Assembly: GCA_030386875.1 (NCBI GenBank)
Contig: CM059556.1
Span: forward strand, 38,542,964-38,606,963
Length of the DNA stretch: 64,000 bases
From: Morinoia aosen
Taxonomy: Eukaryota; Arthropoda; Malacostraca; Amphipoda; Talitridae
Direction of reading: 5' to 3'
Shown here: in pieces, positions 1 through 64,000 of the stretch
Position numbering within the stretch: the stretch's first letter is position 1
Layout of the letters: the number at the start of each line of letters is the position of its first letter
The notes under the pieces: generated by a model
Seen by the model: only the letters and a program-made list of their open reading frames with translations
The model's database searches: none
Told to the model about the DNA's origin: nothing
Made by a program: the position numbers and the translations under genes

Positions 1-150
1 TTTCCGTTTCAGAAATATCTGTATTCTCCTGGGAAACACTATCACTCTTTATAAAGTTTTCTGATCAGAAATATCTGTATTCTCCTGGGAAACACAATCA
101 TTATTTATAAAATTTCCAAAATCAGAAATATCTACGAGAAAGTCAAGGGA
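1..150. repeat. 56-57 bp tandem repeat, cut by window start
   Basis: The words AGAAATATCTGTATTCTCCT and GGGAAACAC recur with a period of 56-57 bases. Repeat starts lie near 10, 66 and 123, and the third unit decays after AGAAATATCT. The left end of the array is outside the window. Confidence 0.85.
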
Positions 151-689
151 AAAAAATTGGGAGTAACTTCGTTACGTCGATGATGTCACACTCGTTCTGT
201 CGAACGAATTTTTCCAAAACGTTGAGGATTGTATCGAATTCTATTTTTTTTTCGTGGAAATTCTAGGGTGTCGGGGCACCTCACTTTTGCTCGTTAAGAA
301 ACTATTTATTTTCCGTTTTATATCGAATACACTTTGCAGACGGTGTCACCAAGTTACGACATATTTTAATTTGAAGACAGAATTTAAATCCAGTCGTGTA
401 GGTTCAGAAGTGATGGTGCAATGCAAAGACAGAATTTTATCTAATATGCTAAATTTTTCCACTAGGTATTTTACTTTATGATCTCATTATGAGGCATGAA
501 TTCTGGCACAAAATCTTACATTATTCTTCAATTCCAAACTTTATATCTTATTCATACATTTTTTCTGAAATCATTACAAGAATTGAAAAAAGGCTGTTAG
601 AATTCTACCTCTGACATAATTATTTAACTAAAAACATAAACACCTATTTAGCCAAAAGAACAATATTAACAGGAACTCTGAGACATTAA
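151..689. other. AT-rich stretch, no gene seen
   Basis: A 75-codon open frame (254-481) has no splice-site support, no recognisable motif and AT-driven composition. I see nothing else in this stretch. Confidence 0.5.
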
Positions 690-835
690 TTTTAACTATT
701 TTAACTCGCTCTTATTCAAATAATATTAATTAAAAACTCAATCCTATTCAAATAATATTAATGAACTCTTTCCATTCAAACAATATTATTTAACTCGTTC
801 TTATTCAAATAATACTAAATAATATTAATCGTTTC
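690..835. repeat. degenerate AT-rich tandem repeat
   Basis: About four imperfect copies of a motif containing TTATTCAAATAATATTAAT and AACTC(G/T)TTC, spaced roughly 35-45 bases apart. The repeat ends just before the polypyrimidine/acceptor of the exon at 853. Confidence 0.7.
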
Positions 836-852
836 GCCCTTTTTTCTCGTAG

Positions 853-1431
853 ATTACAATATCGCTGCTGGGCATCAAGCATCAGCCACTGCACTCACCA
901 CAAAACGCGACTTCGTTCACTCACCATTTGATTTGGACGACCGAAGACGAGCAGCGAGGGCCCGTGAACCAAACACGCAACTTCCCAAGGTTCCTGATGC
1001 GCAAGTTGCTGCAAATCAAAGAAGAGCAGGAGTTTGTTGAGCGTTTCCAGCGTGTTCAACGTGGCCCTTTCATCGCACGTGCTGTTCGTGCCAACGACCC
1101 AAGGATGATCCAGGCCCTTGTCGATGGAAAAATAATGCAGCGAGAACTGCGTGACTTGCGTCAAAATGGGAGCCAAAACGCGGCACGGGTATCTGAAGAA
1201 GCGCTTGAAGCTGGAAACGACAGGCTTGTGATTTTTACGAAAGGCGAATTCGAAGACGAGTTTAAGGTATTTTTTAATTCCAGTGACCGTCGTGACGACG
1301 ACAACAAGCGCGAAGAAAATTCCCAAACTTCGGCGTGTCCGACCCTGTCGAAGTGCCTCGGCTACTCGGGCTGTCTCTTCAACTTTGGCAACGAGTTTTG
1401 TCTCGGTGACCCCTTGCCTGGGAAAAGAAAG
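853..1431 (+). CDS. internal coding exon of an unrecognised protein (193 codons)
   Basis: What is seen: a pyrimidine-rich tract ending TTTTTCTCGTAG precedes a frame that stays open for 579 bases (exactly 193 codons) and ends AAAG at a strong donor, GTGAGG. An in-frame stop lies at the acceptor, so the frame opens exactly at the splice site. Codon use is protein-like, with balanced GC-rich third positions. The middle is charged and probably helical (LMRKLLQIKEEQEFVERF, then VQRGPFIARAVRANDP). The end is cysteine-containing (CPTLSKCLGYSGC, then NEFCLGDPLPGKRK). I see no signal peptide or membrane segment and do not recognise the family. The opposite strand is also open over most of this region, but its composition looks less coding-like. 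No partner exon is identifiable nearby. Both ends are phase 0, the same as the exons at 32.5 and 39.8 kb, but a link to them is speculation. An unusually long single exon of a host gene is the best reading; an old transposon coding fragment is the alternative. Confidence 0.55.
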
Positions 1432-1537
1432 GTGAGGAATAAACTTACCCCATTCGCGCACTTGAACTAGATATATACAGAAACGTTTGTGCTGCATGTT
1501 TAGAAAAAATAATCTACAGGTGTGTCGAACAGCATGA

Positions 1538-1805
1538 GACAAATGTTTATGTTAGAAATATCCAGGTCAGAATACGAACATAGAACAATGACAAACAACT
1601 CCAGACAAATATTCACGTTAGAAATATCCAGGTCAGAATACGAACATAGAACAATGACAAACAACTCCAGACAAATATTCACGTTAGAAACATCCAGGTC
1701 AGAATACGAACATAAAACAATCACAAACAACACCACATAAATATTCACGTTGACAGTGCGTTGATCGTGCAAGCCAGAATTCGAACACAACACAATTACA
1801 AACAA
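1538..1805. repeat. 66-bp minisatellite, about 4 copies
   Basis: Units begin at 1538, 1604 and 1670 (GACAAATATTCACGTTAGAA and its first-copy variant) and share TCCAGGTCAGAATACGAACA. A fourth unit from about 1736 is diverged and carries a small insertion. Open frames on both strands here follow from 66 being a multiple of three. Confidence 0.92.
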
Positions 1806-2180
1806 GTTTACTTCTCTATTTCGCGAAGCGATGGAGTTAGTTCCAGATCACGTCCACCCGACAGGTAAAAGCAACTACGAAGACTTGACCATTTCGAGCG
1901 ACTTCGAATGGGAAAATAAAAATGACTTGCATTCTCTTTCAGGTCACAAAACTTTGGCTCTGAAACGAAAAAAGGGACTGGGAATGTTGGAGGGAGAAGG
2001 TAAAAAGGTTGATGCGCGAGGGGGAAGACTGAAGCTATACGTGATTCAACTGGTAATGATTGCGAAAGAGAGCGGATCGTGTATGAGGGGAAGGGCGATG
2101 TTTGGCACACGGAGACCTTGTTTACAGTTAAAGAACTTCTGAGTAATGATATGTTCCAGTGTCGGTCTTAGAAGCGATGA
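1806..2180. other. single-copy DNA, nothing recognised
   Basis: A 103-codon open frame (1831-2142 on +) has an opposing open frame and no convincing start context or motif. I do not call a gene. Confidence 0.4.
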
Positions 2181-2184
2181 GGTC

Positions 2185-2415
2185 GATGTGAACACATGAT
2201 ACATGCATACTTAGTATGTATACGTACATGTATACGTACACACGTGTGAATGTATCATAGTATGTATGCATGGTATGCATGCATACATAGTGTGTTAATT
2301 GTGTATGCATGTATGTGTGCACGTATCATATAAAATGCTTACATAGTATGTGTGCGGGTATCATAGTATGTGTGCGGGTATCATGTGCCGAACAAAATGC
2401 ATACATAGTATGCAT
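2185..2415. repeat. TATGCATAC/TGTATACGTA palindromic simple-repeat cluster
   Basis: Alternating purine-pyrimidine words (CATGCATAC, GTATACGTACATGTATACGT, ATAGTATGTATGCATGGTAT) recur many times. Most are self-complementary and can form cruciforms or slipped hairpins. The right part repeats ATAGTATGTGTGCGGGTATC twice. Confidence 0.8.
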
Positions 2416-2529
2416 TTTGTAATTTAGATCCTGAAAGGGAAAATTTTCTGCAGTGAAAATAATCTTGAGTTTGCAGAAACGGAAGCACAGAACGAAAATT
2501 TAGTTATTAACAATAACTGTTCAAACTCA

Positions 2530-3235
2530 TACTTAACTAATCACCATTTCGTTCTTTTTTAATCATAAATTTTCGTCTCTTTTAAAAGTAGTCTTGCACA
2601 TTTTTTAATCATGAATTTATCATTCTTGGTAGTTCTTTCACATGTCTTTAATAACCATTTTTCCACTTTTTAAAGTAATTTTTACTTTCTCCATCGTGAT
2701 TTTAGAGTTTTTTAAAATAACTCTGTAGTTGTTTCCTTCATTATTTTGCCCTTCGAATCCTATCTCTGCCCTTCTTTCTAAATAAATCCAGCCATCTTAT
2801 CGTAGTTATGCCCTGCTTTCAATAATATGCATAATAAAAAAAAGCTGCTTAAATCATTATTTTGTTCCTTCAATGCAGATTATGCCAATCGAATCAAAAT
2901 TTTCGCCCCTAACATCGTAATTTTACATCATTTAGTATTTAATGTGGTCTTTTCAGTCATAATACCGCACATTGAGCTATTTTCCAACACAAGTCATAAC
3001 TTTCCCACAATAATCCTAATTTGACACCACTCACAATAGAGTGTTCCCTCATTTGATAATCACATTGTCCCCTAAACTCACTGCCCCATAATGTGCCACT
3101 ACACAACATCTAATATCACCTTTTTTAATTTTAACATTGCCCTTTATACTCATTGCGCCCTAATTTTGCCCCCCCAGGTGTTAATTTCCCTTTTTCTATC
3201 ACAATATTGCCCCGTGCTGCGCTTGGGGCTCAGCC
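2530..3235. repeat. degenerate short-period repeat, AT/C-rich
   Basis: Words of the type ATCACAATATTGCCCC, ATCGTAATTTTAC and AATCATGAATTT recur at irregular spacing of roughly 20-40 bases, with growing C runs toward the right. This looks like a decayed tandem array leading up to the polypurine satellite. The exact period is uncertain. Confidence 0.4.
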
Positions 3236-3246
3236 TCTGCACTGGG

Positions 3247-5797
3247 GGGAAGGGGAGGAAAGGAAAGCAAAGGGGAAGAAAGGGGAGGAAAGGGGAGGGG
3301 AGGGGAGGAAAGGGGAGGAAAGGAAAGCAAAGGGGAAGAAAGGGGAGGAAAGGGGAGGGGAGGGGAGGGGAGGGGAGGAAAGGGGAGGAAAGGGGAGGAA
3401 AGGGGAGGAAAGGGGAGGGGAGGGGAGGAAAGGGGAGGAAAGGGGAGGAAAGGGGAGGAAAGGGGAGGGGAGGGGAGGAAAGGGGAGGAAAGGGGAGGAA
3501 AGGGGAGGAAAGGGGAGGAAAGGGGAGGAAAGGGGAGGAAAGGGGAGGAAAGGGGAGGAAAGGGGAGGAAAGGGGAAGAAAGGGGAGGAAAGGGGAGGGG
3601 AGGGGAGGAAAGGGGAGGAAAGGGGAGGAAAGGGGAGGAAAGGGGAGGAAAGGGGAGGAAAGGGGAGGGGAGGGGAGGAAAGGGGAGGAAAGGGGAGGAA
3701 AGGGGAGGAAAGGGGAAGAAAGGGGAGGAAAGGGGAGGGGAGGGGAGGAAAGGGGAGGAAAGGGGAGGAAAGGGGAGGAAAGGGGAGGAAAGGGGAGGAA
3801 AGGGGAGGAAAGGGGAGGAAAGGGGAGCAAAGGGGAGGGAAGGGGAGGGAAGGGGAGGAAAGGGGAGGAAAGGGGAGGAAAGGGGAGGAAAGGGGAGGAA
3901 AGGGGAGGAAAGGGGAGGAAAGGGGAGGAAAGGGGAAGAAAGGGGAGGAAAAGGGAAGCAAAGGGGAGGAAAGGGGAGGAAAGAGGAGGAAAGGGGAGGA
4001 AAGGGGAGGAAAGGGGAGGAAAGGGGAGGAAAGGGGAGGAAAGGGGAGGAAAGGGGAGGAAAGGGGAGGAAAGGGGAGGAAAGGGGAGGAAAGGGGAGGA
4101 AAAGGGAAGCAAAGGGGAGGAAAGGGGAGGAAAAGGGAAGCAAAGGGGAGGAAAGGAGAGGAAAGGGGAGGAAAGGGGAGGAAAGGGGAGGAAAGGGGAG
4201 GAAAGGGGAGGAAAAGGGAAGCAAAGGGGAGGAAAGGGGAGGAAAAGGGAAGCAAAGGGGAGGAAAGGGGAGGAAAGAGGAGGAAAGGGGAGGAAAGGGG
4301 AGGAAAGGGGAGGAAAGGGGAGGAAAGGGGAGGAAAGGGGAGGAAAGGGGAGGAAAGGGGAGGAAAGGGGAGTAAAGGGGAGGAAAGGGGAGGAAAGGGG
4401 GAGGAAAGGGGAGGAAAGGGGAGGAAAGGGGAAGAAAGGGGAGGAAAAGGGAAGCAAAGGGGAGGAAAGGGGAGGAAAGAGGAGGAAAGGGGAGGAAAGG
4501 GGAGGAAAGGGGAGGAAAGGGGAGGAAAGGGGAGGAAAGGGGAGGAAAGGGGAGGAAAGGGGAGGAAAGGGGAGGAAAAGGGAAGCAAAGGGGAGGAAAG
4601 GGGAGGAAAAGGGAAGCAAAGGGGAGGAAAGGGGAGGAAAGAGGAGGAAAGGGGAGGAAAGGGGAGGAAAGGGGAAGAAAGGGGAGGAAAAGGGAAGCAA
4701 AGGGGAGGAAAGGGGAGGAAAAGGGAAGCAAAGGGGAGGAAAGGGGAGGAAAGAGGAGGAAAGGGGAGGAAAGGGGAGGAAAGGGGAGGAAAGGGGAGGA
4801 AAGGGGAGGAAAGGGGAGGAAAGGGGAGGAAAGGGGAGGAAAGGGGAGGAAAGGGGAGGAAAGGGGAGGAAAGGGGAGGAAAGGGGAGGAAAGGGGAGGA
4901 AAGGGGAGGAAAGGGGAGGAAAGGGGAGGAAAGGGGAAGAAAGGGGAGGAAAAGGGAAGCAAAGGGGAGGAAAGGGGAGGAAAGAGGAGGAAAGGAGAGG
5001 AAAGGGGAGGAAAGGGAGAGGAAAGGGGAGGAAAGGGGAGGAAAGGGGAGGAAAGGGGAGGAAAGGGGAGGAAAGGGGAGGAAAGGGGAGGAAAGGGGAG
5101 GAAAGGGGAGGAAAGGGGAGGAAAGGGGAGGAAAGGGGAGGAAAGGGGAGGAAAGGGGAGGAAAGGGGAGGAAAGGGGAGGAAAGGGGAGGAAAGGGGAG
5201 GAAAGGGGAAGAAAGGGGAGGAAAAGGGAAGCAAAGGGGAGGAAAGGGGAGGAAAGGGGAGGAAAGGGGAGGAAAGGGGAGGAAAGGGGAGGAAAGGGGA
5301 GGAAAGGGGAGGAAAGGGGAGGAAAGGGGAAGAAAGGGGAGGAAAAGGGAAGCAAAGGGGAGGAAAGGGGAGGAAAGGGGAGGAAAGGGGAGGGAAGGGG
5401 AGGGAAGGGGAGGAAAGGGGAGGAAAGGGGAGGAAAGGGGAGGAAAGGGGAGGAAAGGGAAGGGAAGGGGAGGGAAGGGGAGGAAAGGGGAGGAAAGGGG
5501 AGGGAAGGGGAGGAAAGGGGAGGAAAGGGAAGGGAAGGGGAGGGAAGGGGAGGGGAGGGAAGGGGATGGAAGGGGAGGAAAGGAGAGGAAAGGGAAGAGA
5601 AGGGGAGGGAAGGGGAGGGGAGGAAAGGGGAGGAAAGGGGAGGAAAGAGGAGGAAAGGGGAGGAAACGGAAGCAAAGGGGAGGAAAGAGGAGGAAAGGGG
5701 AGGAAAGGGGAGGGAAGGGGAGGGAAGGGGAGGAAAAGGGAGGAAAGGGAAGGGAAGGGAAGGGGAGGGAAGGGGAGGGAAGGGGAGGGAAGGGGAG
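3247..5797. repeat. 10-bp polypurine satellite (GGGGAGGAAA)n
   Basis: About 255 units of GGGGAGGAAA with variants GGGGAAGAAA, GGGAAGCAAA, GGGGAGGGGA and AGGAGGAAAG. The + strand is almost pure purine for 2.5 kb. A recurring composite of GGGGAAGAAA, GGGGAGGAAA, AGGGAAGCAA and several plain units indicates higher-order structure. The right 300 bases are richer in GGGAAGGG and GGGGAGGGG. Open frames of about 900 codons on both strands exist because no frame of the unit contains a stop on the + strand; they are not genes. Confidence 0.98.
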
Positions 5798-5924
5798 GGG
5801 ACTGGGGAGCATCACAGCCCCGCCACCCCACATCAGCATGAGACACTTTACGAGCCCCCTGCTGCACCAGGCAGAGATGCACAAGACACGCCGCACCGGG
5901 GCAGGGCGCACGTAACTCGATCAT
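5798..5924 (+). other. GC-rich single-copy patch, possible exon
   Basis: After the satellite, CATCACAG at 5811-5818 could serve as a weak acceptor for an open frame ending at a TAA at 5914-5916. It reads PPPHISMRHFTSPLLHQAEM and then a basic tail. Both strands are open, the upstream polypyrimidine tract is absent and no family is recognised, so this stays a weak candidate. Confidence 0.2.
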
Positions 5925-6232
5925 GTGATCGTAACGAGATGCGAGTTTAAGCTACCGGAAATCTGCACATTATTTTTTCTAACAAAATTCGCACATAATT
6001 CGCATATAATTGGCATATAATTCGCACATAATTCAGCTATAATCGGCATATAATTGGCACATAATTCACCTATAATTGGCATATAATTCGCACATAATTC
6101 TCCTATAGTTGGTATGTAATTCGCACATAATTCGCGTATAATTGGTATAAAATTGGCACATAAATCGTACATAATTCAATCACTGACGTGATCATAACGA
6201 CATGCGAGTTTAGCTACAGGAAAGGTGCGCAT
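5925..6232. repeat. 11-bp array between duplicated 46-bp flanks
   Basis: About 17 units of an 11-bp motif (ATTCGCACATA, ATTGGCATATA, ATTCACCTATA and similar) run from 5987 to about 6178. The sequence on the left (5925-5970) recurs on the right (6188-6232): GTGATC(G/A)TAACGA(G/C)ATGCG, then AGTTTA, GCTAC and a shared CGCAT/TGCACAT end. The array therefore sits between two direct copies of a short unique segment. Confidence 0.85.
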
Positions 6233-6293
6233 TTGTTCACCTCTGCACTCTGATCATTACATCAACATGACACATATATCAATATTTACATGG

Positions 6294-6294
<1 letters not shown>

Positions 6295-6322
<28 letters not shown>
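6295..6322. repeat. (TA)n microsatellite
   Basis: Fourteen uninterrupted TA dinucleotides. Confidence 0.97.
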
Positions 6323-6326
<4 letters not shown>

Positions 6327-6448
6327 CAAACAAAACAGTTTGAGTAATTCTAAAGTTTCTATTGAGGTCATCCTCAAGTCGGCATGCGAGTTGGTTTTCG
6401 AGTCGTAATTCAAAATAAAAAGGCATCGAGTTCTTCATTTCAGAACCA

Positions 6449-6558
6449 TACCGTCAAACTTTTTCGCCAGAACACGCATGTTTTTCGCCGCCTAGGCGAT
6501 TTAATTACTTGGGCGGCGAAAAACATGCATGCAGGTGGCGAAAAAGTTAGACTGGGTA
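6449..6558. mobile_element. palindromic MITE, copy 1
   Basis: The two halves are near-complementary around a centre at about 6503. The right arm (TTACTTGGGCGGCGAAAAAC, ATGCATGCAGG, AAAAAGTTAGACTGGG) pairs with the left arm (CAAACTTTTTCGCC, ATGTTTTTCGCCGCC). The right arm is almost identical to one at 29385-29434, which shows a dispersed family. TA flanks both ends (6449-6450 and 6557-6558) and may be a target duplication. No coding capacity. Confidence 0.8.
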
Positions 6559-6629
6559 GTTACACAGCGGTACGCAGCAGCTGCTGGCTCTTTTATATCG
6601 TTATGAACCAGGACGAAAACTGACAAACG

Positions 6630-6700
6630 CGTTAATAATTATCAATTGTCAATAATTAATTGTCAATAATAAAAAATTGTCAATAATTGTAATTTTCAAG
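6630..6700. repeat. short AATTGTCAATAAT repeat
   Basis: Four imperfect copies of AATTGTCAATAATT occur in about 70 bases just left of the 26-bp satellite. Confidence 0.75.
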
Positions 6701-6767
6701 GGTGAACTGTACTTCAAATCATATAAAATTTGAAGCTTAAAAACTGTGGCAAATACAGCTGTATTAC

Positions 6768-9700
6768 ACTGCTGTGCGTGATGCTGTGCCTCTGCTGCTG
6801 TGCGTGATGCTGTGTCTCTGCTGCTGTGTGTGATGCTGTGCCTCTGCTGCTGTGCGTGATGCTGTGTCTCTGCTGCTGTGTGTGATGCTGTGCCTCTGCT
6901 GCTGTGTGTGATGCTGTGCCTCTGCTGCTGTGTGTGATGCTGTGTCTCTGCTGCTGTGTGTGATGCTGTGTCTCTGCTGCTGAGTGTGATGCTGTGTCTC
7001 TGCTGCTGTGTGTGATGCTGTGTCTCTGCTGCTGTGTGTGATGCTGTGCCTCTGCTGCTGTGCGCGATGCTGTGTCTCTGCTGCTGTGTGTGATGCTGTG
7101 TCTCTGCTGCTGTGTGTGATGCTGTGCCTCTGCTGCTGTGCGTGATGCTGTGTCTCTGCTGCTGTGTGTGATGCTGTGTCTCTGCTGCTGTGTGTGATGC
7201 TGTGCCTCTGCTGCTGTGTGTGATGCTGTGCCTCTGCTGCTGTGTGTGATGCTGTGAGATCTCTGCTGCTGTGTGTGATTCTGTGCCTCTGCTGCTGTGT
7301 GTGATGCTGTGCCTCTGCTGCTGTGTGTGATGCTGTGTCTCTGCTGCTGTGTGTGATGCTGTGCCTCTGCTGCTGTGCGTGATGCTGTGTCTCTGCTGCT
7401 GTGTGTGATGCTGTGTCTCTGCTGCTGTGTGTGATGCTGTGCCTCTGCTGCTGTGCGTGATGCTGTGTCTCTGCTGCTGTGTGTGATGCTGTGCCTCTGC
7501 TGCTGTGTGTGATGCTGTGCCTCTGCTGCTGTGTGTGATGCTGTGTCTCTGCTGCTGTGTGTGATGCTGTGCCTCTGCTGCTGTGTGTGATGCTGTGCCT
7601 CTGCTGCTGTGCGTGATGCTGTGTCTCTGCTGCTGTGTGTGATGCTGTGCCTCTGCTGCTGTGTGTGATGCTGTGTCTCTGCTGCTGTGTGTGATGCTGC
7701 GTCTCTGCTGCTGCTGTGTGTGATGCTGTGCCTCTGCTGCTGTGCGTGATGCTGTGTCTCTGCTGCTGTGTGTGATGCTGTGCCTCTGCTGCTGTGCGTG
7801 ATGCTGTGTCTCTGCTGCTGTGTGTGATGCTGTGTCTCTGCTGCTGTGTGTGATGCTGTGCCTCTGCTGCTGTGTGTGATGCTGTGCCTCTGCTGTTGTG
7901 TGTGATGCTGTGTCTCTGCTGCTGTGTGTGATGCTGTGCCTCTGCTGCTTTGCGTGATGCTGTGTTTCTGCTGCTGTGTGTGATGCTGTGCCTCTGCTGC
8001 TGTGTGTGATGCTGTGCCTCTGCTGCTGTGTGTGATGCTGTGTCTCTGCTGCTGTGTGTGATGCTGTGCCTCTGCTGCTGTGTGTGATGCTGTGCCTCTG
8101 CTGCTGTGCGTGATGCTGTGCCTCTGCTGCTGTGTGTGATGCTGTGTCTCTGCTGCTGTGTGTGATGCTGTGCCTCTGCTGCTGTGCGTGATGCTGTGTC
8201 TCTGCTGCTGTGTGTGATGCTGTGTCTCTGCTGCTGTGTGTGTGATGCTGTGTTTCTGCTGCTGTGTGTGATGCTGTGCCTCTGCTGCTGTGTGATGCTG
8301 TGTCTCTGCTGCTGTGTGTGATGCTGTGTCTCTGCTGCTGTGTGTGATGCTGTGCCTCTGCTGCTGTGTGTGATGCTGTGTCTCTACTGCTGTGTGGGAT
8401 TCTGTGCCTCTGCTGCTGTGTGTGTGATGCTGTGCCTCTGCTGCTTTGCGTGATGTTGTGCCTCTGCTGCTGTGTGTGATGCTGTGTCTCTGCTGTTGTG
8501 TGTGATGCTGTGCCTCTGCTGCTGTGTGTGATGCTGTGCCTCTGCTGCTGTGCGTGATGCTGTGCCTCTGCTGCTGTGTGTGATGCTGTGTCTCTGCTGC
8601 TGTGTGTGATGCTGTGTCTCTGCTGCTGTGCCTCTGCTGTTGTGTGTGATGCTGTGTCTCTGCTGCTGTGTGTGATGCGTGTCTCTGCTGCTGTGTGTGA
8701 TGCTGTGCTTCTGCTGCTGTGTGTGATGCTGTGTCTCTGCTGCTGTGTGTGATGCTGTGTCTCTGCTGCTGTGCCTCTGCTGTTGTGTGTGATGCTGTGT
8801 CTCTGCTGCTGTGTGTGATGCGTGTCTCTGCTGCTGTGTGTGATGCTGTGCTTCTGCTGCTGTGTGTGATGCTGTGTCTCTGCTGCTGTGCCTCTGCTGT
8901 TGTGTGTGATGCTGTGTCTCTGCTGCTGTGTGTGATGCGTGTCTCTGCTGCTGTGTGTGATGCTGTGCTTCTGCTGCTGTGTGTGATGCTGTGTCTCTGC
9001 TGCTGTGTGGGATTCTGTGCCTCTGCTGCTGTGTGTGTGATGCTGTGCCTCTGCTGCTTTGCGTGATGCTGTGTCTCTGCTGTTGTGTGTGATGCTGTGC
9101 CTCTGCTGCTGTGTGTGTGATGTTGTGCCTCTGCTGCTGTGTGTGATGCTGTGTCTCTGCTGTTGTGTGTGATGCTGTGCCTCTGCTGCTGTGTGTGATG
9201 CTGTGCCTCTGCTGCTGTGCGTGATGCTGTGCCTCTGCTGCTGTGTGTGATGCTGTGTCTCTGCTGCTGTGTGTGATGCTGTGCCTCTGCTGCTGTGCCT
9301 CTGCTGTTGTGTGTGATGCTGTGTCTCTGCTGATGTGTGTGATGCGTGTCTCTGCTGCTGTGTGTGATGCGTGTCTCTGCTGCTGTGTGTGATGCTGTGT
9401 CTCTGCTGCTGTGTGTGATGCTGTGCCTCTGCTGCTGTGCCTCTGCTGTTGTGTGTGATGCTGTGCCTCTGCTGCTGTGTGTGATGCTGTGTCTCTGCTG
9501 CTGTGTGTGATGCTGTGCCTCTGCTGCTGTGCCTCTGCTGTTGTGTGTGATGCTGTGTCTCTGCTGCTGTGTGTGATGCTGTGTCTCTGCTGCTGTGTGT
9601 GATGCTGTGTCTCTGCTGCTGTGTGTGATGCTGTGCCTCTGCTGCTGTGCGTGATGCTGTGCCTCTGCTGCTGTGTGTGATGCTGTGTCTCTGCTGCTGT

Positions 9701-11972
9701 GTGTGATGCTGTGCCTCTGCTGCTGTGCCTCTGCTGTTGTGTGTGATGCTGTGTCTCTGCTGCTGTGTGTGATGCTGTGTCTCTGCTGCTGTGTGTGATG
9801 CTGTGTCTCTGCTGCTGTGTGTGATGCGTGTCTCTGCTGTTGTGTGTGATGCTGTGCCTCTGCTGCTGTGTGTGATGCTGTGCCTCTGCTGCTGTGTGAG
9901 ATGCTGTGCCTCTGCTGCTGTGTGTGATGCTGTGTCTCTGCTGCAGTGTGTGATGCTGTGCCTCTGCTGCTGTGCGTGATGTGCCTCTGCTGCTGTGTCT
10001 CTGCTGCTGTGTGTGATGCTGTGCCTCTGCTGCTGTGCGTGATGCTGTGTCTCTGCTGCTGTGGGTGATGCTGTGTCTCTGCTGCAGTGTCTGATGCTGT
10101 TTGTGATGCTGTGTCTCTGCTGCTGTGTGTGTGATGCTGTGTCTCTGCTGCTGCTGTGTGTGATGCTGTGTCTCTGCTGCTGTGTGTGATGCTGTGTCTC
10201 TGCTGCTGTGCGTGATGCAGAGCATCTGCTGCTGTGCGTGATGCAGAGCATCTGCTGTTCTGCTTGATGTGGTGCATCTGCTGCTCTGCGTGATGTAGAG
10301 CATTTGCTGCTCTGCGTGATGCTGTGCCTCTGCTGCTGTGTGTGATGCTGTGTCTCTGCTGCTGTGCCTCTGCTGTTGTGTGTGATGCTGTGTCTCTGCT
10401 ACTGTGTGTGATGCTGTGTCTCTGTTGCTGTGTGTGATGCTGTGTCTCTGCTGCAGTGGGTGATGCTGTGCCTCTGCTGCTGTGTGTGATGCTGTGTCTC
10501 TGCTGCAGTGTGTGATGCTGTGCCTCTGCTGCTGTGTGTGATGCTGTGTCTCTGCTGCTGTGTGTGATGCTGTGCCTCTGCTGCTGTGCCTCTGCTGTTG
10601 TGTGTGATGCTGTGTCTCTGCTGCTGTGTGTGATGCTGTGTCTCTGCTACTGTGTGTGATGCTGTGTCTCTGCTGTTGTGTGTGATGCTGTGTCTCTGCT
10701 GCAGTGTGTGATGCTGTGTCTCTGCTGCTGTGTGTGATGCTGTGCCTCTGCTGCTGTGCCTCTGCTGTTGTGTGTGATGCTGTGTCTCGGCTGCTGTGTG
10801 TGATGCTGTGTCTCTACTGCTGTGTGTGATGCTGTGCCTCTGTTGCTGTGTGTGATGCTGTGTCTCTGCTGCAGTGTGTGATGCTGTGTCTCTTCTGCTG
10901 TGTGTGATGCTGTGCCTCTGCTGCTGTGTGTGATGCTGTGTCTCTGCTGCTGTGCTTCTGCTGCTGTGTGTGATGCTGTGTCTCTGCTGCTGTGTCTCTG
11001 CTGCTGTGTGTGATGCTGTGCCTCTGCTGCTGTGTGTGATGCTGTGTCTCTGCTGCTGTGCGTGATGCTGTGTCTCTGCTGCTGTGTGTGATGCGTGTCT
11101 CTGCTGCTGTGTGTGATGCTGTGTCTCTGCTGCTGTGTGTGATGCTGTGTCTCTGCTGCAGTGTGTGATGCTGTGTCTCTGCTGCTCTGTGTGATGTTGT
11201 GTCTCTGCTGCTGTGTGTGATGCTGTATCTCTGCTGCTGTGTGTGATGCTGTGTCTCTGCTGCTGTGTGTGATGCTGTGCCTCTGCTGCTGTGTGTGATG
11301 CTGTGTCTCTGCTGCAGTGTGTGATGCTGTGTCTCTGCTGCTGTGTGTGATGCTGTGCCTCTGCTGCTGTGTGTGATGCTGTGTCTCTGCTGCTGTGCGT
11401 GATGCTGTGTCTCTGCTGCTGTGGGTGATGCTGTGCCTCTGCTGCTGTGTCTCTGCTGCTGTGTGTGATGCTGTGCCTCTGCTGCTGTGCGTGATGCTGT
11501 GTCTCTGCTGCTCTGGGTGATGCTGTGTCTCTGCTGCAGTGTCTGATGTGTTTGTGATGCTGTGCCTCTGCTGCTGTGTCTCTGCTGCTGTGTATGATGC
11601 TGTGTCTCTGCTGCTGCTGTGTGTGATGCTGTGTCTCTGCTGCTGTGTGTGATACTGTGTCTCTGCTGCTGCTGTGTGTGATGCTGGGTCTCTGCTGCTG
11701 TGTGTGATGCTGTGTCTCTGCTGCTGTGCGTGATGCAGAGCATCTGCTGCTGTGCGTGATGCAGAGCATCTGCTGCTGTGCGTGATGCAGAGCGTCTGCT
11801 GCTCTGCTTGATGCGGTGCATCTGCTGCTCTGCGTGATGTAGAGCATCTGCTGCTCTGCGTGATGCGGTGCATCTGCTGCTGTGCGTGATGCAGAGCACC
11901 TGCTGCTCTGCGTGATGCAGTGCATCTGCTGCTGTGCGTGATGCAGAGGATCTGCTGCTCTGCGTGATGCGG
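6768..11972. repeat. 26-bp satellite (about 200 units) with terminal variant blocks
   Basis: The unit contains TGATGCTGTGTCTCTGCTGC followed by TGTGTG, period 26. The main polymorphisms are TGTCTC/TGCCTC and GTGTGTG/GTGCGTG. Shortened units (for example TGATGCGTGTCTC, or TGCTGTGCCTCTGCTGTTGT) break the phase. Two blocks of a distinct unit, GATGCAGAGCATCTGCTGCT, close segments at about 10206-10310 and 11725-11972. Each follows a similar context with TGCAGTGTCTGATG and a stray TTTGTGATGCTG, so the array contains a large duplicated segment. Open frames up to 1200 codons are satellite artefacts. Confidence 0.98.
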
Positions 11973-12230
11973 TAACGCAAGGAAGGCTATAACGAATGTC
12001 TCAATATCCAACACAGCTTCACAGGACACAGAGCCTCTCAGGAGAAGACCCGTGTTTACGGCCCCAAAGAGACGAGATTACGGTGCATTACGGCTCAAAG
12101 AAACCTGGTCACGACGTCAGGTTTCGCGCTGATGGAACCGCGCTGAGGCCACTTAGTGTTGACTGAACTGCTGCGTCTGGTGAGGGCTGGTGCTGGGGTG
12201 CTGTCTTCCAGCCTAACTCGGTCCTTAACT
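11973..12230. other. single-copy GC-moderate patch
   Basis: This is unique sequence between two repeat blocks, with a possible acceptor (CCAACACAG, about 12015) and a GTGAGG at about 12180. All three + frames are open for 150 bases or more because of base composition, and none runs through to the GTGAGG. No exon can be chosen. Confidence 0.35.
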
Positions 12231-12231
12231 G

Positions 12232-12385
12232 GATCCTGGAAAATAACTTGATTCTAGAAAATAACTAGATTCTATAAAATTAATGGATCCGGAAACATAC
12301 CTGGATCATGGAAAAAACTGGATCCTTGAAAATATCTGGCTCATGAATAATAACTGGATCGTTTGATATAAGTGGATCCCAGGAG
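12232..12385. repeat. degenerate GGATCC-containing repeat
   Basis: Seven or so imperfect copies of AAAATAACTGGATCCTGG at about 20-24 base spacing, decaying on both sides. Confidence 0.7.
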
Positions 12386-12944
12386 AGTGACAGCAGCTCG
12401 CTCGTTTTGGCATGTTACAGTCTTTGGCAGATAGTTTATGTTCTCACATGAACAATTCACAGAATTTGGCACGCCTCGTTTGTTTTGGTTAATAAGGCAT
12501 TTTGAAATGCAAGTTCACAATTTTCGATCAGTGCTTTTTATTCATACGACACAAATAGAAAAACAATGAGACTGTGGCTTTGATTCAACGTTTTGAAACG
12601 CTTGTTATGAATTTCATTTCCAGTTCAAACGAACGAGACATAAAATTTTAAAGGTTTGGTTATTAAAATAAAATGTAAAACATTCGAATAACTTCTTGTG
12701 GTCGCTACAGAAAATGTGCTTCACGTTCCTCTCTTCGATCGGTGTTAAATATTTGTACTAAAGGAATAATAATCATAGAAAAAATACTGGGGCATTCGCT
12801 GTATAAATTATACATATTCTATTCGCAACAACCTTCTCCGAAAGTTCTTAAATCCTCTCCAAGACACTGAACTTTGTTCAAAAAAGGCTTAAGAAAATTC
12901 CCGAGGCATTTCGTAAGTTAACGAGTAACTAAAACTTGAAATAT
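12386..12944. other. AT-rich DNA, nothing recognised
   Basis: No coding frame, repeat or RNA gene that I can support. Confidence 0.4.
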
Positions 12945-13890
12945 TTTGTAGAGATCTAAAATATTTGGAAAACATGTAGATATTTGGAATATAAATGAAA
13001 TGTTTTGAATACATCTAAAACATTTTGAATTCACGTAAAGTATGTTTGTATGTTATTTTTGAATAGATGGGAAATATTTTGAAAAAACGGTGAAATATTT
13101 TCAAAAGAAGTAAAATATTTTAAAAAACGGTGAAAAATTTTCACAACAGGTAAAATAATTGGAAAAAGGTAAAATATTTTGAACAAGGTAAAATATTTGG
13201 AAAAAAGGTAAAATATTTTGAAAAAAGGTAAAACATTTCGAGAAAAAGTAAAATACTTTGAAAAAAGGTAAAATATTTTGAAAAAAGGTAAAATATTTTG
13301 AAAAAAGTTAAATATTTTGAAAAAGGGTAAAATATTTTAAAAAAAGGTAAAATATTTTGAAAAAGTAAAATATTTTGAGAAACGGTAAAATATTTTGAAA
13401 AAGGTAAAATATTTTGAAAAAAGTTAAATATTTTGAAAAAGGGTAAAATATTTTAAAAAAAGGTAAAATATTTTGAAAAAGTAAAATATTTTGAGAAACG
13501 GTAAAATATTTTGAAAAAGGGTAAAACGTTTTAAAAAAAGGTAAAATATGTTGAAAAAGTAAAATATTTTGAGAAACGGTAAAATATTTTGAAAAAGGTA
13601 AAATATTTTGGAAAAGAAGTAAAATATTTTGAATACAGGTAAAAAATTTTGAAAAAAGGTAAAATATTTTGAAAAAAGGTAAAATATTTTGAAAAAGGGT
13701 AAAATATTTTGAAAAGGTAAAATATTTTGAAAGAAGTAAAATAATTTGAAATAAGGTAAAATATTTTGAAAAAGGTTAAATATTTTGAAAAAAGGTGAAA
13801 TATTTTGAAAAAAGGAAAAACATTTTGAAAAAGGTAAAATATTTTGAAAAAAGGTAAAACATTTTGAAAGGAGGTAAAATATCTTGTAGG
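12945..13890. repeat. 20-bp AT-rich minisatellite
   Basis: The unit is AAAATATTTTGAAAAAAGGT with length variants from short A-run changes. The left 200 bases are strongly diverged (for example AATATTTGGAAAACATG) and the array becomes regular rightward. A segment of about 120 bases (AAAGTTAAATATTTTG, then GAGAAACGGT) appears at least twice, at about 13305-13400 and 13420-13510, which shows an internal duplication. Confidence 0.93.
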
Positions 13891-14156
13891 CACAAAATGT
13901 TTCTAGAACAAAACGGACTGAAGTGGTCACAGGATACGACGTTTCAATCTTAACCAAATAAGTACCGGGCGCCTTGAAAAAGTACTAACTCTTTTATCGC
14001 TTAGAACTTACGTACTTTGTTATGATGTAGGTGTTTATTGGCATAGATGCGAGTGAAATAGGTTAAATCAAAGACACTGATATCATTATAAGCAAAAATA
14101 GAGGAAATAAGGACAAATATACATCAATAATCGTCTGTCAAAGGCGAGTACATTTT
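13891..14156. other. short single-copy spacer
   Basis: Unique AT-rich DNA between two arrays. I see no gene. Confidence 0.4.
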
Positions 14157-14169
14157 TTGAGGGCACTAT

Positions 14170-17100
14170 TTATGATGAACTTTAGGGGAACGTGCGTGAT
14201 GAACTTTAGGGGAACGTGCGTGATGAACTTTAGGGGAACGTGCGTGATGAACTTCAGGGGAACGTGCGTGATGAACTTCAGGGGAACGCGCGTGATGAAC
14301 TTTAGGGGAACGTGCGTGATGAACTTCAGGGGAACGCGCGTGATGAAGTTCAGGGGAACGCGCGTGATGAACTTCAGGGGAACGCGCGTGATGAACTTCA
14401 GGGGAACGCGCGTGATGAACTTCAGGGGAACGCGCGTGATGAACTTCAGGGGAACGCGCGTGATGAACTTCAGGGGAACGCGCGTGATGAACTTCAGGGG
14501 AACGCGCGTGATGAACTTCAGGGGAACGTGCGTGATGAACTTCAGGGGAACGCGCGTGATGAACTTCAGGGGAACGCGCGTGATGAACTTCAGAGGAACG
14601 TGCGTGATGAACTTTAGGGGAACGTGCGTGATGAACTTTAGAGGAACGTGCGTGATGAACTTCAGAGGAACGTGCGTGATGAACTTCAGGGGAACGCGCG
14701 TGATGAACTTCAGGGGAACGCGCGTGATGAACTTCAGGGGAACGCGCGTGATGAACTTCAGGGGAACGTGCGTGATGAACTTCAGGGGAACGCGCGTGAT
14801 GAACTTCAGGGGAACGTGCGTGATGAACTTTAGGGGAACGTGCGTGATGAACTTCAGGGGAACGTGCGTGATGAACTTTAGGGGAACGTGCGTGATGAAC
14901 TTTAGGGGAACGTGCGTGATGAACTTTAGGGGAACGTGCGTGATGAACTTTAGGGGAACGTGCGTGATGAACTTCAGGGGAACGCGCGTGATGAACTTTA
15001 GGGGAACGTGCGTGATGAACTTGAGGGGAACGTGCGTGATGAACTTCAGGGGAACGCGCGTGATGAACTTCAGGGGAACGCGCGTGATGAACTTCAGGGG
15101 AACGCGCGTGATGAACTTCAGGGGAACGTGCGTGATGAACTTCAGGGGAACGCGCGTGATGAACTTCAGGGGAACGCACGTGATGAACTTCAGGGGAACG
15201 CGCGTGATGAACTTTAGGGGAACGCGCGTGATGAACTTCAGGGGAACGCGCGTGATGAACTTCAGGGGAACGCGCGTGATGAACTTCAGGGGAACGCGCG
15301 TGATGAACTTCAGGGGAACGCGCGTGATGAACTTCAGGGGAACGTGCGTGATGAACTTCAGGGGAACGCGCGTGATGAACTTTAGGGGAACGCGCGTGAT
15401 GAACTTCAGGGGAACGCGCGTGATGAACTTCAGGGGAACGCGCGTGATGAACTTCAGGGGAACGCGCGTGATGAACTTCAGGGGAACGTGCGTGATGAAC
15501 TTCAGGGGAACGCGCGTGATGAACTTCAGGGGAACGCGCGTGATGAACTTCAGGGGAACGCGCGTGATGAACTTCAGGGGAACGCGCGTGATGAACTTCA
15601 GGGGAACGCGCGTGATGAACTTCAGGGGAACGCGCGTGATGAACTTCAGGGGAACGCGCGTGATGAACTTCAGGGGAACGTGCGTGATGAACTTTAGGGG
15701 AACGTGCGTGATGAACTTCAGGGGAACGCGCGTGATGAACTTCAGGGGAACGCGCGTGATGAACTTCAGGGGAACGCGCGTGATGAACTTCAGGGGAACG
15801 TGCGTGATGAACTTCAGGGGAACGCGCGTGATGAACTTTAGGGGAACGCGCGTGATGAACTTCAGGGGAACGCGCGTGATGAACTTCAGGGGAACGCGCG
15901 TGATGAACTTCAGGGGAACGCGCGTGATGAACTTCAGGGGAACGCGCGTGATGAACTTCAGGGGAACGTGCGTGATGAACTTCAGGGGAACGCGCGTGAT
16001 GAACTTTAGGGGAACGTGCGTGATGAACTTCAGGGGAACGCGCGTGATGAAGTTCAGGGGAACGCGCGTGATGAACTTCAGGGGAACGCGCGTGATGAAC
16101 TTCAGGGGAACGCGCGTGATGAACTTCAGGGGAACGCGCGTGATGAACTTCAGGGGAACGCGCGTGATGAACTTCAGGGGAACGCGCGTGATGAACTTCA
16201 GGGGAACGCGCGTGATGAACTTCAGGGGAACGTGCGTGATGAACTTCAGGGGAACGCGCGTGATGAACTTCAGGGGAACGCGCGTGATGAACTTCAGGGG
16301 AACGCGCGTGATGAACTTCAGGGGAACGCGCGTGATGAACTTCAGGGGAACGCGCGTGATGAACTTCAGGGGAACGCGCGTGATGAACTTCAGGGGAACG
16401 CGCGTGATGAACTTCAGGGGAACGTGCGTGATGAACTTTAGGGGAACGTGCGTGATGAACTTCAGGGGAACGCGCGTGATGAACTTCAGGGGAACGCGCG
16501 TGATGAACTTCAGGGGAACGCGCGTGATGAACTTCAGGGGAACGTGCGTGATGAACTTCAGGGGAACGCGCGTGATGAACTTCAGGGGAACGCGCGTGAT
16601 GAACTTCAGGGGAACGCGCGTGATGAACTTCAGGGGAACGCGCGTGATGAACTTCAGGGGAACGCGCGTGATGAACTTCAGGGGAACGCGCGTGATGAAC
16701 TTCAGGGGAACGCGCGTGATGAACTTCAGGGGAACGCGCGTGATGAACTTCAGGGGAACGTGCGTGATGAACTTCAGGGGAACGCGCGTGATGAACTTCA
16801 GGGGAACGCGCGTGATGAACTTCAGGGGAACGTGCGTGATGAACTTTAGGGGAACGTGCGTGATGAACTTTAGAGGAACGTGCGTGATGAACTTCAGAGG
16901 AACGTGCGTGATGAACTTCAGGGGAACGCGCGTGATGAACTTCAGGGGAACGCGCGTGATGAACTTCAGGGGAACGCGCGTGATGAACTTCAGGGGAACG
17001 TGCGTGATGAACTTCAGGGGAACGCGCGTGATGAACTTCAGGGGAACGTGCGTGATGAACTTTAGGGGAACGTGCGTGATGAACTTCAGGGGAACGTGCG

Positions 17101-19519
17101 TGATGAACTTTAGGGGAACGTGCGTGATGAACTTTAGGGGAACGTGCGTGATGAACTTTAGGGGAACGTGCGTGATGAACTTTAGGGGAACGTGCGTGAT
17201 GAACTTCAGGGGAACGCGCGTGATGAACTTTAGGGGAACGTGCGTGATGAACTTGAGGGGAACGTGCGTGATGAACTTCAGGGGAACGCGCGTGATGAAC
17301 TTCAGGGGAACGCGCGTGATGAACTTCAGGGGAACGCGCGTGATGAACTTCAGGGGAACGTGCGTGATGAACTTCAGGGGAACGCGCGTGATGAACTTCA
17401 GGGGAACGCACGTGATGAACTTCAGGGGAACGCGCGTGATGAACTTTAGGGGAACGCGCGTGATGAACTTCAGGGGAACGCGCGTGATGAACTTCAGGGG
17501 AACGCGCGTGATGAACTTCAGGGGAACGCGCGTGATGAACTTCAGGGGAACGCGCGTGATGAACTTCAGGGGAACGTGCGTGATGAACTTCAGGGGAACG
17601 CGCGTGATGAACTTTAGGGGAACGCGCGTGATGAACTTCAGGGGAACGCGCGTGATGAACTTCAGGGGAACGCGCGTGATGAACTTCAGGGGAACGCGCG
17701 TGATGAACTTCAGGGGAACGTGCGTGATGAACTTCAGGGGAACGCGCGTGATGAACTTCAGGGGAACGCGCGTGATGAACTTCAGGGGAACGCGCGTGAT
17801 GAACTTCAGGGGAACGCGCGTGATGAACTTCAGGGGAACGCGCGTGATGAACTTCAGGGGAACGCGCGTGATGAACTTCAGGGGAACGCGCGTGATGAAC
17901 TTCAGGGGAACGTGCGTGATGAACTTTAGGGGAACGTGCGTGATGAACTTCAGGGGAACGCGCGTGATGAACTTCAGGGGAACGCGCGTGATGAACTTCA
18001 GGGGAACGCGCGTGATGAACTTCAGGGGAACGTGCGTGATGAACTTCAGGGGAACGCGCGTGATGAACTTTAGGGGAACGCGCGTGATGAACTTCAGGGG
18101 AACGCGCGTGATGAACTTCAGGGGAACGCGCGTGATGAACTTCAGGGGAACGCGCGTGATGAACTTCAGGGGAACGCGCGTGATGAACTTCAGGGGAACG
18201 TGCGTGATGAACTTCAGGGGAACGCGCGTGATGAACTTTAGGGGAACGTGCGTGATGAACTTCAGGGGAACGCGCGTGATGAAGTTCAGGGGAACGCGCG
18301 TGATGAACTTCAGGGGAACGCGCGTGATGAACTTCAGGGGAACGCGCGTGATGAACTTCAGGGGAACGCGCGTGATGAACTTCAGGGGAACGCGCGTGAT
18401 GAACTTCAGGGGAACGTGCGTGATGAACTTCAGGGGAACGCGCGTGATGAACTTCAGGGGAACGCGCGTGATGAACTTCAGGGGAACGCGCGTGATGAAC
18501 TTCAGGGGAACGCGCGTGATGAACTTCAGGGGAACGCGCGTGATGAACTTCAGGGGAACGTGCGTGATGAACTTCAGGGGAACGCGCGTGATGAACTTCA
18601 GGGGAACGCGCGTGATGAACTTCAGGGGAACGCGCGTGATGAACTTCAGGGGAACGCGCGTGATGAACTTCAGGGGAACGCGCGTGATGAACTTCAGGGG
18701 AACGCGCGTGATGAACTTCAGGGGAACGCGCGTGATGAACTTCAGGGGAACGTGCGTGATGAACTTTAGGGGAACGTGCGTGATGAACTTCAGGGGAACG
18801 CGCGTGATGAACTTCAGGGGAACGCGCGTGATGAACTTCAGGGGAACGCGCGTGATGAACTTCAGGGGAACGTGCGTGATGAACTTCAGGGGAACGCGCG
18901 TGATGAACTTCAGGGGAACGCGCGTGATGAACTTCAGGGGAACGCGCGTGATGAACTTCAGGGGAACGCGCGTGATAAACTTCAGGGGAATGGCGCGTGA
19001 TGAACTTCAGGGGAACGCGCGTGATGAACTTCAGGGGAACGCGCGTGATGAACTTCAGGGGAACGCGCGTGATGAACTTCAGGGGAACGCGCGTGATGAA
19101 CTTCAGGGGAACGCGCGTGATAAACTTCAGGGGAACGCGCGTGATGAACTTCAGGGGAACGTGCGTGATGAACTTCAGGGGAACGCGCGTGATTAACTTT
19201 AGGGGAACGCGCGTGATGAACTTCAGGGGAACGCGCGTGATGAACTTCAGGGGAACGCGCGTGATGGACTTCAGGGGAACGCGCGTGATGAACTTCAGGG
19301 GAACGCGCGTGATGAACTTCAGGGGAACGCGCGTGATGAACTTCAGGGGAACGCGCGTGATGAACTTCAAGGGAACGCGCGTGATGAACTTCAGGGGAAC
19401 GCGCGTGATGAACTTCAGGGGAACGCGCGTGATGAACTTCAGGGGAACGCGCGTGATGAACTTCATGGGAACGCGCGTGATGAACTTCAGGGGAACGCGC
19501 GTGATGAACTTTAATGGAA
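14170..19519. repeat. 24-bp CpG-rich satellite with higher-order repeats
   Basis: About 223 units contain GGGGAACGCGCGTGATGAAC followed by TTCA. Variant sites are CGCGCG/CGTGCG, TTCAGG/TTTAGG and rare single changes (GAAGTTC, TTGAGG, CGCACG, CAGAGG). The rare variant GATGAAGTTCAGG lies near 14344, 16048 and 18280, and blocks of variants match at an offset of 2232 bases (93 units). Phase is nearly perfect until a one-base insertion near 18990. Because 24 is a multiple of three, frames of about 1700 codons stay open on both strands; these are not genes. Confidence 0.98.
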
Positions 19520-19781
19520 ACGCGTCGGTCCTTCAATATTTCCCCTGCACCAATCAAACACAAAGCTAATACTGATACTAATTAAATCTAATACTAATTA
19601 AATACAGAGCTAAAAACTACTGTATTCTGCACTATTTAATGCTTGATGCTTGGGAGCATTTATCGCAGATGAATGTTTTCAGCGAAATATATTTATTGTG
19701 TGAGAAAAAAATTAGCTGGACGTGTGTTTTGTGTCACTTTGTGGATACACCAGCGTACTGATGATACAAACCAGCTACACA
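19520..19781. other. single-copy spacer
   Basis: Short AT-rich unique DNA with two nearby copies of CTAATACTAATTAAAT. No gene is seen. Confidence 0.4.
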
Positions 19782-20993
19782 CGAGACACACCAACACGAG
19801 ACACACCAACACGTGACACACCAACACGAGACACACCAACACGAGACACACCAACACGAGACACACCAACACGAGACACACCAACACGAGACACACCAAC
19901 ACGAGACACACCAACACGAGACACACCAACACGAGACACACCAACACAAGACACACCAACACGAGACACACCAACACCAGACACACCAACACGAGACACA
20001 CCAACACAAGACACACCAACACGAGACACACCAACACCAGACACACCAACACGAGACACACCAACACGAGACACACCAACACCAGACACACCAACACGAG
20101 ACACACCAACACAAGACACACCAACACGAGACACACCAACACCAGACACACCAACACGAGACACACCAACACGAGACACACCAACACGAGACACACCAAC
20201 ACGAGACACACCAACACGAGACACACCAACACGAGACACACCAACACGAGACACACCAACACGAGACACACCAACACGAGACACACCAACACGAGACACA
20301 CCAACACAAGACACACCAACACGAGACACACCAACACCAGACACACCAACACGAGACACACCAACACGAGACACACCAACACGAGACACACCAACACGAG
20401 ACACACCAACACGAGACACACCAACACGAGACACACCAACACGAGACACACCAACACGAGACACACCAACACGTGACACACCAACACGAGACACACCAAC
20501 ACGAGACACACCAACACGAGACACACCAACACGAGACACACCAACACGAGACACACCAACACGAGACACACCAACACGAGACACACCAACACGAGACACA
20601 CCAACACGAGACACACCAACACGAGACACACCAACACAAGACACACCAACACGAGACACACCAACACCAGACACACCAACACGAGACACACCAACACGAG
20701 ACACACCAACACGAGACACACCAACACGAGACACACCAACACGAGACACACCAACACGAGACACACCAACACGAGACACACCAACACGAGACACACCAAC
20801 ACGAGACACACCAACACGAGACACACCAACACGAGACACACCAACACGAGACACACCAGCACGAGACACACCAACACGAGACACACCAACACGAGACACA
20901 CCAACACAAGACACACCAACACGAGACACACCAACACCAGACACACCAACACGAGACACACCAACACGAGACACACCAACACCAGACACACCA
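19782..20993. repeat. 15-bp minisatellite (ACACACCAACACGAG)n
   Basis: About 81 units in almost perfect phase. One base distinguishes three main types (CACGAG, CACAAG, CACCAG). The types are not random: the order AAG-GAG-CAG recurs at least six times. A rarer CACGTG unit occurs at about 19812 and 20472, 660 bases (44 units) apart, which points to a higher-order period. The array ends abruptly at CCAACTAAAGAAG. Confidence 0.98.
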
Positions 20994-21061
20994 ACTAAAG
21001 AAGCACACATGCCTGTCACCAACCAATTACGAAGGCCACACCTGCCGAGAGCTGCGGACTT

Positions 21062-21205
21062 AAAGGGCATATGTCGCATGTGCTGTGTACAGCACATGTG
21101 TGTACGCAGCACACGTGCAGCTAATATATGTGTGTACAGCACATGTGTGTACGCAGCACATGTGTGTACACAGCATATGTGCACCAACTGTATGTGCAGT
21201 TGGTG
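21062..21205. repeat. GTGTACAGCACATGTGTGTA short repeat
   Basis: Four to five copies of AGCACATGTGTGTACGCAGC or GTGTACAGCACATGTG in tandem, partly self-complementary (TGCTGTGTACAGCA). They are followed by a perfect hairpin, CACCAACTG with CAGTTGGTG around TATGTG. Confidence 0.85.
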
Positions 21206-21620
21206 CTCGAGTTGTACATCATTTTATTACATCAAAATACGATCCTTGCTATCGAAGGTCATAACGCCTTCGTCTATGTATTTTGATCCCAAACTCATGA
21301 AGCAGGAAGATGAGATGGAAATATAAAAAAACTTGGGAACCTTAACTCTATAAATGCTTGTTAGTATGAACTACAGCTCGACTGAATAATAACAATAAAT
21401 AAAAAATCAAACAAAGTGCAAAAATTCGGTTTAACTGATCTGAAGAAATAAACAAAAGTTCTTTGAAGAAGAAAGAAACTGTCAACTAAGCCATTGTAAA
21501 AGATATATCCATTATTATTAGGCGAACGCTTCGTTCCTCTTCGTTCATCGAAAAATCTTCGTTTTAACCTCCAAAAAATAAAGGCTCATTTACAAATAAT
21601 TTCAGCTTTTTTTAACCGTG
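21206..21620. other. AT-rich single-copy DNA
   Basis: No supported feature. It is unique sequence between a short repeat and a candidate exon. Confidence 0.4.
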
Positions 21621-21637
21621 AGGTTAACGCTTCAAAG

Positions 21638-21770
21638 GCGCACACTTCGCTACCCAGCAAAGCACGGCAAAACTTTCCAGCGAGTGCAGCTTTGCCCTCA
21701 ACGAGGGGAAAATGATGTTGGGAGACGATGTCAATGTGTGTTATCAAATCAGGAATACTGTTGCCTACTG
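21638..21770 (+). CDS. candidate coding exon, unrecognised protein
   Basis: A 133-base segment is open in one frame and ends at a strong donor (ACTG, then GTAAGTGG at 21771). Going left, the frame stays open to a TAA at 21625-21627. The acceptor could be the AG at 21636-21637, after a pyrimidine run and AACCGTGAGG. The translation has protein character: AHFATQQSTAKLSSECSFAL, then NEGKMMLGDDVNVCYQIRNT and VAY. It is locally GC-richer than the flanks and lies just left of a MITE nest that could occupy the downstream intron. I do not recognise the family and have no partner exon. The acceptor is weak, so this may be chance. Confidence 0.33.
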
Positions 21771-22013
21771 GTAAGTGGTGAAATGCTGAAATGTTGGATA
21801 GTAAATTTTTGCATTTGTTTCTTTTCTAAGCACCATCCCAAGGTATCATTGAGACTCTAAATAGATTGTTTAATATTAATACTTTTTATATTTTATCCCA
21901 GTTAATTTTTGTTTTCTTGTTTTGTTTCTGTTTTTGGTAAATGTTGAGGATTAACCGGGAATCGATTTTCCACTCTTCGAATCCTAATCATAGTGAATTA
22001 GATTGACCTAAAC

Positions 22014-22687
22014 GGTCAATGTGAAGTTTCATGCAATCACGGAAATTGATAATGATATTCCAAACAATCACTAAAGGAACCCATTTAAGAACGTTTTTCA
22101 TGAACGACATTCTGCTCGCTGATGCGTTATTTTCGAATTATTGAACTTTGAACTTGGCCTTCCCGCGCCAAAGGAAGCGAGCGTAATTTAATTAAAAACG
22201 GAAGCTAACCCCCTATTACAAACGTAAAGAGGTTGGGTCGTGAGGGGTAGCCATAGTTCTTTTAGTGAAAAGTATATATAAAGCTTCTAAACCACCCATT
22301 AGGGTGACGACCGCAATCTTGTTTACATCGGGTCTAACATGGCGACCACCATGGGCGCCGCCATTTTGGACCCGATGTCAACAAGATTGCGGTCGTCACC
22401 CTAATGGGTGGGTTAGAAGCTTTATTTATAATTTTCACTAGAAGAACTGTGCCTCCCCCTCACGACCCAACCTCTTTACGTTTGTAATAGCTTCCGTTAT
22501 TAATTAAATTACGTTTCACGCGCTCGCTTCCTTTGGCGCCAAGGCCAACTTCAAAGTTCAATTTTCGAAAATAACGCATCAGCGAGCAGAATGTCATTCG
22601 TGTAAAACGTTCTTAAATGGGTTCCTTTAGTGATTCCTGGGATCGGCATTATTATTTTCCGTGATTGCATGAAACTTCACATTGACC
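22014..22687. mobile_element. long foldback element (arms about 330 bp)
   Basis: The segment is an imperfect palindrome centred near 22350. GGTCAATGTGAAGTTTCATG at the left pairs with CATGAAACTTCACATTGACC at the right. The pairing continues through CTGCTCGCTGATGCGTTATT, AGGTTGGGTCGTGAG and GATTGCGGTCGTCACCCTAA. Flanking octamers ACCTAAAC and AAATAAAC match at 6 of 8 positions, consistent with insertion into the outer MITE. A few small indels separate the arms. No open frame is seen. Confidence 0.85.
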
Positions 22688-22820
22688 AAATAAACAAGTT
22701 TTCTTCCATGCACTTTCCGTCGTAAATGAGTATTTTACGAATTATAGCGATAGGTTTAGTTTCGTCTTTGATGACGAATGTGCTCGGATAAACAGCTACC
22801 CATTGATTTTCTAATTTTTG

Positions 22821-23367
22821 GGTAAATCTGAAGGAGATGACAGTTGTCGATTTTCCACTTTTTGGTGCCTGAACCTAATTAATGGAATCAAAATAAACAA
22901 GTTTTCTTCTATTCTTTTTTCGTCTCAAATGAGTATTTTACGATTTATAGCGGTAAGTTTAGTTTCGTCATTGATGACGAATGCGCTCGAATAAACAGCT
23001 ACTCATCGGTTTTCGAATTTTTGTTGCTTGAAACATGGTAATAACATCGAAATAAACCACTTATATTCTATAAACATTTTTTGTCAAATGAGTATTTAAC
23101 GAGGTATAGCGGTAGGTTTGGTTTCGTCTTTCAAGACAGAGCGCTGGAAGCGAGACGCCATTGCAGTATTGCCATACAACTCGATCAAAGAATTTCTTTC
23201 CGCTTCAAAGACTGGAGTTGCGGTAAGTCATTTACCGCTATAACTAATAAAATACTCATTTGAGACAAAAAGTGCATAGAAGAAAACTAGTTTATTTCGA
23301 TCTAATTAACTATGCTAAGGCATCGAAATTTACAAAATCGACAACTGTCATCTCCTTCAGATTTACC
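22821..23367. mobile_element. 547-bp MITE, GGTAAAT family, copy with perfect TSD
   Basis: Perfect terminal inverted repeats of 34 bases begin GGTAAATCTGAAGGAGATGA and end at a TCATCTCCTTCAGATTTACC. The element is flanked by a perfect 8-bp duplication AATTTTTG (22813-22820 and 23368-23375). The length equals that of the copy at 24373. The interior contains repeated sub-motifs (ATGAGTATTTAACGAG, TATAGCGGTA, AAAATACTCATTTGAGAC) arranged as inverted pairs, so most of it can fold. An 8-bp duplication fits hAT-like, P-like or Mutator-like transposition; the TIR start does not decide between them. Confidence 0.9.
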
Positions 23368-23840
23368 AATTTTTGTTCCTTGAATCATGGTAATAACATC
23401 GAAATAAACCACTTTTCTTCTATACACTTTTTTTGTCAAATGAATATTTTAGAAGTTAGCGCGGTAGGTTCAGTTTCGTGTTTGATAACTACCATGGCCG
23501 GAAGCGAGACTCCATTGCAGTATTGCCATTCGCCGGGCTCGATGAATTACATCCCGCATCAAACACTTAAGTTGCGGTAACTAAATCACCGCTATAACTC
23601 GTAAAATACTTAATTACGACGGAAAGTGCATGGAAGAAAACTTGTTTATTTCGATCTAATTAACTATGTTTAGGCACCGAAAAATCAAATATAAATTCCC
23701 GCTTAATCCTCAACATTTACCCAATTTTTCATCGACGCACTTTCCGTCGAAAATGAGTATTTAACGAGTTATAGCGGTGACGTAATGTAACGTAACGGAA
23801 CTAATCTAACCCAAAGTAACCTAAAGTACGCTGAAGTAAC

Positions 23841-24260
23841 GGTCAATAGTGAATTTGATGTTGCCAATGATTTCAATAATTTTGTTACCATATATTAATA
23901 ATATGGTACAATTGAAAACGTTTTGGTCAATATTTACTTTAATGTTGTCAACGATTTTCATAATTTCGTTGATATTGATAGGTAATATAGTCGATTTTAA
24001 GACATTTTACATGAATGACAATGTGCTCGCAAATGCTTAGTTTTTGAGTTATTTAAGTTTGAAGTTATACGAACGGCGCTCCTGAATGGCCTTTTTGCCC
24101 AAAAGCAGTCATTGTTTTTGCAATAGAAACGGAAGCTAACCCCCCATTACAAACGTAAAGAGGTTGGGTCGTGAGTGGGTAGCCACAGTTCTTCTAGTGA
24201 AATTATCAATAAAGGTTCAAAGCAGCCCATTAAGGTCACGTCAACAATTTGTTTACATCT
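23841..24260. mobile_element. partial, diverged single-arm copy of the foldback element
   Basis: It begins GGTCAAT like the left end at 22014 and shares CATGAATGACA, GTGCTCGC and then a long match: ACGGAAGCTAACCCC, TTACAAACGTAAAGAGGTTG, GGTCGTGAG. The opposite arm is missing, since the downstream GCGGC-rich part does not fold back. The copy is older and more diverged than the 22014 one. Confidence 0.7.
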
Positions 24261-24372
24261 GCTCCATGATGGCGGCGGCCGTACCGGGTGGCGACATCTA
24301 TGAGCTGACTGTAAAGGTGACGACGTAATGACGACCAAAAAAAACGTCAAAAGCACCAAGTACGAGAAATAG

Positions 24373-24919
24373 GGTAAATCTGAAGGAGATGACAGTTGTC
24401 GATTTTCCACTTTTTGGTGCCTGAACCTAATTAATTGAATCAAAATAAACAAGTTTTGTCCTATTCATTTTTCGTCTCAAATGAGTATTTTACGATTTAT
24501 AGCGGTAAGTTTAGTTTCGTCATTGATGACGAATGCGCTCGAATAAACAGCTACTCATCGATTTTCGAATTTTTGTTGCTTGAAACATGGTAATAACATC
24601 GAAATAAACAACTTTTATTCCATACACTTTTTTCGTCAAATGAGTATTTAACGAGGTATAGCGGTAGGTTTGGTTTCGTCTTTCAAGACAGAGCGCTGGA
24701 AGCGAGACGCCATTGCAGTATTGCCATACAACTCGATCAAAGAATTTCTTTCCGCTTCAAAGACTGGAGTTGCGGTATGTCATTTACCGCTATAACTAAT
24801 AAAATACTCATTTGAGACAAAAATTGCATAGAAGAAAACTTGTTTATTTCGATTTAATTAACTATGCTAAGGCATCGAAATTTACAAAATCGACAACTGT
24901 CATCTCCTTCAGATTTACC
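24373..24919. mobile_element. 547-bp MITE, GGTAAAT family, second copy
   Basis: It has the same length, TIRs and interior as the copy at 22821, with scattered substitutions (for example CCATACAC for CTATAAAC, and AAATTGCATAG for AAAGTGCATAG). The flanks are unrelated to those of the first copy. No clean 8-bp duplication is visible (AGAAATAG against AAAATAAC). Confidence 0.88.
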
Positions 24920-25034
24920 AAAATAACTGCTATCAAACCAGTTGAAATGAATCGTGCGATTGTGTTTGTCATATTTCTTAGGAGGATTAAATATGTATTC
25001 AAGTGTTGAAGTCGATTTCCCTGATCAGCTAAGT

Positions 25035-25085
25035 ACGACCTGCTCAAACCAACCGTTTACAACCGCGGAAACGCGGTGGACTTGG
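25035..25085. repeat. short dispersed repeat (AACCGCGGAAACG), copy 1
   Basis: The segment AAACCAACCGTTTACAACCG followed by CGGAAACG recurs with three changes at about 27700-27735 (AAACCGACCGTTAACAACCG, CGGAAACG). A related CAACCGTTTCC and AAACGGTTGTTTTGG pair forms a hairpin at 30690-30725. The nature of the repeat is unknown. Confidence 0.5.
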
Positions 25086-25154
25086 TAATATTTTAAAAAT
25101 ATAAAGCTTAACTAGGATCAAATGCGATCATGTTGAGCTTCAAAATCAGCTCCT

Positions 25155-25161
25155 GATATAA

Positions 25162-25198
<37 letters not shown>

Positions 25199-25200
25199 AA
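25155..25200. repeat. (TA)n microsatellite
   Basis: TA runs interrupted by a single TGTA. Confidence 0.95.
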
Positions 25201-25262
25201 GTAAAGATTGTTTTAGAAAATTATATTATATTTATATATATAATTCCTGCGTAATTCCTTCA

Positions 25263-25283
25263 TGAAAATTACCTCCGTGTACC

Positions 25284-25314
<31 letters not shown>

Positions 25315-25335
25315 GGTACACGGAGGTAATTTTCA
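25263..25335. repeat. perfect hairpin with TA-repeat loop
   Basis: TGAAAATTACCTCCGTGTAC at the left is perfectly complementary to GTACACGGAGGTAATTTTCA at the right. The loop is an AT/TA run, which extends the stem further. It may be a tiny foldback element or the product of a replication template switch. Confidence 0.85.
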
Positions 25336-25564
25336 CAATGCTGCTGACCGGCCAGTAGTCGCAAACTCAACTTTCATATATATTAAATTAAAGCTAAATG
25401 AAGGCACGATCCAGTCCAACCTTGGTATTTTCCGAATAGCTTGCTACAATTGACTTCAAATTTAAGTTTGGTGTTTAACCTATTATTTAGTTGCCGCAGT
25501 CAAAGTGCTAATTTTGACTTCTCTCATGATCGCCTCTGATCCTGACTATGTACTGAATTGATCA

Positions 25565-25570
<6 letters not shown>

Positions 25571-25629
<59 letters not shown>
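25571..25629. repeat. (TA)n microsatellite
   Basis: About 29 TA units followed by CTATCTATC. Confidence 0.97.
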
Positions 25630-25631
<2 letters not shown>

Positions 25632-25699
25632 ATCTATCATCTGAGAAATCATCAGTTACTGAACTCTTTTAATTAATGAATAATTCGGAGCCTAATTAG

Positions 25700-25880
25700 G
25701 GGCTTACGGCGACCATAGTAAGGGCCTAATGCTGAGTTTGGAGTGCTGCGTTGATCTTCTTGTGAATTTGGCACCCTCGCACCAGCTCGATTTCGCGACA
25801 GTTGCAGCAGCTGTCACCCAAATGTGGTCAATGTCACCGAGGTGTTGTAGATGTTGTCAAATGTCGTGTTGGGTTCTGTT
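25700..25880. other. single-copy patch before the polypyrimidine array
   Basis: A GC-moderate 150-base patch is open in two + frames. One reads LSPKCGQCHRGVVDVVKC, with a CxxC, after a possible acceptor GTTGCAGCAG. There is no donor downstream, only a T-rich run into the array. I do not call an exon. Confidence 0.25.
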
Positions 25881-25884
25881 TTTT

Positions 25885-26866
25885 TTTATTTCACTCTATT
25901 TTTTTAAAATTTTCCCTAATATCAGTATTTTCCTTTTATTCCTCCATTTTTCATCCTATTACTCTATTTTACTTCCAATTCCTCCATTTTCCTTCCAATT
26001 CCTCTATTTTCCTTCTAATTCCTCCATTTTCCTTCCAATTCCTCTATTTTCCTTCTAATTCCTCCATTTTCCTTCTAATTCCTCTATTTTCCTTCCAATT
26101 CCTCTATTTTCCTTCCAATTCCTCTATTTTCCTTCCAATTCCTCTATTTTCCTTCCAATTCCTCTATTTTTCTTCCAACTCCTCTATTTTCCTTCCAATT
26201 CCTCTATTTTTCTTCCAACTCCTCTATTTTCCTTCCAATTCCTCTATTTTTCTTTCAATTCCTCCATTTTCTTTCAGATTCTTTCATTTTTCTTCAGATT
26301 CTTTCATTTTTCTTCAGATTCTTTCATTTTTCTTCAGATTCTTTCATTTTTCTTCAGATTCTTTCATTTTTCTTCAGATTCTTTCATTTTTCTTCAGATT
26401 CTTTCATTTTTCTTCAGATTCTTTCATTTTTCTTTTAGATTCTTTCATTTTCTTTTAGATTCTTTCATTTTCCTTCAAATTCTTTCATTTTCCTTCAGAT
26501 TCTTTCATTTTCCTTCAGATTCTTTCATTTTCCTTCAGATTCTTTCATTTTCCTTCAGATTCTTTCATTTTCCTTCAAATTCTTTCATTTTCCTTCAGAT
26601 TCTTTCATTTTCCTTCAGATTGTTTCATTTTCCTCTAGATTTCTTCATTTTCCTTCAGATTTCTTCATTTTCCTTCAGATTTCTTCATTTTCCTTCAGAT
26701 TTCTTCATTTTCCTTCAGATTCTTTCACTTTCTTTTAGATTTTTCCATTTTTCTTCAGATTTTTTCATTTTTCTTCAGATTTTTTCATTTTTCTTCAGAT
26801 TTTTTCATTTTTCTTCAGATTTTTTCATTTTTCTTCAGATTTTTTCATTTTTCTTCAGATTCCTTC
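25885..26866. repeat. 20-bp polypyrimidine array, two subfamilies
   Basis: About 49 units. The left part is TTCCAATTCCTCTATTTTCC. The right part, from about 26270, is TTCAGATTCTTTCATTTTTC, grading to CAGATTTTTTCATTTTTCTT. Both have period 20 and share the TTTTC/TTC frame, so one subfamily derives from the other. The + strand is over 80 percent pyrimidine. Confidence 0.96.
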
Positions 26867-26929
26867 TAATGAGCCCCAATCAACGTAAAATAATTTTAAC
26901 CTCCGAATTACAAAATTGGCAGACACTCC

Positions 26930-27250
26930 TTAGATTTACGGTATCCAAATCTCAGTCCCCTCAGGGGTACACCTGTAGTATTTATGGGAATTAGCTCTCC
27001 TAAGGGAAAATGTGAAGTCCCAAGCCAAAGGTAAGGTAGGCCTTCGTTTCATAGAAATAGGGTTTTGGTTTCGTTACGGACCACATTTTGTTTTCGGTTC
27101 ATTGCTGTCCTGTTTTTCAGCACCTGTGACTTTCTTCTTCAACTTTTATATTGTTTTATAAATTTCTTTCTTAACTTATTCTAACTACGCCCAGGGATTA
27201 AGTCTGAAACACACTTTGTGCAAACGTTCCGAATTCCCTTTACACGTTGA
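26930..27250. repeat. dispersed repeat of unknown class, copy A
   Basis: It shares with 39430-39660 the words GGGAATT, GGGAAAATGT and AGTCCCAAGC, and further right ACACACTTTGTGCA and TTCCCT. A third relative is at 29465-29830. The copies are diverged and their borders are not definable by eye. The sequence could be a SINE-like or other non-autonomous element. Confidence 0.5.
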
Positions 27251-27896
27251 CTACGGTTGTAAGGTTGCTACGTTGCTTAAGTTAGGTTGAATGAAGTCGT
27301 ATTGAAAAAACCGCCTTTACAGTTCGAATAAATTTTTATCATTTCTAAAAAGTCTAAAGAATACAATTAAATCATATTATTTTACCGTATTCACTAAAAT
27401 TCATTTCGTATAAGGTAGAAAAATAAGTGATATGTTATTTGTGTATTCCTGCACGTAAATGAGCAACTTACCTTGTGGTATACACACGCATTAGGCCGTA
27501 TGTGTACCGCTGGGTAATTTGCTCATTCTCGTACCAGTATAAATGAATGACATCTTATCTGTTTCGTGTCCTTTTTAGAAAATGATTGTTATCATACGGC
27601 ATGAAAAATTTTCGTGCAACTACAGTTTTCAAATTTCTCAAAAAAGATATAAATAGATTCGAGCTGTAAAATCCATTTCCTAATTTTGCCACTCATAACC
27701 AAACCAAACCGACCGTTAACAACCGCGGAAACGTAGCGAACGTTACTCCATGCTGGCTGGTGCTTTTCACCTTTCTCAAAGAACATCTTTGTTGTGGGAA
27801 AAACGCTTGAAACCTTATGTGATCTAATCTAGTTCAGAAGATGAGAATAAGTTTGGACAGACCTAGCAAGCAAACTAGCAGACAAACAAAAACGCT
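27251..27896. other. low-copy DNA, no gene called
   Basis: Contains the second AACCGCGGAAACG repeat (27700-27735) and a region (about 27420-27545, TGAGCAACTTACC and GTATACACACGC) weakly similar to 30880-30925. A 64-codon minus-strand frame (27592-27786) has no support. Confidence 0.4.
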
Positions 27897-27899
27897 ACT

Positions 27900-28950
27900 A
27901 AACACGCGAGCAAGCACGCGACCAAGCACGCGACCAAGCACGCGACCAAGCACGCGACCAAGCACGCGACCAAGCACGCGACCAAGCACGCGATCAAGCA
28001 CGCGATCAAGCACGCGATCAAGCACGCGATCAAGCACGCGACCAAGCACGCGACCAAGCACGCGACCAAGCACGCGACCAAGCACGCGCGCCGCCAAGCA
28101 CGCGCGCCGCCAAGCACGCGCGCAGCCAAGCACGCGCGCCGCCAAGCACGCGCGCCGCCAAGCACGCGCGCCGCCAAGCACGCGCGCCGCCAAGCACGCG
28201 CGCCGCCAAGCACGCGCGCCGCCAAGCACGCGCGCCGCCAAGCACGCGCGCCGCCAAGCACGCGCGCCGCCAAGCACGCGCGCCGCCAAGCACGCGCGCC
28301 GCCAAGCACGCGCGCCGCCAAGCACGCGCGCCGCCAAGCACGCGCGCCGCCAAGCACGCGCGCCGCCAAGCACGCGCGCCGCCAAGCACGCGCGCCGCCA
28401 AGCACGCGCGCCGCCAAGCACGCGCGCAGCCAAGCACGCGCGCCGCCAAGCACGCGCGCCGCCAAGCACGCGCGCCGCCAAGCACGCGCGCCGCCAAGCA
28501 CGCGCGCCGCCAAGCACGCGCGCCGCCAAGCACGCGCGCCGCCAAGCACGCGCGCCGCCAAGCACGCGCGCCGCCAAGCACGCGCGCCGCCAAGCACGCA
28601 CGCCGCCAAGCACGCGCGCCGCCAAGCACGCGCGCCGCCAAGCACGCGCGCCGCCAAGCACGCGCGCCGCCAAGCACGCGCGCCGCCAAGCACGCGCGCC
28701 GCCAAGCACGCGCGCCGCCAAGCACGCGCGCCGCCAAGCACGCGCGCCGCCAAGCACGCGCGCCGCCAAGCACGCGCGCCGCCAAGCACGCGCGCCGCCA
28801 AGCACGCGCGCCGCCAAGCACGCGCGCCGCCAAGCACGCGCGCCGCCAAGCACGCGCGCCGCCAAGCACGCGCGCCGCCAAGCACGCGCGCCGCCAAGCA
28901 CGCGCGCCGCCAAGCACGCGCGCCGCCAAGCACGCGCGCCGCCAAGCACG
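27900..28950. repeat. CpG-dense 12-bp then 16-bp satellite
   Basis: About 15 units of AAGCACGCGACC (with AAGCACGCGATC) change at 28085 into about 54 units of AAGCACGCGCGCCGCC. The 16-bp unit equals the 12-bp unit with four extra C/G bases. The 16-bp part is nearly invariant (rare GCAGCC and CGCACG variants) and carries several CpG per unit. Long arginine/alanine-rich frames on both strands are artefacts. Confidence 0.98.
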
Positions 28951-29326
28951 TTAACAGTGTATACTATGATATAAAAGTATCCCCTGAGGACCAGCAGACT
29001 CTCAGAACTCCTCACGCTGTGTAGAAATAAATATCTTATTTTCTGCAGTTACCTTCGCATTTGCGCCGCCCTAAGACGATCAGGATGGCGAATGGAAAGT
29101 TTATTGTTGCGCAGCGCCGCGGGAGAGGATTACTTCATGGAAGAGTTCTCTTTTTCCCTCGAAATTCCTGAACCGGAAACTCCATTCGCGACATTCCCTC
29201 ATCTGTTGAGAGAATTTTTCTTTTTCTAAGTCCGCTGGCTGTTCAAAATAACTTTCTGAAGGCAGCAGGTCACCGGTTGCTGCAGTGATCTAAATGTTCC
29301 CTAAGGAGGCACAGGATAGGTAATAG
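28951..29326. other. low-copy DNA between satellite and MITE
   Basis: An open segment after TATTTTCTGCAG (29037-29048) runs about 40 codons with basic residues, then stops with no donor. I see no supportable gene. Confidence 0.3.
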
Positions 29327-29434
29327 CCCAGTCTAGCTTTTCCGCCGGAGCATGCATGCTTTTTGCCGCCCAAGTGATTAAATCACTTGGGCGGCGAAAA
29401 ACATGCATGCAGGCCGCGAGAAAGTTAGACTGGG
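29327..29434. mobile_element. palindromic MITE, copy 2
   Basis: Near-perfect palindrome: CCCAGTCTAGCTTTTCCGCC at the left pairs with GAAAGTTAGACTGGG at the right, and GCATGCATGCTTTTTGCCGC pairs with GGGCGGCGAAAAACATGCAT. The centre is AAGTGATTAAATCACTT. It is clearly the same family as 6449-6558. No convincing target duplication is visible. Confidence 0.88.
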
Positions 29435-29449
29435 AGGCTGAGGTGAGTA

Positions 29450-29870
29450 GGGTTTGTGTATCCTATGCTATGGGGACTGCTGCCCCCTGGGGAATTCTGT
29501 TAGGTCCCCTAGCATAGGTAATAGCTTTAGGTTAGTTATGTTTGTTTATCGTATGGTATGGGGACTAGTGCCCACTGGGGAATACTATTAGGTCCCTCAT
29601 CTATATATAGTCCTTCCGGACATCCGTGTTTCTTACTCACTTTTTCAGTTTCCATGCTTTCTATCCTATCTCTTCTTCATTGTTTTTTATTTTCTTCTTT
29701 ACTTGTTATTCCTTTGAGTATGGTATCCCGCGTGGGAATACAACTTGCGCATAGATTCCGCTCTCTACAGTATATGCTGCATGGTCCCTTCTTTCAGCTC
29801 TCTTGGGATCGCCTTCGTTGTGGCTAGGGAGTCTTGAAATAAATTAATAATACGAAGGCTTTCTCTTGAA
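29450..29870. repeat. dispersed repeat of unknown class, copies B
   Basis: TATGGGGACT, GGGGAATTCTGTTAGGTCCC and a second version TATGGGGACTAGTGCCCA, GGGGAATACTATTAGGTCCC lie 90 bases apart. They resemble 39440-39490 (GGGAATTGGCGTTCCCAGGG, AAAATGTTAGGTCCC). The right end has GGAATACAACTTGCGCATAG and then GAAATAAATTAATAATA. It may be a short retroposon-type element, but the class is not established. Confidence 0.5.
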
Positions 29871-30187
29871 GTTTGATATAAGCCTAGTTACTGCAGCAGA
29901 TAGGATGGCCAATGGTGGAAAAAATTCGAACGTCAGGCAATGATAAGAGCGAAAGGACTGGAAAGCCTTTAGGTTTGACTACAAAGTTCTACCCCCGACA
30001 CACTTTGTGAGCTCATTTTTTTTTTGTAAAGAATTAGTCTGAAGGCCCATAATGCGTTAACTGGTGCGGGTTAAACGGAAGTTTGAGATTCAAATCCATT
30101 TAAACTCGATTTCAACATTTAAAAGACGAAAAATTGATTGAAAAGTGCCATTCTCTAGTCCTTCATGTCTAGTGCTATCATCTAGAC

Positions 30188-30405
30188 CAGGGGTCTCTAA
30201 ACTTGTCAACGTAAGGACCAGGTTATATATTTCCCTCATTCATGCAGGCCAAAGAAATAAAAATGAAAAAATCGGTGCCGACGATAATTAGTCGTACGAT
30301 AATAATTTTTGCAAAGCCACCACACAGGCATTTGTTTGGCGGGCCGGATGAAATTATGTGACGGGCTGGATGTGGCCCGCGGGCCTTATAGTTTAGAGAC
30401 CCCTG
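30188..30405. mobile_element. 218-bp hAT-type MITE
   Basis: The terminal inverted repeats CAGGGGTCTCTAAACT and AGTTTAGAGACCCCTG (one extra T/A near the inner end) are the typical CAGGGGTC form of hAT elements. Flanking octamers ATCTAGAC (30180-30187) and ATCAAGAC (30406-30413) match at 7 of 8 positions, as expected for an 8-bp hAT target duplication. The interior GGGCCGGATG and CTGGATGTGGCCCGCGGGCC next to the right end is common in such elements. No transposase is present. Confidence 0.92.
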
Positions 30406-30413
30406 ATCAAGAC

Positions 30414-30994
30414 ATTTAGAAATTTTTTTTGTGACCCCCGGTGAGTCACAGATGATAAGGAAGTTTACTCGATATTTCTATACTTCACAGGTAGAATTTT
30501 CGAATAGCTTTGACCGACGTAGCGGTACCGCCGGCAGCGAAAGTTCTGCCAACTGGGTTACGCTGCGTGCATTTTTTCTAGCCAAAATTTTGACGTTTTT
30601 TAGGGTAAAATTTGAAGATTAGAGCAAGAAGAACAGCACGCAGCCAAGTCGACGGAACTTACGCCCCCAGCTGTGCTGGTACGACGTCTTAACAACCGTT
30701 TCCAAGGTTTTAAACGGTTGTTTTGGTTGAGTTGTGAAAAGCAGAATTCGGAAATCGGCTTTGCTGCTTGAATGTATTTTTATTCTTCCTTAGAAATATG
30801 GGAATGTACGATAAGATTTCTCCTTGTATGATGACTGTTATTTTTTGCAAAAGATTAAAAAAGAGATTAAAATTCATTTATTCCAGTACATGAATGAGTA
30901 ATTTACCGAATGGTACACATGCGGCCAGTACGCAGGGAATGTGTTAAGTTCTGGGAAAACATTGCTCCCGCTCACTTGATGGCAGAGGGCGTAT
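30414..30994. other. low-copy DNA, weak coding candidate only
   Basis: A 63-codon open frame (30431-30622) includes a GC-richer stretch after ACTTCACAG at about 30491 (EFSNSFDRRSGTAGSESSAN). No donor is convincing, so I do not call it. An imperfect hairpin CAACCGTTTCC/AAACGGTTG lies at 30690-30725. Confidence 0.3.
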
Positions 30995-31332
30995 ATTGCG
31001 TGAGCACATTGCGTGAGCACATTGCGTGAGCACATTGCGTGAGCACATTGCGTGAGCACATTGCGTGAGCACATTGCGTGAGCACATTGCGTGAGCACAT
31101 TGCGTGAGCACATTGCGTGAGCACATTGCGTGAGCACATAGCGTGAGCACATTGCGTGAGCACATTGCGTGAGCACATTGCGTGAGCACATTGCGTGAGC
31201 ACATTGCGTGAGCACATTGCGTGAGCACATTGCGTGAGCACATTGCGTGAGCACATTGCGTGAGCACATTGCGTGAGCACATTGCGTGAGCACATTGCGT
31301 GAGCACATTGCGTGAGCACATTGCATGAGCAA
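30995..31332. repeat. 13-bp minisatellite (ATTGCGTGAGCAC)n
   Basis: About 25 units, nearly perfect; one unit has ATAGCG. Because 13 is not a multiple of three, the three overlapping minus-strand frames repeat every 13 residues, which shows they are artefacts. Confidence 0.98.
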
Positions 31333-31408
31333 ATTACTTAATGGGTAGGCAGGAGGGACAGGAGGGATAAATGGATGGGTAGATAAGTAAGCTAATAGTT
31401 TGAAGCGG

Positions 31409-32442
31409 CAGTTGTGCTCAGCTGGCAGTTGTGCTCAGCTGGCAGTTGTGCTCAGCTGGCAGTTGTGCTCAGCTGGCAGTTGTGCTCAGCTGGCAGTTGT
31501 GCTCAGCTGGCAGTTGTGCTCAGCTGGCAGTTGTGCTCAGCTGGCAGTTGTGCTCAGCTGGCAGTTGTGCTCAGCTGGCAGTTGTGCTCAGCTGGCAGTT
31601 GTGCTCAGCTGGCAGTTGTGCTCAGCTGGCAGTTGTGCTCAGCTGGCAGTTGGGCTCAGCTGGCAGTTGGGCTCAGCTGGCAGTTGTGCTCAGCTGGCAG
31701 TTGTGCTCAGCTGGCAGTTGTGCTCAGCTGGCAGTTGTGCTCAGCTGGCAGTTGTGCTCAGCTGGCAGTTGTGCTCAGCTGGCAGTTGTGCGCAGCTGGC
31801 AGTTGTGCTCAGCTGGCAGTTGTGCTCAGCTGGCAGTTGTGCTCAGCTGGCAGTTGTGCTCAGCTGGCAGTTGTGCTCAGCTGGCAGTTGTGCTCAGCTG
31901 GCAGTTGTGCTCAGCTGGCAGTTGTGCGCAGCTGGCAGTTGTGCGCAGCTGGCAGTTGTGCTCAGCTGGCAGTTGTGCTCAGCTGGCAGTTGTGCTCAGC
32001 TGGCAGTTGTGCTCAGCTGGCAGTTGTGCTCAGCTGGCAGTTGTGCTCAGCTGGCAGTTGTGCTCAGCTGGCAGTTGTGCTCAGCTGGCAGTTGTGCTCA
32101 GCTGGCAGTTGTGCTCAGCTGGCAGTTGTGCTCAGCTGGCAGTTGTGCTCAGCTGGCAGTTGTGTTCAGCTGGCAGTTGTGCTCAGCTGGCAGTTGTGCT
32201 CAGCTGGCAGTTGTGTTCAGCTGGCAGTTGTGCTCAGCTGGCAGTTGTGCTCGGCTGGCAGTTGTGCTCGGCTGGCAGTTGTGCTCGGCTGGCAGTTGTG
32301 CTCGGCTGGCAGTTGGGCTCGGCTGGCAGTTGTGCTCGGCTGGCAGTTGTGCTCGGCTGGCAGTTGTGCTCGGCTGGCAGTTGGGCTCGGCTGGCAGTTG
32401 GGCTCGGCTGGCAGTTGGGCTCGGCTGGCAGTTGGGTTCAGC
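31409..32442. repeat. 17-bp minisatellite with directional variant gradient
   Basis: About 61 units of GCAGTTGTGCTCAGCTG. GCTCAGCTG is nearly fixed to 32240. From there on every unit carries GCTCGGCTG, and TTGGGCTC units appear and become the rule at the end. The array stops about 24 bases before the acceptor of the exon at 32466, so it probably occupies the 3' part of an intron. The unit contains CAGCTG, an E-box-like palindrome. Confidence 0.98.
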
Positions 32443-32465
32443 AGTTGGACTTTCGTATTCCCCAG

Positions 32466-32594
32466 CTGCTGGACGTGAACGTGACGTGCGCCAGGAACCA
32501 GCTGGCTGCAGCACCACCAGCTGTGGAGAGCCGCGCTGCAGGCACGGCGCTGCACCGCCTGCCCGCGTCTGAAGTTCTCAGGCGGCAGCAGCAG
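32466..32594 (+). CDS. coding exon E1 of an unrecognised gene (43 codons)
   Basis: A pyrimidine-rich acceptor (TTTCGTATTCCCCAG) and a consensus donor (CAG, then GTGAGT) bound a 129-base segment. It is open in phase 0 from end to end and markedly GC-rich at third positions. The translation begins LLDVNVTCARNQL, runs through an alanine/proline stretch and ends LHRLPASEVLRRQQQ. NVT is a possible glycosylation site if the protein is secreted, but no signal peptide is visible in this exon. On the left is the 17-bp array. On the right the 23-bp satellite begins within five bases of the donor. The exon fits E2 (39795) and E3 (43081) in strand and phase, so I infer one gene with satellite-filled introns. 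The family is not recognised. Confidence that it is an exon is good; its function is unknown. Confidence 0.68.
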
Positions 32595-32598
32595 GTGA

Positions 32599-35500
32599 GT
32601 GGTGGTTTGTGTGCTGTGGTTGTGGTGGTTTGTGTGCTGTGGTTGTGGTGGTTTGTGTGCTGTGATTGTGGTGGTTTGTGTGCTGTGGTTGTGGTGGTTT
32701 GTGTGCTGTGACTGTGGAGGTTTGTGTGCTGTGGTTGTGGTGGTTTGTGTGCTGTGACTGTGGTGGTTTGTGTGCTGTAACTGTGGTGGTTTGTGTGCTG
32801 TAACTGTGGTGGTTTGTGTGCTGTGGTTGTTGTTGTTTGTGTGCTGTGACTGTGGAGGTTTGTGTGCTGTGACTGTGGAGGTTTGTGTGCTGTGGTTGTG
32901 GTGGCTTGTGTGCTGTGACTGTGGTGGTTTGTGTGCTGTGACTGTGGAGGTTTGTGTGCTGTGACTGTGGAGGTTTGTGTGCTGTGACTGTGGTGGTTTG
33001 TGTGCTGTGGTTGTGGTGGTTTGTGTGCTGTGGTTGTGGTGGTTTGTGTGCTGTGGTTGTGGTGGTTTGTGTGCTGTGTTTGTGGTGGTTTGTGTGCTGT
33101 GGTTGTGGTGGTTTGTGTGCTGTGGTTGTGGTGGTTTGTGTGCTGTGGTTGTGGTGGTTTGTGTGCTGTGATTGTGGTGGTTTGTGTGCTGTGATTGTGG
33201 TGGTTTGTGTGCTGTGATAGTGGTGGTTTGTGTGCTGTGATTGTGGTGGTTTGTTTGCTGTGATTGTGGTGGTTTGTGTGCTGTGATCGTGGTGGTTTGT
33301 GTGCTGTGATCGTGGTGGTTTGTGTGCTGTGATTGTGGTGGTTTGTTTGCTGTGATTGTGGTGGTTTGTGTGCTGTGATCGTGGTGGTTTGTGTGCTGTG
33401 ATAGTGGTGGTTTGTGTGCTGTGATTGTGGTGGTTTGTTTGCTGTGATTGTGGTGGTTTGTGTGCTGTGATCGTGGTGGTTTGTGTGCTGTGATCGTGGT
33501 GGTTTGTGTGCTGTGATTGTGGTGGTTTGTGTGCTGTGATTGTGGTGGTTTGTGTGCTGTGGTTGTGGTGGTTTGTGTGCTGTGGTTGTGGTGGTTTGTG
33601 TGCTGTGATTTTGGTGGTTTGTGTGCTGTGATTTTGGTGGTTTGTGTGCTGTGGTTGTGGTGGTTTGTGTGCTGTGACTGTGGTGGTTTGTGTGCTGTGG
33701 TTGTGGTGGTTTGTGTGCTGTGACTGTGGTGGTTTGTGTGCTGTGGTTGTGGTGGTTTGTGTGCTGTGACTGTGGTGGTTTGTGTGCTGTGGTTGTGGTG
33801 GTTTGTGTGTTGTGGTTGTGGTGGTTTGTGTGCTGTGGTTGTGGTGGTTTGTGTGTTGTAGTTGTGGTGGTTTGTGTGTTGTGATTGTGGTGGTTTGTGT
33901 GCTGTGACTGTGGTGGTTTGTGTGCTATGGTTTTGGTGGTTTATGTGCATGGTTTTGGTGGTTTGTGTGCTATGGTTGTGGTGGTTTGTGTGCTGTGATT
34001 GTGGTGGTTTGTGTGCTGTGATTGTGGTGGTTTGTGTGCTGTGACTGTGGTGGTTTGTGTGCTGTGTCTGTGGTGGTTTGTGTGCTGTGACTGTGGTGGT
34101 TTGTGTGCTGTGGTTGTGGTGGTTTGTGTGCTGTGGTTGTGGTGGTTTGTGTGCTGTGGTTGTGGTGGTTTGTGTGCTGTGGTTGTGGTGGTTTGTGTGC
34201 TGTGGTTGTGGTGGTTTGTGTGCTGTGATTGTGGTGGTTTGTGTGCTGTGGTTGTTGTGGTTTGTGTGCTGTGACTGTGGAGGTTTGTTTGCTGTGACTG
34301 TGGTGGTTTATGTGCTGTGGTTGTGATGGTTTGTGTGCTGTGGTTGTGGTGGTTTGTGTGCTGTGGTTGTGGTGGTTTGTGTGCTGTGGTTGTGGTGGTT
34401 TGTGTGCTGTGGTTGTGGTGGTTTGTCTGCTGTGATTGTGGTGGTTTGTGTGCTGTGATTGTGGTGGTTTGTGTGCTGTGATTGTGGTGGTTTGTGTGCT
34501 GTGATTGTGGTGGTTTGTTTGCTGTGATTGTGGTGGTTTGTGTGCTGTGATTGTGGTGGTTTGTGTGCTGTGATCGTAGTGGTTTGTGTGCTGTGATCGT
34601 GGTGGTTTGTGTGCTGTGATTGTGGTGGTTTGTGTGCTGTGACTGTGGTGGTTTGTGTGCTGTGACTGTGGTGGTTTGTGTGCTGTGACTGTGGTGGTTT
34701 GTGTGCTGTGGTTGTGGTGGTTTGTGTGCTGTGATTTTGGTGGTTTGTGTGCTGTGATTTTGGTGGTTTGTGTGCTGTGGTTGTGGTGGTTTGTGTGCTG
34801 TGGTTGTGGTGGTTTGTGTGCTGTGGTTGTGGTGGTTTGTGTGCTGTGGTTGTGGTGGTTTGTGTGTTGTAGTTGTGGTGGTTTGTGTGCTGTGATCGTG
34901 GTGGTTTGTGTGCTGTGATCGTGGTGGTTTGTGTGCTGTGATTGTGGTGGTTTGTGTGCTGTGATTGTGGTGGTTTGTGTGCTGTGATTGTGGTGGTTTG
35001 TGTGCTGTGACTGTGGTGGTTTGTGTGCTGTGACTGTGGTGGTTTGTGTGCTGTGGTTGTGGTGGTTTGTGTGCTGTGATTTTGGTGGTTTGTGTGCTGT
35101 GATTTTGGTGGTTTGTGTGCTGTGATTTTGGTGGTTTGTGTGCTGTGACTGTGGTGGTTTGTGTCCTGTGACTGTGGTGGTTTGTGTGCTGTGGTTGTGG
35201 TGGTTTGTGTGTTGTGGTTGTGGTGGTTTGTGTGCTGTGGTTGTGGTGGTTTGTGTGCTGTGGTTGTGGTGGTTTGTGTGTTGTAGTTGTGGTTGTTTGT
35301 GTGCTGTGATTGTGGTGGTTTGTGTGCTATGGTTTTGGTGGTTTGTGTGCTATGGTTGTGGTGGTTTGTGTGCTGTGATTGTGGTGGTTTGTGTGCTGTG
35401 GTTGTTGTGGTTTGTGTGCTGTGACTGTGGAGGTTTGTGTGCTGTGATTGTGGTGGTTTGTGTGCTGTGATTGTGGTGGTTTGTTTGCTGTGATTGTGGT

Positions 35501-38355
35501 GGTTTGTGTGCTGTGGTTGTGGTGGTTTGTGTGTTGTAGTTGTGGTGGTTTGTGTGTTGTGATTGTGGTGGTTTGTGTGCTGTGACTGTGGTGGTTTGTG
35601 TGTTGTAGTTGTGGTGGTTTGTGTGTTGTGATTGTGGTGGTTTGTGTGCTGTGACTGTGGTGGTTTGTGTGCTATGGTTTTGGTGGTTTATGTGCATGGT
35701 TTTGGTGGTTTGTGTGCTATGGTTGTGGTGGTTTGTGTGCTGTGATTGTGGTGGTTTGTGTGCTGGGATTGTGGTGGTTTGTGTGCTGTGACTGTGGTGG
35801 TTTGTGTGCTGTGTCTGTGGTGGTTTGTGTGCTGTGACTGTGGTGGTTTGTGTGCTGTGGTTGTGGTGGTTTGTGTGCTGTGGTTGTGGTGGTTTGTGTG
35901 CTGTGGTTGTGGTGGTTTGTGTGCTGTGGTTGTGGTGGTTTGTGTGCTGTGGTTGTGGTGGTTTGTGTGCTGTGATTGTGGTGGTTTGTGTGCTGTGGTT
36001 GTTGTGGTTTGTGTGCTGTGACTGTGGAGGTTTGTTTGCTGTGACTGTGGTGGTTTATGTGCTGTGGTTGTGATGGTTTGTGTGCTGTGGTTGTGGTGGT
36101 TTGTGTGCTGTGGTTGTGGTGGTTTGTGTGCTGTGGTTGTGGTGGTTTGTGTGCTGTGGTTGTGGTGGTTTGTCTGCTGTGATTGTGGTGGTTTGTGTGC
36201 TGTGATTGTGGTGGTTTGTGTGCTGTGATTGTGGTGGTTTGTGTGCTGTGATTGTGGTGGTTTGTTTGCTGTGATTGTGGTGGTTTGTGTGCTGTGATTG
36301 TGGTGGTTTGTGTGCTGTGATCGTAGTGGTTTGTGTGCTGTGATCGTGGTGGTTTGTGTGCTGTGATTGTGGTGGTTTGTGTGCTGTGACTGTGGTGGTT
36401 TGTGTGCTGTGACTGTGGTGGTTTGTGTGCTGTGGTTGTGGTGGTTTGTGTGCTGTGATTTTGGTGGTTTGTGTGCTGTGATTTTGGTGGTTTGTGTGCT
36501 GTGGTTGTGGTGGTTTGTGTGCTGTGGTTGTGGTGGTTTGTGTGCTGTGGTTGTGGTGGTTTGTGTGCTGTGGTTGTGGTGGTTTGTGTGTTGTAGTTGT
36601 GGTGGTTTGTGTGCTGTGATCGTGGTGGTTTGTGTGCTGTGATCGTGGTGGTTTGTGTGCTGTGATTGTGGTGGTTTGTGTGCTGTGATTGTGGTGGTTT
36701 GTGTGCTGTGATTGTGGTGGTTTGTGTGCTGTGACTGTGGTGGTTTGTGTGCTGTGACTGTGGTGGTTTGTGTGCTGTGGTTGTGGTGGTTTGTGTGCTG
36801 TGATTTTGGTGGTTTGTGTGCTGTGATTTTGGTGGTTTGTGTGCTGTGATTTTGGTGGTTTGTGTGCTGTGACTGTGGTGGTTTGTGTCCTGTGACTGTG
36901 GTGGTTTGTGTGCTGTGGTTGTGGTGGTTTGTGTGTTGTGGTTGTGGTGGTTTGTGTGCTGTGGTTGTGGTGGTTTGTGTGCTGTGGTTGTGGTGGTTTG
37001 TGTGTTGTAGTTGTGGTTGTTTGTGTGCTGTGATTGTGGTGGTTTGTGTGCTATGGTTTTGGTGGTTTGTGTGCTATGGTTGTGGTGGTTTGTGTGCTGT
37101 GATTGTGGTGGTTTGTGTGCTGTGGTTGTTGTGGTTTGTGTGCTGTGACTGTGGAGGTTTGTGTGCTGTGACTGTGGTGGTTTGTGTGCTGCGCTTGTGG
37201 TGGTTTGTGTGCTGTGCTTGTGGTGGTTTGTGTGCTGTGCTTGTGGTGGTTTGTGTGCTGTGGTTGTGGTGGCTTGTGTGCTGTGGTTGTGGTGGTTTGT
37301 GTGCTGTGGTTGTGGTGGTTTGTGTGCTGTGGTTGTGGTGGTTTGTGTGCTGTGGTTGTGGTGGTTTGTGTGCTGTGGTTGTGGTGGTTTGTGTGCTGTG
37401 GTTTTGGTGGTTTGTGTGCTGTGATTGTGGTGGTTTGTGTGCTGTGATTGTGGTGGTTTGTGTGCGGTGATTGTGGTGGTTTGTGTGCTGTGATTGTGGT
37501 GGTTTGTGTGCTGTGATTGTGGTGGTTTGTGTGCTGTGATTGTGGTGGTTTGCGTGCTGTGACTGTGGTGGTTTGTGTGCTGTGACTGTGGTGGTTTGTG
37601 TGCTGTGACTGTGGTGGTTTGTGTGCTGTGACTGTGGTGGTTTGTGTGCTGTGACTGTGGTGGTTTGTGTGCTGTGACTGTGGTGGTTTGTGTGCTGTGG
37701 TTGTGGTGGTTTGTGTGTTGTGGTTGTGGTGGTTTGTGTGTTGTGGTTGTGGTGGTTTGTGTGTTGTAGTTGATGTGGTTTGTGTGCTGTGACTGTGGTG
37801 GTTTGTGTGCTGTGGTTGTGGTGGCTTGTGTGCTGTGGTTGTGGTGGTTTGTGTGCTGTGGTTGTGGTGGTTTGTCTGCTGTGATTGTGGTGGTTTGTGT
37901 GCTGTGATTGTGGTGGTTTGTGTGCTGTGATTGTGGTGGTTTGTGTGCTGTGATTGTGGTGGTTTGTTTGCTGTGACTGTGGTGGTTTGTGTGCTGTGGT
38001 TGTGGTGGTTTGTGTGCTGTGGTTGTGGTGGTTTGTGTGCTGTGGTTGTGGTGGTTTGTGTGCTGTGGTTGTGGTGGTTTGTGTGCTGTGGTTGTGGTGG
38101 TTTGTGTGCTGTGGTTGTGGGGGTTTGTGTGCTGTGGTTGTGGGGGTTTGTGTGCTGTGGTTGTGGGGGTTCGTGTGCTGGGGTTGTGGGGGTTTGTGTG
38201 CTGTGGTTGTGGTGGCTTGTGTGCTGTGGTTGTGGTGGCTTGTGTGCTGTGGTTGTGGTGGTTTGTGTGCTGTGGTTGTGATGGTTTTTGTGCTGTGATT
38301 GTGGGGGTTTGTGTGCTGTGGTTGTGGTGGTTTGTGTGCTGTGGTTGTGGTGGTT
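32599..38355. repeat. 23-bp GT-rich intronic satellite (about 250 units)
   Basis: The unit contains TGTGCTGTGGTTGTGGTGGT followed by TTG, period 23. Variable positions are GGTTG/GATTG/GACTG/GATCG/GATTTTG and GGTGG/GGAGG. Rare markers (GGTTTATGTGCATGG near 33940 and 35688; TGTGTCCTGTG near 35162 and 36888; TGTGCTGTGTCTG near 34067 and 35814) recur at an offset of 1747 or 1724 bases, a difference of exactly one unit. This defines a 1.7-kb higher-order duplication. The array starts inside the 5' splice-site context of exon E1 and fills most of a 7.2-kb inferred intron. Long cysteine/valine or histidine/threonine frames are artefacts. Confidence 0.98.
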
Positions 38356-38870
38356 CGGATACAATAATCATGACTCAGGTACAATAAGTTTGATCGTTTG
38401 GGTGTAATAATTATAATAGTTTGGTTACAATAATCAGAAGGTTCGGGTACAATGATGGTAATAGTTTGAGTACAATAATTACGACGGTTCGAGTAAAATT
38501 ATTATAGTAGGGCGGGGACAATTTTTATAGTAGGGCGGGTACAATAATTGTGATTGTTGGGGTACAGTAATGATAATGGTTCAGGTATAGTAATTATGAC
38601 AGTGTTCAGTTATTATAATGGTTCGGGAGCAATGGTTGTAAGGTCTGGGTACAATAAATATAATGGTTTGAGTAGAATTATACACGGGTTCGGGTGAAAG
38701 AGTTGAAATGGGTCGAGTGGAATTATCATACAGGTTTGGGTACAATATTATAATACATATAATATAAGGGCTTGTGTATCACCGTTCTAATTGTTTGTTA
38801 ACAATAATTGTGACAATCGTTTGGGCAAAATTTCTATAATGGTTTGGGTACAATAAACTGATTACCATGG
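38356..38870. repeat. degenerate repeat, roughly 23-bp period
   Basis: Imperfect GGTTCGGGTACAATAATTAT units at about 20-25 base spacing directly continue the 23-bp satellite (the junction reads GTGGTGGTTCGGATACAATA). The similar period suggests a decayed or related array at its edge. Confidence 0.7.
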
Positions 38871-38894
38871 TCACAATGGTACACACTTTCTATG

Positions 38895-39140
38895 GGTTTT
38901 CAGCTCCTTATTCCCCTGGGGAAGAAGTGAAGTGCCGGCCCAATGAATGGACTTTCCCCAACAAACACTTTTTCTCGCTTTTTTTGTTTTCTATAATCAG
39001 CAGAGGAGCTGCCTCTCTATGGAAAAAAACTGAGGTTGCGGCGCGAGAATTGAACCTAGGTCTTTAATTTCCAAAATGATTTGCTTTTGTCCTGTTGCCT
39101 TGAGAAAAAAACTAAGCATGCAAGCGTCGTTTAGCTTTTT
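38895..39140 (-). mobile_element. possible tRNA-derived SINE
   Basis: On the minus strand GGTTCAATTCTC (39046-39057) matches a Pol III B box. About 40 bases upstream of it on that strand lies a diverged A-box-like AAGGCAACAGGA. The context GACCTAGGTTCAATTCTCGC resembles the T-arm of a tRNA. No clean tail or target duplication is seen. The call rests on the promoter-like motifs only. Confidence 0.35.
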
Positions 39141-39390
39141 TGCCAACGCTCTATGTTATTAATCTTGTTATATTAGATTAAATGAGACCATTTATCTTGC
39201 TAAATTGAATCAAATGAAGTAATATATGTAGCTTGTTCATATTAGATTGAATAAATTAGTTTATTTTTCATGCTCAAATGAAATTAAGTAAGTTAGTTTA
39301 TTAATCTTAGTCATATTAGATTAAATGAGTTAGTTTATTTATCTGTCTCACATTTGATTAAGTAAATAAGTTTATTTATTTAGCTCACAG
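39140..39390. repeat. degenerate 40-45 bp AT-rich repeat
   Basis: Four to five imperfect copies of CATATTAGATTAAATGAGTT followed by AGTTTATTTATCTTG. Confidence 0.75.
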
Positions 39391-39414
39391 GTTCATGCAT
39401 GCAGCCGCATTTGT

Positions 39415-39730
39415 GTTCATGAATTCCCGAAATTATTGCATCTTTGGGAATTGGCGTTCCCAGGGGGAAAATGTTAGGTCCCAAGCTGAGTGCAATAAGG
39501 TAGGTTTTTTGCGTAGAATGTATCTCCTCTTCTTGTTTCACTCTACTTCTTTCTTTTTTAGTCAATTTTATTTCATTAACTTATTTTTTATTTACTGTTT
39601 CTCTGTGCTAGGAAAATTTCCACAAGGACTCACTTTGTGCACAGATTCCCTATTCCCTATTCCAAATTTACCTTCCTCCTCCCTCTTTTGAGAACACCGT
39701 TCTGGTTGAGGAGGCAATAAAATTAACCCA
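39415..39730. repeat. dispersed repeat of unknown class, copy C
   Basis: Shares TTGGGAATTGGCGTTCCCAG, AAAATGTTAGGTCCCAAGC and GGACTCACTTTGTGCACAGA with copies A and B (26930 and 29450). It ends near GAGGCAATAAAATTAACC, similar to the GAAATAAATTAAT end of copy B. It lies in the inferred intron upstream of exon E2. Confidence 0.5.
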
Positions 39731-39794
39731 GGTTGACTAATTTTACTCAATATTACCCCCCAGATGGTAATATCACTTACCATTTACCCCCCAG

Positions 39795-39887
39795 ATGGTT
39801 CACTTGCAATATTCCTCACACGCTGACGCCGGCATCCCTGACTACGCCAGCACCAACGTCAGCTCCCTTGAGACCGCGCTGACTGAG
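39795..39887 (+). CDS. coding exon E2 of an unrecognised gene (31 codons)
   Basis: A pyrimidine tract and CCCCCCAG acceptor lead into 93 bases open in phase 0, ending ACTGAG at a GTGGGT donor. The translation starts MVHLQYSSHAD and continues AGIPDYASTNVSSLETALTE. The ATG at the exon start is probably internal, since it is directly preceded by the acceptor. NVS is a possible glycosylation site. A near-duplicate of the acceptor and first codon (ACCCCCCAGATGGT) lies 31 bases upstream; using it would shift the frame. The donor itself merges into the first unit of the 16/18-bp satellite. Phases join cleanly to E1 and E3. Family unknown. Confidence 0.68.
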
Positions 39888-41975
39888 GTGGGTGTGTAGA
39901 GTGGGGCGTGTGTAGAGTGGGGCGTGTGTAGAGTGGGGCGTGTGTAGAGTGGGGCGTGTGTGTAGAGTGGGGCGTGTGTGTAGAGTGGGGCGTGTGTGTA
40001 GAGTGGGGCGTGTGTGTAGAGTGGGGCGTGTGTGTAGAGTGGGGCGTGTGTAGAGTGGGGCGTGTGTAGAGTGGGGCGTATGTGTAGAGTGGGGCGTGTG
40101 TGTAGAGTGGGGCGTGTGTGTAGAGTGGGGCGTGTGTAGAGTGGGGCGTGTGTGTAGAGTGGGGCGTGTGTGTAGAGTGGGGCGTGTGTGTAGAGTGAGG
40201 CGTGTGTGTAGAGTGAGGCGTGTGTGTAGAGTGGGGCGTGTGTGTAGAGTGGGGCGTGTGTGTAGAGTGGGGCGTGTGTAGAGTGGGGCGTGTGTGTAGA
40301 GTGGGGCGTGTGTGTAGAGTGGGGCGTGTGTGTAGAGTGGGGCGTGTGTGTAGAGTGGGGCGTGTGTGTAGAGTGGGGCGTGTGTATAGTGGGGCGTGTG
40401 TAGAGTGGGGCGTGTGTGTAGAGTGGGGCGTGTGTGTAGAGTGGGGCGTGTGTGTAGAGTGGGGCGTGTGTGTAGAGTGGGGCGTGTGTGTAGAGTGGGG
40501 CGTGTGTGTAGAGTGGGGCGTGTGTGTAGAGTGGGGCGTGTGTGTAGAGTGGGGCGTGTGTAGAGTGAGGCGTGTGTGTAGAGTGAGGCGTGTGTGTAGA
40601 GTGGGGCGTGTGTTTAGAGTGGGGCGTGTGTTTAGAGTGGGGCGTGTGTGTAGAGTGGGGCGTGTGTGTAGAGTGGGGCGTGTGTAGAGTGGGGCGTGTG
40701 TAGAGTGGGGCGTGTGTAGAGTGGGGCGTGTGTAGAGTGGGGCGTGTGTGTAGAGTGGGGCGTGTGTGTAGAGTGGGGCGTGTGTGTAGAGTGGGGCGTG
40801 TGTAGAGTGAGGCGTGTGTGTAGAGTGGGGCGTGTGTGTAGAGTGGGGCGTGTGTGTAGAGTGGGGCGTGTGTGTAGAGTGGGGCGTGTGTGTAGAGTGG
40901 GGCGTGTGTGTAGAGTGGGGCGTGTGTGTAGAGTGGGGCGTGTGTGTAGAGTGGGGCGTGTGTGTAGAGTGGGGCGTGTGTGTAGAGTGGGGCGTGTGTA
41001 GAGTGGGGTGCGTGTGTAGAGTGGGGCGTGTGTGTAGAGTGGGGCGCGTGTGTAGAGTGGGGCGTGTGTGTAGAGTGGGGCGTGTGTGTAGAGTGGGGCG
41101 TGTGTGTAGAGTGGGGCGTGTGTGTAGAGTGGGGCGTGTGTGTAGAGTGGGGCGTGTGTGTAGAGTGGGGCGTGTGTGTAGAGTGGGGCGTGTGTGTAGA
41201 GTGGGGCGTGTGTGTAGAGTGGGGCGTGTGTGTAGAGTGGGGCGTGTGTGTAGAGTGGGGCGTGTGTGTAGAGTGGGGCGTGTGTGTAGAGTGGGGCGTG
41301 TGTGTAGAGTGGGGCGTGTGTGTAGAGTGGGGCGTGTGTGTAGAGTGGGGCGTGTGTGTAGAGTGGGGCGTGTGTGTAGAGTGGGGCGTGTGTGTAGAGT
41401 GGGGCGTGTGTGTAGAGTGGGGCGTGTGTGTAGAGTGGGGCGTGTGTGTAGAGTGGGGCGTGTGTGTAGAGTGGGGCGTGTGTGTAGAGTGGGGCGTGTG
41501 TGTAGAGTGGGGCGTGTGTGTAGAGTGGGGCGTGTGTGTAGAGTGGGGCGTGTGTGTAGAGTGGGGCGTGTGTGTAGAGTGGGGCGTGTGTGTAGAGTGG
41601 GGCGTGTGTGTAGAGTGGGGCGTGTGTGTAGAGTGAGTGGGGCGTGTGTGTAGAGTGAGTGGGGCGTGTGTGTAGAGTGAGTGGGGCGTGTGTGTAGAGT
41701 GAGTGGGGCGTGTGTGTAGAGTGAGTGGGGCGTGTGTGTAGAGTGAGTGGGGCGTGTGTGTAGAGTGAGTGGGGCGTGTGTGTAGAGTGAGTGGGGCGTG
41801 TGTGTAGAGTGAGTGGGGCGTGTGTGTAGAGTGAGTGGGGCGTGTGTGTAGAGTGAGTGGGGCGTGTGTGTAGAGTGAGTGGGGCGTGTGTGTAGAGTGA
41901 GTGGGGCGTGTGTGGAGAGTGAGTGGGGCGTGTGTGGAGAGTGAGTGGGGCGTGTGTGGAGAGTGAGTGGGGCAT
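39888..41975. repeat. GT-rich intronic satellite with 16-, 18- and 22-bp units
   Basis: Three unit lengths are spatially ordered. GTGTGTAGAGTGGGGC (16) mixed with GTGTGTGTAGAGTGGGGC (18) lies at the left, pure 18-bp units from about 40810 to 41630, and then 22-bp units with an extra GAGT (GTGTGTAGAGTGAGTGGGGC plus GT) to the end. The last few units have GGAGAG for GTAGAG. The first unit includes the donor of exon E2 (GTGGGTGTGTAGAG). Confidence 0.98.
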
Positions 41976-42007
41976 GTGAGAGATATCGAGAGAATTTTAT
42001 TAAATAT

Positions 42008-42965
42008 TCAAATTCTGAGAAACATGTAAATTCTGAGAAACATGTAAATTCTGAGAAACATGTAAATTCTGAGAAACATGTAAATTCTGAGAAATATGTA
42101 AATTCTGAGAAATATGTAAATTCTGAGAAATATGTAAATTCTGAGAAATATGTAAATTCTGAGAAATATGTAAATTCTGAGAAATATGTAAATTCTGAGA
42201 AATATGTAAATTCTGAGAAGTATGTAAATTCTGAGAAGTATGTAAATTCTGAGAAGTATGTAAATTCTGAGAAATATGTAAATTCTGAGAAATATGTAAA
42301 TTCTGAGAAATATGTAAATTCTGAGAAATATGTAAATTCTGAGAAATATGTAAATTCTGAGAAATATGTAAATTCTGAGAAATATGTAAATTCTGAGAAA
42401 TATGTAAATTCTGAGAAATATGTAAATTCTGAGAAATATGTAAATTCTGAGAAATATGTAAATTCTGAGAAATATGTAAATTCTGAGAAATATGTAAATT
42501 CTGAGAAATATGTAAATTCTGAGAAATATGTAAATTCTGAGAAATATGTAAATTCTGAGAAATATGTAAATTCTGAGAAATATGTAAATTCTGAGAAATA
42601 TGTAAATTCTGAGATATATGTAAATTCTGAGAAATATGTAAATTCTGAGAAATATGTAAATTCTGAGAAATATGTAAATTCTGAGAAATATGTAAATTCT
42701 GAGAAATATGTAAATTCTGAGAAATATGTAAATTCTGAGAAATATGTAAATTCTGAGAAATATGTAAATTCTGAGAAATATGTAAATTCTGAGAAAGATG
42801 TAAATTCTGAGAAAGATGTAAATTCTGAGAAAGATGTAAATTCTGAGAAAGATGTAAATTCTGAGAAAGATGTAAATTCTGAGAAATATGTAAATTCTGA
42901 GAAATATGTAAATTCTGAGAAATATGTAAATTCTGAGAAATATGTAAATTCTGAGAAGTATGTGG
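42008..42965. repeat. 18-bp minisatellite (AAATTCTGAGAAATATGT)n
   Basis: About 53 units in perfect phase. Variants cluster: GAAACATGT in the first units, GAAGTATGT in a short run near 42220, GAAAGATGT in five consecutive units near 42790-42880. Clustering indicates local block amplification. Decayed units (TCTGCGAATTCTGAGG) continue to the acceptor of E3. An in-frame SEKYVN hexapeptide frame is an artefact. Confidence 0.98.
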
Positions 42966-43080
42966 ATTCTGAAAGGAAAAATTGCGAGCATGAAAAGTTA
43001 TGAGCTCGAAATGTCTGGGAAATCTGCGAATTCTGAGGGTGAGAATGGTGGCCCCCTACCCCTCCCCCCCCCCCCCGCAG

Positions 43081-43187
43081 GTGGAGGCAGGCAGCTGCGA
43101 CCCCACAGCTGGCTACGCCGGCCTCTGCAGCGCAGCACCACCTCAGCGCCGCCATGTCGTCGACGCCACCTGGCACCTCGTCGCAAG
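43081..43187 (+). CDS. coding exon E3 of an unrecognised gene (35 codons + 2 nt)
   Basis: A very strong polypyrimidine tract (14-15 C) and CCGCAG acceptor precede 107 bases open in phase 0. They end CGCAAG at a GTGAGG donor, leaving two bases of a split codon. The translation reads VEAGSCDPTAGYAGLCS, then AAPPQ and RRHVVDATWHLVA. Third positions are strongly GC-biased, unlike the flanking arrays. The 14-bp array begins nine bases inside the downstream intron. The minus strand also has an open frame here, but the splice signals are all on the plus strand. Joined after E2 it continues an unbroken frame. I do not recognise the protein; the two cysteines and the N-glycosylation motifs in E1/E2 allow, but do not show, a secreted product. 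Confidence 0.68.
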
Positions 43188-43195
43188 GTGAGGCT

Positions 43196-44155
43196 GTTGT
43201 TTACGACCTCGTGTTTACGACCTCGTGTTTACGACCTCGTGTTTACGACCTCGTGTTTACGACCTCGTGTTTACGACCTCGTGTTTACGACCTCGTGTTT
43301 ACGACCTCGTGTTTACGACCTCGTGTTTACGACCTCGTGTTTACGACTTCGTGTTTACGACTTCATGTTTACGACTTCGTGTTTACGACTTCGTGTTTAC
43401 GACTTCGTGTTTACGACCTCGTGTTTACGACCTCGTGTTTACGACCTCGTGTTTACGACCTCGTGTTTACGACTTCGTGTTTACGACTTCGTGTTTACGA
43501 CTTCGTGTTTACGACCTCGTGTTTACGACTTCGTGTTTACGACTTCGTGTTTACGACCTCGTGTTTACGACCTCGTGTTTACGACCTCGTGTTTACGACC
43601 TCGTGTTTACGACCTCGTGTTTACGACTTCGTGTTTACGACTTCGTGTTTACGACCTCGTGTTTACGACCTCGTGTTTACGTCTTCGTGTTTACGACCGC
43701 GTGTTTACGACCGCGTGTTTACGACCGCGTGTTTACGACCGCGTGTTTACGACCGCGTGTTTACGACCGCGTGTTTACGACCGCGTGTTTACGACCGCGT
43801 GTTTACGACCTCGTGTTTACGACCTCGTGTTTACGGCTTCGTGTTTACGACCACGTGTTTACGACCGCGTGTTTACGACCGCGTGTTTACGACCGCGTGT
43901 TTACGACCGCGTGTTTACGACCGCGTGTTTACGACCGCGTGTTTACGACCGCGTGTTTACGACCGCGTGTTTACGACCGCGTGTTTACGACCGCGTGTTT
44001 ACGACCGCGTGTTTACGACCGCGTGTTTACGACCGCGTGTTTACGACCGCGTGTTTACGACCGCGTGTTTACGACCGCGTGTTTACGACCGCGTGTTTAC
44101 GACCGCGTGTTTACGACCGCGTGTTTACGACCGCGTGTTTACGACCGCGTGTTTG
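43196..44155. repeat. 14-bp minisatellite (GTGTTTACGACCTC)n
   Basis: About 68 units. GACCTC and GACTTC types mix in the left half and GACCGC dominates from about 43690. One short reversal to CCTC/CTTC lies at about 43810-43850. The array starts immediately after the donor of E3. Confidence 0.98.
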
Positions 44156-44159
44156 TACG

Positions 44160-44425
44160 ACTTTTTTAATACTTTATTTCGTAACTTCATGCTTATAATT
44201 TATTCTTTTGACTTCATGACGACGTTTTCGAATGAATACGATTTTGTTTAAACATGATCTCTAATGAATACAATTTTTTATTACCATGATTTTCGACAAC
44301 CATGATTTCTCGTAACATGATTTCACACAAACATTATTTTTCACGAACATGATTTCTGATACACGAAAGTTTTCACGAACGTGATTTTGCGTGAGCAGAA
44401 TCCTATAAGTGTGTGATTTAAATAA
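44160..44425. repeat. degenerate short-period edge (CACGAACATGATTTT)
   Basis: Imperfect words such as CACGAACATGATTTC and CAACCATGATTTCTCG recur at about 20-30 bases. This looks like a decayed array bordering the 14-bp satellite. Confidence 0.5.
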
Positions 44426-44559
44426 TTAGTCTTTCCTACTAACATTATTTAACTGCGTCGTGATTTTGTTCAGAAGATATCTAGGGTCTTCAGGACATGC
44501 ATATATCTATAATTTTTGCTCCGATATATATATTAATTTTTAATAAATATCAATAGCAC

Positions 44560-45470
44560 ACAAATACATACCTCGGGTATACCAGCATGGTATATACACA
44601 CAAATACATACCTCGGGTATACCAGCATGGTATATACACACAAATACATACCTCGGGTATACCAGCATGGTATATACACACAATGCATACCTCGGGTATA
44701 CCAGCATGGTATATACACACAAATACATTCCTCGGGTATACCAGCATGGTATATACACACAAATACATACCTCGGGTATACCAGCATGGTATATACACAC
44801 AAATGCATACCTCGGGTATACCAGCATGGTATATACACACAAATACATACCTCGGGTATACCAGCATGGTATATACACACAAATACATTCCTCGGGTATA
44901 CCAGCATGGTATATACACACAAATACATTCCTCGGGTATACCAGCATGGTATATACACACAAATACATTCCTCGGGTATACCAGCATGGTATATACACAC
45001 AAATACATACCTCGTGTATACCAGCATGGTATATACACACAAATACATACCTCGGGTATACCAGCATGGCATATACACACAAATACATACCTCGGGTATA
45101 CCAGCATGGTATATATACACACAAATGCATACCTCGGGTATACCAGCATGGTATATACACACAAATACATACCTCCGGTATACCAGCATGGTATATACAC
45201 ACAAATACATACTTCGGGTATACCAGCATGGTATATATACACACAAATACATACCTCGGGTATACCAGCATGGTATATACACACAAATACATACCTCGGG
45301 TATACCAGCATGGTATATACACACAAATACATTCCTCGGGTATACCAGCATGGTATATATGTATATACACACAAATACATTCCTCGAGTATACCAGCATG
45401 GCATATACACACAAATACATACCTCGGGTATACCAGCATGGTATATACACACAAATACATCATTCACAGT
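44560..45470. repeat. 40-bp minisatellite, about 23 units
   Basis: The unit contains AAATACATACCTCGGGTATA followed by CCAGCATGGTATATACACAC. GGTATACC and GGTATATAC parts are partly self-complementary. Length changes are limited to extra TA/TATG dinucleotides (45113, 45235, 45355). ACATTC and ACATAC alternate in blocks. Confidence 0.97.
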
Positions 45471-45555
45471 ACCAGTACAGGGGGCGCAGATGTACAAACA
45501 TTATTGATCACACCAGTAAGTAAACGTTCTTTCATTGCTCCCATATTAATTAGAC

Positions 45556-46467
45556 TAGTGGTCCTTAACTCCTGGGTCGCGACCCAAAGTTGGGTTGCCA
45601 AGCCATTACATTGGGTCGTTAAATGTTTGTGTTACCTGTTTGTGTTAACCTACAGTAACCTGTTTGTGTTAACCTACAGTAACCTGTTTGTGTTAACCTA
45701 CAGTAACCTGCTTGTGTTAACCTACAGTAACCTGTTTGTGTTAACCTACAGTAACCTGTTTGTGTTAACCTACAGTAACCTGTTTGTGTTAACCTACAGT
45801 AACCTGCTTGTGTTAACCTACAGTAACCTGCTTGTGTTAACCTACAGTAACCTGTTTGTGTTAACCTACAGTAACCTGCTTGTGTTAACCTACAGTAACC
45901 TGCTTGTGTTAACCTACAGTAACCTGCTTGTGTTAACCTACAGTAACCTGTTTGTGTTAACCTACAGTAACCTGCTTTTGTTAACCTACAGTAACCTGTT
46001 TGTGTTAACCTATAGTAACCTGCTTGTGTTAACCTACAGTAACCTGTTTGTGTTAACCTACAGTAACCTGCTTGTGTTAACCTACAGTAACCTGTTTGTG
46101 TTAACCTACAGTAACCAGTTTGTGTTAACCTACAGTAACCAGTTTGTGTTAACCTACAGTAACCAGTTTGTGTTAACCTACAGTAACCAGTTTGTGTTAA
46201 CCTACAGTAACCAGTTTGTGTTAACCTACAGTAACCAGTTTGTGTTAACCTACAGTAACCAGTTTGTGTTAACCTACAGTAACCAGTTTGTGTTACCTAC
46301 AGTAACCTGTTTGTGTTAACCTACAGTAACCTGTTTGTGTTAACCTACAATAACCTGCTTGTGTTAACCTAGAAGTAACCTGTTTTCGAAAAACTAGTCA
46401 TTTTATGAATAAAATTTTTTATTTTGGGCAGGTTTTGGGTCACAGCCAAAAAGGTTAAGAACCACTG
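45556..46467. mobile_element. hAT-type MITE enlarged by an internal minisatellite
   Basis: The left end TAGTGGTCCTTAACTCCTGG and right end AGGTTAAGAACCACTG are the common hAT CAGTGGTTCTTAACC inverted repeat with few changes. Flanking octamers AATTAGAC (45548-45555) and AGTTAGAC (46468-46475) match at 7 of 8. Subterminal GGGTCGCGACCCAAAG and TTTTGGGTCACAGCC are also typical. About 750 of 912 bases are a 24-bp minisatellite, so the original MITE was only about 150-200 bases. No coding capacity. Confidence 0.92.
45640..46385. repeat. 24-bp minisatellite inside the MITE, about 31 units
   Basis: The unit contains CTGTTTGTGTTAACCTACAG followed by TAAC. TGTTT, TGCTT and AGTTT types lie in blocks, with AGTTT restricted to about nine consecutive units near 46110-46290. 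The left edge begins in MITE sequence (GTTTGTGTTACCTGTTTGTG), which shows the unit arose from the element itself. Confidence 0.97.
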
Positions 46468-46475
46468 AGTTAGAC

Positions 46476-46970
46476 TCACCCCAAATGACACGCAGGAGAA
46501 TTCACTTCACAACACTATGTCTGGAAGTCCTTCCCTCGTGTTATCCCTGGGGAGTTTTCTCTGTTTTCTGTCGCGAATTTTTATGCTTACCTTAAGCCTA
46601 CCAATAGGCACTTCGTTTAAACATTGAAGTATTCCACAGCTGCGTTTTGCCTTCAAACTCTCGGCCTTGCGAACTTACCCAAGGTTAATATAAATGGCAA
46701 AATTTTCCAAGCAAAGCAATGAAAGTTCTCCATTTCAAGCCACTTCAATTTGAGGAATATCCGTGCATGTACTCAACTCTGCATAATTCAGAATTTTAAC
46801 TTGAATATAAATTCAAAACATTTCGCGAGACGCAAGTCTCGGCCGCAGATTCTCGGAAGAATGAAGTGGTTCAATGCTCAGCAAATTCGACGCTTTATGT
46901 GGAATGTTAATGCATAATTTTATTAAAATGGCCTCACAAATGTTTCGAGGAGAAATGTTTCGTTTGCAAA
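46476..46970. other. single-copy DNA, no gene called
   Basis: Mixed composition, with no open frame that has splice-site support. Confidence 0.4.
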
Positions 46971-46973
46971 ATG

Positions 46974-47105
46974 GGGGCAAGACTGGGGGCAAGACTGGGG
47001 GCAAGACTGGGGGCAAGACTGGGGGCAAGACTGGGGGCAAGACTGGGAGGGCAAGACTGGGAGGGCAAGACTGGGAGGGCAAGACTGGGAGGGTAAGACT
47101 GGGAG
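46974..47105. repeat. 12-bp then 14-bp G-rich array running into the gap
   Basis: Six units of AAGACTGGGGGC are followed by four to five of AAGACTGGGAGGGC. The array is cut by the assembly gap, so its true length is unknown. Confidence 0.95.
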
Positions 47106-47605
47106 NNNNNNNNNNNNNNNNNNNNNNNNNNNNNNNNNNNNNNNNNNNNNNNNNNNNNNNNNNNNNNNNNNNNNNNNNNNNNNNNNNNNNNNNNNNNNNN
47201 NNNNNNNNNNNNNNNNNNNNNNNNNNNNNNNNNNNNNNNNNNNNNNNNNNNNNNNNNNNNNNNNNNNNNNNNNNNNNNNNNNNNNNNNNNNNNNNNNNNN
47301 NNNNNNNNNNNNNNNNNNNNNNNNNNNNNNNNNNNNNNNNNNNNNNNNNNNNNNNNNNNNNNNNNNNNNNNNNNNNNNNNNNNNNNNNNNNNNNNNNNNN
47401 NNNNNNNNNNNNNNNNNNNNNNNNNNNNNNNNNNNNNNNNNNNNNNNNNNNNNNNNNNNNNNNNNNNNNNNNNNNNNNNNNNNNNNNNNNNNNNNNNNNN
47501 NNNNNNNNNNNNNNNNNNNNNNNNNNNNNNNNNNNNNNNNNNNNNNNNNNNNNNNNNNNNNNNNNNNNNNNNNNNNNNNNNNNNNNNNNNNNNNNNNNNN
47601 NNNNN
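47106..47605. other. assembly gap (500 N)
   Basis: Exactly 500 N, likely a placeholder of arbitrary size. It begins inside a G-rich tandem array, the probable reason for the break. Confidence 0.99.
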
Positions 47606-48320
47606 TACGTGAGGAAAATATTGAATCCCCGTCATTTTTGACGGGCTGTGTGCACTGTAAATGATAATTTATGAAAGACGATGCTTGCATTCACGATGTT
47701 AAACTAAGGTATCCAGTCTACAGGGCGGCCATAGCGACAGACACAAAGCAAGGAACCGTGCGTTGTTAAGTAGGAGAACTTATATTTCTCGTTGATCCTT
47801 CTTATTTTATATGCAAAGGAAAGAGCGAGGTATTTTCATTTAGGGTCATATCACGAGTCTCTCTAGGATAGGCTTATCAATGAAGGCTTGTTTTTGTTGC
47901 AGGTGGTGAAGACTTGTGGAGAAAGCAGCGTTGGAGGGACGAAGAAATAATTGGTTGGCGGCCGGGGGAACCTACTAAGAATTAATAAATATCCCTGTGT
48001 GTTTATATTTATTGATGTGTAGGGGCCGCGGTTGCAAGGGCAGCATTGAAAGCAATCGTGAAATGCAGGTTTGTAATAGGCATTGGTGCCTGTGGTGTGT
48101 GTGCTCTGAATTGTGTAGGTGGGCAAGTCCTGCATGAAGGGGCCGCTGAGTTGTGCGCAGCTTCAAGTATTGCAGTTGTTGCAACTTAGCTAAGGCCCGT
48201 TCATGGGGAGGCCTACGAACTAAAATTTATAAGTTCATTGGCCTCAAGCCGCCGTTTATTGGAACCTAAAATTTTCGATGTTTTGGCCGGAATACATTTT
48301 GGCTCAGCCATACGTACTAT
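47606..48320. other. low-copy DNA, no gene called
   Basis: A possible acceptor TTGTTTTTGTTGCAG (about 47888-47902) opens only a 15-codon frame. Two overlapping minus-strand frames (47863-48184) lack support. Confidence 0.35.
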
Positions 48321-48324
48321 GTAC

Positions 48325-48493
48325 CTGTAGTACAGTTTCTCTCCAATATTGCGCACCGATTTGTTTTGTGTAGGCCACTTCTATTGTATGGCCAATTCCA
48401 GGGTTATACGTCGATCGTATCCTACCTGCGAATGGTTCATGCAATTCAATATCCTCTCGGAACGAATGCGGGTGCCCAATATTATGGGGAAAA
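48325..48493 (-). CDS. candidate minus-strand coding exon, unrecognised
   Basis: Read on the minus strand, an acceptor (TTCATGTCCAG) opens a 169-base segment (1 base + 56 codons) that ends CTACAG at a GTACAT donor. The frame reads FPHNIGHPHSFREDIELHEP, then FAGRIRSTYNPGIGHTIEVA and YTKQIGAQYWRETVLQ. Amino-acid composition is protein-like and the frame spans both splice sites, but the donor is only moderately good. I do not recognise the family. It could belong to a host gene on the opposite strand or to an old mobile element. Another minus-strand frame lies at 48720-48932. Confidence 0.38.
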
Positions 48494-48719
48494 CTGGACA
48501 TGAAGTCCATAATACGCACATATCAACATAATTCTTGTATTCCTGTCGGTGAGTTACCCGTTATCTCTGTTTTTACCCGGTTACTACCATGGATAAATCT
48601 ATCTGTATATGTTAACTTTGTTGATACCAGGTTAATACCATATGTAAATCTTTGTTTATTGGAATAACCAGGTAACGGCAAAGTTATCAATAGCATGTAT
48701 GTAAATTAAATATAATAGG

Positions 48720-48932
48720 TTATTTGGCACACTGTTGGACCCCAGTGGCCCACAATGTGCCGGGTGGGTTGGAGGGAACAGAGAATAGCGAGGCCATCGA
48801 TTTGTCCGGCGTAAGCTTGTTTTTGCACACGTCGGCGGCCAACAGGCTACACATGTATACATTGAATTTGGTTTTATTTTTTTTTATATCAACGTTTGCT
48901 TCTCGACGATAACCATCACAATGGGTTGTCAC
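48720..48932 (-). CDS. candidate minus-strand coding segment ending in a stop
   Basis: A 70-codon minus-strand frame ends at TAA and includes YMCSLLAADVCKNKLTPDKS and MASLFSVPSNPPGTLWATGV. Third positions are GC-rich in the second half. The + strand is open across the same bases (HCWTPVAHNVPGGLEGTENS, followed by a GTAAGC), so strand choice is uncertain. It could be a terminal exon on the minus strand or an exon on the plus strand. No family recognised. Confidence 0.28.
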   Translation of the reverse strand: MTTHCDGYRREANVDIKKNKTKFNVYMCSLLAADVCKNKLTPDKSMASLFSVPSNPPGTLWATGVQQCAK

Positions 48933-48959
48933 ATTTCCTGCGTATTGCAGACGTGGAAA

Positions 48960-49220
48960 AATTGGAGATAGATCACAGAGAGAAAAATTAATTCATATAT
49001 GTATGTAATTTATATATGATGAAAATTTTAAATGTTAAAATGTAGAAAACGACAAATATGGGCATCAATATAAATATACATTTATATATAAAAATAATTA
49101 CATATATAAAACTTAACTCGTAAAACTAAATATATATGAAAATACAATAGATAAAAATCGACATATAGAAAATTTTTAGTATTCTAAAAGATATACAAAC
49201 ACATATACTAATGTCGAGAA
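48960..49220. repeat. decayed relatives of the 15-bp megasatellite
   Basis: Words such as AAAATGTAGAAAACGACAAA, ATAGATAAAAATCGACATAT and AGAAAATTTT resemble the GATATAGAAAACGAC unit of the array that begins 1.7 kb to the right. The stretch is very AT-rich and too diverged to set a strict period. Confidence 0.5.
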
Positions 49221-49477
49221 TATGTTCAGAATGATCAAATTTTGCGAATTAAAAATGAAAATTCTTGTAAGTGTGTGTAATGTAACAAATTTGTGCTTAC
49301 GTAAAAAGTTGTGTCTTGAAATGTCTCAGATAATCCCAGCAGCCGGGGGGGTCGCTTCAACATGAATGTTTTATGTCGCTTCAACATGTATGTTTTTACG
49401 CCTGTATGTTTTCTTTCAACTCAGCAATGTTAGGAGGCTGTGATAAGGTGCGAGAGCCAAACGATGTATGTTTACAG

Positions 49478-49713
49478 TGTGTCTTGTTTCTGGAGGGGCC
49501 TATGTTGTGGTTATGCGAGCGAGCCTTGGGAAACTCGATACGGTCGAAAAACGCCTACCCAAGCGCGAACAAAGTCGCCTTGTAGTCAAAGATAAATCGA
49601 GACACTCAGACCGAGAGAGTCGGCAAACCAACGGTCGGTTCGAAGGAGCTGAGCGTGAGAAGAAAAATGATGTTAAGAAAGAAATAAAGGCAAGCGGCGG
49701 CACTACCAATTAG
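49478..49713 (+). CDS. candidate terminal exon with charged tail
   Basis: After a plausible acceptor (GTATGTTTACAG) a frame of 2 bases + 77 codons runs to TAG at 49711-49713. It starts hydrophobic (CLVSGGAYVVVMRASLGKL) and becomes strongly charged (LVVKDKSRHSDRESRQTNGR, then EGAEREKKNDVKKEIKASGG). Codon choice is coding-like (RNY bias). An antisense frame is also open. It would be a second possible 3' end upstream of the terminal exon at 50240, so one may be alternative, belong to another gene, or be false. Family unknown. Confidence 0.35.
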
Positions 49714-50239
49714 AAAAGAGGTAGGCGGGCACTCCGAGGCTCCTAAGATTCTCATAGGCCGAAGGTGAGAGTTCTCAACCCTCGAAGAGAATGCGCCAGG
49801 GCTCAAGGCGTCGGAGGAACAATGGACAGTTCGACCGGCGTAACCGTAACGTGAGGTGCAACCAAGAAACGCGGGTGTGTTCACAATAACAAGCGTGCTT
49901 AATGCAATAATAAGAAAAGTGGCTATATTGAAAATTATACTAAGTTTCACGCTATAATGTAATCCAGAAAGTAACACATTCTCGTTTCACTTGCAGAAAT
50001 TTTACGTGTTCCCGTCACCTTCGTTCACAAAGGGGAAATTTATCAAAACATAACCCACCGTGGGAGTTATTGATGGAACATGGAGATGCTGCACTAGAAG
50101 GGAGGGTAAGAGATGCATTTCAAAAAAAAAAAAAAAGGAAAGAGTAAAGATAGTGTTGAGATAAATATTGCGATAATTCATTGTCATTCACACACTCATG
50201 CGCTTAAAAAGTAACAAGTTAAATTTTTATCTTTGACAG
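49714..50239. other. low-copy DNA between two candidate exons
   Basis: A GC-rich patch (49725-49880) is open on the minus strand but has no recognisable product. The rest is AT-rich, with a polyA run at 50122. Confidence 0.35.
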
Positions 50240-50385
50240 GCGGGACGGTAATTCAGTCATACATCCGAGGATTGATCAGCTCGAATGAAGGGAATCGACG
50301 TGTGAACATGCTGAAACGTAATGAGCAAGATGACGTCATCACTAGACATTTTCTGAACAGTGCACAAGACAGGCCTTTGAACTGA
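50240..50385 (+). CDS. terminal coding exon of an unrecognised gene
   Basis: A classic acceptor (TTTTTATCTTTGACAG) is followed by 146 bases, the last two bases of a split codon plus 48 codons counting the TGA stop at 50383-50385. The frame reads GTVIQ, then SYIRGLISSNEGNRRVNMLK, then RNEQDDVITRHFLNSAQDRP and LN. The composition is typical of a folded or tail region and unlike the surrounding AT-rich DNA. The required phase (one base contributed by the previous exon) does not match the end of E3 at 43187 directly, so at least one exon would lie between. The N gap and 44-50 kb could hide it, or this may be a separate gene. No polyadenylation signal is obvious within 300 bases. Family unknown. 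Confidence 0.55.
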
Positions 50386-50939
50386 AGCGAGTCGCGGACG
50401 AATTTAGTGGTTGAAGTGACCTTCGCCTACTGGGCTGCTGGGGGGCGCTGAGACATTGTAGGCATTATTTGTGTTGTGTTTGGATGCATAAGCAATCTGC
50501 GGTTAAAGGCTGGCCAGCCAAATTTCTGTGTAATTATGTGCAGTAGGTCATTTGACGTATGCTATTTGCTTTCATTACTTAATTGGAATTGTTCCTAACA
50601 CCAATCATTGTGTGTGCGCTCATTGATGTTTGTATCACGTATAGCTGGGAATTATAAATGTTAAGCATAATTCACCCTGTGTATCATGCCCCACAATATT
50701 AGAAGCAATCGATCGTAATGCAACGGAGGCCGCCCAGAAAATGCGCTGCGTAAGTGGGTCAGCGATCCCCGGTGAGTACCTTTATTTTAGTATATGTGCT
50801 GTAATTGCCGATGATAATTCATTTAATTTGTGTTGTGTATATAGCCTGGAGGTGTGCCATTCCTCTATTCCGAGAACCTGATCTTCTTGTTAATGAATTG
50901 TTAACAAGGAGGTGAAGGGACGACCTTCTCGTGACACTA
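50386..50939. other. low-copy DNA with two tandem donor-like sites
   Basis: Around 50710-50771 an open stretch (AIDRNATEAAQKMRC in one frame) is followed by GTAAGT at 50750 and GTGAGT at 50772, 22 bases apart. The acceptor candidate (AATATTAG) lacks a pyrimidine tract. I note it but do not call an exon. Confidence 0.3.
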
Positions 50940-51234
50940 ACCTAGATGATATATATGAAACAAATATACAGAATATCAAGATATAGAAAACGACGAAACG
51001 GAGAAAAACACGTTAGGTTAAACGATAAATAGATACTAAATAAATTTATATAGCAAACCGATAAAAATTGTCCATATAGCAAACGACGATATAGAAACAA
51101 AATGATATAGAAATTGACCACACACAGAAACAAAATAATGTAGAAAACGACAATGAAAAGCAATCGACTAAACAGAAAATCAAAATGTAGAAAAAAATGA
51201 ATACAAATCGACGATATATAAAATGACAATGAAT
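50940..51234. repeat. degenerate left edge of the 15-bp megasatellite
   Basis: Diverged words (GATATAGAAAACGACGAAAC, CATATAGCAAACGACGATAT, ATGTAGAAAACGACAATG) at irregular spacing lead into the regular array. Confidence 0.85.
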
Positions 51235-53460
51235 AGAAAACGTCGATATAGAAAACGACGATGTAGAAAACGACGATATAGAAAATCAAAATGATATAGA
51301 AAACGACGATGTAGAAAACGACGATATAGAAAATCAAAATGATATAGAAAACGACGATGTAGAAAACGACGATATAGAAAATCAAAATGATATAGAAAAC
51401 GACGATGTAGAAAACGACGATATAGAAAATCAAAATGATATACAAAACGACGATGTAGAAAACGACGAAATAGGAAACGACGATGTAGAAAATCAAAATG
51501 ATATAGAAAACGACGATGTAGAAAACGACGATATAGAACATCAAAATGATATAGAAAACGACGATATAGAAAATCAAAATGATATAGAAAACGACGATAT
51601 AGAAAATCAAAATGATATAGCAAACGACGATATAGAAAATCAAAATGATATAGAAAACGACGATATAGAAAATCAAAATGATATAGAAAACGACGATATA
51701 GAAAATCAAAATGACATAGAAAACGACGATATAGAAAATCAAAATGATATAGAAAACGACGATATAGAAAATCAAAATGATATAGAAAACGACGATATAG
51801 AAAATCAAAATGATTTAGAAAACGACGCTATAGAAAATCAAAATGATTTAGAAAACGACGCTATAGAAAATCAAAATGATATAGAAAACGACGCTATAGA
51901 AAATCAAAATGATATAGAAAACGACGCTATAGAAAATCAAAATGATATAGAAAACGACGCTATAGAAAATCAAAATGATATAGAAAACGACGCTACAGAA
52001 AATCAAAATGATATAGAAAACGACGCTATAGAAAATCAAAATGATATAGAAAACGACGCTATAGAAAATCAAAATGATATAGAAAACGACGCTATAGAAA
52101 ATCAAAATGATATAGAAAACGACGCTATAGAAAATCAAAATGATATAGAAAATCAAAATGATATAGAAAACGACGATATAGAAAATCAAAATGGTATAGA
52201 AAATCAAAATGATATAGAAAACGACGATATAGAAAATCAAAATAATATAGAAAACGACGATATAGAAAATCAAAATGATATAGAAAACGACGATATAGAA
52301 AATCAAAATGATATAGAAAATCAAAATGATATAGAAAATCAAAATGATATAGAAAACGACGCTATAGAAAATCAAAATGATATAGAAAATCAAAATGATA
52401 TAGAAAACGACGCTATAGAAAATCAAAATGATATAGAAAATCAAAATGATATAGAAAACGACGCTATAGAAAATCAAAATGATATAGAAAACGACGCTAT
52501 AGAAAATCAAAATGATATAGAAAACGACGCTATAGAAAATCAAAATGATATAGAAAACGACGCTATAGAAAATCAAAATGATATAGAAAACGACGCTATA
52601 GAGATTCAAAATGATATAGAAAACGACGATAGAGAAAATCAAAATGATATAGAAAACGACGCTATAGAAAATCAAAATGATATAGAAAACGACGCTATAG
52701 AAAATCAAAATGATGTAGAAAACGACGATATAGAAAATCAAAATGATGTAGAAAACGACGATATAGAAAATCAAAATGATATAGAAAACGACGCTATAGA
52801 AAATCAAAATGATATAGAAAACGACGCTATAGAAAATCAAAATGCTATAGAAAACGACGCTATAGAAAATCAAAATGATATAGAAAACGACGATAGAGAA
52901 AATCAAAATGATATAGAAAACGACGATAGAGAAAATCAAAATGATATAGAAAACGACGATAGAGAAAATCAAAATGATATAGAAAACGACGATAGAGAAA
53001 ATCAAAATGATATAGAAAACGACGATAGAGAAAATCAAAATGATATAGAAAACGACGATAGAGAAAATCAAAATGATATAGAAAATCAAAATGATATAGA
53101 AAACGACGCTATAGAAAATCAAAATGATATAGAAAACGACGCTATAGAAAATCAAAATGATATAGAAAACGACGCTATAGAAAATCAAAATGATATAGAA
53201 AACGACGCTATAGAAAATCAAAATGATATAGAAAACGACGCTATAGAAAATCAAAATGATATAGAAAACGACGCTATAGAAAATCAAAATGATATAGAAA
53301 ACGACGCTATAGAAAATCAAAATGATATAGAAAACGACGATATAGAAAATCAAAATGATATAGAAAACGACGATATAGAAAATCAAAATGATATAGAAAA
53401 CAACGATATAGAAAATCAAAATGATATAGAAAACGACGATATAGAAAACGACGATATAGA
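51235..53460. repeat. 33-bp dimeric zone of the megasatellite (15 + 18 bp)
   Basis: The 15-bp GATATAGAAAACGAC and the 18-bp GATATAGAAAATCAAAAT mostly alternate, giving period 33. Sub-blocks carry GCTATAG, GATAGAG or GATGTAG variants in runs, and some 18-bp units are doubled. From about 53400 the 18-bp unit becomes rare. Confidence 0.96.
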
Positions 53461-56400
53461 AAACGACGACATAGAAAATCAAAATGATATAGACGATATA
53501 GAAAACGACGATATAAAAAACGACGATATAGAAAACGACGATATAGAAAACGACGATATAGAAAACGACGACATAGAAAATCAAAATGATATAGACGATA
53601 TAGAAAACGACGATATAAAAAACGACGATATAGAAAACGACGATATAGAAAACGACGTTATAGAAAACGACGATATAGAAAACGACGATATAGAAAATCA
53701 AAATGATATAGGAAACGACGATATAGAGAATCAAAATGATATAGAAAACGACGATATAAAAAACGACGATATAGAAAACGATATAGAAAATCAAAATGAT
53801 ATAGAAAACGACGATCCAAAAAACGACGATACAGCAAACGACGATACAGCAAACGACGATACAGCAAACGACGATACAGCAAACGACGATACAGCAAACG
53901 ACGACACAGCAAACGACGATACAGCAAACGACGATATAGAAAACGACGATATAGAAAACGACGATATAGAAAACGACGATATAGAAAACGACGATATAGA
54001 AAACGACGATACAGCAAACGACGATATAGAAAACGACGATACAGCAAACGACGATACAGCAAACGACGATACAGAAAACGACGATATAGAAAACGACGAT
54101 ATAGAAAACGACGATATAGAAAACGACGATACAGCAAACGACGATACAGCAAACGACGATACAGCAAACGACGATATAGAAAACGACGATATAGAAAACG
54201 ACGATATAGAAAACGACGATACAGCAAACGACGATACAGAAAACGACGATACAGCAAACGACGATATAGAAAACGACGATATAGAAAATGACGATACAGC
54301 AAACGACGATACAGAAAACGACGATATAGAAAACGACGATACAGCAAACGACGATACAGCAAACGACGATACAGCAAACGACGATATAGAAAACGACGAT
54401 ATAGAAAACGACGATACAGCAAACGACGATACAGAAAACGACGATACAGCAAACGACGATACAGAAAACGACGATACAGCAAACGACGATATAGAAAACG
54501 ACGATATAGAAAACGACGATATAGAAAACGACGATACAGCAAACGACGATACAGAAAACGACGATATAGAAAACGACGATACAGCAAACGACGATACAGC
54601 AAACGACGATACAGCAAACGACGATACAGCAAACGACGATATAGAAAACGACGATACAGAAAACGACGATACAGAAAACGACGATATAGAAAACGACGAT
54701 ACAGCAAACGACGATACAGCAAACGACGATATAGAAAACGACGATATAGAAAACGACGATATAGAAAACGACGATACAGCAAACGACGATACAGCAAACG
54801 ACGATACAGCAAACGACGATACAGCAAACGACGATATAGAAAACGACGATATAGAAAACGACGATATAGAAAACGACGATATAGAAAACGACGATATAGA
54901 AAACGACGATATGGAAAACGACGATATAGAAAATGACGATATAGAAAACGACGATATAGAAAACGACGATATAGAAAACGACGATATAGAAAACGACGAT
55001 ATAGAAAACGACGATATAGAAAACGACGATATAGAAAACGACGATATAGAAAACGACGATATAGAAAACGACGATATAGAAAACGACGATATAGAAAACG
55101 ACGATATAGAAAACGACGATATAGAAAACGACGATATAGAAAACGACGATATAGAAAACGACGATACAGCAAACGACGATATAGAAAACGACGATATAGA
55201 AAACGACGATATAGAAAACGACGATACAGCAAACGACGATACAGCAAACGACGATATAGAAAACGACGATATAGAAAACGACGATATAGACAACGACGAT
55301 ATAGAAAACGACGATATAGAAAACGACGATATAGAAAACGACGATACAGCAAACGACGATATAGAAAACGACGATATAGAAAACGACGATATAGAAAACG
55401 ACGATACAGCAAACGACGATACAGCAAACGACGATATAGAAAACGACGATACAGCAAACGACGATATAGAAAACGACGATATAGAAAACGACGATACAGC
55501 AAACGACGATATAGAAAACGACGATATAGAAAACGACGATATAGAAAACGACGATATAGAAAACGACGATATAGAAAACGACGATATAGAAAACGACGAT
55601 ACAGCAAACGACGATATAGAAAACGACGATATAGAAAACGACGATATAGAAAACGACGATATAGAAAACGACGATATAGAAAACGACGATATAGAAAACG
55701 ACGATATAGAAAACGACGATATAGAAAACGACGATACAGCAAACGACGATATAGAAAACGACGATATAGAAAACGACGATATAGAAAACGACGATATAGA
55801 AAACGACGATATAGAAAACGACGATACAGCAAACGACGATATAGAAAACGACGATATAGAAAACGACGATATAGAAAACGACGATACAGCAAACGACGAT
55901 ATAGAAAACGACGATATAGAAAACGACGATATAGATAACGACGATATAGAAAACGACGATATAGAAAACGACGATATAGAAAACGACGATATAGAAAACG
56001 ACGATATAGAAAACGACGATATAGAAAACGACGATACAGCAAACGACGACACAGCAAACGACGATATAGAAAACGACGATACAGCAAACGAAGATATAGA
56101 AAACGACGATATAGAAAACGACGATACAGCAAACGACGATATAGAAAACGACGATATAGAAAACGACGATATAGAAAACGACGATATAGAAAACGACGAT
56201 ACAGCAAACGACGACACAGCAAACGACGATATAGAAAACGACGATACAGCAAACGACGATATAGAAAACGACGATATAGAAAACGACGATATAGAAAACG
56301 ACGATACAGCAAACGACGATATAGAAAACGACGATATAGAAAACGACGATATAGAAAACGACGATATAGAAAACGACGATATAGAAAACGACGATATAGA

Positions 56401-59400
56401 AAACGACGATATAGAAAACGACGATATAGAAAACGACGATACAGCAAACGACGATACAGCAAACGACGATATAGAAAACGACGATATAGAAAACGACGAT
56501 ATAGAAAACGACGATATAGAAAACGACGATATAGAAAACGACGATACAGCAAACGACGATATAGAAAACGACGATATAGAAAACGACGATATAGAAAACG
56601 ACGATATAGAAAACGACGATATAGAAAACGACGATACAGCAAACGACGATACAGCAAACGACGATACAGCAAACGACGATACAGCAAACGACGATACAGC
56701 AAACGACGATACAGCAAACGACGATACAGCAAACGACGATACAGCAAACGACGATATAGAAAACGACGATATAGAAAACGACGATATAGAAAACGACGAT
56801 ATAGAAATCGACGATATAGAAAACGACGATACAGCAAACGACGACACAGCAAACGACGATACAGCAAACGACGATATAGAAAACGACGATATAGAAAACG
56901 ACGATATAGAAAACGACGATATAGAAAACGACGATATAGAAAACGACGATATAGAAAACGACGATATAGAAAACGACGATACAGCAAACGACGATATAGA
57001 AAACGACGATATAGAAAACGACGATATAGAAAACGACGATACAGCAAACGACGATATAGAAAACGACGATATAGAAACGACGATATAGAAAACGACGATA
57101 TAGAAAACGACGATACAGCAAACGACGATATAGAAAACGACGATATAGAAAACGACGATATAGAAAACGACGATATAGAAAACGACGATACAGCAAACGA
57201 CGATATAGAAAACGACGATATAGAAAACGACGATACAGCAAACGACGATATAGAAAACGACGATATAGAAAACGACGATATAGAAAACGACGATATAGAA
57301 AACGACGATATAGAAAACGACGATATAGAAAACGACGATATAGAAAACGACGATATAGAAAACGACGATATAGAAAACGACGATATGGAAAACGACGATA
57401 TAGAAAACGACGATATAGAAAACGACGATATAGAAAACGACGATATGGAAAACGACGATATGGAAAACGACGATATAGAAAACGACGATATAGAAAACGA
57501 CGATATAGAAAACGACGATATAGAAAACGACGAAATAGAAAACGACGATATAGAAAACGACGATATGGAAAACGACGATATGGAAAACGACGATATAGAA
57601 AACGACGATATGGAAAACGACGATATAGAAAACGACGATATAGAAAACGACGATATAGAAAACGACGATATAGAAAACGACGATATAGAAAACGACGATA
57701 TAGAAAACGACGATATGGAAAACGACGATATGGAAAACGACGATATGGAAAACGACGATATAGAAAACGACGATATAGAAAACGACGATATAGAAAACGA
57801 CGATATAGAAAACGACGATATAGAACACGTCGATATAGAAAACGACGATATAGAAAACGACGATATGGAAAACGACGATATGGAAAACGACGATATAGAA
57901 AACGACGATATAGAAAACGACGATATAGAAAACGACGATATAGAAAACGACGATATAGAAACGACGGTATAGAAAACGACGGTATAGAAAACGACGATAT
58001 AGAAAACGACGATATAGAAAACGACGATATAGAAAACGACGATATAGAAACGACGATATAGAAACGACGGTATAGAAACGACGGTATAGAAAACGACGAT
58101 ATAGAAAACGACGATATAGAAAACGACGATATAGAAAAGGACGATATAGAAAAGGACGATATAGAAAAGGACGATATAGAAAAGGACGATATAGAAAAGG
58201 ACGATATAGAAAAGGACGATATAGAAAAGGACGATATAGAAAAGGACGATATAGAAAAGGACGATATAGAAAAGGACGATATAGAAAAGGACGATATAGA
58301 AAAGGACGATATAGAAAAGGACGATATAGAAAAGGACGATATAGAAAAGGACGATATAGAAAACGACGATATAGAAAACGACGATATAGAAAACGACGAT
58401 ATAGAAAAGGACGATATAGAAAAGGACGATATAGAAAAGGACGATATAGAAAAGGACGATATAGAAAAGGACGATATAGAAAAGGACGATATAGAAAAGG
58501 ACGATATAGAAAAGGACGATATAGAAAAGGACGATATAGAAAAGGACGATATAGAAAAGGACGATATAGAAAAGGACGATAAAGAAAAGGACGATATAGA
58601 AAAGGACGATATAGAAAAGGACGATATAGAAAACGACGATATAGAAAACGACGATATAGAAAACGACGATATAGAAAACGACGATATAGAAAAGGACGAT
58701 ATAGAAAAGGACGATATAGAAAATGACGATATAGAAAAGGTCGATATAGAAAACGACGATATAGAAAACGACGATATAGAAAACGACGATATAGAAAACG
58801 ACGATATAGAAAACGACGATATAGAAAACGACGATATAGAAAACGACGATATAGAAAAGGACGATATAGAGAAGGACGATATAGAAAACGACGATATAGA
58901 AAACGACGATTTAGAAAACGACGATATAGAAAAGGACGATATAGAAAAGGACGATATAGAAAAGGACGATATAGAAAAGGACGATATAGAAAAGGACGAT
59001 ATAGAAAACGACGATTTAGAAAACGACGATATAGAAAAGGACGATATAGAAAAGGACGATATAGAAACGACGATATAGAAACGACGATATAGAAAACGAC
59101 GATATAGAAAACGACGATATAGAAAACGACGATATAGAAAACGACGATATAGAAAACGACGATATAGAAATGGACGATATAGAAATGGACGATATAGAAA
59201 AGGACGATATAGAAAACGATGATATAGAAAACGACGATATAGAAAACGACGATATAGAAAACGACGATATAGAAAAGGACGATATAGAAAAGGACGATAT
59301 AGAAAAGGACGATATAGAAAAGGACGATATAGAAAAGGACGATATAGAAAACGACGATATAGAAAACGACGATATAGAAAACGACGATATAGAAAACGAC

Positions 59401-62400
59401 GATATAGAAAACGACGATATAGAAAACGACGATATAGAAAACGACGATATAGAAAACGACGATATAGAAAAGGACGATATAGAAAAGGACGATATAGAAA
59501 AGGACGATATAGAAAACGACGATATAGAAAACGACGATATAGAAAACGACGATATAGAAAACGACGATATAGAAAACGACGATATAGAAAACGACGATAT
59601 AGAAAACGACGATATAGAAAACGACGATATAGAAAACGACGATATAGAAAAAGACGATATAGAAAAAGACGATATAGAAAAGGACGATATAGAAAAGGAC
59701 GATATAGAAAAGGACGATATAGAAAAGGACGATATAGAAAAGGACGATATAGAAAACGACGATATAGAAAACGACGATATAGAAAACGACGATATAGAAA
59801 AGGACGATATAGAAAAGGACGATATAGAAAACGACGATATAGAAAACGACGATATAGAAAACGACGATATAGAAAACGACGATATAGAAAAGGACGATAT
59901 AGAAAACGACGATACAGAAAACGACGATATAGAAAACGACGATATAGAAAAGGACGATATAGAAAACGACGATATAGAAAACGACGATATAGAAAACGAC
60001 GATATAGAAAACGACGATATAGAAAAGGACGATATAGAAAAGGACGATATAGAAAAGGACGATATAGAAAAGGACGATATAGAAAAGGACGATATAGAAA
60101 ACGACGATATAGAAAACGACGATATAGAAAACGACGATATAGAAAAGGACGATATAGAAAAGGACGATATAGAAAAGGGCGATATAGAAAACGACGATAT
60201 AGAAAACGACGATATAGAAAACGACGATATAGAAAAGGACGATATAGAAAAGGACGATATAGAAAAGGACGATATAGAAAAGGACGATATAGAAAAGGAC
60301 GATATAGAAAAGGACGATATAGAAAAGGACGATATAGAAAACGACGATATAGAAAACGACGATATAGAAAACGACGATATAGAAAAGGACGATATAGAAA
60401 AGGACGATATAGAAAAGGACGATATAGAAAAGGACGATATAGAAAAGGACGATATAGAAAAGGACGATATAGAAAACGACGATATAGAAAAGGACGATAT
60501 AGAAAACGACGATATAGAAAACGACGATATAGAAAACGACGATATAGAAAACGACGATATAGAAAACGACGATACAGCAAACGACGATATAGAAAACGAC
60601 GATATAGAAAACGACGATATAGAAAACGACGATACAGCAAACGACGATACAGCAAACGACGATATAGAAAACGACGATATAGAAAACGACGATATAGAAA
60701 ACGACGATATAGACAACGACGATATAGAAAACGACGATATAGAAAACGACGATATAGAAAACGACGATACAGCAAACGACGATATAGAAAACGACGATAT
60801 AGAAAACGACGATATAGAAAACGACGATACAGCAAACGACGATACAGCAAACGACGATATAGAAAACGACGATACAGCAAACGACGATATAGAAAACGAC
60901 GATATAGAAAACGACGATATAGAAAACGACGACACAGCAAACGACGATACAGCAAACGACGATATAGAAAACGACGATATAGAAAACGACGATATGGAAA
61001 ACGACGATACAGCAAACGACGATATAGAAAACGACGATATAGAAAACGACGATACAGCAAACGACGATACAGCAAACGACGATATAGAAAACGACGATAT
61101 AGAAAACGACGATACAGCAAACGACGATATAGAAAACGACGATATGGAAAACGACGATACAGCAAACGACGATATAGAAAACGACGATACAGCAAACGAC
61201 GATATAGAAAACGACGATATAGAAAACGACGATATGAAAAACGACGATACAGCAAACGACGATATGGAAAACGACGATACAGCAAACGACGGTATAGAAA
61301 ACGACGATACAGCAAACGACGATACAGCAAACGACGATATAGAAAACGACGATATAGAAAACGACGATACAGCAAACGACGATATAGAAAACGACGATAT
61401 AGAAAACGACGATATGGAAAACGACGATACAGCAAACGACGATATAGAAAACGACGATATAGAAAACGACGATACAGCAAACGACGATATAGAAAACGAC
61501 GATATAGAAAACGACGATATAGAAAACGACGATATAGAAAACGACGATATAGAAAACGACGATATAGAAAACGACGATATAGAAAACGACGATATAGAAA
61601 ACGACGATACAGCAAACGACGATATAGAAAACGACGATATAGAAAACGACGATATAGAAAACGACGATATAGAAAACGACGATATAGAAAACGACGATAT
61701 AGAAAACGACGATATAGAAAACGACGATACAGCAAACGACGATATAGAAAACGACGATATAGAAAACGACGATATAGAAAACGACGATATAGAAAACGAC
61801 GATATAGAAAACGACGATATAGAAAACGACGATATAGAAAACGACGATATAGAAAACGACGATACAGCAAACGACGATATAGAAAACGACGATATAGAAA
61901 ACGACGATATAGAAAACGACGATATAGAAAACGACGATATAGAAAACGACGATACAGCAAACGACGATATAGAAAACGACGATATAGAAAACGACGATAT
62001 AGAAAACGACGATACAGCAAACGACGATATAGAAAACGACGATATAGAAAACGACGATATAGAAAACGACGATATAGAAAACGACGATATAGAAAACGAC
62101 GATATAGAAAACGACGATATAGAAAACGACGATATAGAAAACGACGATATAGAAAACGACGATATAGAAAACGACGATATAGAAAACGACGATACAGCAA
62201 ACGACGACACAGCAAACGACGATATAGAAAACGACGATACAGCAAACGACGATATAGAAAACGACGATATAGAAAACGACGATACAGCAAACGACGATAT
62301 AGAAAACGACGATATAGAAAACGACGATATAGAAAACGACGATACAGCAAACGACGACACAGCAAACGACGATATAGAAAACGACGATACAGCAAACGAC

Positions 62401-64000
62401 GATATAGAAAACGACGATATAGAAAACGACGATATAGAAAACGACGATACAGCAAACGACGATATTGAAAACGACGATATAGAAAACGACGATATAGAAA
62501 ACGACGATACAGCAAACGACGACACAGCAAACGACGATATAGAAAACGACGATACAGCAAACGACGATATAGAAAACGACGATATAGAAAACGACGATAT
62601 AGAAAACGACGATACAGCAAACGACGATACAGCAAACGACGATATAGAAAACGACGATATAGAAAACGACGATATAGAAAACGACGATATAGAAAACGAC
62701 GATACAGCAAACGACGATATAGAAAACGACGATATAGAAAACGACGATATAGAAAACGACGATATAGAAAACGACGATATAGAAAACGACGATACAGCAA
62801 ACGACGATACAGCAAACGACGATACAGCAAACGACGATACAGCAAACGACGATACAGCAAACGACGATACAGCAAACGACGATACAGCAAACGACGATAC
62901 AGCAAACGACGATACAGCAAACGACGATATAGAAAACGACGATATAGAAAACGACGATATAGAAAACGACGATATTGAAAACGACGATATAGAAAACGAC
63001 GATACAGCAAACGACGACACAGCAAACGACGATATAGAAAACGACGATATAGAAAACGACGATATAGAAAACGACGATATAGAAAACGACGATATAGAAA
63101 ACGACGATATAGAAAACGACGATATAGAAAACGACGATATAGAAAACGACGATATAGAAAACGACGATACAGCAAACGACGATATAGAAAACGACGATAT
63201 AGAAAACGACGATATAGAAAACGACGATATAGAAAACGACGATACAGCAAACGACGATATAGAAAACGACGATATAGAAAACGACGATATAGAAAACGAC
63301 GATATAGAAAACGACGATACAGCAAACGACGATGTAGAAAACGACGATATAGAAAACGACGATATAGAAAACGACGATATAGAAAACGACGATACAGCAA
63401 ACGACGATATAGAAAACGACGATATAGAAAACGACGATACAGCAAACGACGATATAGAAAACGACGATATAGAAAACGACGATATAGAAAACGACGATAT
63501 AGAAAACGACGATATAGAAAACGACGATATAGAAAACGACGATATAGAAAACGACGATATAGAAAACGACGATATAGAAAACGACGATATAGAAAACGAC
63601 GATATAGAAAACGACGATATGGAAAACGACGATATAGAAAACGACGATATAGAAAACGACGATATGGAAAACGACGATATGGAAAACGACGATATAGAAA
63701 ACGACGATATAGAAAACGACGATATAGAAAACGACGATATAGAAAACGACGATATAGAAAACGACGATATGGAAAACGACGATATGGAAAACGACGATAT
63801 AGAAAACGACGATATGGAAAACGACGATATAGAAAACGACGATATAGAAAACGACGATATAGAAAACGACGATATGGAAAACGACGATATAGAAAACGAC
63901 GATATAGAAAACGACGATATGGAAAACGACGATATGGAAAACGACGATATGGAAAACGACGATATAGAAAACGACGATATAGAAAACGACGATATAGAAA
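53461..64000. repeat. 15-bp megasatellite, continues past window end
   Basis: About 700 units of GATATAGAAAACGAC with three main types: the standard unit, GATACAGCAAACGAC (clusters at 53.8-57.2 and 60.6-63.5 kb) and GATATAGAAAAGGAC (58.1-60.5 kb). A GATATGGAAAACGAC type occurs in blocks at 57.4-57.9 and 63.6-64.0 kb. Orders of types around a rare GATATAGACAACGAC unit match between about 55.15-55.5 and 60.55-60.95 kb, so large segments are duplicated. Single-base losses near 57078, 57960, 58050 and 59070 shift the phase. Frames of up to 3865 codons on the minus strand and 725 on the plus strand are by-products of the unit. Confidence 0.98.

Follow-up and report, generated by a model that had tools for sequence, protein, structure and literature searches.

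In the amphipod Morinoia aosen, three short putative coding exons (E1, E2 and E3) within a 64,000-nucleotide stretch of contig CM059556.1 (hereafter, the window) are each followed by a minisatellite array that begins almost at the 5' splice site. Arrays also pile up just beyond the donors of protein-kinase genes elsewhere in this genome, keep a gap before the acceptors of the same genes, and are biased toward G and T on the donor side. We tentatively propose, with a little less than even confidence, that E1-E3 belong to a long-intron gene in which arrays have grown up to the minimal splice signals, the G+T bias at donors being an additional feature.

All features of the window described here lie on the forward strand. 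E1 (32466..32594; phase 0-0, 43 codons) ends in CAGCAG at the donor CAG/GTGAGT and is followed by approximately 250 copies of a 23-bp unit (32599..38355), which start at intron position +5 and have a sense-strand G+T content of 0.92. An old, degenerate 23-bp array (38378..38678; 64% matches) lies directly 3' of this young one. E2 (39795..39887; phase 0-0, 31 codons) ends in ACTGAG at the donor GAG/GTGGGT, and a 16/18-bp array of approximately 114 copies (39892..41965; G+T 0.82) again starts at +5; most of the remainder of intron 2 is occupied by an A+T-rich 18-bp minisatellite (42002..42972) that ends 108 bases before E3. E3 (43081..43187; phase 0-2) ends in CGCAAG at the donor AAG/GTGAGG, and its 14-bp array (43198..44154; approximately 68 copies; G+T 0.59) starts at +11. 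Upstream, a 17-bp minisatellite (31407..32442) ends 23 bases before E1 (at 32434 under other TRF settings), leaving E1 sandwiched between two arrays. By arithmetic on the TRF arrays, intron 1 (7,200 nt) is approximately 86% array and intron 2 (3,193 nt) approximately 95%.

According to TRF, the E1-E3 arrays consist of head-to-tail units, the arrangement that an ordinary minisatellite with units of about 10-60 bp would also have inside a transcribed intron. On the sense strand, G strongly outnumbers C in two of the three, and divergence of the units along the arrays followed no consistent polarity. Scored with a generic weight matrix not fitted to this species, the donors of E1, E2 and E3 reached 12.2, 8.7 and 10.9 bits and the acceptors 7.8, 7.7 and 9.7 bits. 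The strongest decoy donor within the arrays scored at most 6.7 bits, compared with 8.7-12.2 bits for the true donors, and the four intron arrays behind E1-E3 contain no acceptor of at least 6 bits. Both the sequence and the TRF arrays thus bear out the original prediction of three segments with matching acceptors, donors and phases (0-0, 0-0, 0-2). For E3, where the array starts at +11, it had placed the start 9 bases after the donor.

E1-E3 are probably protein-coding exons, as suggested by their codon signal and by their recovery in a search blind to the arrays. Relative to shuffled sequences, the frame-0 codon score gave z values of 3.3 (E1), 2.4 (E2) and 1.8 (E3), with frame 0 ranking first of six in E1 and E2 and third of six in E3; the open frames themselves are weak evidence, as 39-58% of shuffles were also open. 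The array-blind search, which combined an acceptor, a donor and an open frame, returned 18 candidates in the window, among which E3, E1 and E2 ranked 4th, 5th and 17th by splice score. The exons are presumably also expressed. The protein homology to which the original prediction had looked for support was not found: E1-E3 had no homologues in Pfam or among PDB sequences and no paralogues in their own genome. A match of E3 to DUF4074 (E 0.14) did not reach the cut-off and was not retained. Searches of Rfam with gathering thresholds and for tRNA gave no matches, and the array unit pattern returned one stray match in each of five viral contigs. That E1-E3 are not exons at all, but either defunct ones or GC-rich stretches left between satellites by chance, is decidedly unlikely. 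This reading would accord with the missing relatives, the weak codon signal of E3 and the low splice-score rank of E2, but it sits poorly with the array-blind recovery of all three segments in matching phases, with the frame-0 signal in E1 and E2, and with the like architecture of kinase exons (see below).

The window holds a further candidate exon, E0 (853..1431; phase 0-0, 193 codons), the codon signal of which (z 4.3) is better than those of E1-E3. Its donor lies 106 bp from the next array, making it a counter-example to the close spacing at E1-E3 despite the better codon signal. When E0 was compared with viral contigs, six stretches matched the pattern, none of which was confirmed.

Chance is an unlikely explanation for array starts at +5 to +11 in three of three exons, an arrangement that is exceptional. 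The non-array DNA of the window amounts to 19.7 kb and contains, counting both strands, 37 donor-like sites of at least 8 bits; exactly three of them lie no more than 12 bp before an array: the donors of E1, E2 and E3. The reference region was extended to 264 kb around the window, in which 79 TRF arrays (score at least 150) cover 39% of the sequence. Here, the array-blind search produced 131 candidates with 86 distinct donors; three of these donors, again those of E1-E3, were within 12 bp of an array, compared with 0.5 expected. The donor motif alone (at least 8 bits) gave a weak excess in the same region, with three sites leading into an array and two leading away from one, against 1.08 expected for each. 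Of 3,000 random points, 1,074 fell deep inside arrays and were left out; from the remaining 1,926, an array start was met at 1-15 bp in 0.99% of cases and at 1-60 bp in 2.9%. The former rate implies a chance probability of approximately 1e-6 for three of three, a figure to be read in the knowledge that the pattern was selected only once it had been seen. With that same caveat of a post hoc pattern, the original judgment that three of three is hard to ascribe to chance was upheld.

Exons of known protein families were then sampled from 1.99 Gb of the genome (29 contigs). The kinase set comprised 80 of 135 protein-kinase matches, yielding 71 called donors and 75 called acceptors; the ion-channel set, analyzed on the donor side only, comprised 40 of 79 matches and yielded 34 called donors. 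Exons in both sets were hand-picked for an open frame and against near-identical duplicates, and the last 20 kinase exons contain 19 of the 25 matches with internal stops. Donors were called by weight matrix rather than from cDNA, within short downstream stretches of 250-600 bp. Left out were nine of the 80 kinase exons, which lacked a donor of adjusted score at least 4, five of the 80 lacking an acceptor of score at least 3, and six of the 40 ion-channel ends lacking a called donor. The first group includes L060, where an array at +84 of the best donor is absent from the kinase donor list on account of this score filter. The second includes L031, where an acceptor-side array spans the exon boundary and the acceptor scored too low to enter the acceptor count.

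Among the 71 kinase donors, four are crossed by an array, 13 have an intronic array start in view and 54 have no array in view. The 13 starts are distributed as two at 1-15 bp, three at 16-30, three at 31-60, two at 61-100, two at 101-200, one at 201-300 and none at 301-420, corresponding to successive densities of 1.9, 2.8, 1.4, 0.7, 0.28, 0.14 and 0 per kb. Eight of the 71 donors thus have an array start within 1-60 bp (2.1 expected, p 0.001), and only three starts fall within 101-420 bp (8.3 expected). In the tightest bin, 1-15 bp, the count was two of 71 against 0.7 expected (p 0.16), so that the offsets of E1-E3 (+5, +5 and +11) are tighter than those of the kinase set. The ion-channel set alone showed no pile-up, having one start in 1-60 bp among 34 donors (L143, at +34) where approximately one was expected; this count rises to two of 34 if the donor of L113 is read by eye. 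With both sets pooled, nine of the 13 starts within 240 bp fall in the first 60 (p 0.001). The proposed closeness of arrays to donors therefore stands for the kinase genes and the pooled sample, but not for the ion channels alone or for the tightest kinase bin.

At the 75 kinase acceptors, arrays end 18, 20, 27, 32 and 122 bp short of the exon; four of the five lie in the 18-32 bp range and none at 1-15 bp. Within -100 to 60, arrays were present at 12 of 71 kinase donors and four of 75 acceptors (p 0.033). Like E1, the kinase exons L094 and L106 have an array on either side.

Donor-side arrays are also distinctive in composition. Outside E1-E3, the 18 such arrays (14 kinase, four ion-channel) have a mean sense-strand G+T content of 0.66, with 14 of the 18 exceeding 0.5, and random array orientation reached 0.66 in none of 20,000 draws; this lends support to the original interpretation, which invoked GT-rich sequence near donors. 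Intron starts themselves are less rich in G and T, at 0.57 in 54 array-free kinase introns (p 0.0014). The four acceptor-side kinase arrays have values of 0.15, 0.46, 0.58 and 0.21, which differ from the donor side with p 0.0076. All of these samples are small, and the G+T test as a whole was devised after the arrays had been seen. The acceptor-side array upstream of E1, at 0.66, contradicts this donor-acceptor contrast. In the G+T test, the donor of L113 was taken by eye (position 71) rather than automatically (110), and L114 and L139 were left out.

Some arrays span the splice boundary outright. By alignment or by eye, array units containing both the exon end and the donor were recognized at seven loci, demonstrating that tandem duplication across splice boundaries occurs in this genome. 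Three are in kinase genes: L074 (62-bp unit), L094 (42 bp, 15 copies) and L079 (31 bp, 13 copies). The other four, L130 (28 bp, 9.3 copies), L108, L113 and L114 (only 1.9 copies), are in ion-channel genes. The decoy donors so produced equal the first donor in strength at L074, L079 and L094 and, by eye, at L130. In HMM searches, copies of a kinase exon were found in its own flanks in eight of 160 cases, one each in eight of 80 exons, compared with one of 800 mismatched flanks and none of 160 antisense; in the case of L106, the match extends beyond the donor. For ion channels, five of 40 own ends matched (one of the five, L139, without a called donor) against none of 1,560 mismatched. Adjacent sequence was also copied at 9% of random points in the 264-kb region (135 of 1,500), a severe control in that this region is array-rich. 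At that rate, 6.4 of the 71 kinase donors and 3.6 of the 40 ion-channel ends would have such copies, so the observed eight and five represent no excess. In the same introns, such copies were present at +245 in 13 of 69 cases versus eight of 69 at donors, and at acceptors in one of 75. Copies at exon edges were thus rejected as evidence that donors are hot spots: seemingly decisive against mismatched flanks, they are at background level against random and +245 points, tandem duplication being no commoner at exon edges than at either.

The reading that we tentatively favor would explain these observations by a barrier. Minisatellites are extremely abundant in this genome; arrays would arise and expand all through introns, and their expansion would be tolerated until splice signals came to harm. 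Donor-side edges would then crowd just past the U1 site (+5 to +11 in E1-E3) and acceptor-side edges just short of the pyrimidine tract, approximately 18 to 32 bp upstream of the exon; edges would pile up at both sides because the barrier halts arrays where any further advance would cost a base needed for splicing. We infer, accordingly qualified, that selection sets the array edges. The size of the pile-up is compatible with such crowding: three starts over 71 x 320 bp give 0.13 per kb, which, multiplied by a mean array length of 0.88 kb (excluding the largest array) and by 71, predicts approximately eight donors meeting an array, where eight were seen in 1-60 bp, although the estimate rests on three events and mixes two TRF cut-offs. 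Further points in favor are the E1-E3 units, which lack exon sequence, the arrays devoid of acceptors of at least 6 bits and of decoy donors above 6.7 bits, the 23-base gap left between E1 and the array upstream, and the sandwiched L094 and L106. Against the barrier stand the ion-channel set, in which one or two of 34 donors fail to form an intronic pile-up, the occurrence of +5, +5 and +11 in one gene, tighter than two of 71 kinase donors in 1-15 bp would suggest, and the G+T-rich array upstream of E1, which runs counter to the compositional contrast. The barrier is also leaky, since the seven boundary-spanning arrays cross donors, and avoidance of decoys is not universal, since those of L074, L079, L094 and L130 are as strong as the first donor. 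Finally, crowding that is blind to composition fails to predict the G+T bias (0.66 versus 0.57), which argues for some donor-linked cause; arrays may be seeded from GT-rich intron starts, or GT-rich units may be spared in that they make no acceptor.

A donor-linked cause could lie in nucleation, whereby tandem duplication would begin preferentially at the exon-intron boundary, through slippage at GT-rich sequence and R-loops on the G-rich coding strand, with the exon part of spanning arrays later decaying to leave arrays from +5. The seven boundary-spanning arrays, the excess of exon copies in own over mismatched flanks, the preponderance of arrays at donors over acceptors and the sense-strand G+T bias would all agree with this route. 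Own copies are, however, not commoner than at random or +245 points, the acceptor count was lowered by the dropping of L031, and the E1-E3 units resemble neither donor nor exon: the flank across each donor is unlike the array unit (p 0.63-0.73), and no copy of the exon end lies within 240 bp. Seeding across the boundary is therefore not supported at E1-E3, and we regard nucleation as rather unlikely. Of the two options in the original prediction, nucleation at donor sequence was thus not sustained for these exons, and toleration and retention of arrays at donors fits them better. We likewise consider it unlikely, and a shade more so, that donors are the true seeding site of a splicing- or transcription-linked process that continually makes GT-rich arrays out of the first bases of introns, some of them strings of decoy donors from which the spliceosome picks the first. 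The arrays could also be functional, with donor-adjacent GT repeats kept by selection as intronic splicing enhancers or as timing elements for long introns. The G+T bias at donors, its absence from the four kinase acceptor-side arrays and the strong G-skew of two E1-E3 arrays would fit such a role, but repeat units differ from exon to exon and no array could be seen near 54 of 71 kinase donors, making it very improbable.

Boundary-spanning minisatellites have already been reported from lancelets, and this genome adds further cases. The portions of the amphioxus reports drawn on here describe "mirages" in the Adh3, globin, troponin C and PGBD5 genes as minisatellite-like arrays at exon-intron boundaries, as here, with units of 10-160 bp, and splicing is said to be undisturbed (PMC3087553, PMC3902484). 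The seven boundary-spanning loci share this anatomy. A mirage duplicates the boundary including exon bases, whereas the arrays of E1-E3, though at the boundary, start inside the intron and have no exon bases in their units. The first of these sources, in the part used, also cites the idea that introns can be gained when an AGGT segment is tandemly duplicated, in which case both intron ends would come from copies of one coding stretch (PMC3087553); at E1-E3, the array units are unlike the exon side, the side that was compared.

Other systems offer partial parallels, each taken from part of the source cited. In the gigantic introns of the Drosophila Y-linked genes kl-3 and kl-5, long satellite must be transcribed and spliced out, as would be the case here, but these introns are megabase-sized, and the portion concerned does not mention donor-abutting arrays (PMC6508621). 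Penaeid shrimp also combine long intronic tandem repeats with a very repeat-rich animal genome; unlike here, the repeats are short-unit simple sequence repeats, and their distance from donors is not stated in that portion (PMC7878876). The Caenorhabditis elegans minisatellite CeRep25B, found near alternative splicing, is similarly intronic and linked to splicing, but constitutes one dispersed family with regulatory motifs, whereas each array examined here has its own unit (PMC4039745). Among titles and opening lines of abstracts found for open-licence PMC papers under fixed terms, none concerned donor-abutting arrays as a genome-wide habit; the lancelet mirage came closest.

With repeats that begin a few bases past the donor or end approximately 20-30 bp before the acceptor in several genes, this genome provides a natural experiment on the minimum intron sequence needed for splicing. 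The exons of L094 and L130, followed by close copies of their donors, offer a direct test of first-donor choice; if donors were indeed the seeding site, the spliceosome would routinely have to choose the foremost among ten or more near-identical donors. In a genome of this kind, automated gene prediction is likely to put exon ends in the wrong place.

Among the same-genome exons fetched for comparison, a protein-kinase match (L094; G000:C17:41801599-41802808) is followed by an array whose 42-bp unit includes the last 17-18 nt of the exon together with the donor, and about 15 copies of this unit continue into the intron. On a generic weight matrix that was not fitted to this species, most of the resulting decoys, donor-like sites inside the repeat units, read ATG/GTGAGA and score 8.6 bits, versus 10.1 bits for the first donor. 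At an ion-channel match (L130; G000:C20:23503446-23503766, minus strand), which we take to be sodium-channel-like, the exon ends in RVLRTLKTVSIMP and is followed by 9.3 copies of a 28-bp unit. CCAG/GTGGGT recurs in most of the units printed, so that decoy donors are strung immediately behind the first donor. A second kinase match (L062; G000:C22:48761878-48762737) carries in its intron another copy of approximately 70 nt of the exon end (92% identity), this copy containing a stop codon; a GGT-rich repeat begins at intron +6.

At 38356-38860 of the window, the young 23-bp array in intron 1 gives way directly to an old, degenerate array that is equal in period and different in sequence. Further along, a 24-bp array (45634-46385) lies within a segment that, by eye, resembles a short inverted-repeat element (45558-46466; GTGGTCCTTAAC ... 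GGTTAAGAACCAC), and a 500-N assembly gap (47106-47605) sits immediately behind a TGGGGGCAAGAC array. From 51201 to 64000 the window consists of one 15-bp satellite, which extends beyond the right end to about 85152 and measures about 34 kb in all.

Upstream, on the plus strand of the surrounding 264-kb region, there are exon candidates at -68985 to -57779 (window coordinates) in which C2H2 zinc fingers were recognized by eye. In the exon search of this region, the distance between their candidate donors and the next array exceeds 800 bp.
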